64,000 nt of DNA, taken from Gossypium raimondii (lineage: Eukaryota; Streptophyta; Magnoliopsida; Malvales; Malvaceae). Each line of letters opens with the position of its first letter. The first letter of the stretch is position 1. Location: NCBI RefSeq assembly GCF_025698545.1, contig NC_068572.1:1-64000 (forward strand), given 5' to 3'. Of this stretch, positions 1 to 64,000 are shown piece after piece. The position numbers were made by a program, and so were the translations under genes. The notes beneath the pieces were generated by a model. That model saw only the letters and a list, made by a program, of their open reading frames with translations, was not told where the DNA came from and made no database searches.

Positions 1-799
1 AGTATTTTTTCTTACCACCCAACATTCTGGAAGAGGAAGCCTTAGAAGATACCCCTCCGTGTTAAACTGAAAAGGAAAGTTTACCGATTAGGATGATGCC
101 AATCTTCTTAGGAACAGGACATCGTGATGATGTCAAAAGAAAATTTAAGTTACACCCTATGCAATAATAATAGATTTCTTTTTCTTCTGAGAGTAATAAC
201 AATAGTTACAAATGCAAGCATAACTCAGATTAATACTGTTGATAGTACAATCAATAAACACAGTGAATACTCCACCTATCCAACAATTAATAATATATAT
301 GTTCCATCGAAAGAAGCTAAACATATGTCAAAATAGCAACCAGTAGAAAATAACAAATCAACAAGACAAATGCTTAGAAATACAGCGTAACAGACAGTGA
401 ACGGAAAAATGGAAGTGAGAAAGAACAAGTGCATCTGCATGTATGTTGCAGTGGGAGGAGAATGCACCATGCATCACAATAAGTAAAAGCTCCAATACAA
501 CAATAGGAAGGGATATGTAATGTTAGATGGTAACGCCAAAAAGAATACCAGATCATTGGCAGAACAAAAAGATGAGCAAGATATGTAAAGGTTCCAATGT
601 CACAACAAAATTGGAAAGGAGACCTAATTTTTATCGCACTTGACAGAAAGCTGCAAGAAGTATGCAATGTTTAGGTCATCCAACCCTGATACATGAGCAC
701 TGGAAGAACTGACAACCATTTCAAATTAGAGGTTATTACTCCGAACAGAGTAACAGTTAAACTATTTTAAACCAACCAAAAGCATAAATTACAAACAAA
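1..799. other. Non-coding sequence, nothing identified
   Basis: This is AT-rich sequence with only short stop-bounded open frames on both strands and no exon-like composition. I see no splice-framed coding block, no RNA gene and no terminal repeat. It borders the duplication mosaic that begins near 800. Confidence 0.5.
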
Positions 800-1230
800 T
801 CACTTTCCTTAAAAGACGGAAAACACATTCAATTGAATACATAGATGATGTTAGACTACTATGGAATTTCTGTACCAGAATTTACTCCCTAAAACGAAAA
901 TATTTACCAAATATCCAAAGTTCTATTAAGAATAAACAATCCCAACTGTTTCAAAGAAAATATACCCAATCCTTACTAATGAATGCAAGCACCTAGCAGT
1001 ATGAAAAAGAAAACATATATGCATACACAATCTTGACAACCTCCACCGTATATGAACCCAAATCGAAAAAAACCTTCGCAATTAGCAAATCGGTTGAAAT
1101 TCTCCAATTCTTCAATTACTATCAATATTAACAAGCATCCCAATTAGATTATTATTATTTTTTAAAACTGCAGAATTTTTGAGAAAACTAAGAAACAGAA
1201 TGTCCCAGTCTGGAATCCTATACGCCGGTT
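800..1230. repeat. Diverged copy of mosaic segments found again at 11.3-11.6, 13.4-13.7 and 16.9-17.05 kb
   Basis: Positions 805-945 closely match 16,918-17,050 (shared runs such as 'ACACATTCAATTGAATACA' and 'AAAACGAAAATATTTACCA'). Positions 930-1,200 match 11,340-11,600 and 13,390-13,660 ('AGCAAATCGGTTGAAATTCT', 'CAAGCATCCCAATTAGATTA'). At 800-1,230 the two matched segments are adjacent, while elsewhere they lie kilobases apart. This piece therefore either preserves an ancestral order or is itself a chimera. No coding function is visible. Confidence 0.7.
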
Positions 1231-1539
1231 TTGATCGTTTAGTGGGTAATTCGCATTTCTATAAAGAGTGGAAAACTATTGAAATAATTATATATATTAT
1301 GTAAATTGCTCCAGAAGAATAATTAAAAGAAATGCTTTCTTTTCATATATTATTTGTTGATGTATCTGTCATTTTTTTAGACACCTTTTTTTTTTAATTT
1401 AGGTCCTCTTATTTAGAAAATAACAGAATGAAATAAACAGCATAAAACAACAAAGTAAGTCACAGGCCACCTCAATAATAACACATAGCAAAACAGCAAT
1501 TTCTAAACATCAAAACACCGAACTCAAAAATTAAAAACA
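1231..1539. other. AT-rich spacer, nothing identified
   Basis: The sequence is low-complexity A/T-rich with T- and A-runs. No open frame, RNA gene or repeat boundary could be supported. Confidence 0.5.
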
Positions 1540-1870
1540 TAAAAAAACCTGGCCTGTTTTTTCGGATAGTTAATTAATTTCCGGAAAATGTCGTCCTATT
1601 GCCGGCAATAAGAAAGTTCGGAACAAATTATACTTCTATCTAACTATTATCCAGACAAAAAAAAGCAACTACTGAAGAAGCTATTCAGGCACTATATGAC
1701 AGGAATAAAGTCGGAGCAGAATAAGAAAGAAAATTAACTACAGCAGGCCGGTTAAAAATCTGTACCGGATAAAAAATTCTTTACAACTAAACAGAAAAAT
1801 CCAAAGCATGATGTCCAAATAACATAAAAGCAGGTTCAGATTACGAATAATGCAACGGTAACATTTATGG
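1540..1870. repeat. Repeat copy containing the empty (pre-insertion) site of the 20.1-23.7 kb transposon
   Basis: Positions 1,698-1,724 match 20,049-20,075 ('GACAGGAATAAAGTCGGAGC'). Positions 1,722-1,855 match 23,732-23,870 ('AATCTGTACCGGATAAAAAA', 'ATAACATAAAAGCAGGTTCA'). At this copy the two halves are contiguous across a single TAA at 1,722-1,724. At the other copy they are separated by 3,656 bp flanked by TAA on both sides. This copy is therefore the uninterrupted paralogue of the insertion site. Confidence 0.85.
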
Positions 1871-2629
1871 TAATTAAAACCTTCTTTAAATCACTACTAC
1901 TGTTTTGGACAAATTAACAGAGAGAAGTAAAAAACCTTAAAATTTTAATATTTTTAAACTTATTCAATTTTAAAACAATTGCTTCAAAATTAAACAGTTA
2001 TGTTCAAAAATATTTACTAATCTTTTTAAAATTAAATACTATCAAAAGAAAACTGGACATAAAAACAGCTCAAACGCATTCCAAAACAACCCAACCCAAA
2101 ACACTAAAAAAATGAAAACAAAACCAAATCCGTGGCCCGAGCAAAAAGATGGATCACAAACCAGTAGGCAAAAAGAGAACACAGATTTAGAGACTTTCAC
2201 AATAGAAGCAACTTACTGTGCATTTGCAAATAGGGTCAGACAGCCTCCAAGCGGGATAAAAGCCCAAAAGGCCATAAACTAAGGAGGGCACAGGCCCAAA
2301 CGCCAAAACAGAAGCCCTAAAAGAGAAACCGAAACAGTATTTAGCGAAGAAAAAAATAAAAGGAAATATAAAGTAGACGGAAACAAACAAATTGAAGAAA
2401 AAAAAGAACATATAGTACAAGATAAAGAACCAAAAAGTACCACACCGAGATCCATAATTTCAACGGAACGTAACAGTGACTCTTTGAATAAGAAAACAGG
2501 AAACCCTGGCAAAAGTCCACTGAAAAGATTAGTAGTAGAAAGAAGCATATATTTGAAACTAAAAACAGAGATGAAAAGGAAAGAAACAAAGTTAAATACA
2601 TATTCATCCATGAAATGAATCTCCAATGA
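1871..2629. other. A-rich non-coding sequence
   Basis: The sequence is strongly A-rich on the + strand. The long minus-strand frames at 2,187-2,644 are rich in Phe, Leu and Ser because they read poly-purine sequence in reverse, and they have no family resemblance. Parts resemble the intron downstream of the first-exon modules described at 11,983 and 14,141. Confidence 0.45.
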
Positions 2630-2860
2630 ATTAGGGGATTTCAAAAATCACAAATAACAGAAACGATAAACAAAACTTAGGGTTTCTCTACCTAATGTAC
2701 CGTATTTGTGTGTGTGAAGAAAGAAAGGACAAGAAAGGAGGCTGGGAGAAAGAAAACAGGACAGAAGGAAAATATTTGAAAAGAATGGAAAAAACAGTAG
2801 TTAAGAAAGGAGAAAGGAACGTTTAGGGTTTAGGTAGATAATAGATCAAACCTTTTCTAA
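2630..2860 (-). promoter_or_regulatory. Decayed promoter/5'-UTR-exon module (copy a) with telo-box
   Basis: Around 2,640-2,690 the sequence parallels the better preserved modules at 12,000-12,065 and 14,165-14,220 ('TCAAAAATCACAAA..ACAGAAACG' then 'AACTTAGGGTTTCTCT'). The telo-box, AAACCCTAA when read on the minus strand, lies at about 2,677-2,685. It is known from promoters and leaders of plant ribosomal and mitochondrial-protein genes. The purine-rich block that follows (2,710-2,840) corresponds to the region upstream of the other modules. No downstream gene is preserved next to this copy. Confidence 0.45.
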
Positions 2861-3715
2861 CCCAATAGCGGAGTGGATTTTTTTGTGATCAAATAAAAAT
2901 CAAACGGCAAAACTGAGTTGAAACAACTGACTAACGAACATTAGAATTCATGCAGTTTGATAGTTTGGAGCGAAAAAGGCAGTCAGAGGACCATATGAGT
3001 GCACCAACACTCGGTACATGTGACACGCACGCATCTTATATGGGTATGTTTGACTTTTTTTTTTGGTAAGTTTTTCTCTATATTAACCCAACTCTTCATT
3101 TTGCCTAAATAACTATTGTGTCTGAATTCATCTCCAACACATGCTCAGACATGGGCATCGAGATATAGTCCTCCAAAAGTCCTCCAAATACATGCGATCC
3201 TAGAAAAAACTGAAAATACTCAGGTCAGATGCCTATGTCCAATACTTACACCGAAGTCCGAGTAACATAACCTTTCATGTATTTGGAGGGTCATATGCCA
3301 CGTCCGGGAATGTGTTGAACATGGATACTTTAAGAAAAATGAAAATTAAAGCAACACAGGGTGATAGTTTTTAATTTGCTTTATTCAGTATGGTCAATTC
3401 CACAGGCTGCTAGACTAGTCACCATATTCTGCAGAAAGCATTATCAGCATAACCCTATTGTCAAACGAATTCCCTGATAAGCAGAACCATGTTTAACCTT
3501 GAATGTACATTTAACAGAATTTTAACAATTTATACAAAGGCACAATTGCTTAAACAATTTCACTAGAAATGAAGTATGTGGTCTTAGTTGAACTTTAGGC
3601 ATTATATCCATAAAAGAAATATGGGTATCGCGTTAAACTGGCATCTAAAATCCCCATTTATCTCAAGTTTTAGGGCATTAAAGAATGAATTTAAGCCATG
3701 GGAGAGTGCATAACA
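2840..3715. repeat. Direct repeat, copy 1 (partner 5,935-6,965)
   Basis: The two copies align nearly end to end. Shared blocks include 'AGGACCATATGAGTGCACCA', 'TCTCCAACACATGCTC' and 'CCATTTATCTCAAGTTTTAG'. Copy 1 lacks about 130 bp present in copy 2 (about 5,982-6,112) and has small indels. No coding sequence is evident. The sequence contains 'ACTCGGACATGGGCATCG'-like text common in plant repeats, but no transposon ends could be defined. Confidence 0.8.
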
Positions 3716-4370
3716 ACATAAAGCATTAACAAGGAATCTGCAGAATTCAACTTTAGTTTCACAAAAATTGCCATCACCTCATAAATTCTCTTCAACTCCG
3801 TGTATGCCAAGCTGACCCTTATGAATGAAAATACTATTAATTTAATAGCATTGGGGCTTGAAGATATCCGCTTTTGAATTCCACTGCAAGGTAATCCAAA
3901 AATATTTTAAAAGCAGCATTTAGAATCAAAAAGTTTCCCTTCACAATAAGTTTAACCAGAGATCTGTCATAGCAGTATAATTAGCATTTAATTTGGATAA
4001 TTTAAACATGAAGATCAATCCAACATACAGAATGAGAAAGAGAACATTTATCACAAAAGAAAGTTATTTTGATTCATCGGAGTAAGTAAAATCTTTAATC
4101 AACCAATCATGCATAACCATCTAGAATTAATCTAAAATTAAAATGTGTAACTCTCGTATCTAAAAAATGAACATCAATACTAGGGGTAAAAACCAGATAC
4201 ATGTGCGCATAAGTCACTTGGATTCGGCTACAAGTAAAACTCAAATCAATTCAGTCATTGTCAAGTTGAACTCAAGCTTGATAACCTTACTCGGATTTGG
4301 CAAAGAGAACGAAAAAAACTTAAATAAATTCAAGTGAAAAGCATGTATCAAAAACTAAAAAACAGAGATG
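3716..4370. other. Non-coding spacer
   Basis: AT-rich sequence without a supported gene, RNA or transposon boundary. Confidence 0.45.
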
Positions 4371-4760
4371 TTCCCATAAAAAAACATAGTTAGGGGGATT
4401 GCATAAATTATAAAAAACAGAAACAGAGGAGAAAACTTAGGATTTGTACCTCGCAAAAGTACACAGGAAACAAACAAAAAGAACAAACAGATCGAGATCA
4501 ATAGATTTGAAACACGGATCGAAACAGTGATGTCTAAACCTGAAAACCAAAACCATAAAATAGAAATGAAAAGGCAAAAGACAAAAACAAAAACAAAGAC
4601 AAAGGCAAAGAAATGAAAAACCAAACCCAAGTAAAGATTCATACCTGAAATCAGCCTCCGAAAAAGCAACCAAAAAGAAACAGACAGACCCATATCGATA
4701 GATTTCAAACACAGAGCGAAACAGTGAATTGTAAACCTGAAAACCAAAATCCCCATTTAT
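4371..4760 (-). promoter_or_regulatory. Decayed promoter/5'-UTR-exon module (copy b)
   Basis: On the minus strand the text 'CGGAGGCTGATTTCAG|GTATGAAT' (donor at 4,645/4,644) parallels the first-exon donor 'CGGAGACTCATTTCAG|GTATCAAT' at 11,983 and 14,141. Near 4,436 a degenerate telo-box (TTAGGATTT) is present. The minus-strand open frames here are Phe-rich artefacts of A-rich + strand sequence. There is no adjacent gene body, so this is an orphan copy of the leader exon and intron start. Confidence 0.45.
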
Positions 4761-5930
4761 GTTTTATTTTTTTCTATACATTTTATTAACTGCTTACGAA
4801 AACTCTCTTCAACTCACTTGAATACCAAAGCACATACATAGATCCTTTCCTTTGATCCAATTAAGGAACTTAGCAAGAAAAGATAGTACCAGCATAACAT
4901 GTTTACTTTTCAATTGATCTCAAACACATTTTTCCCCAATATCCTGTATTTAAAAAAGTAGATTTCTAGCTAGTTACTTGGAGTCAGGTGCAAACCTTAT
5001 ATACGGATATGTATCCAATGTACGTGTGTTCAATTTTTTTAAGCTTTTCCATGCATTGGAATGTTTTGTAGGACATATCCCTGTATCCAAGTCTGTCTAA
5101 GCGTCAGACGCGTGTACTACAAGAAAAAATAAGAGCAGGAGCAACAGAGATAACCGATATATAACTATTAGTTCTCTTTTTAAGAATTTATTCACATTGC
5201 TTAGGAGAAATCACATGTTCTATCAGGGGTAGCATGGAAGAAAGAGAATAGTTTCAGTTGAATATTATAATAGAAAGACCTACAGCTGTCTTACATTATA
5301 ATAAGGTTGTCGACCAGCAACGCAAGGTGATGTTTCTATTAAACCATATCCATTCTGCACTTCCAGACCAATTGTCTGCACATACGAGCCATCATAAAAT
5401 AAGAGATAAATTGACTAGTAACCTTTTCATTTGAAAACTAATAACATATTAGCATCTAACCTCATAAAACTTTTCAATATGCGTTGGCAAACTTCCACCT
5501 CCGCTTTTGGCAGTCTAGAGGATGATAGAAAATAATCAATAAAACCCAGAACAGAAATACTAGAAATGCTGAACAAAGAAAAATAAAAGGAACATTCCAA
5601 CAAGGATCTTTGCACATAAAAGGAAAAATAATAATATGGGTTCCTCTTCTTTTTCTCCTTTGTAAGGTTTCTTATTTTTCAATTGCAATACGGGTATGTA
5701 AGTAACACTGATATGTTTAATTTTGAGTATGCTTTTCCATATATTTGAGGGCTCGGCTAATATCCCCAAACAATGTCCAGTGATATGGCAAACACAAGTG
5801 TCAGACCCAAGTACTTCAAGAAAAGAAAAATGAAAGAGTAGGCGAAACATAGACAATACATGCAGGTTTTATTGATTGATAAATAGAGTTCACTCTGAAG
5901 CTGGAAGAAAATTTTTCAATAACAAGTTTA
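4761..5930. other. Non-coding spacer
   Basis: AT-rich sequence. Short segments (about 4,985-5,110 and 5,690-5,830) again contain the degenerate 'GGACATATCC..TGTATCCAAG' text seen in the 3-kb and 6-kb repeats, which suggests older layers of the same repeat. No gene could be supported. Confidence 0.4.
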
Positions 5931-5934
5931 TGTA

Positions 5935-6965
5935 GCTAATATATCAAACCTTTTGTATCCCAATAGCAGATCGGATTTTTTTGTATACAAACTTTGTTGG
6001 TAAGACATGCAATGGCCACAATATTGTAGCAATAGTTTTAGACCATAAGTAGTCGAACATGGATACAATATGTGAAGGTTCCTCCGAATTTCTTGTTAGG
6101 CATAGTCCCTATTGATCAAATAAAAATCAAAGGGCAAAACTGAGTTGAAACATCTGACTAACAAACATTAGAATTCATCCAGTTTGATAGTTTGGAGTGA
6201 AAAAAACAGTCAGAGGACCATATGAGTGCACCAACACTCAGTACATGTTACTTGGACTCAAGTGGGTGTGAGTAGAGGCACGCATCTTATATGGGTATGT
6301 TTGACTTTTTTTGGTAAGTTTTTCACTATATTTTAACCCAACTCTTCATTTTGCCTAAATAACTACTGTGTCTGAATTCATCTCCAACACATGCTCGGAC
6401 ATGGGCATCGAGATATGGTCCTCCAAGAGTCCTCCAAATACATGCAATCCTAGAAAAAACTGAAAATACTCAAGTCAGATGCCTATGTCCAACACTTACA
6501 CCCAAGTCCGAGTAACATAACCTTTTCATGTATTTGGAGGGTCATATGCTATACCCACGGCCGGGAATGTGTTGAACACGGATACTTCAAGAAAAATGAA
6601 AATTAAAGAAACACATGATGATTGTTTTTAATTTACTTTATTCAGTTTGGTCGATTCCACAGACTGCTAGACTAGTCACCATATTATGCAGAAAGCGTTA
6701 TCAGCATAACCCTATTGTCAAACGAATTCCCTGATAAGTAGAACCATGTTTAACCCGTACATTTAACAGAATTTTAACAATTTATACAAAGGCACAACTG
6801 CTTAAACAATTTCACCAGAAATGAAGTTATGTGGTCTTAGTTGAACTTTACGCATTATGTCCATAAAAGAAATATGGGTATCAGGTTAAACTGGCATCTA
6901 ATCCCCATTTATCTCAAGTTTTAGGGCAATAAATAATTAATTTAAGCCATGGGAGAGTGCATATG
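5935..6965. repeat. Direct repeat, copy 2 (partner 2,840-3,715)
   Basis: This is homologous to 2,840-3,715 over its whole length apart from an extra block of about 130 bp at 5,982-6,112. The copies are about 3.2 kb apart in the same orientation. The match ends just after 'AAGCCATGGGAGAGTGCATA'. Confidence 0.8.
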
Positions 6966-7440
6966 AACATTAAAATTGAAAAGAAAAGATATTGGGATAA
7001 GAGCATTACCGTGCAATACGATGAAGGGAATAGCGTGTCTATTTGGGATAAGAATCAATGTAATAGAGATTGACTGCAAAAGAGAGGCCATTGCTGGTGA
7101 AATCTTGCAGAGCCAGAGTTTCTTTCTTTCCCAAAGCATCCAACAAGAACAACCACAAAGACATCCATAGATTTGAAAAGACGAACCGAAACAATATTTC
7201 CTAGGACTGAAAACCCAAAATCTATGGATGAAGCAAGTGATTTCCATATCAGAAAAAAAAAAACAGAAACGATTGAGAAGGAAGAGAAGAAAACGGATGA
7301 GAGAGGAAAAATTTGAAGAGAAAGAGATAGTGAAGAATTGGGAAAGTGAAGGAGAGAGGATTTAAATTTCCAACGATGGGAAAGGAAGGGGATTTGAAAA
7401 GACTGATGAAAACGGGCAGAGGGGCTCTTCTCCTGCCAAC
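6966..7440 (-). promoter_or_regulatory. Decayed promoter module (copy c)
   Basis: Positions 7,330-7,420 ('GAGGATTTAAATTTCCAACG', 'ATGGGAAAGGAAGGGGATTT') parallel 12,210-12,255 and 14,370-14,410, the region upstream of the first-exon modules. The purine-rich + strand corresponds to a pyrimidine-rich leader on the minus strand. Small open frames at 6,942-7,247 (-) and 6,976-7,170 (+) overlap each other and are not convincing. Confidence 0.35.
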
Positions 7441-7479
7441 GGTAACTAGCTATTTAATACACTCATTTAATAAAGTGAT

Positions 7480-9015
7480 AATTGAGTTGTTTAGCTTTTA
7501 AATTTTTATTTAATATACTTATTTTTAATATTCTCATTGTCTGAATATATTTATTTTTAAAATAATACTATTTACTATATCAAATATATAAAGAGTTAAA
7601 AAGTTATATAAAGAGTTAAAAAGTAAGTCAAAATATTATAAATATTATAAAGGTCATATTAAAATTTAGTTGAAAAATTTTAATGTTTTGATAGTTAATT
7701 AATTAAAAGGACTAAATTGTAAAGATAAAATTTAATGGTCATAACATTATTTGTATCTAATGAATATAAATGCATGAAATGAGGGCCTAAAGTAGTAATT
7801 CAACCAGTTTAGAGGATAGTGGATGAATATGATTTGGCATTTGGTGAAATTTGGTTGAGTTTTTAAGGGTAAAATAGTAATTAGTCAATTAAATTAAATA
7901 AAACCAAAATGTTTTACCATCTTTACATTTTCTTCTTCACTGAATTGAAAAAGGAGAAGAAGTCATTCTTAAGCTTTAAGGTTCGGCCATGGTGAAAGCT
8001 AACATGATCAAGACCGAGTGAAAAATCAAATAGAATTCAAAATTACTAAAATGCCCCTATACTTTGTTATTTTTACAATTTAGTCAAGTAAGTTCGTATG
8101 AATTGAATTTCGTATAATGTTGATTAAATTAAATGTTAGTATATGATTGTATTGTGATTGAATCAATCTATATATGTTATTACGCAATTTATCTTGTCAA
8201 GAAACGATGGAAATTCAACGACGTACGATGACTATCGAGCCTCATTTGAACCTTAGAAATATATAGGATACAAATGATATGTCATTAGTGTTACCATATC
8301 TTGGGTGCTGGTCGTAAATGTCCTACCGATTGCTGAGTTCCGACATGTGTTGCGGATACTCGACAATTTGTGTGAAGAGCACAATGTAGCTACATTCCGA
8401 ACGACAACTTGTGTGAGCAAACCCAGGTTATCATGTTTCGGATGTTGGTCTTAAATTTCCTACCGATGACTGAGGTCCGACATTAGTTGCAGATACTCGA
8501 TAGCTTGTGTAGGTAGCATCGTGTAGCTTACATTCCGACCAACAGCTTGTTTGAGTAGACTCATTTTACAGTTCATGTCAACTACGACTATATGTTTATC
8601 ACACTTTGTGTGAGCTTTCCCGTATATTCGATATTATTCTAAGTGGTTCAACAGGTCTAAAAAGGGAAAGAATGGTAAGTATTCAAATCACTTATGTCAT
8701 GAATTTATGCCAATGAATGAAAAGGTAATGTTCAATGAAAGTATGTTTACGCTCATGAAATTGAAGATTTCAAATGATGTTGTTCATGTATATGACTTAC
8801 CTTATGTTATTTCAAGTAATTTATGAGTTGATACTATAACATGAGTTGTGGATGATACTTAGGCTTGTGCCAAGCTTATGATTGGATTATATCATGCTTA
8901 GTCTTAATGAAATACATTGAAACGATAAGTGTTTAAGTGGTAATACGCTTATGTAAATGAAAAGGGTATAAATTAAAGCATGTAATTTCTTATGAAATAG
9001 TTTATCATAAACCCT
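7480..9015. mobile_element. LTR-retrotransposon-like remnant with internal tandem units
   Basis: The composition is typical of long plant LTRs: 'AAAAGGACTAAATTGTAAAG', 'AAAATGCCCCTATACTTTG', a long non-coding stretch and no ORF. Positions 8,300-8,425 and 8,446-8,570 are two tandem, diverged units of about 140 bp. Each contains TACCGAT..CTGAG.TCCGACAT followed by GCGGATACTCG and ACATTCCGA. I cannot define LTR ends, primer-binding site or target duplication. It may be a solo LTR or fragment, and it ends where duplicated segment A begins near 9,020. Confidence 0.45.
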
Positions 9016-9437
9016 AAACCATGTAAAATTCAACAAGATAAACTATAAAGGTGAAGAAGGGATTCACCAAAAATATGCCAATGGAAGCGTAAAATATAAT
9101 ACTTGAACAGAGGTGCCAACAACATAATAAAACAAAATGCAGTCACAGATGACTCTGAGCAGCAAGGGGAAAAAGAAATCAAAGAATAAATTCCATGCTA
9201 CCTCTAGACAAGTTCTACTAAGAAAGGAAATTGAAATGAAAACCTAACTGAACTCAAGCATTACGGGACTTTGTTCCTTGACCTCCGTAAGATGTCTCAA
9301 GCACGAATCTAACGGTTTATTGCACATATAATATGCCGCATATTTTGCAAGTCATGCTATATAGTTCTTGATTCATTACAGACAACTTATACATCAGAAC
9401 ATTTCAAGATAAGAAACCACAAAGTAAAGTTCCCCAC

Positions 9438-9592
9438 CAATATCCTCCAAGGTTGAAGGTTGTACTCCTACTCTTACCTCCATTGGATTTACCTTCAGTC
9501 CCATCATCCTTCTTATAATCGTTTGGTCTAAGATCAGGACCAATATCCCTTACCCAACTTGCAGCATAAAGCCTAGAGGCCTCCTTCAAGAC
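9438..9592 (-). pseudogene. Orphan exon, copy A, of the gene at 17,317-18,492
   Basis: The minus strand after a TTCTTTAG acceptor reads VLKEASRLYAASWVRDIG and continues in frame for about 45 residues. Compared with copy B it lacks 8 nt between AGTACA and ACCTTC, which shifts the frame before the exon end. The donor reads GTGGGG where copy B has GTGAGG. The downstream terminal exon present in copy B is missing because copy A lacks that part of the segment. This is therefore a broken fragment. Confidence 0.7.
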
Positions 9593-10207
9593 CTAAAGAA
9601 GGATGACAGGTTTTTACTACTTATATACTAAAAATAAATGCCTCTTATTCCCTAAAGCATAGGCAAATAATAGGTTCTTGAGCATTATTTGACATTCAAG
9701 TGGTTAACCATCAAGTAAGCAGAACAGAAGATAAAAGTCATTTGATCATTTCAATATCCCAATGATCTAATTTCCACCCTGATCACCAGCTAGCATCTGT
9801 GAAATTTCAAATTTCCATTATGCTTCTTTAAAATTTGATCACTGGAACAAAAGCAAAAAAAAAATCTTAATAAATTCTTAGCTCTTTTACTTTGTTTTTC
9901 ATTTTTTTATAGAGCCATCTGAATGGCAGAAATGATGATAAGTAATCGAACTTCGAATTTGTACATTAAAATCGAAAATATAAGGGAAGAAGAGGGTAAA
10001 ATTTCCACAACATGACAACAGAACAATTGTATTACATTATTGCAAAAAACAGTACATGTGATGGTATTACAGCCAGCACAAGCGTGCTACAACCTAACCT
10101 GAAGACGACTTTGGACTAGAAGTATCGACAGAAAAACTAGTTGTAGAAGTTGAGGAATTATGGACAGCTCTTGTGTGGCTGATGCTTGGTTTAGTGAACC
10201 AAGTTGT

Positions 10208-10707
10208 TTACAGAAATTGTTTGTGAGGCCCCACATGGTTGCATATTAGCCTAATGTTTTGTCTCCCTCTCATCCATCTCAGCACGATCTTCATGTGCCT
10301 CTTGCTTGTAAGTCCTCTCAGTCCAACCTCCTGAACTCATAAACACATTTCTACTCCAATATGTCGAGCACAGGCAAGTAAAGCATGAAAAAAACAATAT
10401 CGTATGGAATTCAAGATCCTAAAATTATGCAACGATAAAACTGCACTGCCCTTCACTCTTGGGCTTGGCTTAATTAGATGTGGAAACAACAAATATAGAT
10501 ACACAATGAATACAGATTATAGTCTACTAAACAACTGACCTTGACTCGTTCCCAAGTATCACCGACGGTGAGGGGCCCATGCTCCTTGAGAATGTCAAAG
10601 GTGACTCTGCTTATGGTCTGCGTTTGCTCTAGCGACGTTTTCAACTCGATTGGCTTCATTTTCGGCTTGGGTTTCGTTGAAAAGTACCGAATCATACTCC
10701 CAAACAT
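10208..10707 (-). CDS. Small two-exon gene, probably mitochondrial, copy A, truncated by a stop
   Basis: Exon 1 (10,707-10,540) encodes 56 aa starting MFGSMIRYFSTKPKPKMKPI. Exon 2 (10,330-10,208) adds 40 aa (EVGLRGLTSKRHMKIVLRWM... then HKQFL) and ends at TAA. Splice sites are AAG|GTCAGT and TTCAG|GAGG. The short Ser/Arg/Lys-rich, acid-poor N-terminus suggests a mitochondrial presequence (inference). I recognise the sequence only as a conserved small plant protein and cannot give a function. After the TAA the same frame stays open for 36 more codons with Ser/Thr-rich, protein-like text, and from memory relatives continue 'HKQFLYTTW'. This TAA therefore looks like a Tyr-to-stop change that shortens an approximately 133-aa protein to 96. 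The ATG directly follows an acceptor (AAGCAG|GATG), so a 5'-UTR intron from the leader exon near 12,000 is likely. Confidence 0.7.
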
Positions 10708-11982
10708 CCTGCTTTTAATTTCATTTTATATTAATTGTATAATATTAATTAAATAATATTATAATTGCTATATATATCATGTCAATTTGCTTTTAATTCT
10801 AAAATATTTAACCCTCAACATTTATACACTATGACAACATTGAAAAAGGAAAATCAAACAGCACTTGTATAAGGTAATAATTATCAAACGATTGACCAAA
10901 GACAATCTTTAAATCCTGTAAGCTAACCCAAAACAGAAAAATCAAAAGAAAAAAAATTTATTCAGAACCAGCATGCATCAAATTAACTAAGACAATAAAT
11001 GAACAAGAAATTGGTTATGACATCATTAGAGAATATATCCAACACATCTTTTTATCAGTCTCATAAACCATCAACCAATAAGCAAATTAAAATTCTGTTA
11101 ATCAGTCTCATAGAACCTATTTACTTAAAAGATTACAACTCAATTTCCCTTCATGTAAGGCTAGGTAACACAGATGAATATAATTCTATCTTTAACCAAA
11201 ATCAGAGTACTTTCACCACATGGATATATCAATAATCACACAAAACTTCCCATTCAACTGATATACAGAGATACCATGGGTCTACCTAAAACTTCCAATC
11301 AAAATCCATTTGCAAACCATACCCAACATAACACAAACAATCCCAAGTATTTTAAAGAAAATATACCCAACACTTACTGACTAATGCAAGCACCCAGCAG
11401 TATGAAAAAGAAAATATATATGCATACACGAATCATGACAATCTCCACCGTATATAATCATGAAACCCAAATCGACAAAAACCTTTGCAATTAGCAAATC
11501 GGTTGAAATTCTCCAATTCTTATCAATATCAACAAGCATCCCAATTAGATTATTACTATTTTTTTAAAACTAAAGTACAGACTTTTTGAGAAAACTAAGA
11601 AACAGAATGTCACAACTCACAACGAATTAAAAAGACATTTTATTACCATCCAGAAAAACTAACAAATAAACTCTACATGCGTCACAACTCCCGCTGGGTT
11701 CCTAGAACCAAAATCAAGCCAACACAGATGCAGTAAACAATTTACATACGGATGCTTTTTGTTTAAGCAATTAGTATTCTGCTAAGCAAAGATTTAAAAG
11801 AAATAGAAAATAACACAAAAGCTATAATATTAAACAGAGGGAAACAAACAATCCAAAAATAAAGAACAACATATAGTATACGACAAACAAACAAAAATGA
11901 AGAACAAGACCGACATCTATAGATCTGAAAGACGAAACGAAACAGAGATTTCGAAAGCTGAAACTAAAAAAGAAATTGATAC

Positions 11983-12420
11983 CTGAAATGAGTCTCCGTT
12001 TAAGCAGCGAATTTCAAAAATCACAAAAACCAGAAACGCCAGAGAAAACATAGGGTTTCTCTCTCACGAAAACTCTCTTCCTACTATAGCGTGTGTTTTT
12101 TTGGCCTGTGGATACCCAAGGCTAAAATAGAATGACAGGAAAACGTTGAAAAGAGACCTAGGGTGAGAGAGAATCGCCGAAGAAATGAGAAACAATGGAT
12201 TGGATAGATATATTTGAGGATTTAAGTTTCGAATGATGGGAAGGAAGCTGGCCTGATCGGAGGTAAGACGCTGGAAAGTGTGTGGAAGCAGCGGCAGCGG
12301 TTTGTTAGAAAGGACAATAAAGGACGAAGAGAGAAAAAGAAAATTAGTAGAAGAAAGGGGGAAAGGGGGAGAGAAGAAAGGGAGAACCGAACGTGAGAGA
12401 GATGAAGGAAGAAAGAGTTT
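11983..12420 (-). promoter_or_regulatory. Leader (5'-UTR) exon and promoter of small gene copy A (module d)
   Basis: On the minus strand a pyrimidine-rich upstream region (12,420-12,200) is followed by a leader with a telo-box (AAACCCTA at about 12,051-12,058 on the opposite strand). It ends 'ACTCATTTCAG|GTATCAAT', a good donor at 11,983/11,982. The predicted acceptor is AAGCAG|GATG at 10,708, which would give a 5'-UTR intron of about 1.27 kb. Telo-boxes are established features of translation and mitochondrial-gene promoters in plants. The link to the 10,208-10,707 gene is inference from order and splice sites. Confidence 0.55.
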
Positions 12421-12689
12421 TTATAATTTATTTTAAAAATGGTTTGAATTTTATTTCATTTTTTAAAAATATCGTACTCTGGAAAAGTTATATTCAATCT
12501 TTATGGATTGAAGATACAATATTTTCTTAAATAGTATTTAGACCCAGATAAATTTAGGCCTGTTTTTCCAAGCTTTTGTTTTGCTTTGGGCCTATTTCGT
12601 TTTGGAGTCGGTCTTTTAGTCCTGACGGTTCGTGTTTTTGAATTTTAATAATAGCCCAGTATTTTCCTTCAAAAAAAACCTTAAACCAA

Positions 12690-12952
12690 CGCCGGGATAT
12701 CCTTGGAATGGGATATACCCGGCCGGGATATCCCTTCTTAGGATATCCCCAACCGGGATATACGCGGAATGGGATATCCCTACGTGGAATAAGTGTGACA
12801 GGTAGTCCGGTCCTGCAGCATAAAAAATCTGAACCGGACACTAAAAGAACTGAACCGGACAGGGGAAAACCTGAATCGGGATGGGATATGAAAGGGATAT
12901 CCCCAGAATAGCTTCTTCCGAGACGGGATATGACAAGGATATTCGTGAATTG
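12690..12952. repeat. GGGATAT/ATATCCC palindrome-rich block 1
   Basis: The block contains many units of the form GGGATAT followed within a few bases by ATATCCC (for example GGGATATCCC at about 12,726 and 12,770), spaced by 15-25 bp. It then has two CTGAACCGGACA-type units and a final GGGATAT pair. It is GC-richer than its surroundings. The 149-aa minus frame and 67-aa plus frame across it (Gly/Tyr/Pro-rich) simply reflect the repeat. The blocks at 14,690 and 19,800 have the same order of elements. Confidence 0.75.
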
Positions 12953-13743
12953 GAATAAGACAATCTTTAAATCCTGTAAGCTAACCCAAAACAGAAAAAT
13001 CAAAAGAAGAAAAATTTATTCAGAACCAGCATGCATCGAGAAATCAACCAGGACAATAAATGAACAAGAAATTGGTTATGACATCATTAGAGAATATATC
13101 CAACACATCTTTTTACCAGTCTCGTAAAACCATCAACCAATAAGCAAATCAAAATTACGTTAATCAGTCTCATGGAACCTATTTACTTAAAAGATTACAA
13201 CTAAATTTCCCTTCATGTAAGGCTAGGCAACACAGATGAATATAATTCTATCTTTAACCAAAATCAGAGCATTTTCACCATATGGATATATCAATAATCA
13301 CATAAAACTTCCCATTCAGCAGATATACAGAGATACCATGGGTCTACCTAAAACTTCCAATCAAAATCCATTTGCAAATCATACCCAACAGAACTCAAAC
13401 AATCCCAATTATTTTAAAGAAAATATACCCAACACTATCTGACTAATGCAAACACCCAGCAGTATGAAAAAGAAAACATATATGCATACACGAATCATGA
13501 CAATCTCCACCGTATATAATCATGAAACCCAAATCGACAAAAACCTTTGCAATTAGCAAATCGGTTGAAATTCTCCAATTCCTATCAATATCAACAAGCA
13601 TCCCAATTAGATTATTATTATTTTTTAAAACTAAAGTACAGACTTTTTGAGAAAACTAAGAAACAGAATGTCACAACTCACAACGAATTAAAAAGACATT
13701 TTATTACCATATAGAAAAACTACCAAATAAACTCTACGTGCGT

Positions 13744-13823
13744 CACAACTCCCACCGGGTTCCTAGAACCAAAATCAAGCCAACACAACTCCCACCGGGT
13801 TCCTAGAACCAAAATCAAGCCAA
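13744..13823. repeat. 40-bp perfect tandem duplication
   Basis: The unit beginning CACAACTCCCACCGGGTTCC occurs twice back to back with a 40-bp period. The corresponding place in unit 1 (near 11,683) has it once, so the duplication arose after the 2-kb tandem duplication. Confidence 0.9.
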
Positions 13824-14140
13824 CACAGATGCAGTAAACAATTTACATACGGATGCTTTTTGTTTAGGCAATTAGTATTCTGCTAAGCAACGATTTAAAA
13901 GAAATAGAAAATAACACAAAAGCTATAATATTAAACAGAGGGGAACAAACAATCCAAAAATAAAGAACAACATATAGTATACGATAAACAAACAAAAATG
14001 AAGAACAAGACCGACATTTATAGATCTGAAAGACGGAACGAAATAGAGATTTCTAAAGCTGAAGACCAAAAACCCTAAGAAAAACCCACTGAAATACAAG
14101 TAAAAAAGCATGGAGCTGAAACTAAAAAAGAAATTGATAC

Positions 14141-14600
14141 CTGAAATGAGTCTCCGTTTAAGCAGCGAAATTCAAAAATCACAAAAACCAGAAACGCCAG
14201 AGAAAACTTAGGGTTTCTCTCACGAAAACTCTCTTCCTACTATAGCGTGTGTGTTTTTGGCCTGTGGATACCCAAAGCTAAAAAAGAATGACAGGAAAAC
14301 GTTGAAAAGAGACCGAGAGTGAGAGAGAATCACCGAAGAAATGGGGAGCAATGGATTGGATAGATATATTTGAGGATTTAAATTTTGAATGATGGGAAGG
14401 AAGCTGGCCTGATCGGAGGTAAGACGCTGGAAAGTGTGTGGAGGCAGCGGCAGCGGTTTGTTAGAAAGGACAATAAACAAGGAAGAGAGAAAAAGAAAAT
14501 TAGTAGAAAAAAGGGGAAAAGGGAAGAGAACAAAGGGAGAACCGAAGGTGAGAGAGATGAATGAAGAATGTCTACAGCCCCAAACACTAAAATAAAAGCC
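14141..14600 (-). promoter_or_regulatory. Leader exon and promoter, second copy (module e)
   Basis: This is the same arrangement as 11,983-12,420. The donor TTTCAG|GTATCAAT is at 14,141/14,140 and the telo-box TTAGGGTTT is at 14,209-14,217 on the + strand. A pyrimidine-rich (minus-strand) region lies upstream. The 127-aa minus frame at 14,220-14,603 is an artefact of this pyrimidine-rich leader (Leu/Phe/Pro/Ser). It could act as an alternative upstream promoter for the small gene. Confidence 0.45.
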
Positions 14601-14689
14601 CAAAAATGCCAGCCCAACTATAAACCTTAAACCCTAAACTTAAGCCCAAGTCCTAAATTCACAGACCCCAAACTTAAATTTTCCTGAAA

Positions 14690-14940
14690 TATAGGATATA
14701 CCAAAACCGGAGTATACTTCAATAGGATATCTCCCAGTCGAGATATCCCTAGAATGGGATATCCCTGGCAATAATAAGGACAACAGGCATCTCGGTTCAA
14801 ACACGTAAAAAATCTGAACCGAGTACTAAAACAACTGAACAGGGATGGGATATGATGCGGATATTCTTGGAATCGTTTGTCCCGAAACGGGATATGATGG
14901 GATATCCCTGGCTAGAATAAGAATGAAAATTAACTAGAAC
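14690..14940. repeat. GGGATAT/ATATCCC palindrome-rich block 2
   Basis: This is a diverged copy of block 1 with several GGGATATCCC-type units (about 14,755, 14,890, 14,905), an 'AAAAAATCTGAACCGAGTAC' element and a 'CGGGATATGATGGGATATCC' run near its right end. Confidence 0.7.
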
Positions 14941-14950
14941 AAGACAATAG

Positions 14951-15469
14951 AAAAATCTGTTCCGATGCAAGCTAAGCCCAATAACACGGTACTTATTAAA
15001 ACGTTATTGTGAAATTATTTAATGTCAAATTCTCTGAAAATATTTAAAAACTCAGTATGATTTAATTAATATTTTCTTATTCCCTCAACAAATATAATGC
15101 TTTTACTTGTTGAAAAAGGAAAATCAGGAGACAATAAAAGGAAAGAAACAAGAAAATGTTTCCATTTATTTTCTGCTAATCAGTTAGGGTTTTAGGGTAG
15201 ATACTTATATAGTGTTAGAAACATATCTTGGCTATAAAATCTCATAAATAGGACTGAAAGATTTGTAAGAAAATATCCTTAAATACAGAGGAAGCAAACA
15301 ATCGAAAAAAATAAAACACATAACAAGCAATAAACTATCAAGAAGATGAGGACATCACAAGATTTAAAAAGACAAATATAAGCAATGTTTCATAAGGCTG
15401 AACACCAAAACCAATAACAAAAACACACTGAAAAAACTAAAAAAGAAGCATAAATCTGAAAACTAAAAC
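14951..15469. other. Non-coding spacer
   Basis: AT-rich sequence between the tandem duplication and leader-exon module f. Near 15,300-15,460 it weakly resembles the intron side of the other modules. No gene is visible. Confidence 0.4.
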
Positions 15470-15765
15470 AGAGATGAAAACTAAAAAAGACGTGAAAAGA
15501 AAAAGTTAGTAGAAGTGAAAATCATAACTGAAATTACAATCTGATGAAGGGTCCTGCTATAGCAAGTGTGTTTTTTTGACATGTGTCTACACAAAAGCTA
15601 AAAAAGAAATCAGGAAAAAAATGGAAAGAGACCCAGATAGAATCTGCATAGTAAAGAAAGGGAGGAAGAGAAAATAAAAAATAATAATAAAAACAAAAGA
15701 AAAAGAAGGTAAAAATCAGAATAAAGGGTGACAGAAGAGACACAATTTACAGGAGAAAGAAGGGT
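15470..15765 (-). promoter_or_regulatory. Decayed promoter/leader module (copy f)
   Basis: 'TGCTATAGCAAGTGTGTTTT' and 'ACACAAAAGCTAAAAAAGAA' at about 15,553-15,610 parallel 'CTACTATAGCGTGTGTGTTT' and 'ACCCAAAGCTAAAAAAGAAT' in modules d and e. The telo-box and the donor are not preserved. The 69-aa minus frame is an artefact of pyrimidine-rich sequence. Confidence 0.4.
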
Positions 15766-17310
15766 CTCCCATCAAGGATTTGGATAGACGTTGGAAGTTG
15801 TTTAATGTATCATTTAATTATCAAAAGACACTACGATACCTGTAGGCCTGGTCCAACCTGAACTTGGACGACGTTAAACTGAAAACAGTGATTTAAAACC
15901 AGGCCAAAAATATGATGAAAACCTGTAAGTGAATGCTCACGAATGTGTCATTGAGTGAGCTAAGAATCAATCATAATAGTAGGATAAAAACTCAGTGTTT
16001 GAATTGATTGCAACTTGTTAGAGTTAGTTTTTTTCAAGAAACACTTCCTTCCGAATGTCAAATATCCGGTATGCCCTCGAGTTTCAGCAGATGGCCAAGC
16101 CATGACTGTCGGAGAACTTGTATTGTCCCCCATACTTGCTTCACCAAAGACATTTCAGAACCAATATGTAGAATTAAAACATCAGTAGCACAAGTCAACC
16201 AAAACTCGAACACCAAGTAAGAACAGACAGCGCCAGGACATGGAAATACCAATGATCGCACAGAGAACTCAATAAAACAGAACAAATATCACCATCAAGC
16301 CATGAAAATACTTCCCTTCAAATGCCAACCTTACCTAGTACATCTGCTATCTCATTTCAAATGCCCTTCCGCTGGTCTTTCGTCCATTGCCTATGGTCTC
16401 CGGTAAGTAGTCATCTGTTACCCTTAGCAAGACCGCTAGTGAAAATAAATTAAACAAAAATAAAAAACACAGCCCTTTATATAGACAGCTCCTAAGACAA
16501 ACAAAAGAACCTCTATTCTCTCATTCTAACTTAGAATGTGCTACCCCACAAGTCTCCATGCATTACTTCAGGCCAATAACGGGCTACTTGCCAAAATGCA
16601 CAAGGACGACGCATCTTCTCCAACTTATAAGGGCAGGGGGTGTTTGCATTTCTATCCATTTTAAGATAAAAATGGGAAAGGTCAAAAGTAGTGCCTTTTG
16701 AATTGTTAAAAGCCAGACCAAGTTCCAGGTCACGACCAGAATTTGGTCGAGGGAAATTTGTTTTAAGAAACAAATAGAAAAAATATATATAAAAAGACCA
16801 AATTCTCGCACACTTTAACAGCTTTCATAGTATCATGCCTCTCATTTACAATAATCAAATCTCCATCTCTAATGCAGTGATTGAAAGATATCTTCATTGA
16901 GGAATCAATAAGCAATATCCTTAAAAGACCGAAAACACATTCAATTGAATACACAGATGATGTTGGACTAATATGCAATTTCTGTACCAAAATTTACTCC
17001 CAAAAACGAAAATATTTACCACATATCCAAAGTTCCATTAAGAATAAACTATCACCTAGAATGACAGGAAGACCCGAATTCATTAATATATATATATGTA
17101 TATAAATAGGACAAGAGCATCACCATTGTCAATGGAGATACCCATTATATCTGTAGTTTCTAAAGGTCACTTTATTAATACAGGAAAATTCTCAGGACAT
17201 GTATCATTCTTGTGATTTCATGCCAACCCAGCTCCACCAAATCTCTAAACTTGTATCTACAATAGGTATGCTAGAGAAGTACTCACATGCATCTCCGATT
17301 ATGCACTTAT
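15766..17310. other. Non-coding or decayed sequence with two protein-like minus-strand stretches
   Basis: Minus-strand frames at 16,531-16,773 (mixed-composition, ending 'EVMHGDLWGSTF') and 16,763-16,990 (contains 'RDGDLIIVNERHDTMKAVKV') look more protein-like than average. They may be exons of a decayed gene, but I recognise no family and no consistent splice frame. 16,918-17,050 is duplicated at 805-945. A (TA)n-like tract lies at 17,085-17,106. Confidence 0.35.
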
Positions 17311-17316
17311 CAGCCA

Positions 17317-18492
17317 TCAAGTTGAATTTTTATCAGTATTGCCTGCTTGCTGTGCTTTAGAAGAATCTTCCTTTTTCTCCATGACCTGCTGGATACCTTC
17401 TTGATATCCTTCTATGAAACTCTTAAGAGCATCTCTATATGCAGAAGCCCTTGTCATGTATAACCTCTGTAAAGCAGGCGTCAAAGTCTCCATCCCTCCA
17501 CTTGCAGCAATCGCTATTAAATCATTTCCATAGACAACATCAAAACAATGTAAAATTCAAAAAGATAAACTATAATACCAGGAAAATAAGAGAGAAAAAA
17601 GGGTGAGACGAGAGAAATTTGGCCTAAAAAATTTTAGTTGAAAAAGAGAAGCTGCACCAACAAGGTAAATGATGACAGAATAAGTGGAAAATTATCATGA
17701 GTTAAAAATTTCCTTTCTAAAATCAATTAAAGAAATATATATTAAGATGTTCAGAAAATAGAATGTTGGCAGATGGCACATCATGCTATCATTCTTCAGG
17801 GTGATTCCAAAACGAAGAAAAAAAAAGGTACCTAGGTAGCATAAGATAACGGTACAATCGTCACTGTAATGGCTCTAGACAATGAAACCTAGATAACTAA
17901 GACTGCTAGGAGATAAACAGTAATTTAATATCTTCCTTAACAACTGAACCTTGGCCTGGTGAAGAAGGGATTCACCAAAAATATGCCAATGGAAGCATAA
18001 AATCTAAGACTTGGACACAGGTGCCAACAACATAATAAAACAAAATGCAGTCACGGATGACTCTGACCGGGAAATTGAAAAAGGAAATTGATCCTCCAGA
18101 CAAGTTCTACTGAAAAAGGAAATTGAAATGAAAACCTAACTGAACTCAAGCATTATGGGACTTTGTTCCTTGACCTCCATAAGATGTCTCAAGCACGACT
18201 CTAACGGTTTATTGCACATATAATATGCCGCATATTTTGCAAGTCATGCTATATAGTTCTTGATTCATTACAGACAACTTATACATCCGAACATTTCAAG
18301 ATAAGAAACCACAAAGTAAAGTTCCTCACCAATATCCTCCAAGGTTGAAGGTTCAGTCTCTGTACTCCTACTCTTATCTCCATTGGATTTACCTTCAGTC
18401 CCATCATCCTTCTTATAATCGTTTGGTCTAAGATCAGGACCAATATCCCTTACCCAACTTGCAGCATAAAGCCTAGAGGCCTCCTTCAAGAC
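17317..18492 (-). CDS. Unrecognised gene, last two exons (copy B)
   Basis: The penultimate exon (18,492-18,330) begins after TTCTTTAG with VLKEASRLYAASWVRDIG, continues through 'RPNDYKKDDGTEGKS' and ends GATATTG|GTGAGG. The last exon (17,513-17,317) starts after AATAG. In phase it encodes AIAASGGMETLTPALQRLYM, then a helical segment with 'FIEGYQEGIQQVMEKKED' and a polar tail ending at TGA. The phases agree (163 nt, then G|CG). No upstream exon or start codon could be identified before the small gene's 3' region at 18,990, so the gene may be N-terminally incomplete or may share a transcript. It looks like a soluble helical protein. I do not know its function. Copy A (9,438-9,592) retains only one broken exon. 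Confidence 0.5.
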
Positions 18493-19590
18493 CTAAAGAA
18501 GGATGACAGGTTTTTACTACTTATATACTAAAAATAAATGTCTCTTATTCCCTAAAGCATAGGCAAATAATAGGTTCTTGAGCATTGTTTGACATTCAAG
18601 TGGTTAACCATCAAGTAAGCAGAACAGTACATAAAAGTCATTTGATCATTTCAATATCCCAATGATCTAATTTCCACCCTGATCACCAGCTAGCATCTGT
18701 GAAATTTCAAATTTCCATTATGCTTCTTTAAAATTTGTTCAATGGAACAAAAGCAAAAAAAAAAAATTCTTAATAAATTCTTAGCTCTTTTACTTTGTTT
18801 TCCATTTTTTTATAGAGCCATCTGAATGGCAGAAATGATGATAAGTAATCGAACTTGGAATTTGTACATTAAAATCGAAAATATAAGGGAAGAAGAGGGT
18901 AAAGTTTCCACAACATGACAACAGAACAATTGTATTACACTACTGCAAAAAACAGTACATGTGATGGTATTGCAGCCAGCACAAGCGTGCTACAACCTAA
19001 CCTGAAGACGACTTTGGACTAGAAGTATCGACAGAAAAACTAGTTGTAGAAGTTGAGGAATTATGGACAGCTCTTGTGTGGCTGATGCTTGGTTTAGTGA
19101 AGGCCCCACATGGTTGCATATTAGCCTAATCTTTTGTCTCCCTCTCATCCATCTCAGCACGATCTTCATGTACCTCTTGCTTGTAAGTCCTCTCAATCCA
19201 ACCTCCTGAACTCATAAACACATTTCTACTCCATTATGTCGAGCACAGGCAAGTAAAGCGTGAAAAAAACAATAATGCATGGAATTCAAGATCCTAAAAT
19301 TATGCAACGATAAAACTGCACTGCCCTTACTTCACTCTTGGGCTTGGCTGAATTAGATGTGGAAACAACAAATATAGATACACAATGAATACAGATTATA
19401 GTCTACTAAACAACTGACCTTGACTCGTTCCCAAGTATCACCGACGGTGAGGGGCCCATGCTCCTTGAGAATGTCAAAGATGACTCTGGTTATGGTCTGC
19501 GTTTGCTCTGGCGACGTTTTCAACTCGATTGGCTTCATTTTCGGCTTGGGTTTCGTTGAAATGTACCGAATCATACTCCCAAACATATTG
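17530..19590 (-). repeat. Segmental duplication copy B (partner 9,020-10,720)
   Basis: This copy is the longer of the pair. It holds about 390 bp (17,570-17,955) missing from copy A but lacks 28 bp at about 19,099. Similarity stops at the small gene's start codon, where copy B has its own upstream sequence (19,590-19,800) followed by GGGATAT block 3. Confidence 0.9.
18990..19586 (-). CDS. Small two-exon gene, probably mitochondrial, copy B, altered C-terminus
   Basis: Exon 1 (19,586-19,419) encodes MFGSMIRYISTKPKPKMKPI and, further on, 'VIFDILKEHGPLTVGDTWER'. Exon 2 (19,205-18,990) encodes EVGLRGLTSKRYMKIVLRWM and then 'RLICNHVGP'. A 28-bp deletion relative to copy A follows that Pro and removes the HKQFL segment. 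It shifts the frame into a Leu/Gln/Ser-rich tail and gives 127 aa in total. Exon 1 differs from copy A at several residues, with copy B looking closer to what I remember of the family ('TITRVIFD'). Neither copy has the presumed full-length end. Its upstream region differs from that of copy A, and an intronless or different leader is implied. Confidence 0.65.
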
Positions 19591-19799
19591 TCTCCCTAAA
19601 TTTGTAGTAGTTGAGTAGATGAGGATGAACTGTGTTTTATTTCATTTAAAACAAACTATAACAAGTTTAGTAATTGAGAGAACAAAAAGGAAAACAGATC
19701 GAAAAAAGGCATACCTTCTCTCCCTTTACTACTGATCGCCAATAATTCAAATAACAAAAGACCGAAAAATATCCAACTAATTATAATCAAAAACATAAA
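19591..19799. other. Upstream region of small gene copy B
   Basis: This sequence is not shared with copy A. The minus strand reads from a GC-poor upstream region into 'GGGAGACAATATG'. A minus-strand donor-like 'GAAGGTATGCC' at about 19,710 could mark a separate leader exon. Confidence 0.3.
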
Positions 19800-20075
19800 A
19801 CCCCGAAACAGGATATTCCGAGAATGGGATATACCGAAGCCGGGTTACACCTCTGCGGGACACCACCGAACCGGGCTATCCGTGGAATGGGATATCCCTG
19901 TGTGGAATAAGTATGACAGGTTCACCGGTCCAGACAAGAAAAAAATCTGAACCGGCCACTAAAACTCTTAAACCAGAGGCTAAAAATTGTGAACCTGAAT
20001 GAGAAAATACAGTCTATCCTGAGAATAACTTATTCCGAAAAGGGATACGACAGGAATAAAGTCGGAGCAGAATAA
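19800..20075. repeat. GGGATAT block 3, interrupted at its right end by a transposon
   Basis: The block has the same order of elements as blocks 1 and 2: 'GGATATTCCGAGAATGGGAT', 'GGGATATCCCTGTGTGGAAT', 'AATCTGAACCGGCCACTAAA', then 'CAGGAATAAAGTCGGAGCAG'. Its continuation is found after the transposon, from 23,732 on. The joined form exists at 1,698-1,860. Confidence 0.75.
20073..20075. other. Target-site duplication TAA (left)
   Basis: The TAA immediately before GGCCCCGTTC is repeated at 23,732-23,734 after the element. It is single in the empty paralogue at 1,722-1,724. Confidence 0.85.
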
Positions 20076-23000
20076 GGCCCCGTTCTTTATTGCGTTTTAA
20101 ATGGACTTTTGCCTTAAAAAGTCCTTTTCTCTTAAAAGGAACGCAGAACGACCTCCATCTGCTTTCAAAATTCACCATCTAAAACGTCATTTTCTCCAGA
20201 CGGAGAAGCTGAAAATTTCAGCATCTAAAAAGGTTGAAGTGCTTTTGGTTGATAAATGACCAAAATAACCTATCTTCTCCCCCTTGGAAAAACGTTCTTT
20301 CCTCTGCTGTGAAAGTTCTATACCCATTTTTTTCACATTTTCGCTGTGAAAGGTCCTTCCTGTTCTTTGTTCCTCTTCCGCAGTTGAGTACGTTTTCTTC
20401 TTCTTCTCTTTAGTTATTAGTTATGCTTTGTTTTTATATACTTTTTAATTCTGGCTTTTGTGCCTCTTTTGCTTTACTGTTTTGTGCCTCTACTGCTGCT
20501 TTGCTCTGCCTCTTTTGTTTTGTGCCTCTTTTGCTCGCTTTGTAACTCTTCCAAACTATTTTAGTTGATAAGAATAGAAGAAATATAGACTAAACCAAAA
20601 TTCGTATCCAAATTTCATATCGTTGCTGAATTTTCTGTATCTTTTGTATTTGAAAGTTCTGATGATGTTCTTTTTAATTGTTTCTAGGGTTTAGCTTTAC
20701 GATAAGATACCATGGCTGTGTTTCATTTTGGTTGAAGTTATCGTCGATTGTATTATTCCTACTTACCATCACTTATAGCGGGAAAGCAGTTTCTGATGTA
20801 GGGTAGATTTGTAGAAGCCTTCCTGCTTATAGAATACAGCTTTTTAAGGTTTACAGTAGGAACTTAGGGACAGGGATAGGAATCCAAAGAGGGTCGGATA
20901 TCGGAGGAAGATTGCTAGAATTTTCTGAAGCATTGGAATGACAAGGAAATAAACTCATGGTTTTACCCTTGTGCTGTCAATCGTCCCCTGAAGCATCATA
21001 GTAGTAGTCGAGAGAAGAAAGTAGAAATATGACAATGGAATTTCCATGAATTTATAGTAAACTCAAAGATAGACTCAATAGACCACTCTTTTTCTGTTCT
21101 TGGAAGCAAAGTTACAGAATGACTGAGAGCAGTCCACAAAGCAGAGAGAGCATATCTGCATTGTTGACTCATAATCAGAAAACCCTGCTCTGTATTGATA
21201 TATTTATTATTAATTCATTGTTCTATCAAAGAATATTCATTCATGCTAAAGAGAAGAGAAACAAAAGGCTGCCTGACGTTTTCATACATGTGTTCCAATT
21301 TCTCCTTTTCTTTTGTTTCAAGTTCTGGACCTAAGTGTAAGTTCCTACAAGAGGACCAAGCAGATCCTTCCACAGACCACTCATAATCTTATGAGTTGAT
21401 CAAAAATCGGTCATGCTTACAAAATGCAATATTCTAATATCTTATAATATAATTAATGCATACATACACATATATATATAGTAGAGTGCAAGTTTTTTTT
21501 CCCCTTAACTTCTTTATGTTCATTTTATAGGGTGTTGCTGTTGCACTGCCTGTTTATTTTGCTACACAGAGGTGAGAGTTTATTGAGACACCGGTCTTGA
21601 AATTCGGGGTTCAAAGTTGACAATCAAATGGTTAGAAAGTAGGGATTTCCAAAATTGTAGGTGGTAGGTCTGAATTTATTTGGCACAGTGTGTGAGAATT
21701 AATACTTAATGATAGGACAATAATCGTGGAATAATGGCTTGCTCATCTATTACTAGCTGATTTTCGTCTATTCTAGTCATGATAGCTGGATTAATTTGCC
21801 TGTTATGGTGCAGGTGTTAGCGTAAATGAACTTGAACTTATTTGTATGACGAAACTGTTAACTGTTTGGTTTTGTATTGTTTGTCAGCAAGTGGCAGGCA
21901 TTCAAGTTGGCAACTCTTTCTGGTTTTGCGGAGCCGCTCGGCGTTGTAATTGTTGGTAAGCGAATAGTAAAATTTAAAGATAAAAATTCTTTTGAAGAAG
22001 TTAGATGTTCATTTCTAACAGAAATGTAACATCGGTTATGAGCTATAAGCTGTGATATCATGAAAGTACTGCACATCCTCTTTCTTCTTTTGTGAATCGG
22101 GAATGGTTTTCTTTTTTGTTGAATATAGTTTGCATTTAGGTTGAATTTATAGCCTATTTGCTTTCAAGATTTCGGATTATCTTTGTTGATTTATCTTTGT
22201 TCTTGCACTGCAGCTTATCTGTTCCTGAGCAGCATAAGTCCCGAAATTGGCTTGTTAGGATCAGGTTTGTCGTACCATCAATCCCGAAGTACATGAGCTT
22301 GTAACCTCTTTCCATATGAACAAAAAGATGTTGTAAATTCCTGAACCAAGATGTTTTATTTTAGTTGATTTCTCTGATAATTTTAGCCAAACTATGAGAT
22401 GTCTTAAAAGCAAAAAGGATGAACAGCCCCAGTTTGCAATGTACATAATTTGTTTCCTTGTAACAACATGAACATTGAAAATGGGAAAAAAGAGAGGGGG
22501 TTACAAATAAATTTATGGATATTGTACTTTTATATACTTGACTGTTTAATTTCCTTACAAACCTCGTTTTTATTTCTTTAACAAGGTGCAAATTCAGAAT
22601 TGTTATATCTGATTTTTTATTGAATCTGTCATCTCTAATTGGCACATTTTTTTAGATTAGTATAGTTATGCAAGGTTAAAATATGCTATAAGTACTTGCA
22701 CTCTTAGTAAATTAAGAATTTAGTCCTTATGCTTTTATTTTCAAGAATTCAGATTTCAAAATTTTAGTTCAGTTGTTAACACTATTAACTGTATTTGTTA
22801 AATTGGTTAGTGTGATATTTTTAAATAAAAAGGTCCCTTTAATAACAATGTAATTAAAATGTTTCAATTAACTTGAATTTAACAAAATAATTTTATAAGA
22901 TTAACAATTTAAGTAAAATTTAAAATTAAAAAAATTAAATTTTAATCATATGCCAATTTAAATTTTAAAAGGTTCCAAGTTAATGCTCAAATGCAGATTA

Positions 23001-23731
23001 TATTTTACCTAAGTCATTCGATTTTGAGGTATTTTTTATCTAAATCATTCGATTTTAAGGATTTAGCTTTTCTTTGTCAAAATGTTAAATAGATCGAGTC
23101 GTTTAATAAATTTCGAAACACTTGTTTGGCTATTGAAAGGTTGAGTTGCCATACTATTGACCCTAACACCATGTTCATAACCAAATCACTTTTTCTTATT
23201 ATTGTGCTTTGATTGCTGTTTGTTAAAACAAGTCGATTGGGAAATGAAATGAAACTACCGAATTCTATGCAATTTCATCCATTTGTTTACTTGGCCAAAT
23301 TAGAAATGGATTCTTTTTTACAAATAATTTTTATAATAATACAATTGTGTCAATATCTAATTACAAATATTTAATTTTTATATTTAAATTTTTAAATATA
23401 GTTTATATATTCTAATTAAATTTTATAAATAATTAATATTAATTACTAAGAAATATTTACAATTAATATTATATATTAAAATATTAGCAATAAGTTATAA
23501 TAAATTATTTTTTATATTTTTGTTAAAATATCGTAATATTAACTAATTTGAACATTATTTAAATACATATTTGTTATTTTATAATATCATGTCTAAAATG
23601 GACATTTTATTCTTCAAAACCACTTTTTGACAGCAATACCAAACACTCAAATTTTTCAAAAGTACTTCTCAAAAGCATTTCTCAAAAGCACTTCTTAAAA
23701 GCATTTCTCAAAAGCAATGAAGAACTGGCCC
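20076..23731. mobile_element. PIF/Harbinger-like non-autonomous transposon carrying host gene exons (3,656 bp)
   Basis: The left end is GGCCCCGTTCTTTATTGC and the right end in reverse complement is GGGCCAGTTCTTCATTGC. The element is flanked by 3-bp TAA duplications. Three-base TTA/TAA duplications and GGGCC-type ends are established PIF/Harbinger (Tourist) traits. The right subterminal region (23,640-23,720) has four short tandem units of the AAAAGCATTTCTC type. I see no transposase (no DDE or Myb-like frame), so it would be mobilised in trans. It contains gene-derived DNA, namely three consecutive ZTP29-like exons with introns (21,531-22,262). A leader-like region with 'CTAGGGTTTAGC' at 20,680-20,760 may come from the same or another gene. 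The remainder (22,670-23,570) is AT-rich filler. Confidence 0.75.
21531..22262 (+). pseudogene. ZTP29: Captured fragment of a ZTP29-like zinc transporter gene
   Basis: Three exons join in phase. 21,531-21,571 encodes GVAVALPVYFATQ. 21,888-21,955 encodes KWQAFKLATLSGFAEPLG then VVIV. 22,215 to about 22,262 encodes AYLFLSSISPEIGLLGSG. These match the C-terminal half of plant ZTP29, a ZIP-family zinc transporter (its transmembrane helices after HNIPEG). Introns with GT-AG ends are retained, so capture was at the DNA level. The N-terminal helices, the metal-binding HNIPEG exon and the C-terminus are absent. A small in-frame deletion after SPEI removes residues. No start codon exists in frame, so it is a non-functional fragment inside the transposon. 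Confidence 0.8.
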
Positions 23732-24598
23732 TAAGAAAGTAAATTAACAACAGTAGGACAGTTAAAAATCTGTACCGGATAAAAAATTCTTTATGACTAC
23801 GCAGAAAAATCCAAAGCATTATGTCCAAATAACATAAAAGCAGGTTCAGATTGCGAATAATGCAACGTTAAATCTTCATAACACAATCTTTTATCTTAAT
23901 ATTTAGTTTAATTAAAATGTAGTAGTTTAAAAGTTTTTTTTAATATATTAGCTGGGACATTGCAGAGTATAGAATTTTCTTTCCAGTTATGTTATAATAT
24001 TAAAATCAACTCCCTAGCTTGTGGTATCCCATTTCAAATTGGAATACTTACATGTTTGGGCCCCTATTCCAAAAAGTGAACATTTTCTATTTTTCCCTCT
24101 TGAATTTTTTAAACTTCCTTAAATACCATACATTTTTTAAATAGGGTAAATTTATATTTAGTCCCTCTTAATTTTTTACCCTTTAAATTTATTGGCATTG
24201 ACGTATTTAGTCCCTCTTGGACATAAATATATTGGCATTGACGTATTCGAAGAAAGAACTTCAGAAGCCTTATGATATGTGGTCATTGATTGATCGCGGA
24301 TAAAATCTGATGATAGAGAAAACAATAGACAGTTAAACTTTCGGCATTACCAAGTTCTGATGGGCAACAATAGTGTAATTATACAGAAACCCGACAGGCG
24401 AAGAAGAAAATATGAATATTGTTAAAGTAGAAATATAAGACGGAACTGGTTGAAGATGATAAGATGCCTTATCACCGAAAATGCGAAAAACATCCAGTCC
24501 CATAGCTTTGTCGAGTTCCTAACAAAAGGTAAAAACACGATTCAGTAGGCACACAAACAACATCAGCAAAAAGGAAAATAAGTCTCAGGTCTTGGTTT
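23732..24598. other. Right part of interrupted repeat, then spacer
   Basis: 23,732-23,870 is the continuation of the repeat shared with 1,722-1,855. Beyond it the sequence is AT-rich, with two short direct copies of 'AAATATATTGGCATTGACGT' text near 24,190 and 24,225. No gene is seen before the terminal exon at 24,599. Confidence 0.55.
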
Positions 24599-26240
24599 TC
24601 AAGTGGAAATAACATCACTGATATTCAATGCATCTGGGGAGCTATCGAGATCAGAGATAAATTTTTGAAGGTGTTCATCCTTCAAGGCTTCACAGACTGC
24701 ATTGGAAGAAGCTGCATCAGAGAACATTGAGATATAAATAGTAGTGTGAAGCGAATTAACCAGATTCGGCATCAAGACAGCTTGTCTAAAGGTTCTCTGG
24801 CTCTAACATCATGTAGATAATGAGAACATTTTGATCATACAAGCTAGTTATCTTAAGCTGGAAGGCATTTAAGCTTCTACCATACAACTCAGTCTAATGT
24901 ACATTGAGCCCCTGGGAATCAATTTACCTGATGTGGAAAAATGCTTTGGGACCTGACATAAAACTTCATGCAGACCAAATCTAGCTAAAAGCAATACAAT
25001 CGGCCTACTATAAAATGCAAAAAATAATCTACCACAAGTCCACCACAATACCCTCGGAATATCCTTTTAACACATTACAACCTTTGAATCATCTATAACC
25101 ATCATCAATATATTGAGCTCTAAGATATCTCCATGAGATTTCAGTATTTCTCCCATGGATACATTGAATTCTTATCGAAAGCAAAAGATCTACTGGCAAT
25201 TCCAATTTATGCAGTCATTTTCATGACACTATATTTCCAAGTTAATTACAGATCTTGTGACAAAGATTTTCTTCATACATTTTGCATTTTATTGCACTTG
25301 GATATCTTGATTGGGTTGCTAAATATCAATGAGATACCAGTGCATAAATTATAATAAGGAGTGGATTCTTTTTCAAACATTTGCTCAAGTGACGTACTTC
25401 CTCCCACTTTAAGGAGGATTTTACTAAAGATATCCAAGCTACGATTAGATTAAAAATATATATCAATAGCCTGCATTTGCATTATTTGTAGCACTTCACT
25501 TGGGTCATCAACTTCTAGTTTTCGTTCCACCTGAAATCCAGGATTAGCACCTAAAAGAAACAAAACAAACATCATTTGAATTTTGAAGGTCTCCAGGAAA
25601 AGAAAGGGGGATTTGATTAAGTTGTTGATATTAACACACCATGATGACAAAAATTAATTTGCACGTATGAGAATGACATTTCATGAAACTAAGCTCTGAG
25701 TGGTGATTATCTCCACAAAACTCATCGTGAAGCAACATATCAAGCATGCAAATGTAAAACATGTTTCTTGGCCCAGGCTTTAAAATCATAAAGGCCCTCA
25801 CTTGGTTAGATACAACCAAAAGCATTTGTTTTTAGAAGAAATGGTAGCTGTTAAAAGCCTTTATGAAGGTTCTTAAAAAATGTTACTAGATGTCGAAGCT
25901 CGTAATATTAGCACATATGAAAAGGAAACATGAACAAGATTCAAATGTTGAAGCAGACTATTCACTAGGAAAACAAAACATTAAAAGACGACTTTCCTAT
26001 CAGATCTTCTGAAAAACTTCAAATAAGCATATATCTAAAGATAAACATCAAATACAACTTTCGAATTTTTAGATCACCAGAAAACTTTCAGTTAATGAAT
26101 ACTTACCAAATCTTCCCAGGTGATTCTGGCTTGACATTGGGGGTCACTGCATTGTCAGTGGACTCTGGCTTTACACTAGTTGTTACAGCACTATTGATGG
26201 ACCCTCAATTCACTCTGTGGATTCCTGCATTATTCACAGA
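24599..26240 (-). pseudogene. ZNHIT3-like HIT-zinc-finger protein gene, decayed
   Basis: The last exon (24,711-24,599) encodes ASSNAVCEALKDEHLQKFI then SDLDSSPDALN and ends at TGA. The middle exon (25,550-25,464) encodes VERKLEVDDPSEVLQIMQMQ then AI. A further upstream block (about 26,240-26,107) encodes two related units, 'NSAVTTSVKPES' and 'DNAVTPNVKPES', and ends at a good GTAAGT donor. Order and text match the C-terminal half of plant ZNHIT3-type proteins, which act with box C/D snoRNP assembly factors. The N-terminal HIT finger (C-x2-C...C-x2-C) was not found. The middle exon's donor reads ATATAT where GT is expected, and the upstream exon does not join in phase. I therefore call it a pseudogene. 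A very diverged live gene is the alternative. Confidence 0.55.
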
Positions 26241-27060
26241 CTTGCATTAGTTTTTAAATTTGGCCATTCTGGAACCACAGAGCAAAGGCCAACTTCAGCT
26301 AGAAAACATAGGTAAAACCCCTTAGCTCTGTTAGTTTCTGTTAACCTGAGCTTGAGTGGAAATACACATTGGTTAAATTCGCAGTGGGTTTCCAATGACA
26401 TAAAGCTCAGTATGGATTACTGAACAGACCAGAAAAGCAAAGTATTTTAAATTTTATTAAATTCACATCTGCGGGACCGGTTCTGGGCAAAGTGATTTTA
26501 TTAAAAATTTGATTTTGGGGAGTTGATGACTGAAACTTTTGTTCACGTTAAGTTGATAATAAACAAAACTATTATACAATTGTTAATTTTTTATGATTTT
26601 TAAATTTTTTACATAATTATAATTTTAAAAATATTTTTATAAATTCAAATAATAAATAGTAAATTTTCGGAATTTTCAAGATTTTTTTATACTTCAAATT
26701 TTTTAATATTCATTTTAAAATTATCATTAAAATATTATAAAAGTACCAAATGGAATGTATTAACTATAATTCAGAGATGAAATTGTATATTTACCCTTAA
26801 ATTAATGCGGCTATTAATAAACAAAGTGACCAAAACCTTATATTTCAATGGCAAAAGAATTATCATCGAAGTTCAATGACCATTTTAGTTTGACCTTGTT
26901 AGGCTTTGTTACTATTCTGGTCTAATTATTATCTCAGACCCTTTAGTATGTTGAAATTATAATTTAAAATATAAATACACACAATAGAACCGGTGGACCA
27001 AAGCTGCAATTATTATGCCAATAACACCAGGCGAAATGGGGTTTCCAATTTCATGTCAAT
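26241..27060. other. AT-rich intergenic sequence
   Basis: There is no open frame or exon-like block, apart from possible remains of the decayed gene up to about 26,300. The region near 26,510-26,960 resembles generic AT-rich MITE-type filler, but no terminal repeats could be matched. Confidence 0.4.
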
Positions 27061-27729
27061 GGTTCAAAACTTAATTGACTTGGGGTCTTTTCCCGGGTTC
27101 TGTGGACATCGAAATTGGTGAAATCTTTCCAAGGTTGGATCGGCTCCAGGTGGGGCAAGGCAACCACCCTTCCACAGGATGTGGCCATCATTAGCAGAGA
27201 AATGAAACATTACACATTGACAGATGGAGTAGTTGCTGGGATTAGCAATAGCAATTGCAAAAGAGCTTAGTTCAATTCTAGGCAGTTAACAAAAAAAAAA
27301 AAGTGTCGCCTCTTAACCATTTTCTGCTACTTAAAAGTGTGTCGATTAGAGAAAATCAGAAAACCTAGCATCCCCTGTTACCCAATCTCCAACTCTATTT
27401 ATACATTTTCAAGTTGTTGATGACGATAATAATGTCCAAGGCAAGGCATAATCAAATGTTCCCTTTCCTTTCCTTGCAACTTTCTCTAGCTAAACAAATT
27501 GAACATAGCTAGTTTTCCCACCTGCTTAGATTATCCCCACCTTACTCTCCTCTATTTATAGCTTTTCCCTCCTCAACCTTGGACCTTTCATTTCTGTTCC
27601 TGCATTAAGCTCTGATTCAAACGTTATACATGAATCCAGAACATCAAGCAAACATCTAATGGCAGTTCAAACTTTAATATGCATATATGTGTATATATTA
27701 AAAAAACCGTAAGCTAAAAGAAGACATAC
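27061..27729 (-). other. Possible 3' exon(s) of the 27,730-34,644 gene; otherwise non-coding
   Basis: The exon ending at 27,730 has a strong donor (AAG|GTATGT), so at least one more exon must lie to the left. A candidate acceptor AATCCCAG at about 27,232 would give a short in-phase end (QLLHLSMCNVSFLC). A second minus frame at about 27,070-27,190 contains 'WLPCPTWSRSNLGKISPISM'. I cannot decide between them. Confidence 0.35.
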
Positions 27730-30700
27730 CTTCTGTTCTGTCCCGCTTTGACAAGGAAGTGGAATTTCTACATCACACTCATATCTAGCAGCAATGAAAA
27801 ACCTTATCTCAGCATCTTACTTGACAGAGGGCAAGGAAAAAAAGTGATGGCAAATTGGAAAGATGAAATCCGAGTAGATTATAGTTACCCTTTGCTCTCT
27901 CCTTTCTCATGGATCTTAACAGATGGTGATGTTTCCACACCAAGGCTCCCCTTTGTTTCTAGAGTTCCATCTTTTGCTTCATTGAATTCATCCTCCTTGT
28001 TATTCGGATTTGAACCACCCATTACTATGGGCTCCTTTGAAAATAATAAATCATTTCCAAAGCAATTTTCCTTTCAAATTCTAACTGTTTGCAGTTGGCT
28101 GGTGGGGACTTTGGTTTTCTTTTATCATCTCCATTAACTCGTCCTCGTACTGATAAATCAAGAAATCCAATCTCTCTATGCTGACCAGCATCAAACAAAT
28201 CCAAAGGAACACCTTGTCTTCCTGAATCTGGAGATAGGGCATGCTTGATTGATCCAGCCCCGATATTTGAGAATACTGGAGAATCAAAAGCGTTTGTTTG
28301 ATTCAATGGTTGGCAAAAAGCAAACTTCTCGGATGTGAAACAGCTAAAAGGCAAACAGTGAATAGATTCACTGTGCTTAGGTGTATTAAAGCAAGATTTG
28401 ACATTAAGATTCAGTTCAGGAACAGGAAAGGCACCAATAGGATCTTCAGCCCACAGCTGGGATCCTACAGATGGAAGGTTTGCCTGTGAGGTGCAATGGA
28501 AAGAACTGAAACCCAAATCTATATCAACTCCATTGCATCCTTCCTCAAGCAACCATTTTGAGATAGTTCTATTCCCCCTTGGAGATAATAGCTTGCACGC
28601 TTGGTTGCTGTTGACTTGAGCGGAACTGGAGTCCTCATATATTTGCCAGATGGTTGCCCAAAATTATCTCTGTCTTCGCAACGTGTTTCCTTGGCAAAAT
28701 CATTGTCCAGATCATACTTCATTCTGGTCCTACCAAATGTACTACATATTCTTCTGCTCTGCCTAGGCATTAGATTTGGAGGTGAACTGTCTATCGTTTC
28801 ACCCCTCACTGCAATTAAATATTTTAAATGATTGCTTTAGTTTCACAAGAGGAGCTTTTCATTAAAGACTACAAAATGACAATGAATTGTCAAAGCAATT
28901 TATGAAATCAAACGTAACCTGCGCTAGAAGAGCATGATTCTTCACTGCTAAAGCTTGAGGGAGGGAGAGAGAGAGGAAACATGTAAGTTAAAGTAGTACC
29001 TTCCAACCAAATCACCTTGCAACAAAAAGTTGCTATAATTTACCTCAGCAAGCTCAAGCTATCCTTTACATCTTCAGTCCCAAAAAAAGGCCAACCTGGT
29101 TGGGCTGGCAAATCTTTACATGATAATTCGTTTGAATTGGGTTACACCTGCCACTATATCAAAGCAACCGTTCTATTTAGAAAATTAAATAAAAAGAAGG
29201 CCAATTTCCCAAGTACCTTTGGAGGGAAATTTCATACCTTTCCCCAATTAAAGTTGTCAAATCATGACCAACTTTTGATGATAAATGCTTTGGAGAAGGA
29301 TCTGATTGTGGAAAAAGAGAAAGAATTAGAGGTGGATGGAAAACATTCTTAATCACAATTCTAACCATAGATGCATCAAGTAAAGAATAATAACATGAAA
29401 GAAATAAGGCAACCACACTTTCACATTTAACTCCTCCCTCTTGGAAGTAACTTGAGCCAACAATCATCCCAAGAATCTGGAGATTTCCCCCACAGAAAAT
29501 TCTCAGTAAGTGAAATAGAGCACTCCAAATTCTTAAAGGACAAAGGGATGACGCCATATCATAATTTGTGTTCAAAGTTAGCATATGCAGCAAAAAACCA
29601 ATAACAAAGCAATAATTAAAAACTAATTTGTCCTGTTAATATTAAATAAAAAGTGTTGAGTTAAACTATTCCATAAATTGAATGAGAAATAGCACCTAAA
29701 CTATTCAAATTTGTTGCTTTGACACCCCTGCATAGATGTAATGAATTCATCAAAAAGAAAAGGTATACTCCTATATCTCAGAACAAGGAAATATTCACTG
29801 TTGATTTCTAACCTTTTCCTCAGCATGTAATTCCTTCAAAAGCATTATCTGGTATCTCACCATTTTCATAATCCAAAAAATCTCCAGAATTACCATCTAT
29901 TTTGTGTGGCCAGTATTTCCAAGAAATGTCATCTTCCCTTTCATGGGGAAAGCCATCATCTAGGTAGCTAACTTTAGCTGACAAACATATAAGAAAAAAA
30001 AGAAATGACATGTTGCACCAGAGAAGCCTCCACAGTATAATGATGTCTAAATATGAGAAAAGCTTAGTGAAAAAAAGAACTAGTTCAAAATAGTACTTAT
30101 TGACACAGACAACAAGAATGATAGTCTGCTGCAAAAGATATTCACTATGACTAACATAAAATCTATGTTTGAAACAATAAGTGAAGATAGGCAAAAGAAT
30201 TTCTGAATATCTTAATCACAAGTTGGTGCAATGTGTAAAATGAACAATAAGAATTGTGATTCATGAAAAAAAAAACAAACACCGACTAAAGCTGAGACTC
30301 ACCATCCCATATATCTTCCCTTCCTATGTTGTAGGAAATGTCAGTGTCACCAAAAGAGCACTTGCTATTTCTGTAATGGCTATCAAGTTGCATGTCATCA
30401 GAAAAAGTGGAGAGGTTTGGCTTCCAATTGCCATGTGAATCAGTTATATCGACTGAGAACTGCGAAGGACTGCTACCAAGTGGAACATCCATGTCCTGCA
30501 TCATAGCATCCTGCATTTAGCACATGATAAAAATAATCCTTCTCTACCAAATTTAAGATAAGAAACTTGAGTTTAATTTTAAGGAGAATATAATACATTC
30601 AATTTGCAAAAAGAAGCAAATGAAGAAAAAGTGAGCATTTCATTTGATAGTCCGATCCCATCATTTAAGGTTAAACAACATTAAGATGCACAATCACAAA

Positions 30701-33700
30701 CATGATATTCTTGGGAGGCTAATGTTGTAAATGAAAGAGGTTTAATGTGAACGTTATTTTTCAAGGAAAAGATTAATTTAGAGGAAGCATAGAAATAAGA
30801 AACTGAGTATCAATTTGTTCTCTCACCACTTCTAGTTCACTATCATTTAGCACAAAGTTAGAACCCTTCAATGAGTTTAGTTGCCTTGAAAAGTTCCAGG
30901 CTAATGAGCAATCATCAGAAGAGATTCTACAATAGCAGAAAGTTAAGATCTGTTTAGATAAAATTTTACCACTCCTTAATTCTATAACTTTTAGTTTATC
31001 AGGAAATACATCATATAAACTTTGTTCAAACAAACAATTAGCACTCAGCTGCTGAAGAATGTGTCAGTCTCATGGAATCTAAAATATATAAGCTGTGTGA
31101 CAGACCGAAGTAAGTTGAACATAGTCCACAAGAAGATAAAAAAGAATAGAAGATAGTGAGAAATGAGAACCTAAGACTACAAATCTCTCAGTAGTTTTCA
31201 CTATTGAGTGGTTGTACAAAAACTTCGAACTGTTTGGCTTCATGCCATGAAAAGAACTTAACTATTTACTGCTTAGAGGGCCAAATGAAATAAAGGAATC
31301 TTCCCACGAGGTTTATCAACGACACCTTTTCAGGGAAAAAAAAATTGTAAGAATGATAGAAGGAAATTCTCAGGCACACCTTAAATACATCCTACACCAG
31401 TTAAATGTGTCATATCAGTTACATAAGTAAAATTTCACTTTACCAGTCCATACCTCAACAAACAATTAACTTTGAAGTGTAACCAGATTTTCTTACACAT
31501 CATATCACACCTATCAAAAATAATTCCAGGTTGGTGATAAACATATTTATTTTCTTTGGAAATCTCATATTCCCTTCTTTTATGATGTAGGTAAACTACA
31601 AATTTGAATTTAGAGAATCAATTAATTGCTGCTTGCAAATAGAAGTACCATTTTAAATGGAAAATAGATTCATGAAGTATGCAGCTCATGGAAAAAACAT
31701 GACACAGAAAGTAGTCTAGGAAACTAAAACTAACTGGTATTAGGACAACTATCTAGCGAGTGAATAGGGAATATGATAGATCTTGCAGATTATCCATTAC
31801 CTGCCCCCTTGCTTTGGTGAGTGCAATGGAGTCTTTGTTCTGATCTTACCTAAACCTGATAAACCAGAATAAATTTGGGTAATACCATGTTATTAGGATG
31901 TTGAAATTTGAAAACCAATATCACTGCATCAGTATCTTGATAACATAGAAAACAAGTAATTAATCAAAGTTGAGATACCTTCTTTAGCGATGCACTAGCA
32001 GGTTAATTAGAGCCTAAATGGGTAAGGATAACTGTAATTCCTACTCTAGACGCTAGCCGCTTTCTTTGCTACTATTCTATTTAGAAGTTATCCACTTATC
32101 TTCTGGCGATTCCTACCGTGTCCAATTTTTGGCTTACTGTGGTTCTTTTATTTATATTTACAGGCAATTGTAAAATTAACTCTTCGTTTCAAACAACGAT
32201 AAATTTCAAATAAAAAGAGGAAACTTCATCAAAAACAGTTGTTTATGTAAGTTTGCTTATAGTTTCTTTGGAAAATCGACTTCTGCATGACCTACCGCCT
32301 TAATGACTCCCTCCATGGTTAATGTATCATACCTTCAACTGAAAAAGCAACATGAGCTTCATGAACCAGACTTCTTTCTGAACCCACCTCTGATTCATCA
32401 TTAATAAGCATGTCGAAAACAGATAATTCTGGAAAAGTAAATGATGGAGAAAAAATTTGAAGAGAACTATATATTTAGTTAAAAACATCAAGAAAAAAGA
32501 ATCCTAATAGTATGCCGGAGTTACATATTGCAATAAGAAAATAATATACTTTTTTGGCTAGCTACATTCCTGTCAGGACATATGGAAATTGTAAACCAAA
32601 TTAGTTGAGATCTTGTATATAACCAATAGTCCAACATTACAACTTACGATTCTCAGTGGCTGCATTCCAGAGATCCAAACTATCATTGGAAGCATTTAAA
32701 TCATGATTATCATGATCGCTAAATGAAATCCTGTGCAGCAAAACAAGCATTAGCTTTTCACAGTGTCAGCAAGCGTTCTTGATGATTTGAGAAAGTAGTC
32801 TCCATTTTAGTCAATGCACAATTATTATGTCAAAATATTACATTGCTTAAGCTTTCTTTATTTTTTTGGTAAAAGCAGACGCAATAGTAATTGAACATTA
32901 ACATCAAGTTGTTAATATAAATAATTGTAGCTATGTTTAAATTTTTGCAGATTTGTCTGCCTAGCACCACCTAAATCAAAAGAGATTTGATGTTTATGTG
33001 TAATAGAGGATATTTTTAGTTACACAAATATGATTTCAGTGCGACATAAAGTATTGACCTACTTTGGGCATTGTAACTCTCCTTGATAGCTTGATGGTGG
33101 AGCACCTGCACCAGCAAATGGCATTTTGCACTGAAACCCCATGGATCCCAGAGAAGTTACACCCTAGTTCACAAAGTTATGCACAGAGATATTAACAGAT
33201 ACCTGCTTCCTCGATTTTAACAGAATAAGAAGGGGGTACTGAACTTGTAATGATCTTCGCTGGATCCTCTGGCATTTGATACTTAATTGTCGAAGGACCA
33301 GACTTACAATGACTTCCTACTTGGTTAAAAACAAAGAATACAAGGGAGAAAAACCAAGGCTGGTCAAAATTTGAACAACAGCATAAAATGCAACACGCCA
33401 TCCATGTATCAAAAAGTAGTGATCTCTAGTGAGGCACTTCCTATGACTAGCACATAGTAGCCCTTATACATATGTCTACGAATATTGAGATAGATATAGT
33501 TCCCTGGTAAAAACACATTAGCATGTCCTTTCAAATTTTCACATGATGCATTAGTAGAGAAACCTACATATCGAATAAAGCACTGAAAACATACCACTGA
33601 AAGAATTGAACGGGTGACTCAGACATGAAAATAAGATTGAAGATAATTTCAAGAGACATACAAAAATATTGCTAAATTCCTGTTGCTAAAGAGCAGAGCA

Positions 33701-34644
33701 TGGAGGTCATAGATGCAGGTGATTATCAGCTTGACATTTCAAGCGATCTTATTTGGGTTGCCTAAATCAGTTGTCCGGTAAAAGAAATTTAGGACACTTA
33801 CTGCTGGGATAACACTTGCCGACAGCAGAAAAAGTTGAGAGGTTTAGCAAGCTGAGGATATCCAGAGATCGACATTCCTTTTGATGTCGTCCAGCTATGC
33901 TAGTTTCATCAGCATGGTCCTCATAACCTGTTGTCTTTTCTTGTTGTTTCCTTTGTTCAAAGTATTGCCTTTGCCTTGACAATAACAAGAAAAAGGAAAG
34001 CATCAAGTAGGAAATAATTTCCACAAAAGTAGGTGGCAATTTATTGGATATTATGTTACAGTGCTTGACAGGTAGGAAAATGATTGATGAGTAACAAATA
34101 AAAGTAAAAATAGAGTAACGTTGTGTACCTGTTGTGTGTAGATTTCCTTGACTGAGATTGTGGAGAGACAGGACAGCATGCACAAAAGTATTTGTATTAT
34201 TTGTAGATACCCAATGGCAGTTGAAAATGAGATTGCCATAGTCATAGTCATAGTCATAGTCATAGTAATACTCTAAAAGTAGCAGTGTAGTTTGTTTATC
34301 ACTATGCGATAATACAAATGTGGCAGAATATAATATTATATATAATTGAATAAAGCAGGAAAGTAGTAGTGAAATGTTGGGGAGAGATGTGTGGGAGTAG
34401 AAATTAACTTATAGCAAGTAGTGCGCTTGGTTGGGTTGGGATGGGATGGTGGCACAAAAATACTAAATGTTCATGTAAATAGTTATAAAAGTACTAACCT
34501 AGGGAGCAAAATTGTGAAGAGTGTAGCAAGCAACAAGTAAAAACCTCTAAGTGAATGAGTGAGTCTAGTCAAAAAGTGAAATTCAGATTAGGTAACGCTT
34601 ACAATCGTGACTTTCCGTCTTGATCCCCCCATCCACTGCAGCAT
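27730..34644 (-). CDS. Unrecognised conserved-looking plant gene, at least 16 coding exons
   Basis: The start MLQWMGGSRRKVTI (ATG at 34,644) is spliced to a 23-nt microexon and then to 'RQRQYFEQRKQQEKTTG'. Coding exons in transcript order are: 34,644-34,603; 34,151-34,129; 33,974-33,802; 33,316-33,203; 33,105-33,063; 32,730-32,648; 32,428-32,333; 31,855-31,801; 30,926-30,827; 30,510-30,303; 29,977-29,861; 29,301-29,238; 29,104-29,044; 28,944-28,919; 28,808-27,889; 27,784-27,730. All join in phase with GT-AG sites except the 29,238/29,104 junction. Recognisable text includes 'LSVFDMLINDESE', 'DDCSLAWNFSRQLNSLKGSN', 'DISWKYWPH', 'KDSLSLL' plus 'SEESCSSSAVRG', 'QSRRICSTFGR' and 'TISKWLLEEGC'. 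The product is acidic, Ser/Asp-rich and probably disordered, with no signal peptide or membrane segment, so it is perhaps nuclear. Two one-base losses (28,574-28,578 and 28,072-28,074) break the big exon's frame. I know relatives exist in plants but cannot name a function. Confidence 0.65.
34129..34151 (-). other. 23-nt microexon
   Basis: The sequence TCAGTCAAGG-type context gives an acceptor CTCAG, then 23 nt encoding SRKSTHN plus two bases, then donor GTACAC. With the flanking exons it yields VTI-SRKSTHN-RQRQYFEQRK without a phase break. That is strong evidence that the exon is real despite its size. Confidence 0.75.
34234..34265. repeat. Hexanucleotide microsatellite (CATAGT)n
   Basis: Five tandem CATAGT units lie in the first intron of the minus-strand gene, just before its microexon. 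The locus is potentially length-polymorphic. Confidence 0.9.
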
Positions 34645-36116
34645 TGTTCGCTCCCTCTCTACAAATACTTGAAAATCTTGAATACAATGCAACAGAATAG
34701 CTGAGATCCAGAGAGAGCAAATAAGCCTACAATTTTGATTAAGCTCTAAAAACCTAAGATAGATTTTCAATCAAATTAATGAAGGAATGCAAACATTGAG
34801 ACTTGAGAGTAAGAGCAGGAGACATAATCCGTTGTTAGTACAGAGAGAAAAGAACATTAATAAACTTTGGTATGTATAAATCAATCAATTGTTTGTTCGT
34901 TCAATGTTAAAATGAAGGATCTTATTATTCTTACCAGATATGATAGTGTTAGCAATAATGATAGTGGTAGTAAATGAGAAATTGGCTGTCAGTTAGTTTG
35001 AAAATCTGGCAACTCTAAGTGGCAGTAACAGAGTCAGAGACTGGAAAGGAAGAGAATGAAATCCATCCAAGGCAAGGCAAGGCAGCTGAGCTGAGGAAAT
35101 CAAATGTGATGGATTGGAGCTGGCAGGATGAAGAGTCCAAAAGCTTTTTAGTCAATTCAAATGCCGAATGAGTGAGTTGTAGGGGTGAGCGAGTCGGTTA
35201 TTTGTATGTAACCGACTTAACTGACATTAACCTAAGATAACCAACCCGCCTTGGAGTGCCATATCCAACCTAACTGAACCGACTTAACTTCGGTTGGTTC
35301 GGTCAGTTAACCAACTTTTTTTCAGGATATAGCATTTTTTTACTGTACAATGTGAATTTTTATAGCAAATAAAAATTAGCTACTGGGAACCGAATATTTG
35401 GATATAAATTTTTAATTACAATACAATTACCAAGTTTATTGCTCTAACATTTATGTCAAAAATGAAATGCTGGAAAGTTTTGAGGAAAAATTCGCCCAGG
35501 AACTCAATAACAAGTAGCGGACGCCAAGAACTGAAGGACCATAACAGCACAAATAGGAAGTTGTATGTATATATAGCATCATCTGTGTCCGCAAATGGCT
35601 GAAATGGTTGCAATTAGATGATTTTCGAAATTAGAATAAATCAAATTTCATAAACAGAGTATGAATTAGTGAGGAGTTTTAATAAGAAAGAGTAACAACA
35701 AATTGAAGAAAAGTAACTAAACATAAGTTTAAAAAAATGAGAAGTTTTATTTATTTTAATCTATGAAAGCTTTGAAAACTTTTTTAAAAAAGATTACCAA
35801 CAAAAATTAAGTGGTAATCAATCACAAAGAACGCAAATAACAATCAATAATCACAAATGTCAATGAGGTTCAATCCTAAATCAAGAAATACCTTACTGAA
35901 TCTGAAAGAGGGAGGTCGAATGGTGAGGTGAGGTTCCCCGGCTTGTAGAATGAGGGAGGCTATACGGTGTGAGTCTGTGAGATGAACGACGGTTGGGCGG
36001 TCGGGGAGAACTAACGGAGGTGTCACCGCTTGAGAAGAAACTGGAAAAAAATGCTACTGAAACTGTCGTTTTGGGTGGGGTGGGGGATTTATATTTTCAT
36101 TTGGATTATATTATAA
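34645..36116. other. Upstream region of the minus-strand gene and transposon-like remnant
   Basis: 34,645-35,160 would hold the promoter and leader of the minus-strand gene; no clear TATA box was chosen. From about 35,175 the text 'TAGGGGTGAGCGAGTCGGTT' followed by repeated AACCGACTTAAC and GGTTGGTTCGG units resembles the ends of plant hAT-type elements, but I found no matching second end. 35,840-36,030 is GC-richer. It has a small minus frame of 60 aa that I cannot support as a gene. Confidence 0.35.
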
Positions 36117-36135
36117 TGATTCATGATTTATTGTT
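36117..36135. other. LINE target-site duplication (left copy)
   Basis: TGATTCATGATTTATTGTT at 36,117-36,135 recurs exactly at 41,895-41,913 and brackets the LINE. The last two T overlap the poly(T), so the duplication is 17-19 bp. Confidence 0.9.
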
Positions 36136-36512
36136 TTTTTTTTTTTTTGAAAAATAGTTACAGATTGGGCTGCATTATTGAATTCAAAAATGAAAAAACG
36201 AAACAGAACCAGTCCAGGCCCGGTTTGAGCCTTATCCTATCACCAAAACAAAATAATAAAAAATGAAAAAAAACTGAAACGTCAAAAGGCTACTACCATT
36301 AGATCCTAAAAAGCAGCATAATTGAACCTTCTGGAAGCCATTAATGCTGCTGTAAAATCTTTCCCAATCAGCATCAAAACTTTCAATCGTCTTGTTCTTT
36401 CACCTGCCAAAACTTCTTCAAGATGAAATCATACTCTCGAGGAAACCCATTGTTTTGTCATTGCTTTACCTGCTACCTCTCGGTTTACCCATTTCATTTT
36501 CATCCCTATCAT

Positions 36513-39500
36513 TCAATCCGATTCCCCCCCTCGATCCCTCCCACTCTGATCTTCTGCATATTCTGGGACTCCCTCAACCAGGTATAATATTCGTTTATCC
36601 CTCAACGTTGCTTTTGCTATCATATGCGCAAGGTTGTTTACTGCTCTTGGAACATGTTCAAATCTGCATTCCTGGAAACTTGATTGTAGCTTATAAATAT
36701 CACTGATGTAGGCACACACCTTTGATTTATCTGAGATATTAGATCTGCATTTCTTTATTATCGATAGTGAATCTCCTTCAATAATGATTTTTCTCCATTT
36801 CATTTCTTTACCTATTTTGATCGCTTTCCGGCTCGCGAGCGCCTCTGCCGCAAAAGTGGATGCCACCTGTTGGTAAATCATCGAGCATGAGAGTAAGACC
36901 TTGCCTTCGTTGTCTCTAGCCACAATTCCCGTAGCCGATTGTTTACTATTTCCGTCATATGTTGCATCAAAGTTTATCTTCACAATCTGGTCAGGTGGCT
37001 TCTTCCATTTGCTTGTAGATTTATAAGATTCTGCTTTACTTTTTTCTATCCCATCCAACTCTTGTATGTAGCTACTAACAAATCTACTTATTTTTTTTCC
37101 AGATTTGCTCACTTTATTATGCACTCTATTATTTCGGTCTCCCCAAATAGCCCATAATGTACAGCAAAACATCCTACACTGAGATTCCGAGTTCTTCACA
37201 AAAACTTCGGTGAGCCACTCTGCAAACTCCATCTGTTGTTCTTGCACCAAAGCATTACATGGCAATTCCTTCTATACTGATTTTGACACAGGACATTCGC
37301 GGAAATTGTGATTTATACTCTCTGAACCAACTCCACATCGTGGACACACTGTAGTGTTTATTAGCTTTTTCTGAAATAGATTAACTCGTGTAGCTAAAAA
37401 ATTCCACGATATCTTCTAGATTGTAATTTTGAGTTTTAAGGGAAGATTTAGCAACCATAATTTCCTGAAGAATTCATTGTAGCCTTCTTGTAAAGCATAA
37501 GCTCTAGGGTCATCCTCGATATTCTGTAATAGTTTATAGGAGCTACGAACTATGAATTCACCTGACGCGTCAGCACTCCAGACCCGGAAGTCATCATGGG
37601 GATCATTTGCCAATGGGATACCAATAATCTTCTCCGCTACATCCTCTGGAAAGGTAGAAATTATCAACTCTTCCTTCCATGTTCTGTTATTTTGATTGAT
37701 TACATCGGCAACTTTACAATCGTTCAAATTCGTGATTATAGCTAATAATCTGTTTCTTCCCACATCAGGGATCCAATTGTCGCGGCCAACTGTAATTAGT
37801 TCCCCCTGGCTACTCTCCAGCACATACCTTCCTTTAAAATACTCTTTGTAGCCCAAATACTTTTCCACGTATACGAAGCATTGTTCCCCAAATATGAATC
37901 TAGGAAATTATTATTCGGGAAATATTTTGCTTTTAAAACTTGAGCTAATAACGAATCTGGATAGGTCAAAATTCTCCAACCCTGTTTAGCTAATAAGGAG
38001 ACATTAAATTTAGCCAAATCTCTGAATCCCAAACCACCTTCTCTTTTAGACCGGCACAAGTATGTCCATTTACACCAATGAATTCCTTTTCTCCCATGAG
38101 CTTTTTGCCACAAGAACTTAGCAAAAATGCCTTCTAAATCTCTGCAAAAAGACTTCGGTAGCAAAAAACACGACATTGCATATGTTGGAATAGCCTGTAG
38201 GACCGACTTCATAAAAACTTCATTTCCTCCTTTCGACAACATTCTGGTGCTCCACCCATCGATTCTGCTGTAAATTTTCTCTTTGAGATATTAAAAAGAT
38301 CCCTTTTTCCGTCTGCCCACCACATTTGGAAGTCCTAGATATCTATCCATATTTGTTGATGTTCGAATCCCCATAATTACCGAGACTTCGTTCTTTTTAT
38401 CTTCTGTAGTCTTTGTACTGTAAAAGATAGTAGATTTGTTAAAATTGACTCATTGACCGGAACTTTTACCATATTCCTTCAAAATTTCTTTTAGCACCAT
38501 TGCCCCATTCCTGTTGCTTCCCCAAACAAAATACAATCATCTGCAAAGAGTAGATGTGTAATTTCTGGGCCTATTCTACTTGCCTTTGCTCATTTTAACA
38601 ACTTTTCCTTCGATGCCATTCTCATCAAGGCTGATAATCCCTCACTACACATCAAAAAGAGAAAATGGCTCAAAGGATCTCCCTGTCTCAAACCTCTTGT
38701 TGGCTTAAAGCTTCTCCCACAACTCCCATTAGTATTCACAACATAGGACGTAGTAAAAATGCATTTCATGACCAACTCTACCCATTCAATATCAAAACCC
38801 ATACATAACACGACTTCTTTTAAATAGCCCCATTCAACCCTATCATAGGCAAAATCTAAATGTATCGAGTTTAACAACCATATTTTCCCTATTATTTTTT
38901 ATCTAAATGTATGCAAAATCTCATAGGCAAGAAGCACATTATCTGTAATAAGCCTTCCTGGGACGAACACACTTTGAGCTGCATCAATACACCTACCAAT
39001 ACAAATTTGAAGTCGATTTGCAATTGTTTTCGCCACCACTTTATAAAGAACTGAACATAAACTGATAGGTCTAAAGTTTGCTAAGCTAGTTGGGTTAGGG
39101 ATTTTTGGAATCAGCACAATCTCTGTTTGATTGAAAGGACCAAAATTTTTACCTTCATTAAGAATACCCAGACAGAAATCAACAACTTCCTTGCCTACAA
39201 TGTACCAAAATTTCTAAAAGAATAATGCTGGAAAACCATCCCGACCTGGTACTTTTGTGGGACCCATTCCTTTCAAAGCTTCGTGAACTTCTTCTGCTGT
39301 AAATTTCTTCTTCAAGCCACTGTTCATATCAACCGAAATCTTACTATCGATACCTGTTAGAAGATGAGAAGGATCTCCTACTTCACTTGATGTAAATAAG
39401 TTCTGAAAGTACCTGGTAGCCACTTCATTAATCTCACTAGCTTCATTAGCCTCTCTCCCATCACCCATATCTAACTTTGAAATTGTATTAATTTTCCTCC

Positions 39501-40582
39501 GCATTGTGGCTAATCTATGAAAAAAAGCCGTATTTCGGTCTCCTGCCTTAAGCCAGTTTGCCCTTGCCCTTTGTTCCCAATAGAGCTCATCCTTCTCAAT
39601 CTCCATGTTTAAATGAATTATGGTATCGATCATTTCTCCAATGACTTCATCGCTCCTATCTTGCTCCATTAATAATTCAAGCTGTTTAGTAAGCTTTTTC
39701 TTCAAGCCTTCTCTTCGTTCTTTTATTAAATTTGCCCATACCCTTAAATCAATCTTTAATCTTTCGAGCTTATCAGAAATTGTGTCGACTCCTGACTCCC
39801 AAGAATCTCTAACTACTTCCTCAATTGTATCATCCATAATCCACCATGCCTCAAATTTGAATCTTTCATTGCCTTTATGATTGTCTCTACATTTTGTATT
39901 AACAAGAATTGGACAATGATCAGACATAGAATGAGTTAAATGCTTGATGATACCTGCTGTAAATAATAGCTTCCACTTGTTGTTTGCCACCCCCTATCAA
40001 GTCTCTCTTTAATATTCGTTTCCGATGAAATTCCCCTCTCCCAAGTAAACCAGACCCCTGAATAACCCACATCTTCAAGTAAACAATCTCCTAGAGTCTC
40101 TCTGAACGCCTCCATTCGACTCTCCTCCCTTGGTGCACCCCCGTGTTTTTCATAAGAAAAAAATATCTCATTAAAATCACTGCATACCATCTAGGGATGA
40201 CTCCTATCTTGTCCCAATTTCTTTGACAAATTCCATGTAGCACTTTTATCTTTAACATAGGGCGAACCATAAAACCTCGTGAATTTCCATTCAACTTCGA
40301 CATCAGCGTCACCTCTTTTTATCATAACATCAATATGGTTCTTGGCAAAACTTCAATTTCTCCTTTCCATGCCAAGCTTAATCCACCCCGCGTACCCTCA
40401 GCTTCAATGTCGATACCATTGTTGAAACCACATTGCCTTCTAGCTTTTTCCATACGATGTTTATCTAACTTTGTCTCCATTAAGAAGACCATTTGGGGAT
40501 TGTGTTGCTTTAAAAGAAAGCAAAGCCTCCTCACTGCCCGTGGACTCTGCAATCCACGAAGATTTCAGCTTATTATTTTCAT
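36513..40582 (-). pseudogene. LINE ORF2 (endonuclease, reverse transcriptase, RNase H), broken
   Basis: ORF2 starts at an ATG overlapping the ORF1 stop (ATGA, 40,582-40,579), but codon 6 is TGA. The endonuclease continues in pieces (40,552-40,322 with METKLDKHR; 40,190-39,936 with SDFNEI and WFTWERG; then 'SDHCPIL'). The RT region includes 'FRPISLCSVLYKV' and 'GLRQGDPLS' (38,590-38,877). The 'LLFADDCILFG' catalytic box lies near 38,530 in another frame. The motif normally read as 'DMSKAYDRVEW' is degenerate. A zf-RVT-type region (38,242-37,416) precedes RNase H (37,265-36,513). The RNase H has NFDATYDG, FAAEALA, EGDS and the 'VNNLAHMIAKATL' end. At least five frame breaks make it non-functional. 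Confidence 0.85.
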
Positions 40583-41829
40583 AACGCCCGGTCGGCTTGC
40601 CTATTGGCAGCCGCCGATCTTGATAAATTTTGTACCTCCGTTTGCTTCGCACTCTCCATCGTTCCTTCTGAGCAGGCGCTTTCACATACATCTACTTCAA
40701 CCATTTTCACTCTTTTAATTCCATCCCTTTCACCACTCCTCGGGCTGCCTTCTTCTGTGAACTTTCGCTTCCTCATTCTATTAGCATCTGCTACTTCTAC
40801 CTCTATGTCCATTGTTTTAATAATTTTCCAACTCCTTCTCTTTTCATGATTAATGTCTGTACACTTTTGTGCTTTGCTATTATCGATCTTCACGACCTCC
40901 GCTGTCCTAAATTTGTTTTTCTGCTGCTTCAACAAATCTTTCCCTCCCATCATCTCCATATTCTCCTGGATTTCTTTCAACTTCTGCTTCTTCTTATCAA
41001 ATTCTTTGGAACTTCCTATCAGCACTTCTTGACCTCCTATGTATGAGCTCTGAACCCCCGCAAACCTCCACATAGTACTAAATTGCAAACTTTTTTTCCC
41101 AACTTGTTTTGACTCTGCTTTTAAAGCCATTGAATAAGGTGGATCACTGCTGATTTTGCTGTTTCTTGCAGGTATTATTTGAGTACAATCTGTAAATCCA
41201 TGTCCCAATCTTCCACAACCAAAACAAAAAATTGGCAGATTCTCATATTTAAAAGGAACCCACATTTTTTTAACATTAATGCTTGAGACGAAGATACCTC
41301 GACGTAGTGGTTTTCGAACATCCAAACTAATTCTGAGTATGCAGCAAGTATCACTTATTTCAGATCTGATAACCCCCCCGAATGTGACACCAATTGCATG
41401 CATGAGATCCTTCTTATCAAACTCTAGTAGATGCGAATCAATTTTTATCCAGAACGGTGAAGAAGTCAAACTAATTTGATCTCTCTCCATCTCCTGACTT
41501 AATCTATTGAATAAAATAAGACTCTTACGGAACAGCCACGGTCTTCCTTCCAAAATTGACTTCAAATCTTCTTCCAATTCAAAAACTATCAAGTATAGAT
41601 TTTGCCTTACCCTCTGAATCTCAAACTTTTTCCTGGTCTTCCAAATACTCCTCATCTGTGCCCTAAAGCCTTCTTGATTGTATAGTTTTCCTGTCCAAAC
41701 TGTGCATATCAACGTTGATTTGGAATTTGGTACCACCTTTGACCCCTTAACCGTTAATTGAATAAGTTCATCTGCTAAAAGGGAGATCTCGTCCCTACCC
41801 TCTCTATCCTCACCACCACTTTCTTCCAT
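40579..41829 (-). CDS. LINE ORF1, DUF4283/zinc-knuckle RNA-binding protein (416 aa)
   Basis: This is an uninterrupted frame. The N-terminal DUF4283 domain (about residues 40-150) contains 'LEGRPWLFRKSLILFNR'. Next comes a region with 'PFWIKIDSHLLEFDKK', then 'PFKYENLPIFCFGCGRLGH' with a CCHC knuckle (C-x2-C-x4-H-x4-C, about residues 203-216). The C-terminal half is Lys/Glu-rich and disordered with 'RMRKRKFTEEGSPRSG'. In plant L1 elements this protein coats the element RNA. It is the only intact reading frame of the element, and its stop overlaps the ORF2 start. Confidence 0.9.
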   Translation of the reverse strand: MEESGGEDREGRDEISLLADELIQLTVKGSKVVPNSKSTLICTVWTGKLYNQEGFRAQMRSIWKTRKKFEIQRVRQNLYLIVFELEEDLKSILEGRPWLFRKSLILFNRLSQEMERDQISLTSSPFWIKIDSHLLEFDKKDLMHAIGVTFGGVIRSEISDTCCILRISLDVRKPLRRGIFVSSINVKKMWVPFKYENLPIFCFGCGRLGHGFTDCTQIIPARNSKISSDPPYSMALKAESKQVGKKSLQFSTMWRFAGVQSSYIGGQEVLIGSSKEFDKKKQKLKEIQENMEMMGGKDLLKQQKNKFRTAEVVKIDNSKAQKCTDINHEKRRSWKIIKTMDIEVEVADANRMRKRKFTEEGSPRSGERDGIKRVKMVEVDVCESACSEGTMESAKQTEVQNLSRSAAANRQADRAL

Positions 41830-41894
41830 CCTAAGCCGCAGAAGGTACTGCTTTCTCTAGGACACCACGAAGCGCTCTTGGGAGCACAGAGAAT

Positions 41895-41913
41895 TGATTC
41901 ATGATTTATTGTT
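41895..41913. other. LINE target-site duplication (right copy)
   Basis: Exact repeat of 36,117-36,135, directly after the LINE 5' end. Confidence 0.9.
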
Positions 41914-42605
41914 ATATCTATTTAATTTAGTTTAAATTGCTGGGTTTAGGTTTTTAAATTTAGAGTTAAATATATTTAATTTGTTGGGTTCTCATTTAAT
42001 TTTATTGGGCTGTATTAAATATAAATATTTGGCCTTGACCTATTATTGGGTTGGGTTAAGTATAAAATATAAATATATTTAAAATGTTTTTTTAACTATT
42101 AAGTCAATTGGTTGGATTATAGATTTTAATAATTGATAACCAAACTCTCAAACCAAATTAATTAAACTCAAAATTGATTAAATTAATTATAATCAAAAAT
42201 TGTTGTCCTCTAATTAATTGTCATTCCCACAAGCCCATTTAAAATTGTGGGAGGGAATTAGGGAATAATAATCAGTCTATTACTGTGATTTGATTTGACT
42301 GATGAGACCCTAGCATGGACCATCACCATACACAGTTTCTCATCCAGCCAATCCAATCTATATGCTACTAGAATGTTCTGCCGACCATGCACTATTTTAA
42401 TTGTATTAAATAATTAGTTATGAAAATTTTATTAAAATACTCCGCGACTGTACAATGGGTAAAAGACTCTGGTATAAGTTGCTGAATCCGAGTGATTTTG
42501 ATATTTTATTTGCTGGCTTGGTCATACGATAACCTCTGGACTAGTACTGTCTATAATGGTAGTGGTGTATATTGGAATGTATTCTTTGCGTCTTTTATTT
42601 GACAG
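41914..42605. other. AT-rich spacer
   Basis: No gene is seen. The short inverted pair ATTCCCAC/GTGGGAGGGAAT flanks 18 bp at about 42,222-42,258. The end of this stretch resembles an intron leading to the exon at 42,606 (TTTGACAG acceptor). Confidence 0.4.
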
Positions 42606-42774
42606 GCATGGAAGTGAAGAAAGTATTCCGGCGAAACACTTTTCTGGTCGCACGGATAACAAAGATGTAACTCGGGCTGGAATTGAGCTGACTAATGGTA
42701 CAGTCCCTACCATTTCAGGCATTAGTTCTGTTGGGGGTGTCATAAATGTGACTCCAATGCCGACTAGTTGTTAG
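42606..42774 (+). pseudogene. Orphan terminal exon of an unrecognised gene
   Basis: After a TTTATTTGACAG acceptor the frame reads RHGSEESIPAKHFSGRTDN and continues through 'RAGIELTNGTVPTISGIS' to 'TPMPTSC' and TAG. The composition is distinctly protein-like, and it is followed by a 3'-UTR-like stretch to about 43,040. No upstream exons are recognisable. The LINE insertion and AT-rich sequence occupy the space where they would be. It is probably the 3' remnant of a gene truncated by rearrangement. Family unknown. Confidence 0.45.
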
Positions 42775-44100
42775 GCAGAACTTTCAGTAGTGTTGGAAGG
42801 TTTGCAGTTTGACTGGTCTCTGGTATATGTTGACAAAGTCGCTGTAGTGAGCTTATTAAATGATCATGAGGCTTGCTCAAGTTAACTAGCCTTGGTGAGA
42901 GCTATTTCCTTTGTATAATATGACAGCTGATTAGATGGCGAAAGCGAGAATGAGAATTGATAATGGTACTCTTATCTATGCTCCTATGCATTAGGATGTT
43001 AAAAATAGCTTTGAGATAGATCTTTATAGTACTTCTTTTAGGAAGTAGATTTTAATTTAATGTAGAGTTATTCACTAATTCCATTAAAAATATTTATTAA
43101 TCATTTTAAAATTTGATTTTTTAAGTATTTTTTAGTTGACTCGTAATACTTAAACACTTAGTATTAATATCTATAATATATATATATTAAAATTTTGAGT
43201 TACTATCATTCATCAATCAAAATTTTAATTAAGTGATAATATCTATCCATCATTACACTTAAATATATATTTTTTTGAAGAGAAATTCATTCAATGAATA
43301 AGATTATACAATTCCGAGGAATAACAAACACACGTTGTACGCGCTAAAGGACAAGCTTCATCAACACAACAAAAGCTTCAAATTCAACATCAATAAAATA
43401 TTATGGCACGTTGATAATCGGTTCTGTCACAACTCAGGCACAACATATCAAAAGTGATTGCAAGCATTTAATACAATAAGGAAATCAACCTCAGATGGTC
43501 TAAATCAGCGAGTATGAATCAACAAAAGAACCAAGCATCTATCAAACTAGAGGAGAAGACGACAAAATCAACCCTAAAATTACTCACACAAGTAAGACTA
43601 TCGGTGGTGTTTCATAATTGATAAGTACCATCATCTTGTGAATACAATAAAAATACCGATAAAATATATCTATAAACTGAAAAGTGAGAAGAGGAATGAT
43701 GGGTATGGAGTGACAAAGGATTGATGGAAACGAGAAGATACCCACATATTTGCCGGTGAAGCTTAAAGAAGCTCTAATTGGGATGGATCAAATATTCCCG
43801 AGTAAGGGTGGGTTTGGATTGACAATTTAGTACGATGCGATGCGTTTAACTTACTTTTTGTCGCACGCTACAGTATCACTATAATATCTAATCTCACTGT
43901 CACAACTGTTTTATTAAAAACTCATCATCAAATCTCTTATTACTGTTTCTGTACGTCACTCTTTGCTCATGTTGAGCACCTTTCATTACCAAAAAAAAAA
44001 AGAAGAAAAAAAAAAACTACGCGGACGACCGCGGACCATCCATTCTTATTACTAGATGATTTATTAAATACTGAGCAACACCCATCTCGGTTAGGAGAGA
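42775..44100. other. Intergenic sequence with partial MITE
   Basis: 42,775-43,040 may be the 3' UTR of the orphan exon. 43,805-43,990 begins 'AAGGGTGGGTTTGGATTGAC' and continues 'GCGATGCGTTTAAC..TCGCACGCTACAGT'. This resembles a common cotton-type MITE end, but the matching right terminus (ACCCAAACCCACCC-like) is absent, so the element is truncated. An A-run follows at about 43,990-44,016. Confidence 0.45.
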
Positions 44101-44231
44101 CACCCAACATCAATAATAAAGTCTTCTCCTCCCTTCTCTGACCTCCCCGCCAACATCCCCCCCTCCCCCACCTTTCCTTTCTCTGTAAGTAACCAAGTAT
44201 CTTCTCATTTTACCTTTGTTTGTTTGTAAAG
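44100..44231 (+). promoter_or_regulatory. Leader (5'-UTR) exon of the TLC-domain gene
   Basis: The sequence is pyrimidine-rich ('TCTTCTCCTCCCTTCTCTGA', then a C/T-run). It ends TTTGTAAAG|GTAAGG at 44,231/44,232, a strong donor. The coding exon's acceptor CTACCAG/CAG is just before the ATG at 44,571. The 3' part of this exon and the following intron start are duplicated at 51,330-51,500. Confidence 0.55.
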
Positions 44232-44570
44232 GTAAGGCCGTCTCTGTCTGCTAGCAATTTGCATTGTGTGTTGCCTGCCTTTCTTTTTCATTTCAAAGTC
44301 TCTGTTACCGTTTTCATCTCTTTTATCGAAAAATTTTAAGGACATTGTTGGATATTTCTTTTTAATTTCCATTTTCTCATCCATTTCATATGCTTGTTGC
44401 CAAACCGTTGTTCAATTTACTTGGTTGAGTTACTAGTATGATGTTCTTATATATACCCTATGGTAATTATTAGTTTTGAACAGGACTTTGCAACTGTTGT
44501 TTTCTGATAGATAGGTTTGCACATGTCTTTGATTCAATTTCGTCTTACCCTGTCTTTCTCTACCAGCAGT

Positions 44571-47500
44571 ATGGCGGATTTGCCCTCCTTTTCAACTAAA
44601 GAATTTTATTGGCTAGCATCATGCTTTTGGGGCATCATCACCTGCAAACTGGTAAGTAGTCCAATATGCTTTTGCTTTCATCAACGACATTTTTGGTGGA
44701 TTGGAATTTTTTTCAGCTCTTTCTTCTTCGTAGATATCGGTCAAATTCAATGGCTTTAATTAATCTTCGTTTTCTTTTCCATCTTTTATAAATTCAATAC
44801 ACTCTAATCTTGGCACTCGGTAAAACATCCTCAGCCTTCTCTAGTTCGTGTTACTTAATTTTTTTTTCCCTAAATCTTGTTGATAGATTAGCTTCATAGG
44901 TAGCTTTTTTTTCTGGCAATGGTAATAGTTATGGTTGTATAAAATTGCTTAGAATCCTATTCGGCCAGTTTCTACCATTTGTTTTTATCCAGAATTTAGG
45001 AATAGGATTTGAAATTGGGAACTAAGAAAAAGAGAATGGCTGTGAATAGTACCTTAAAACAGAGAGGAAGAATAGGTTGGTTGAGAAAAAAATGGTTTGG
45101 CACCAACAATGATGCAACTAAATTGTGCCGACGCTCATAAAAGACCTGCCTTCCCGAGATTCTAACCTCAAATGAATCATAAAAAGGTTTGGGAAACTTA
45201 GGATAAGACAGCTTCACGCTGACCCCCAAAAGACCCTGGTAGTGGTTCCACTTTTGAACCTGTATCTTTGAATTTTGGGTCAAAGTTATCCATATCTACA
45301 TTTGCTGTCCATGCCCAAGTTGGAGTAGTTTATTAGGTTTGTTCTAAGTTGCCAAAGTTTGTGGACTATTTAGGGAAATTATCGAAATCGATTGAAGATT
45401 AGATTTAAACCACTTTATCTTAGGTTAATCTATTTAGGACTGCCTAGAACTGCAGTATTAGATTTGTCATCAGTATGATGGAATTCACATTTCACCTTTA
45501 GATTACAGAATGTATATATTTATCTAATTTCTGATACTCATATTCAGAGTTCAGACATTCTTACACTGGGAGTATTTGAACTTTCCAAACAAAAGAATCA
45601 TGCATTGGAAACATAATACAATTCTATCATTAAATATCATAAGTTGGCTTTAGCTTTAGAAGTAAATTGAGTAGCTGGATAATAATTTCTTTCTTTCTTT
45701 CTTTTTATATAGTAAAGGTAATTTCCTTCTCTTTTGGGTCTATTTGTTGGTATTTTTATAGTTGAAATGTTTTAGAGATTAATGGAATGTATGAGTTATA
45801 TGTCTTTTTTAACTACGTTACCAAGACTCTTCATTTTTTTCTAAAATATGATGATCTAAATATATGGAAAAACTTTAAAAGATTTAGTATATCCATGTTG
45901 GACGCATCCTTGTATTGCATCTGACACTAACCCTCGATTCTAAGTAACAGCCTTTTAATACTGTTTTTGAGATAGTCTCTCTCCCTCTATTTAAGTTCTA
46001 AATATGTTCGATATTATTCTTGCAGGTCTATGATATAACAGGTTTTATCAGCCCTTTTTGTTTCAAAGGATATGGAAAACTAAGTGATAAAGAAAAAATG
46101 GAATGGAACAATCGGTGCAATTTTGTCCTATGTTCTTTTCTTCTTTTCCCTTTTTCTTGTATAAAAATTTGTTCAAAATATAATCTACTTTCCTAAATTT
46201 CTTTGCAATATTGATCTAGATAGCCTTATTTTGTACAGGGGATTTTCAACTTTCCATGCTTTAATTGCAGCATGGGCTTCTCTCTACCTCCTACTATTCT
46301 CAGATCTTTTTGACGAGGATTCCAGTAATGACTTGATTGTTAATAGAAGCTCTGTTATATCGAACATGTTCTTAGGGGTAAGCTACAATTTTATCAATAT
46401 GTGAACTGATTGCCTGGTTTTATTCTTTTCCTTTGATTAACATAGCCTCGGAGTTCAAATAAGTCTATAAGATGCACTAATATTTGGACTATCAATTTCT
46501 ATAATTTAATGGTATGTGGTTTGTAAAATATGTTTAATGCTGCTTTACAATTTGCTAAACTTTGATAATGATGACTTTCTTTTCCTTCAATTTTGCCTGT
46601 AACTTGCTTGGTATTATTTGTTGATGGTTAACTTGAAACATATTTCTTATTGTTTTTTCCTAATCATTCTCTTGTACAGTTCTCTATTGGTTATTTTCTA
46701 TCAGACTTGGCAATGGTGTTTTGGCATTTCCCAGCTTTAGGAGGTCTGGAGTATGTAAGTAGAGAATCATGCCTGATGTTATTTATATTATTGTTTTGTA
46801 AGGTTATATTACTGCTCTGAATTGGTCCCAGTTCCCAGAAGCAAATTAATTTAAAGCATCTGCTTAACCAATAATTGTGTTTCTTCAAATAAGCTTTTGG
46901 TGTTTTGCTGCTCTCTCCTTGAAATATTGGATCAACTGACATGTTCGTTTTGAAATTGGATGCTTAGGATTTGTTTGGCCTAGATCTTTTATAAAAATCT
47001 GTTGTTCAAGTAGATCTCTTCTAGTGCTGTAGAAGATAAAATACTTAACGTAAACTATATAATAATATACATTTTTCTAATAAATGAAAAATATGAAAAA
47101 AAAAACCTAAACTTTATTAAACCAAGGGTTTTTTTTGATACAATATAAGAATGTGGCAACGAGGTCGGAGGCAGTTCACTCAATGGGCCGAGAATTGTAT
47201 GTGGTTTAGGGAGGAAAGATTGGAAGAAGTTTAGTTGAGAGAGAGAAGTGGTAGTAGATAGATTGGTCCCCTCTTGTTATGAGGTTTGAGGGGAGTAGTT
47301 AAGGGGAACACTTATAAGCCATGTGTCCTTGTTTTATTGGTGGGCTTGTTATTCAAAGTGGGTGCCTTATTAGGGTGGCTATGTGATTTGATGTAACAAG
47401 GATAAAGAGTAGTGACAACAGAGTGATTTAGCTTGGCATGACGTGGCCTTGGGCAGAGGGTGGTGATTGGCAGGGTTATTCTGTTTGGTGGAGTTTTCCC

Positions 47501-49796
47501 AATTGTTGAGGTCTGGCGAAGGTATGTTAAGTGAGGATATGTGTAACAATTGCCCTCAGTTGAAGGGAAGGTTATAAAGTAACCTTACCTGAGACAAAAA
47601 GCATTAGTGAAGTTTCTATGTTGGGGGCAAGTTCTGTGTGGAAAATTTTCAGCCTATTTTGTTTCGTAAAATTTGAGGAAATTTTTGCGAAGTTTGTAAT
47701 TTGATTGTTCTTATGAAATTCGCACAAGGCCTTGAAGGCAAAGTGTAAACATTCAAAGTATGAATGCATGAAGCCTTGGAGGCAAAGTATAAATGTGCAA
47801 GGTGTGCTTGGAAACGCTATTTACCTAAAAAGGTTAAATGTGCCTGAAGAGGCTTTGTTTTTGAAAAGTTTAGTTGTTTGAGAAGTTGAAGTATGCCTTG
47901 AAGGCTAAGTGTCTTGGAAGACGAAGCATGCCTTGAAGGCTGTGTCTAAGAATAGCAAGCATGTCTCGTAGGTTAAGTGTTTGAGAAGTAGAAGTATGCA
48001 TTAAAAGCTAAGTTCCTGGAAATTTGTGCTTGAACGTCGCACAATATTTTTCCCTGAAAAACTTGTAATTACTTATATAATTGTACCTTCATTGAGGTAT
48101 GCCTGAAAAGGTTGAAAGGTACTCGCCAATGGAGTATGGTCATGATATTTATCCCTGCAAAGCTTGAGGAATGTCAGTAATTATTTATAATATGCATAAG
48201 TTATACAATGCTTATCCTTTAGCTAGGTATGCATGGAAGTGAGCTTGGCATATGTGGCCTTGGGCGGAGCATGGTATTTGGCGGGTTTGTTTTGTTTGGT
48301 GGGGTTGTCCCAAACTCCCAATTGTAGAGGTCTGGCGAGGTATGTTAAGCAAGAGATGTGTAATAGGTTTATATGCTGCCGGTGAACTATGTTGTGACAC
48401 ATTATTAATTAACAAATAATCAATTTTATAATGATTTTAAAATAAATATAGTATCTTTTTAATAGCTGACTTCATGTGGTTCCATGCTAGTGTATAGCTT
48501 TGTTTGAAAGCCAAAATGGCCTTTCCACATAATCTAAAAAATTTTAAATCTGAGAGCCACACACAATGCTTATGCTTTTTCCGTAGAAAAGCTCTCCCTG
48601 AAGCTAGCCAAACACCCTCTAAGTGGTTCATTTTGTTGATTTCCTATCTCTGTCAGGTCTTGCACCATGGGCTATCCATGTTTTCAATTTCTCTCTCCCT
48701 CATGAGCAGTCAAGGGCAGATTTACATATTAATGGTTCTCTTTTCAGAGAGCACAACACCTTTTGTAAATATAAGATGGTTAGTTAACAATTTAAAATTT
48801 GTTAAATCTTTCTTCTCGCTTGTTCATCAACATTGTCTCACTACTATGACTGCAATTCCAGGTACTTGGATGTTGCTGGTTGGAAAAGCTCTACCATTTA
48901 TATCTACAATGGCATTGCATTGTTCTTTGGGTGGTTGGTACTGATGCATATACCTCAAATCTTGGATCTTTCCTATTGTCGTATTGTTAATTTTCTGCAT
49001 TCTGTGCTCCATGTTGGTCCATTAACATTAAAGATAGGAATGAGAAACATTGGCAGGAAGCACTTTGCTTATATAAATTAAAGGGTGTGTTTTATAAAGA
49101 AGAATATGCAAAACTTGCTAAAAGTGTAAGGATCCCTCTGCATCCATTTAGCTCATCTAATGACATGGCTTCAGTCCTTGGATGAATCATCAATCTTTCT
49201 ACCCTATCACTTTTTGCCCCAACCCCTTAATATAAAATTCTTGACTTGGTTTTCGTAAAAAATGAAAAATATTGACTTTATCTTTGGATGAATCATCAAT
49301 CTTTCTTTTGTCCGGGAAAAAAAAAAGGAAAAAGGAATCATCAATCTCTCGTAGCAGATGTCTTATGACATTGTTGATATTCTGCTTGCTTTCTCTTCCA
49401 TTTTATTGGTATCACTCGACTGACAGGCAGACATGACATCTACTTGTGATGATTTTAGATTGCAAGGATTTTTCTGTTCATCTATTTTTTTGCTCACATG
49501 TTTAACCACTTTGATGAGGTGAGTGTTCGAGTACATGAGCTTATATATTTACTTAAAAATGTTTCCTTTTTCATTTATTTATTTGTTCGTTGATTTTTAC
49601 TAGGCTGTTATACCCCAAACATTTTTTTATTTGATTAGTGAATTGATGAATAAAATAGGTCAAGAAGATATTTCCGTTGGGGTTCTACAGCTTGCTCACT
49701 GTACCTCCGGTGCTGGGGTTGATGAATGTGGTATGGTTTTGGAAGATCGTGAAGGGATTGATTAAAACAATTTCAAAAGCAAGACACAGAGAATAA
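44571..49796 (+). CDS. TLC (TRAM/LAG1/CLN8) domain-containing membrane protein, TMEM56/TLCD4-like, 259 aa
   Basis: Eight coding exons join in phase: 44,571-44,651; 46,026-46,114; 46,239-46,377; 46,680-46,754; 48,657-48,778; 48,862-48,937; 49,459-49,518; 49,659-49,796. The protein begins MADLPSFSTKEFYWLASCFW. It has about six hydrophobic segments and the TLC hallmarks 'FSTFHALIAAWASLYLL', 'FSIGYFLSDLAMVFWHFPAL', 'VLHHGLSMFSISLSL' (the paired His), 'FSESTTPFVNIRW' and 'YLDVAGWKSSTIYIYNGIAL'. It ends in a basic tail 'IVKGLIKTISKARHRE'. TLC proteins are multi-pass endomembrane or plasma-membrane proteins linked to lipid sensing or synthesis. Arabidopsis relatives exist without a defined reaction. 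It lacks the Lag1-type Hox and Asp features of ceramide synthases as far as I can see. All splice sites are GT-AG and no frame break is seen. Intron 4 is enlarged by a repeat insertion (47,040-48,400). Confidence 0.9.
47040..48400. mobile_element. Repeat-rich insertion in intron 4 of the TLC gene
   Basis: Two direct repeats of about 140 bp (47,405-47,545 and 48,240-48,372) share 'AGCTTGGCAT..GTGGCCTTGGGC', 'GAGGTCTGGCGA' and 'GGTATGTTAAG'. They bracket about 700 bp made of diverged tandem units around GCCTTGAAGGCTAAGTG (47,725-48,010). There is no coding frame. The layout suggests a non-autonomous element with direct terminal repeats, or a decayed LTR-type unit; ends and target duplication are not resolved. 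The sequence before it (47,100-47,150) has poly(A/T) runs. Confidence 0.5.
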
Positions 49797-50025
49797 TAAC
49801 AATCCGAATTAATATTTGTTTTCTGTGTAATGTTAAAAATTGAAGAAAATCCAATTAATATTTGTCTATTGTGTGAAATTATAAAATAATATGGATAATT
49901 GTGAAACATGAAACGTGGCGCCGACCGGTTAGAAATATGGCAATGTCCATGTTTTCCTCAAATTTTTTCTAGACCACTATAGAGCGGTACAGAAGTCAAT
50001 TTTGTATTGTTGCGTCTATTTATTA

Positions 50026-50584
50026 GGGTAAATTAAATGGAAAAGCCAATTTTAAAAAATATTTTGGGATTTAGAGGATAAATTATAATAAAAATCACTT
50101 TTGTTTGTTTCAAATTATATTTTAGTCACTTATGTTAGAAATGTTATGTTTTAATCACTTACATTATCGTTTTGTTACGAAATGATCATTTTACTGTTAA
50201 GCTCTGTTATCTCTCTAATAGTGATTTTACATGGCAGTTTAAATGGGTTTTAAATGTCAATTTGAATGTCCTACTTGGCAGTTCAAAATAAATTATTAAA
50301 AATCTATTTTCATTTTAACAATTGGACATCTAAGTTGGCATTTAAAATTCATTTGGACAGTTACATAGAATTGTTGTTAGGGAGGTAATGGGTTTTAATT
50401 GTAGAGTGATCACTTCGTAACAAAACGATAGCGAAAGTGATTAAACATTTCAAACATAAGTAACTAAAATGTAATCTAACGCAATTAAAAATGATTATTT
50501 TAATAGTTTATCCTTTTTTAAAATACATAAAAATTGTTTAAATCTCTAATTTTTTTAAAATTGGTCTTTTCTTTTAATTTACCC
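50026..50584. mobile_element. Foldback/MITE-like element with inverted arms of about 200 bp
   Basis: The left arm starts GGGTAAATTAAATGGAAAAG and the right arm in reverse complement starts GGGTAAATTAAAAGAAAAGA. The arms stay similar through 'ATCGTTTTGTTACGAAATGA' (left, about 50,170) against 'ATCGTTTTGTTACGAAGTGA' (right, complement), down to a short loop around 50,290-50,340. It is 559 bp overall, non-coding and AT-rich. No clear target duplication was found. If transcribed it would form a long hairpin. Confidence 0.75.
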
Positions 50585-51254
50585 GATCTATTATTTAGTT
50601 TTTAGATTTTATTTGGTATTTTGAGTTAACAGATTTAATTAAAAATGTTTTAATTCTTTTCTAATGTTTGATTAAATAAAAAATTATAATTTAAAATTAT
50701 AAATAAATTAATATTTTTTATAAGAAATAAAAATCATGGCAAGGCGAAAAAATTGGTATACATATGGTTCTCATAATTAAAAAAAATGATCAAATAAATT
50801 ATTAATATATCATTTGATATTCAAATTTGACGTTTTTTCCCTAATATGGTGTATTAATTTTTTTGTCTAATTTGGTATTGTATTTAACAAAGCTTATATA
50901 TTTTAGTACTTAAATGTAATTATGTCAAATTTTAAAATTTCTTTGATGAAATTTATTTATTAATATTATTATATTTGAATTTTTATAATTTAATTAATAG
51001 AATAAATTTAGGGTTAATTATAAGTTTTTCAATTGTGTTTAATTGTCAAATATAATGATGTAATTTAATTTAAATTTAGAGTTAAGATTTGATAAAAGTC
51101 ACTTGTTAATTATGAATTTTCATCCATTTAGCATTAAAACCTGAATTAAATGTTAAAAATGGTAACATTATTATCTTTGATATTATATCAATTTAAACAA
51201 ATATATATATATATAGATAGCATATTAAAAAAGTTAATCAGCTCGGGAATAAAA
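50585..51254. other. AT-rich intergenic sequence
   Basis: Very AT-rich with T-rich runs; no open frame, RNA gene or repeat boundary could be supported. A (TA)n tract lies near 51,200. Confidence 0.5.
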
Positions 51255-51530
51255 AAAACCTTTCCTTTCTCTCTGTTGACCCTGTAAGTAAGCGTGTTCG
51301 CATTTTACCTATGGATTTCTCTCTCTTTGTTGACCCTGTAAGCAACCAAGTGTCTACTCATTTTACCTATGGATGTGCTCGTAAAGGTAAGACTACTCTC
51401 CCCCTCTCTCTCTCATCTCTTTTATTGAGAGGACATTGTTGGATATTTCTTTTTATTTGCCATTTTCTCATCCATTTCTTACGCTTGTTGTTAAACCGTT
51501 GCTCATGACTTATTCAACAGGATTTTGCAT
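51255..51530 (+). repeat. Duplicated 5' end (leader exon and intron start) of the TLC gene
   Basis: 51,330-51,500 matches 44,185-44,420: 'CTCATTTTACCT', 'GTAAAG|GTAAG', 'GGACATTGTTGGATATTTCT', 'CCATTTTCTCATCCATTTC' and 'TTGTT.AAACCGTTG'. The leader part is itself tandemly duplicated: CTCTGTTGACCCTGTAAGTA at about 51,272 and CTTTGTTGACCCTGTAAGCA at about 51,326, period about 54 bp. The donor is intact. It sits about 320 bp before the MCU start codon, so it could act as an extra promoter or leader for MCU. Confidence 0.75.
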
Positions 51531-51850
51531 CCTGTTCGGTGGGTGGGATCAAAACTTGGGCACCCAAATACACTTATTTTCTAATTGACCATAGGGCATA
51601 TTATTATAATAGGGAAAAAAAGAGAAGGTTTTTTTTACTTTCTTTTTTATTGAAAGAAAAAGTTAGATCTGTTTGTTCCTAGGAGTTTACGACCAGCAAA
51701 TGAAGAGCCTCACTTCATCATCTCATCTGATTCAAAACTGAATCACTCAAACTACCAACACAAGAGACACGCATATACGTACATACATAGGCATATTTAA
51801 AAAATACGTACACACTACATTTTAAATTTGAGTAAGACATATATTGAAGC

Positions 51851-54800
51851 ATGTGGAGGAGGGTGTCGTGGCGCGAGGCTTTGAAGCAGGGTGTGTCTGC
51901 GGCCGTTGGCAGGAGACTTCCGCCTCCTCCGCCGAACCCGCTGCTGTTGGGTGGAGTGACATTGGGAACCAATTTAGTATTCCGCGGTACAAAAATTAGG
52001 TTTTCTTCTTCATCTTGTGATGCCAATGCAACCTCTGATTCCAAAAAGGCAGGAGCAGGAGTGGACAGCGTAACATTCGGGGAGGCCAAGAAGCTGATGA
52101 GGCTTGTCAATGTGGAATCACTCAAGACCAAGCTAGGGATGGAAGGCAAAGAGGTGATCGGCTACTCGGAGTTGTTAAAGGCTTGCGAGAGCATGGGCAT
52201 TGCGAGATCTCTGGACGAGGCCATCGCTTTTGCACGCGTTCTCGATGAGGCAGGCGTCGTACTTCTGTTCCGCGACAAGGTTTATCTTCATCCTGATAAG
52301 GTGCCCTCCCACTTTTGACCTTTACTTTCTTGTATTATCTGTCTCTTTATATTAACGCATTTCCTTTCCTCCCCCTTCTGATCCAATTCGTGATTCTTGA
52401 TTGATAATCGAGTGAAAAATGATTGGCAATGGATTTACCAATCGAATGCCCCATCAAGTTCATTTTATTCTTTTTAATTCCAATTCTGATGTTTCATTTG
52501 TCATTGCTTTGCCTTCGTCTCTCCATTATTTTCAACTGTCGCTTGAATGCCTTTATATAGCATATATTATTTCTTATGTACACACACACACACACTTTAA
52601 TCAAATTTTTTGTAGGATTTAACATTTTAACAATTCAGTAATTGAATATTTGTTAGTACGGTTAGATTTTTAAAATATTATTCATACAGAAAGTTATGGA
52701 GTGCGTAAAACTGAGGTAGTAAGGTAGTTTTACAATAGTGTGAGTGCATCCCCTCTTTAGATACATCTAGCAAATGAAATACAAATTCGGTCTATTAAAT
52801 TGGACAACCGGACTGATAGTGTGAAGTGGGTAAGTAAAAATATTAAGGGGAGATCTTTGGTCTCAATCATTTTAAGATTCGCTTTGTCAGCTTGCATTTA
52901 CTGGATTTGGAGGGAAAGGAATCATAGGCAGTTTGGGGTAGACATCTTAGCGAGCAAGAATTGTTGAGCTAAATCAAAGAAATTGTCCAGATGAGGTTAC
53001 AGGGAGCTGCTGTTAACATAGGGATGTAAGGAATAGCAGTTATGTATTGATTGGGGAATCAGTTTTACTGTATAGGTTTTTTTTTCTTTTTCTTTTGTAT
53101 AGGTTTAACTGAACATGTGATAGGATGTACAGAGGTTTTCAGTAGCAGATTTCTGCTTACTTGGGTAATTAAATTCAATTATCCAAAAAACAATTGGTCT
53201 ATTAGGAGTTAGAAAACAATAGTTTACTTTTTTTATTGCATTTTAGTAAAATAAAGAAATTAGCATCTATTATGCTATTTAAATATTTTGTAAAAGAAAA
53301 GGAAAAACCAGAACGAAGCTAGTCACTGATCCTTAACCAAAAGTTCTACGTTCCTATCTTGTCTATAATCCAAGGTGGGGGTAGTAATGTTTCTCATTTA
53401 CTCCAGTCATCATCTATGCATCAGACATGCACACACGCACCCAAAAGTCACCCCAAAGTCATCCGGTAACAACATATATAAGGTCCAAGCCATTTAACGC
53501 ATTTGTTTCATGCATGAATCTGTAGCATAATCGCTTTTCTGCAGATGACTACCCTCAGTCTATGTGTTGTGCAATGAATTGTTTGACATGTCAATACAAT
53601 GCCGTGTTTCAAGGTCAATTGTTTAATTGGTAGCCTCTTTCAGGTTTGTCTGCACCTTACTTCAAGCCTTGCACTAAGTTGTGGTTCACCTCTTATTTAA
53701 ATAAGATGCATAAGCATTATTGTCATCTCCTTCCCAAATATACCCTCCCCCCCCCCCCCAAAAAAAAAAAAAAAAACCATCATATTCTTTGCAATAACTC
53801 CAGACCATTCCCTCATCTCTCCTTTGCATTCACGAATATTGGCTCCTTTAGCTGCTAGAAGGATATCAATCCTTAAGTTTGAAATGCTCCTGCACTTTCA
53901 ACCCAACTCAATTGCTATATATATAACAAATGAAATACAAATTCCCTCTATTAGGTTGTTAGGCTTCAGAAAACACTAGATTACTTTTTTTATTACGTTT
54001 TAGTAAAATAAAACAAATGGGCATCTATTAGGCTATTTAAATATTTTGTAAAAGAAAAAACCTGCATGAAGCTAGTCACTGATCCTTATTAATATATTAT
54101 GTCTTCACCAAAAGTAATACATTTCTGTCCTGTCTATAATCCTTGGGGGTAAGTTATTTCTTTCATGTGCTTGTTTAAGAATAGATTCCTCTCCAGTCTT
54201 CATCTATGCATCAAGCACGCACCCTAAAAGTCATCCGGTATTTGTACAAGTGCTATTCTTTTTTCTTTTTTATTGAAAGATGGAAACTGCTGAGGTTTTA
54301 AGGATTAGAGTTGGATTCTGTTGAGGTTTATGCTTATATCTAAACAAAATAACTCGGTACTTTATCATCTTCCTCTTTACTCATTGAAATCTTTCTGTTT
54401 AAATTAAAATCAATGAGAACAATTAATCTTGGTGGACCTTCATTTTGGTTTATCAAGGTGGAATCTTTTCTCCTTGTATCATCATGTCATATCACCTCAA
54501 GACTTTGAGTGTAATTGTATTGTATATATTAGAAATAGCATCTCATGCCCAAATATTTGCTATTATGAAAAAGGACTGATGAGCATGCTTATGAACCCAA
54601 TTTTGCAACAACTAGTGCTTATGAACCCATAAATCTCACATAATTGCTCTACATCCTTGCATTTTTGCACCATTACTTATCTGCAGATGACCACCTTCGG
54701 TCTATGTGTTGTTCAATAAATTGTTTGACACGTCAATACCTTGTTGTGTTTGGGCCAGATAAAATGGTATCTTTTTGTCCAAGGCAAATTGTTTAGTTTC

Positions 54801-55697
54801 TTTCAAGTTTGTCTGCACCTCACTTCAAGCCTTGCACCTAGTTTTGCTTGACCTCTTATTTAAATGAGATGCATAAGCATTATTGTCATCCCCTTCAGCA
54901 CCCCCTCCCCCCCCAAAAAAAAAAGAAAAGAAACCCCACATTCTTTACAATAACTCCAGACCATTCCCCGATTTCTCCTTTGCAGTCATGACTATGAACT
55001 CCTTTACTTTAGCTCCTAGAAGGATATGAATCCTTAAAGTTAGAAATGTTCCTACACTTCCAACCCATCTTAAATTGCTTTTATATCAAATGTATTTAAA
55101 AACTTATGCAGCTGTTCTTTTCTTCCCCAACGTTCATATTTGACTTCATTAAGAATTGCCTTATCATTTTACCCTAATTGTGAAGGATACAGACTGAATT
55201 TGCATTTTGTAGGTGGTGGATCTAATTAGAAGAGCAGTACCTCTTGCTTTGACTCCTGAAGATGACCCTATAAGAGATGAGCTAAAGAGGCTGCAGGAGA
55301 AGAAGGAAGAAATTGATGTGCTAGCACATAAGCAAGTTCGGCGCATCCTTTGGAGTGGTCTAGGATTAGCGATGGTACAAGTTGGACTGTTCTTCCGGCT
55401 AACGTTTTGGGAATTCTCATGGGATGTAATGGAACCGATTGCATTTTTCACCACGGCCACTGGCATAGTCATGGGCTATGCTTACTTCCTTTTACTTCAA
55501 GAGATCCCACGTATCAAGATCTAATGAAGAGGCTTTTTTTGTCGAGGCAAAGAAAATTGTTCAAGAAGAATAAATTTGACGTTGACAGGTTGAAGGAGTT
55601 ACAAAACAAGTGCAAAACATCTCTGGATGCCTCTGCATCTATCCGGAATCGTGTAGGATTGGAAGTAGAACTAGATGATGCCTTACACAAGGAGTAG
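51851..55697 (+). CDS. MCU: Mitochondrial calcium uniporter (MCU) family protein, frame lost in exon 2
   Basis: Exon 1 (51,851-52,300) encodes 150 aa. It starts [20 protein letters not shown], an Arg-rich acid-poor presequence, and holds '[19 protein letters not shown]' and '[20 protein letters not shown]'. Exon 2 (from 55,213) encodes [20 protein letters not shown], a coiled coil, TM1 ('[20 protein letters not shown]'), the pore motif W-D-V-M-E-P (55,420-55,437, the plant form of WDIMEP) and TM2 up to 'GYAYFL'. The frame should then continue [20 protein letters not shown] to HKE-TAG at 55,697. That text is present but one frame over, because the T-run at 55,490-55,493 has four T where five are needed. 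As written the protein ends early at 55,524 (253 aa instead of 311) without the matrix C-terminal helices. MCU forms the Ca2+ channel of the inner mitochondrial membrane. Splice sites are canonical. The break may be an assembly indel. Confidence 0.88.
52795..53125 (+). mobile_element. LINE 3'-end fragment in the MCU intron
   Basis: The + strand frame reads [20 protein letters not shown] and then [11 protein letters not shown], matching the C-terminal zf-RVT-type end of plant non-LTR reverse transcriptases ('WRERNxRxF'). It is followed by LINE-type 3' UTR text and a T-rich stretch. Only the last tens of codons are present, a typical 5'-truncated insertion. Boundaries are approximate. Confidence 0.6.
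53210..55095. repeat. Tandem duplication inside the MCU intron
   Basis: Unit 1 (about 53,215-53,945) and unit 2 (about 53,975-55,095) share, in order: 'TATTTAAATATTTTGTAAAA', 'GAAGCTAGTCACTGATCCTT', 'CATCTATGCATCA', 'AAAAGTCATCCGGTA', 'TCTATGTGTTGT', 'ACTTCAAGCCTTGCAC', 'GATGCATAAGCATTATTGTC', a C-run/A-run (53,747 and 54,908) and 'ACTCCAGACCATTCCC'. Unit 2 has about 400 bp of extra sequence (about 54,250-54,650). The duplication adds about 1.1 kb to the intron but leaves splice sites intact. Confidence 0.8.
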
Positions 55698-56136
55698 GCT
55701 TTATCCCCACCTTCACTTTGGTTGCTTTCTTGTTCTTATTATTAATTGTCTTGATAACCATTTCTAACCTAAATCAAAGCTTAAAACTTTTCCTCATTTA
55801 TCCATTTCTTTATTTCTTTCTTCATTGCTATCTGTTTACGTATCAGGCATGATATTCTTTAGTCGTATCTTTTTTGTGAAAGAAGTTTTAATTAAGCTAA
55901 CATAGCACAGGATTTTGCATGTGAATGTGACACATGATAATCTGTCTGTCAACATATTAAAATTGCCAAATTATTTTGCAACAAATCCCGAAAAGAAACC
56001 TAGAGGCAAGTCATGCACTAGAATCCGAAAGGAAGAAAACACCAATGGGACTTGCATCGGATCCTCATCCTCCTTTAATCGATGAATAATCAAAATATGG
56101 TTATTAAAAGTCCACGGAGCTCTGGTAATTACACGA

Positions 56137-56640
56137 TCAACATCTAACTCGTGGTAAAACTTGAATAAATACCTTTTTCCCCAGATTTAAGATTTGAACC
56201 TCTCCAAGGGGATGCCACAGGTTAGTCATTGTATTCCTCACTGCCAGGAAATGAGCCACACCTGCTGCAAAAAAACAACCCACCAAGCAAAACTCGTATA
56301 CTGATTTTTGATATTTGACTTTACCAGGAAGAAGCCATGCTTCTTCTCCATCCTCAATACTTAGATCTACCATTCTTTTCTCCATTTGATAAAAAACAAT
56401 GAAAGCGAATGGAACATCAATATGACACGAGACAAAGAATCAGAGCCGTGAAAGACCTTAAGACAAAAGACAAAACAAGATAAAAGCATGCCACAAAAGC
56501 AAACAGAAGAAAATCGTACTACAGTGAGCAGGCTTTTATACTTTTGGATTAGACAAGTTACCAATAATAAACCTAGGATTAATCTTAAGAAAATAGGTAG
56601 CACTAGGGAAAGAAAAATGTTGACAAATTCCATGTCTTAA
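56137..56640 (-). pseudogene. LINE ORF1 (DUF4283) fragment
   Basis: The minus frame starting MEKRMVDLSIEDGEEAWLLP contains 'YEFCLVGCFFAAGVAHFLAV' and 'RNTMTNLWHPLGEVQILNLG'. This is the N-terminal DUF4283 part of the ORF1 of plant LINEs, which commonly reads 'CLVG.FLT...F.AMR..MANLWHP..G'. It loses frame after KKVFIQVLPRV. The upstream frame to 56,633 is hydrophobic and unrelated. No further LINE domains follow, so this is a small isolated remnant unrelated to the full-length LINE at 36-42 kb. Confidence 0.6.
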
Positions 56641-57149
56641 GTGCTTATGCTCTGGGAGTTGTTTGGGCACAACGAGACTTTATAGGGAAATTAAGGAAGG
56701 CTTGGTCGTAAACAATAAAAAAGGAACTATATTGAAAACTTTTACTGCATGGTCGTCCTGGTCAATGTAGATCAATAACATTGAATCAACATGCATATAT
56801 AGTCTTCTTTTTTATTTTTATTTTTAAGTTAACATTAGACTTCAAAGCAATAAAGTAATCATATATAGCATTAAAAGGCAACATAGCTGTCGCTTTTCTA
56901 AGGCACAGATTTCTTGAATGAATCGATTTCTCTGATAAAAAATTTTGTTTTCGAAGTGTTGTCCTTTAGATAATTGACTGAGACCTTAACAATTGAATGT
57001 ATTGTCCCTGTGTTGAAGTTTTGTCTTCAACATTTACGGAGAGCCGTGTACAATTTATATAGAAAGAAACCTCAATCGATGAAGATAGATATCTGCAAAA
57101 CTCGATTGAGAATAAATATTTAGTATTAAATGTGTGAATAATAAAGTGC

Positions 57150-57180
<31 letters not shown>

Positions 57181-58140
57181 TATCCCAAGGAAAAGTTGAA
57201 TTATGGTTTGATTTTCTAGTGCCCTTTCCTTCTTTTAATTCATAATAAAGTAGTCATTAAGTGCGCGTGTTTATATCTATCTATATATTATTTTGAGCAA
57301 TTCAAATCAATTTTCATCCATTACATAAATTTATAACTTAGCTTAAGGTTTGGGTGATATATTAATAACCAATAGCTTATGAAATTTAAAGAAAAACTCA
57401 TATATTATCAAGATAAAAAAATTCATACCTTTTTATTATATGAGTTTTTTATATAACTTAATAAGGTATTATTTCTTTTTCCATAAACTATTTTATTGTA
57501 CATACAAAATTATTACAAAATGTTAATTCATTTTTATTTAAATTGTTTGTGCAAATTATGACAAAAAATAATTTTAATTTTAATACCTACAATAATCTTC
57601 AAAATAAAATTTAATTTTCATAACTATCAAATGAATTTTTTTTAAGGTAACATAATATAGTTATTGGTGGAAAGTGATTGTTTGACTATTGTCAATATAC
57701 TTAATGGTCAGACAGATGATACAAAAGGTAGTCTAGCACGAATTGTGAGAGAGCTGTTAGTAAGGGATTAGCATGTGAAGGTAATATTTACTTCACCCAC
57801 AGCGAAATGACTGTAAATTCCATGACAGCATTAAGAAGAAATGTTCCTCTTGATTTGAAAATTTATGATGGTCCTCCAAAATGATCGAGATAAAAATTCT
57901 ACAATTTGATTTATTGGAAATATTATTTAATTTTTTAGGCCGATGTCTTTACAAAAACTAAAATTATTTATTTGATATTTTTAAACAAAATAAACAATTT
58001 TTTTCTTTTAAGATTCGCAACACTTCATCTTCAAAGATAAATTTGTTTCTCCTTTAATGGGCCTATAAAATACTGAAGTAGAATAGGGAAGATTAATATT
58101 GGACTTAAATACCTGATAAATAAATAAAAATAAATCTGTT
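56641..58140. other. Intergenic sequence with (TA)n microsatellite
   Basis: AT-rich with a (TA)11 tract at 57,149-57,170. 57,660-57,900 contains short protein-like snatches (for example 'DGQTDDTKGSLARIVRELL') that may be remains of a copia-type polyprotein, but this is too short to call. The final part is the upstream region of the transporter gene. Confidence 0.4.
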
Positions 58141-58449
58141 TCTTAGATTTCCTTTTTTGTCGGACTCCCAAGTGATCCTTCTACCTTTTAATGGAGCAGA
58201 TCTAGGGTTCTTTGATTCTTTTTTCATTTTTCTCATCTCCTTCTCATTCCTGCTGTTGAAGCATCTGCTCCCACCCACTTCTAATTTTCAACCAATCTCG
58301 GGAATTTTAAGCGCCATTGAGGTAGGAATCGACGAGGATTCACTACGTGCCTCTATACATACATATTATCGACGTGTATGTGATCGAAAACCCTTGGAGA
58401 TTACGTAGATCCGGATCACTATTGAAGAAACATAATTCATAAGGGAAAA

Positions 58450-61400
58450 ATGAGTGAGAACCGCGAGTTCCAGCTTGGGACAATAGGTGCTTTGAGTTTA
58501 TCGGTGGTCTCCTCGGTGTCCATTGTTATATGCAACAAGGCTCTTATCAGTACTCTCGGCTTCACCTTTGGTCAGCTTTTGAACACTGCTTCTTCTTCTT
58601 TTTTCTTTCTTTCTTATATTTATCCTTTAATAATTCTCCCATTGGTCTCCATTCCCGATTTGTTGGATTCCCCTTCTTTTTATTTTACTTATGATGTCTT
58701 ATTGCTTTTGATCTCTCACCATAATTGGGGGCTTCCGTATTCCCAACTTTTTCTTCTCTTCTCTGCAGAATTCTGGACTTCTAATGTCATTAAATATAAT
58801 TTTTTGTCTTTATTTTCTTTCTTTTATGATTGATTTATACTATCAATTCTGCGATCTGTTCACCATAACTAGAGATTATTTATTTGCAAATGGAAATATT
58901 ATGTTGCTGAGTATTTATTCCAATTTCAAAGCAGAATTTTCATGAAACTGGTTGTAAAATTACATGTTGAATTGACTGTCAATTGTTGCTGTCTTGTGTG
59001 TTAATGCGGAAATTATCTGTAAACATGTATGCACCTGAAATATCAGTCTCTTGAAACGGAAGTTACGAGATGATAAGTGTTTCAAATCAGAATCTATAAA
59101 GTATGAAAACTATTATGTAGGGATTACTATCAATTATCATTTGTAAGTGTCACTTAAGTGCTCATCAGATTGGTCATCATACGAGTTACTTTCTAAGTGA
59201 TCGAATGAATTCACGATTGATTAATAGAAACAAGCTTGCGTTGCTTCTATCCCATGCCTCAGTGGTTGCTATTGATTTATGGCTAATATATAACATGTTA
59301 TATGAGCGGATTGATATTTTAATTTGAAATTCTTTAACATTTATGCTCAAAAGGAATAGTTTAGTCAGCAGAGTTTATGAGGTTTTACGTGGCAGCTTAA
59401 TCTAGTTAATTGTTACGATCTCATTATATACTTGTTTCTCTTTGAGATCTTAGCTTCTTGTTAGTGATAGACTCTTCAGGATGTGGGTGTGTAATATTTC
59501 TATGTTTTTTCTCTGCAATTGTTGCTACTTCATTTTGGTTACAATGTGATGACCAATGTTCTCATTCTTTCATTTTCATAAGAAGAAATTCTCAAATTAT
59601 GAGATTTAAGCTAATAGTTTATTGTAATACATGCGGTTAATTTGAAAAAGCACCAGAATTTGTCACTTTGCTTGCATGCTATTACTTGACCATTTATGCT
59701 AATTTATGGTCTGGGTTTTGCAGCCACAACTTTGACAAGCTGGCATCTACTAGTCACTTTTTGTTCTCTTCATGTAGCCTTATGGATGAAATTGTTTGAG
59801 CACAAACCTTTTGATGCCAGAGCTGTCATGGGATTTGGTATATTAAATGGGATATCCATTGGGCTTTTGAATCTTAGTTTGGGGTTCAATTCTGTTGGTT
59901 TCTACCAGGTAAAGTTCTATTTCCTGTCATTATCCTCTGGAATCAAATTCATGTCCAAGTTTTGGCTGATTCCAACAAAATTCATACAAAATGATACCTT
60001 GTGCTTACAGCTTATTGGTTTATGGAATTTGTCAGTAGTTAGTGCTATATATCCAGTTCAAAGCTTGGCTTTTCTTCCTCACTTTTACAAGCATATTAGG
60101 AGCATTAGTTTCTGATAATGTTTGCCCTTTTTTTGTATTTTAGATGACAAAACTGGCAATTATCCCCTGCACTGTTCTTTTGGAGACCCTTTTCTTCAGA
60201 AAGAAATTCAGGTCAGTTAGTAGCATGCTTGTTTCTTCATATAACTGACGTTAGTTCATGTTATAACTTTGGCTTCTAGCAACTGTGGTTTTTTTTTTTT
60301 TTTTTTGAGATAAGCCTTAGGAATAGATTACTTTTAAGAGGCTAGACATTGCATTGGTTGGCTTAGGGGTCATTCATGGAGCTGACATGCTCACAGGAAT
60401 GGATTAAAAGCCTTGATTGCCACTGTTTTCTGCTAAAAGGAAGGATAAAATCATAATTCCTCCACTCATTAGTGGATGATAAGGTCCTTCTGTACTTATG
60501 TCTGTTAAATTCTTAACTTCGTGTTATTGTCATCTGCTGCAGTACAAAGTTTTCTTTCTTCAATTTAACAATTTCTAAGCTTCTCCCAGTTGAGGAATTA
60601 TTGTTTCATTTTATAGTTTGCCAGTGGTTTTAGGTTTTGCAGTTTATACCTGCTATTATTTTGAAGTACTTTTGTGGTTGTGGCTTTGTTTCATTACATT
60701 TGTATGCTATTGCAGTAGGAATATCCAGCTTTCATTGGCCATTCTACTTTTGGGTGTTGGAATTGCAACTGTGACTGATCTGCAGCTCAATATCCTGGGT
60801 TCTATCCTTTCTCTGCTGGCAGTTGTTACAACTTGCATAGCTCAAATTGTATCCTTTGACTAAGTGATATTTGCTATTTATTTTTTTGTCTTTTATCTGT
60901 CATTAGCCTCCATGTTTAGGTCCTTAAGAACAGCAAATGAACTGTTAAATTGTGCTGCATGAATAGGTTTTCTTGCTCTAAATTCTCCTTGCTGTTTAAG
61001 TTCTTAACTTACTTGTCTTAGATGACTAATACAATTCAGAAGAAGTTCAAAGTATCTTCAACCCAACTTCTCTACCAGTCTTGCCCTTACCAGGCATTAA
61101 CTCTGTTCATCATTGGCCCATTCCTGGATGGGCTTTTGACTAACAAGAATGTTTTTGCTTTCAAGTATACCCCTCAAGTGCTGGTAAGAATAAGATCCCC
61201 ACCACCCCAATGGGTAAAGAGAAATATTAGTAGTACAGTATTTTTATTGGATTTCTTTAATGTGCAATCTTTGTTGCAGTTCTTCATTGTTCTTTCCTGT
61301 CTGATATCGGTCTCTGTCAACTTTAGTACATTTCTGGTAATTGGAAAGACATCCCCTGTGACATATCAGGTCCTAGGACATCTAAAAACATGCCTTGTTT

Positions 61401-61804
61401 TGGCCTTTGGTTATGTTCTACTTCATGATCCGTTTAGCTGGCGCAACATTTTGGGCATCTTGATTGCCGTAGTTGGAATGGTCATTTATTCATATTATTG
61501 CACTGTTGAGAGCCAGCAGCAGAAGGCTAGTGAAGTATCACCACAGTTGCCACAGGTAATTCCTTGTGTGGTTGAGTTTTTTCTGATGAACTATAGCCCA
61601 CAAATTGTAAAATGCGATCATAGTTTTACTGATATCTTGGAATATATGCTGACCTATATATATTTCCTACTTCATGGAATGATGCAGGTTAAGGAAAGTG
61701 AATCCGATCCTCTGATTAGCGTGGATAATGGAAGTGGGATGTTGAGTGATGGTGTAGGTCCTAAAGCCCCTGTATGGAATACGAACAAGGACCTGCATGC
61801 ATAA
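58450..61804 (+). CDS. UXT: UDP-xylose transporter (NST-KT/triose-phosphate-translocator superfamily), 353 aa
   Basis: Seven exons join in phase: 58,450-58,570; 59,724-59,908; 60,144-60,211; 60,716-60,848; 61,022-61,183; 61,280-61,555; 61,688-61,804. The protein starts MSENREFQLGTIGALSLSVV. It shows about ten membrane helices and the family text 'VSSVSIVICNKALISTLGF', 'ATTLTSWHLLVTFCSLHVAL', 'FEHKPFDARAVMGFGILNGI', 'LLNLSLGFNSVGFYQMTKLA', 'IPCTVLLETLFFRKKFS', 'FSTFLVIGKTSPVTYQVLGH' and 'LKTCLVLAFGYVLLHDPFSW'. It has a polar cytosolic tail ending NTNKDLHA. In Arabidopsis the closest proteins are the UXT group, which move UDP-xylose into Golgi/ER for xylan synthesis in exchange for UMP. Exon count and length fit the family. 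The intron after exon 4 has U12-type signals. The ATG follows a short leader with no in-frame upstream start. Confidence 0.92.
60849..61021 (+). other. Probable U12-type (minor spliceosome) intron
   Basis: The donor reads ATT|GTATCCTTTGAC, which matches the U12 consensus RTATCCTTT exactly. Upstream of the acceptor, TTCTTAAC at about 61,001-61,008 matches the branch-site consensus TTCCTTAAC except for one missing C. It is followed within about 13 nt by the acceptor TTAG|ATGACT. The intron is phase 0 and 173 nt long. The other introns of the gene have ordinary U2-type donors. Confidence 0.8.
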
Positions 61805-62770
61805 AATCTTCAAGATGTTATATTCATTCGTCGGAGATGAAAAATTAGAAATGAAAAGTGTTCCAGCGATGGAAAATGGTGGTGGTAAAGGTGACTCATA
61901 TGTTGCACAGGCAGCACAGCAACAATAGTCGTGTTATGTTGGATGTTTCATAACTGTTGTAGGTTCAAAGAGTGGAGGGAAATGCGTTATGATATTATTA
62001 GCAGTTTTGATTGGTATTATTTGTGTATCAGTGGCGATAATGGAATGGAATGCTGCATTCCAGAGTTGGATTTGTGAAATGTATGATGTTCGAACTCCAG
62101 ATACCCATCAGTTTTATTTGCAATTATTTCTGTTCCATATAATATTGAAGAAATGAATTTAAATTGTATTCCTATCCTCATTATACATGAGCAACGGTTT
62201 CTTTTTTAAATGCAGAAATAACGCAAATAAGGACGTTACAGATTAAACTTACCTTTAAAAGTATCTAATGTTAACATACAAATATATAATTTATGATAAT
62301 ATAAAATGAAACTAAATAGAGATTAAACGTTAAGAATTCTCGATTATCATCTTATATGACATTTACCAATTTCACTAATGAATTCCATTTAACGTTTAAT
62401 ATTAGCCCAAATGTAGACTCAATAGAACATGCGGAAAGAACACTAAATCAGTAGCACAAATGTGCATACACCGGTATGCACTAAAGTGTCACTTCACTTG
62501 CACCAAAGTGCGGTAGGTAATATCTAAATGCATGTCATGGTTGAAGTTAGGGATGTAATTGAACTCAAGAGGTGGTTTTATATTACAAAGTAGTTAAGAA
62601 TGGTTGTTGTGTTGCATTAGAAGATGTTAACTATGTGTTGTTTTTTTTCTTTATAAAGAACATAGTAAATTTGCCTTTTTTATTTTGCAATGAGAGTTTT
62701 CTTTTAAAGTTTCATATTTGAATCATATTACTGGTTTATTTTTAAAAAAAAATCCAACTCAAGCTTGACT
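61805..62770 (+). other. 3' UTR of the transporter gene and intergenic sequence
   Basis: 61,805 to about 62,165 is probably the 3' UTR; AATGAATTT and AATATTG-type polyadenylation-like signals occur near 62,140-62,160. Beyond this the sequence is AT-rich without a gene. Confidence 0.45.
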
Positions 62771-64000
62771 AATATAACAACCCGTTTTTCAATAGTGCTG
62801 GAAACAGTGGTTTCAGAATCCTGTTTTTCGATGATCAAGTCTGTTATAAGGACTAAATCATAAAACTGTAAAAGTTAATCACTATTGATTTTTATTAGAT
62901 AAAAAGGCTTAAATAATAATTATTCAAGGATCTAAATGGCAATTAGGCCAAATATATTGCCATGGGATGGTTTGTGCATAATTTTAGCAATTGTTTTGTT
63001 AAAAAATAAAGATAAATTATTGAAATTAAAACATTAATAAAAGAAAACCAAAGTGGAAAGAAAGAGAAAGACTTCATTCTCATCTTCTCCACCGAAATTT
63101 CCTCCATTGAAGAAGGTTAGAATCTTCAAAACTTTCAAAAGTTTGGCCCTTGCCTGGTAAGCCAATTTGAGTTCATTTTCTTATAATTTTTTTTATATAT
63201 TTTTGAGATTTTGGGAGTTTGATTTAGCTAGTCCAATGATCAATTTGTGAAATTATTTAAGATTTTAAATGTTACTATTTTTGAATTTTAAAGCTTTTGG
63301 TACTAAATTGATAGATTTTGAGCTTAGTTATGAAAAGGACTAATTTGTAAAGTGAAATTATTGTTTTAGTAAAAAGGACTAAAGTATAAATATTTTGAAA
63401 TTAGCATGAAATTTATGTAAATATAGGTATTAGAGGGTCAGTAGAGGATGATATCGAATCAGATTGAAAATCGAGCTTAAATGTGAAAGATATGATTATT
63501 TAGCTTAAAAGGAATTTGTGAAAATGTAATTAAAATGTCATATACATAAAATAAGATGTTCTAAGTTAATTGAAAATGATAATTTGAAATGAATTACCGT
63601 ATAGATATTTGGACCAACTAGTAAACAATCGATAAAAAAGGAAAAATTGAGGATTAGTCCCCGACATTGCACTTATTGTTGTTTTGGTCTGGTAAGTTTA
63701 TATGGTGTAATTATGTTTGTAAATGTATTGAATGGGTTTAAATTATGAAATTATATCGTATGATTGTATTTTGAATTGGTTATAAAATGGTACAAAAAGA
63801 TGAGAAATAGATTTAATTGTAAAGAAATGAGCTAATATGTTAAATGTACCCAGATGAACTTATGAAAGGATGGGATACAATTGGCATGTCAATATGGTTA
63901 ATTACATGTTGTACGGGATATGATATGAGGTGATACTAATGTATGGAGAATTTCATTGTTTAAAACAGAATCTAGCATTTGTTGTGGGTTATCGAGTTTT
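62771..64000 (+). mobile_element. LTR-like sequence running off the window end
   Basis: This begins around 'TATAACAACCCGTTTTTCAA' and continues 'GTGCTGGAAACAGTGGTTTC', then 'AAAAGGACTAAAGTATAAAT' and 'AATCGATAAAAAAGGAAAAA'. It is non-coding throughout, matching in style the long LTRs I associate with cotton Gypsy elements. Only one end is inside the window, so it could be the 5' LTR of a complete element or a solo LTR. Confidence 0.45.

Follow-up and report, generated by a model that had tools for sequence, protein, structure and literature searches.

The window, by which we mean the whole 64,000-bp stretch that we analysed (positions 1 to 64,000 of contig NC_068572.1, here C8, of Gossypium raimondii), carries a non-autonomous PIF/Harbinger element of 3,656 bp at 20076-23731. 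The element starts with an 18-bp terminal inverted repeat (20076-20093, plus strand), 15 of whose 18 bases pair with the opposite end, and finishes with an 18-bp repeat on the minus strand (23714-23731) that shares a joint end pattern with it. A 3-bp target-site duplication, TAA, is found on both sides (20073-20075 and 23732-23734). Since we derived the joint end pattern from the two element ends, their 0 mismatches are true by construction; at up to 3 mismatches the pattern occurs at two sites in the window, both of them element ends, and at least two sites were also present in 8 of 100 shuffles of the window searched at the same tolerance (shuffle mean 0.37).

A second, insert-free copy of the target lies in the window at 1694-1861 (plus strand). 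Specifically, the flanks of the element minus the insert align with it over 171 columns at 90.6% identity, with a single TAA at the insertion point; about 31 bp of the alignment (27 identical) lie to the left of that point and 140 bp to the right. Because this related empty site has one TAA and no insert, the whole stretch between the ends arrived as one unit. The longest stop-to-stop frame within the element is 101 aa, and the element contains no transposase frame. These observations agree with a sequence-only reading of the locus, which had described a 3,656-bp insertion with matching ends and a TAA duplication, devoid of a transposase frame and non-autonomous.

Other parts of the window have features of their own. 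Positions 1-20000, at the start of contig C8, contain long direct repeats, among them 9050-10707 and 17958-19586 (90-98% identical, 8.9 kb apart) and 11065-12359 and 13127-14515 (95-96%, about 2.1 kb apart). A probable LINE-type retrotransposon lies at 36516-41856 (minus strand), where the frames include DUF4283, zf-CCHC_4 and RVT_3 domains. At 50150-50445, within a kilobase of 20% GC, two inverted arms of 148 nt adjoin each other with 70% complementarity.

A family with common ends and a transposase-bearing relative

We searched the assembly that contains the window (750.8 Mb, 281 contigs); our genome DNA searches score best candidates only (40 for the first 201 bp of the element and 40 for the ZTP29-like segment described below), and copy numbers are lower bounds. 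The first 201 bp returned at least 40 scored matches, one being the window itself and the other 39 having identities of 75-92%, and these best 40 are spread over 12 of the 13 contigs C1-C13 and one further contig. Exact matching of the joint end pattern across the whole genome gave 242 places (130 + 112), compared with 0 + 0 for the reversed control, and 3'-type ends predominate among the 100 places listed. Some of these 100 places form pairs of oppositely oriented ends separated by about 640-690 bp (e.g. C2:4896882/4897538, C3:27063922/27064614 and C7:12603672/12604313), which suggest a family of short elements with a 3'-type end at both sides.

Twenty stretches were fetched: the likely donors of two captured genes (L019 and L038), a sibling copy (L020) and 17 family elements (L021-L037), which were chosen for matching the window element and are not a random sample. 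All 17 match the 5' terminal block of the family (20076-20607, plus strand) at 80-95%, the matches beginning at or near its start and reaching 20531-20582 or beyond. The 3' terminal block (23319-23731, plus strand), which makes up the final 413 bp of the element, is common to most of the family. The elements have the same ends and differing interiors, by which they can be grouped; the search for copies with these ends and other interiors, which the sequence-only reading had proposed, thus turned up many. Matching 3-bp duplications (TAA, TTA, TCA, GTA or TGA) flank 14 of the 17 elements scored for this feature, the exceptions being L025, L027 and L037, where about 2% per element is expected by chance under assumed AT-rich base frequencies. 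The elements scored here exclude L022, L028 and L031, in each of which one end was estimated or not found, as well as L020, which has lost its 5' end, and L039 and L041, which have no clear 5' end.

The PIF-type transposase domain DDE_Tnp_4 has at least 168 matches in the genome, and two of these sit 821 and 827 bp before a family end (these two are L040 and L039; among the 100 end places listed). L040 is a 4,891-bp element with TAA on both sides that contains a Myb_DNA-bind_3 (Myb/SANT-like) frame (1e-24) and a DDE_Tnp_4 frame (5.4e-12); these frames were read piecewise and not joined, and the transposase is a predicted one. The 3' terminal block of the window element is 91% identical to the last 407 bp of L040. 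L039 agrees with L040 at 93% of positions across 3.5 kb, its only 5' end candidate being a poor one with 4 mismatches and CTA on both sides. A further relative, L041 (C3:13132500-13138900), is 91% identical to L040 in its 3' half and has more than 2 kb of extra 5' DNA.

Judged from these comparisons, membership of the PIF/Harbinger superfamily, to which the sequence-only reading had already assigned the element, is supported by the 3-bp duplications, the family-wide short terminal inverted repeats and the predicted Myb-like and DDE_Tnp_4 frames of the relative L040. An L040-like relative would have supplied the Myb-like protein and the DDE transposase that acted on the ends of the element and moved it. 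L040 itself may not be the exact helper because its 5' end is only 74% like that of the window element over about 105 bp.

Host DNA from two genes

Window positions 21396-23228 match C8:1368801-1371393 (L019), a locus 1.35 Mb away on the same contig. We tentatively take the donor gene to be ZTP29-like; Pfam assigns it only to Zip (7.4e-18), and its best match in NCBIfam is ZupT, at 162.5 bits against a cut-off of 252. It comprises 12 ordered homology blocks from start to stop, as counted with a ZTP29 probe. The left part of the match (21396-22283, plus strand; 888 bp) is 96% identical to C8:1368801-1369697 and contains exons 8-10 together with introns. Exons 8 (21531-21571) and 9 (21888-21955) are identical to the donor, and exon 10 (22214-22264) differs from it by a 6-bp in-frame deletion and substitutions. 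Consistent with the claim of the sequence-only reading that three consecutive, in-phase exons of a ZIP-family gene are present with their introns, the window exons match blocks 8, 9 and 10 of the donor gene, have AG/GT borders and keep the reading frame. The 54 residues joined from these exons match Zip in Pfam with an E-value of 0.086, which is below the cut-off for acceptance, and Ycf9 is ranked above it.

At the junction 22283/22284 the window copy is without 781 donor bases (L019 5699-6479), which hold exon 11 and most of exon 12. The 3' part that follows (22284-23228, plus strand; 945 bp) matches C8:1370479-1371393 at 84% with gaps; it starts with the last 21 bp of donor exon 12, including the stop codon (22284-22304), and continues for about 0.9 kb beyond the stop. 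The K2P distance from the donor, based on substitutions only, is 0.026 in the left part, 0.051 in the right part and 0.071 at the far right. The higher divergence on the right could reflect another donor copy; an unconstrained flank accounts for it too. Alignment to the parental locus places the capture breakpoints at 21396 and 23228, inside the element ends, and homology crosses neither end; we could thus reject a continuation of the ZTP29-like homology through an element end. A genome search with 21396-22283, in which the best candidates were scored, recovered the window and the donor and, apart from these, only 72 bp in a sibling copy on C11. Within the captured flank, 22671-22895 also matches L019 2528-2771 and L025 9418-9663 (outside the L025 element) at 67-69%, and is probably a dispersed repeat of the donor flank.

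The sequence-only reading was right in identifying captured ZTP29-like exons; it missed the continuation of the host DNA to 23228 and also a second capture, at 20608-21109 (plus strand). This second stretch corresponds to DNA upstream of the first coding exon of a gene on C7 (L038, at 44.79 Mb), which we tentatively take to be FLX-like; the FLX-like piece gave no Pfam family above the cut-off. It consists of three pieces, 20608-20710 (95% identical to L038), 20704-21066 (97%) and 21058-21109 (91%), and lacks the donor sequence that lies between these in L038. When the FLX-like piece of L034 was used for a search at the protein level, 19 matches resulted, the best of which, after L034 itself, is C7:44789443-44789751 (92%); this lies in L038 in an open frame of 204 aa with the first coding exon intact. 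Family ends were looked for in L038 and none were found. We refer to L038 as the likely, not the proven, donor because the protein search gave other FLX-like matches, such as C5:55441792-55442099.

L038 DNA is present in 13 of the 19 elements examined and starts at the identical donor base, 1851, in nine of them, and the FLX-like capture is therefore common to a large part of the sample. The pieces are out of order in six of these 13 elements (L028, L031-L033, L036 and L037). In L034 one FLX-like stretch is doubled, and this element also has part of the first coding exon and the tail of a transposase frame. When both strands were compared, 32 of 33 FLX-like matches ran one way, the exception being 43 bp in L034.

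The remaining interior of the window element has other affinities. The segment at 21108-21294 (plus strand) is common to another family element, L042 (97%), to C1:44191425 (96%) and, in part, to the C11 sibling (97%), and the segment at 21265-21393 (plus strand) is common, at 95-97%, to the 5' region of L041 and three other places in the genome. By such affinities at least five blocks can be told apart in the window element, which is a patchwork.

The C11 sibling and the probable route of capture

The only sibling copy of the ZTP29-like capture that we found by genome search among the best candidates is L020 (C11:6014500-6024400), which retains exons 10-12. Both copies have the same right donor breakpoint (L019 7394), followed by a 90-bp stretch (23229-23318 in the window, plus strand) that the genome search matched elsewhere only in L020, and both have the same join to the family 3' block. 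Because these three features are shared, we regard the two copies as products of a single capture. One capture spanning at least exons 8-12 and the flank, with different later losses, best explains them: one product with exons 8-12 and the 3' flank would have given rise to the window copy and the C11 sibling, each of which would then have lost different exons. The insert-free target and the sibling with the same 3' join indicate that the captured DNA was mobilised as part of the element. L020 is probably immobile now because its first 90 bp or so, at the 5' end, are gone. It sits between two 1.5-kb direct repeats that are 98.7% identical (936-2444 and 6166-7679 in reverse-complement coordinates) and that begin at its 3' end plus TAA; its 5' join has a small repeated filler. 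This arrangement would fit a scenario in which the element was duplicated along with its flank and the first copy was then excised precisely.

We consider it very probable that the window element is a non-autonomous Pack-type PIF/Harbinger transposon, moved by a helper transposase acting in trans, that acquired host DNA through repair with template switching and whose captured exons are most likely non-functional passengers. Observed directly are its ends, the TNA-type 3-bp duplication, the empty target, the family of varied interiors, the transposase-bearing relative and the likely donors for two genes. Host DNA would have entered by copying during gap repair in a family element, in the course of which the polymerase would have switched template via short homologies. 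A 72-base filler in L020 (4352-4423 on the reverse strand), which we selected after inspection, bears on this point: 63 of its bases fall within four exact matches to the ZTP29-like donor, all but the first of which step backwards on one strand with overlaps of 4 and 3 bp, and a further backward step leads into the collinear block. In controls, 200 shuffled donors gave a mean coverage of 0.5 bases and a maximum of 12, and L038, L040 and L042 each gave 0. The filler could postdate the capture. By eye, the two gaps within the FLX-like piece of the window show 4 and 9 bp of border homology, and the window borders at 21396 and 22283 show no microhomology. The six elements with out-of-order FLX-like pieces may represent one or two events because those elements are relatives. 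Together, the filler and the FLX-like pieces lean towards repair synthesis with template switching; they do not prove the route by which the gene initially entered.

An unlikely but serious alternative is that one family copy inserted to the left and another to the right of the gene pieces, after which the inner ends disappeared and the whole stretch moved as a unit. This mode of origin has been proposed for Pack-CACTA elements and extended to Pack-PIF elements (PMC8903248). It would suit the patchwork make-up of the element, parts of which come from stretches of other family members, the location of the ZTP29-like donor on the same contig and the lack of microhomology at 21396 and 22283. However, five or more blocks of different affinity would require several rounds of such fusion, no remnants of inner ends are present in the window at up to 3 mismatches, and the L020 filler is of the template-switch type. 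It is far less probable still that the element is a functional chimeric gene, kept by selection, in which FLX-like upstream DNA drives the ZTP29-like exons. The exon borders are intact, exons 8 and 9 are unchanged and the FLX-like DNA lies 5' of the exons in the same orientation, but only exons 8-10 of 12 are present, exon 10 is altered and exon 11 absent, no frame exceeds 101 aa, and we estimate that 109 bp would stay unchanged by chance in about 6% of cases at 2.6% divergence. We give next to no credence to a gene duplicate lying by chance between two repeats, despite donor and copy being on one contig 1.35 Mb apart, and we rejected both its forms, a retrocopy on the grounds of the retained introns and a plain segmental duplication on those of the insert-free target with one TAA, by which the whole stretch between the ends arrived together, the C11 sibling having in addition the same join to the family 3' block.

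Repair with template switching, the reading that we prefer, may extend beyond this one element. We tentatively propose, with rather less than even confidence, that the PIF elements of this genome pick up host genes one after another, via repair with repeated template switching. On this view an FLX-like capture would have been rearranged throughout the family before one lineage acquired stretches of other family elements as well as the ZTP29-like gene, and backward steps with 3-4 bp of homology would be the scars.

Relation to known gene-capturing elements

Pack-MULEs are non-autonomous carriers of host gene pieces in the Mutator superfamily and have longer target-site duplications. The window element likewise carries host gene pieces, but with a 3-bp duplication and a PIF-type relative. 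Capture by PIF/Harbinger elements, which the sequence-only reading had called rarely documented, is already in print for grapevine (PMC2528002) and, as Pack-PIF, for maize and rice (PMC8903248), so that claim has to be trimmed; the element is a further, unusually well documented case of a known phenomenon. The Pack-PIF elements that Gisby and Catoni (2022, PMC8903248) describe from maize and rice are similarly non-autonomous, mostly have TTA or TAA duplications and carry pieces of host genes, with more than one gene per family. Members of the maize family described there have a mean length of 535 bp and contain gene fragments of 163 and 58 bp, whereas the window element, at 3.7 kb, has 888 bp with three exons and introns, another 945 bp from the 3' end of that gene and, from a second gene, upstream DNA. 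That paper proposes the fusion of neighbouring insertions, and its main text has no words beginning with repair or template.

The Pifvine-3 transduplications of grapevine (PMC2528002) are also PIF elements, with long extra 5' regions that match exons and introns of the genome and are in some cases common to several copies; there the extra DNA lies beside canonical coding regions, whereas in the window element the transposase region is gone. For animal Pack-TIRs (PMC8277862), capture has been explained, as here, by the filling of gaps with template switches at short microhomologies; these are animal elements, and PIF and Harbinger are absent from the main text of that study. A 2026 review (PMC13317346) mentions PIF once and Harbinger, cotton and Gossypium not at all, and a paper on a G. 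raimondii transposable element database, with 435 PIF-Harbinger elements, has 0 occurrences of captured or Pack (PMC5467567). Among the literature matches listed, no title concerned captured genes in cotton PIF elements, which does not prove that there are none.

The way in which DNA transposons acquire genes continues to be disputed. In this genome, likely donors, an empty target, a sibling with the same capture and a transposase-bearing relative occur in one assembly, so that breakpoints can be read base by base and, because all components are together, gap repair and the fusion of neighbouring insertions can be tested against each other in plant PIF elements. The gene annotation of G. raimondii may contain transposon-borne gene pieces, and users of it should be warned accordingly. 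If the serial template-switch reading is true, plant PIF elements would capture genes mainly through gap repair and not through the fusion of neighbouring insertions.
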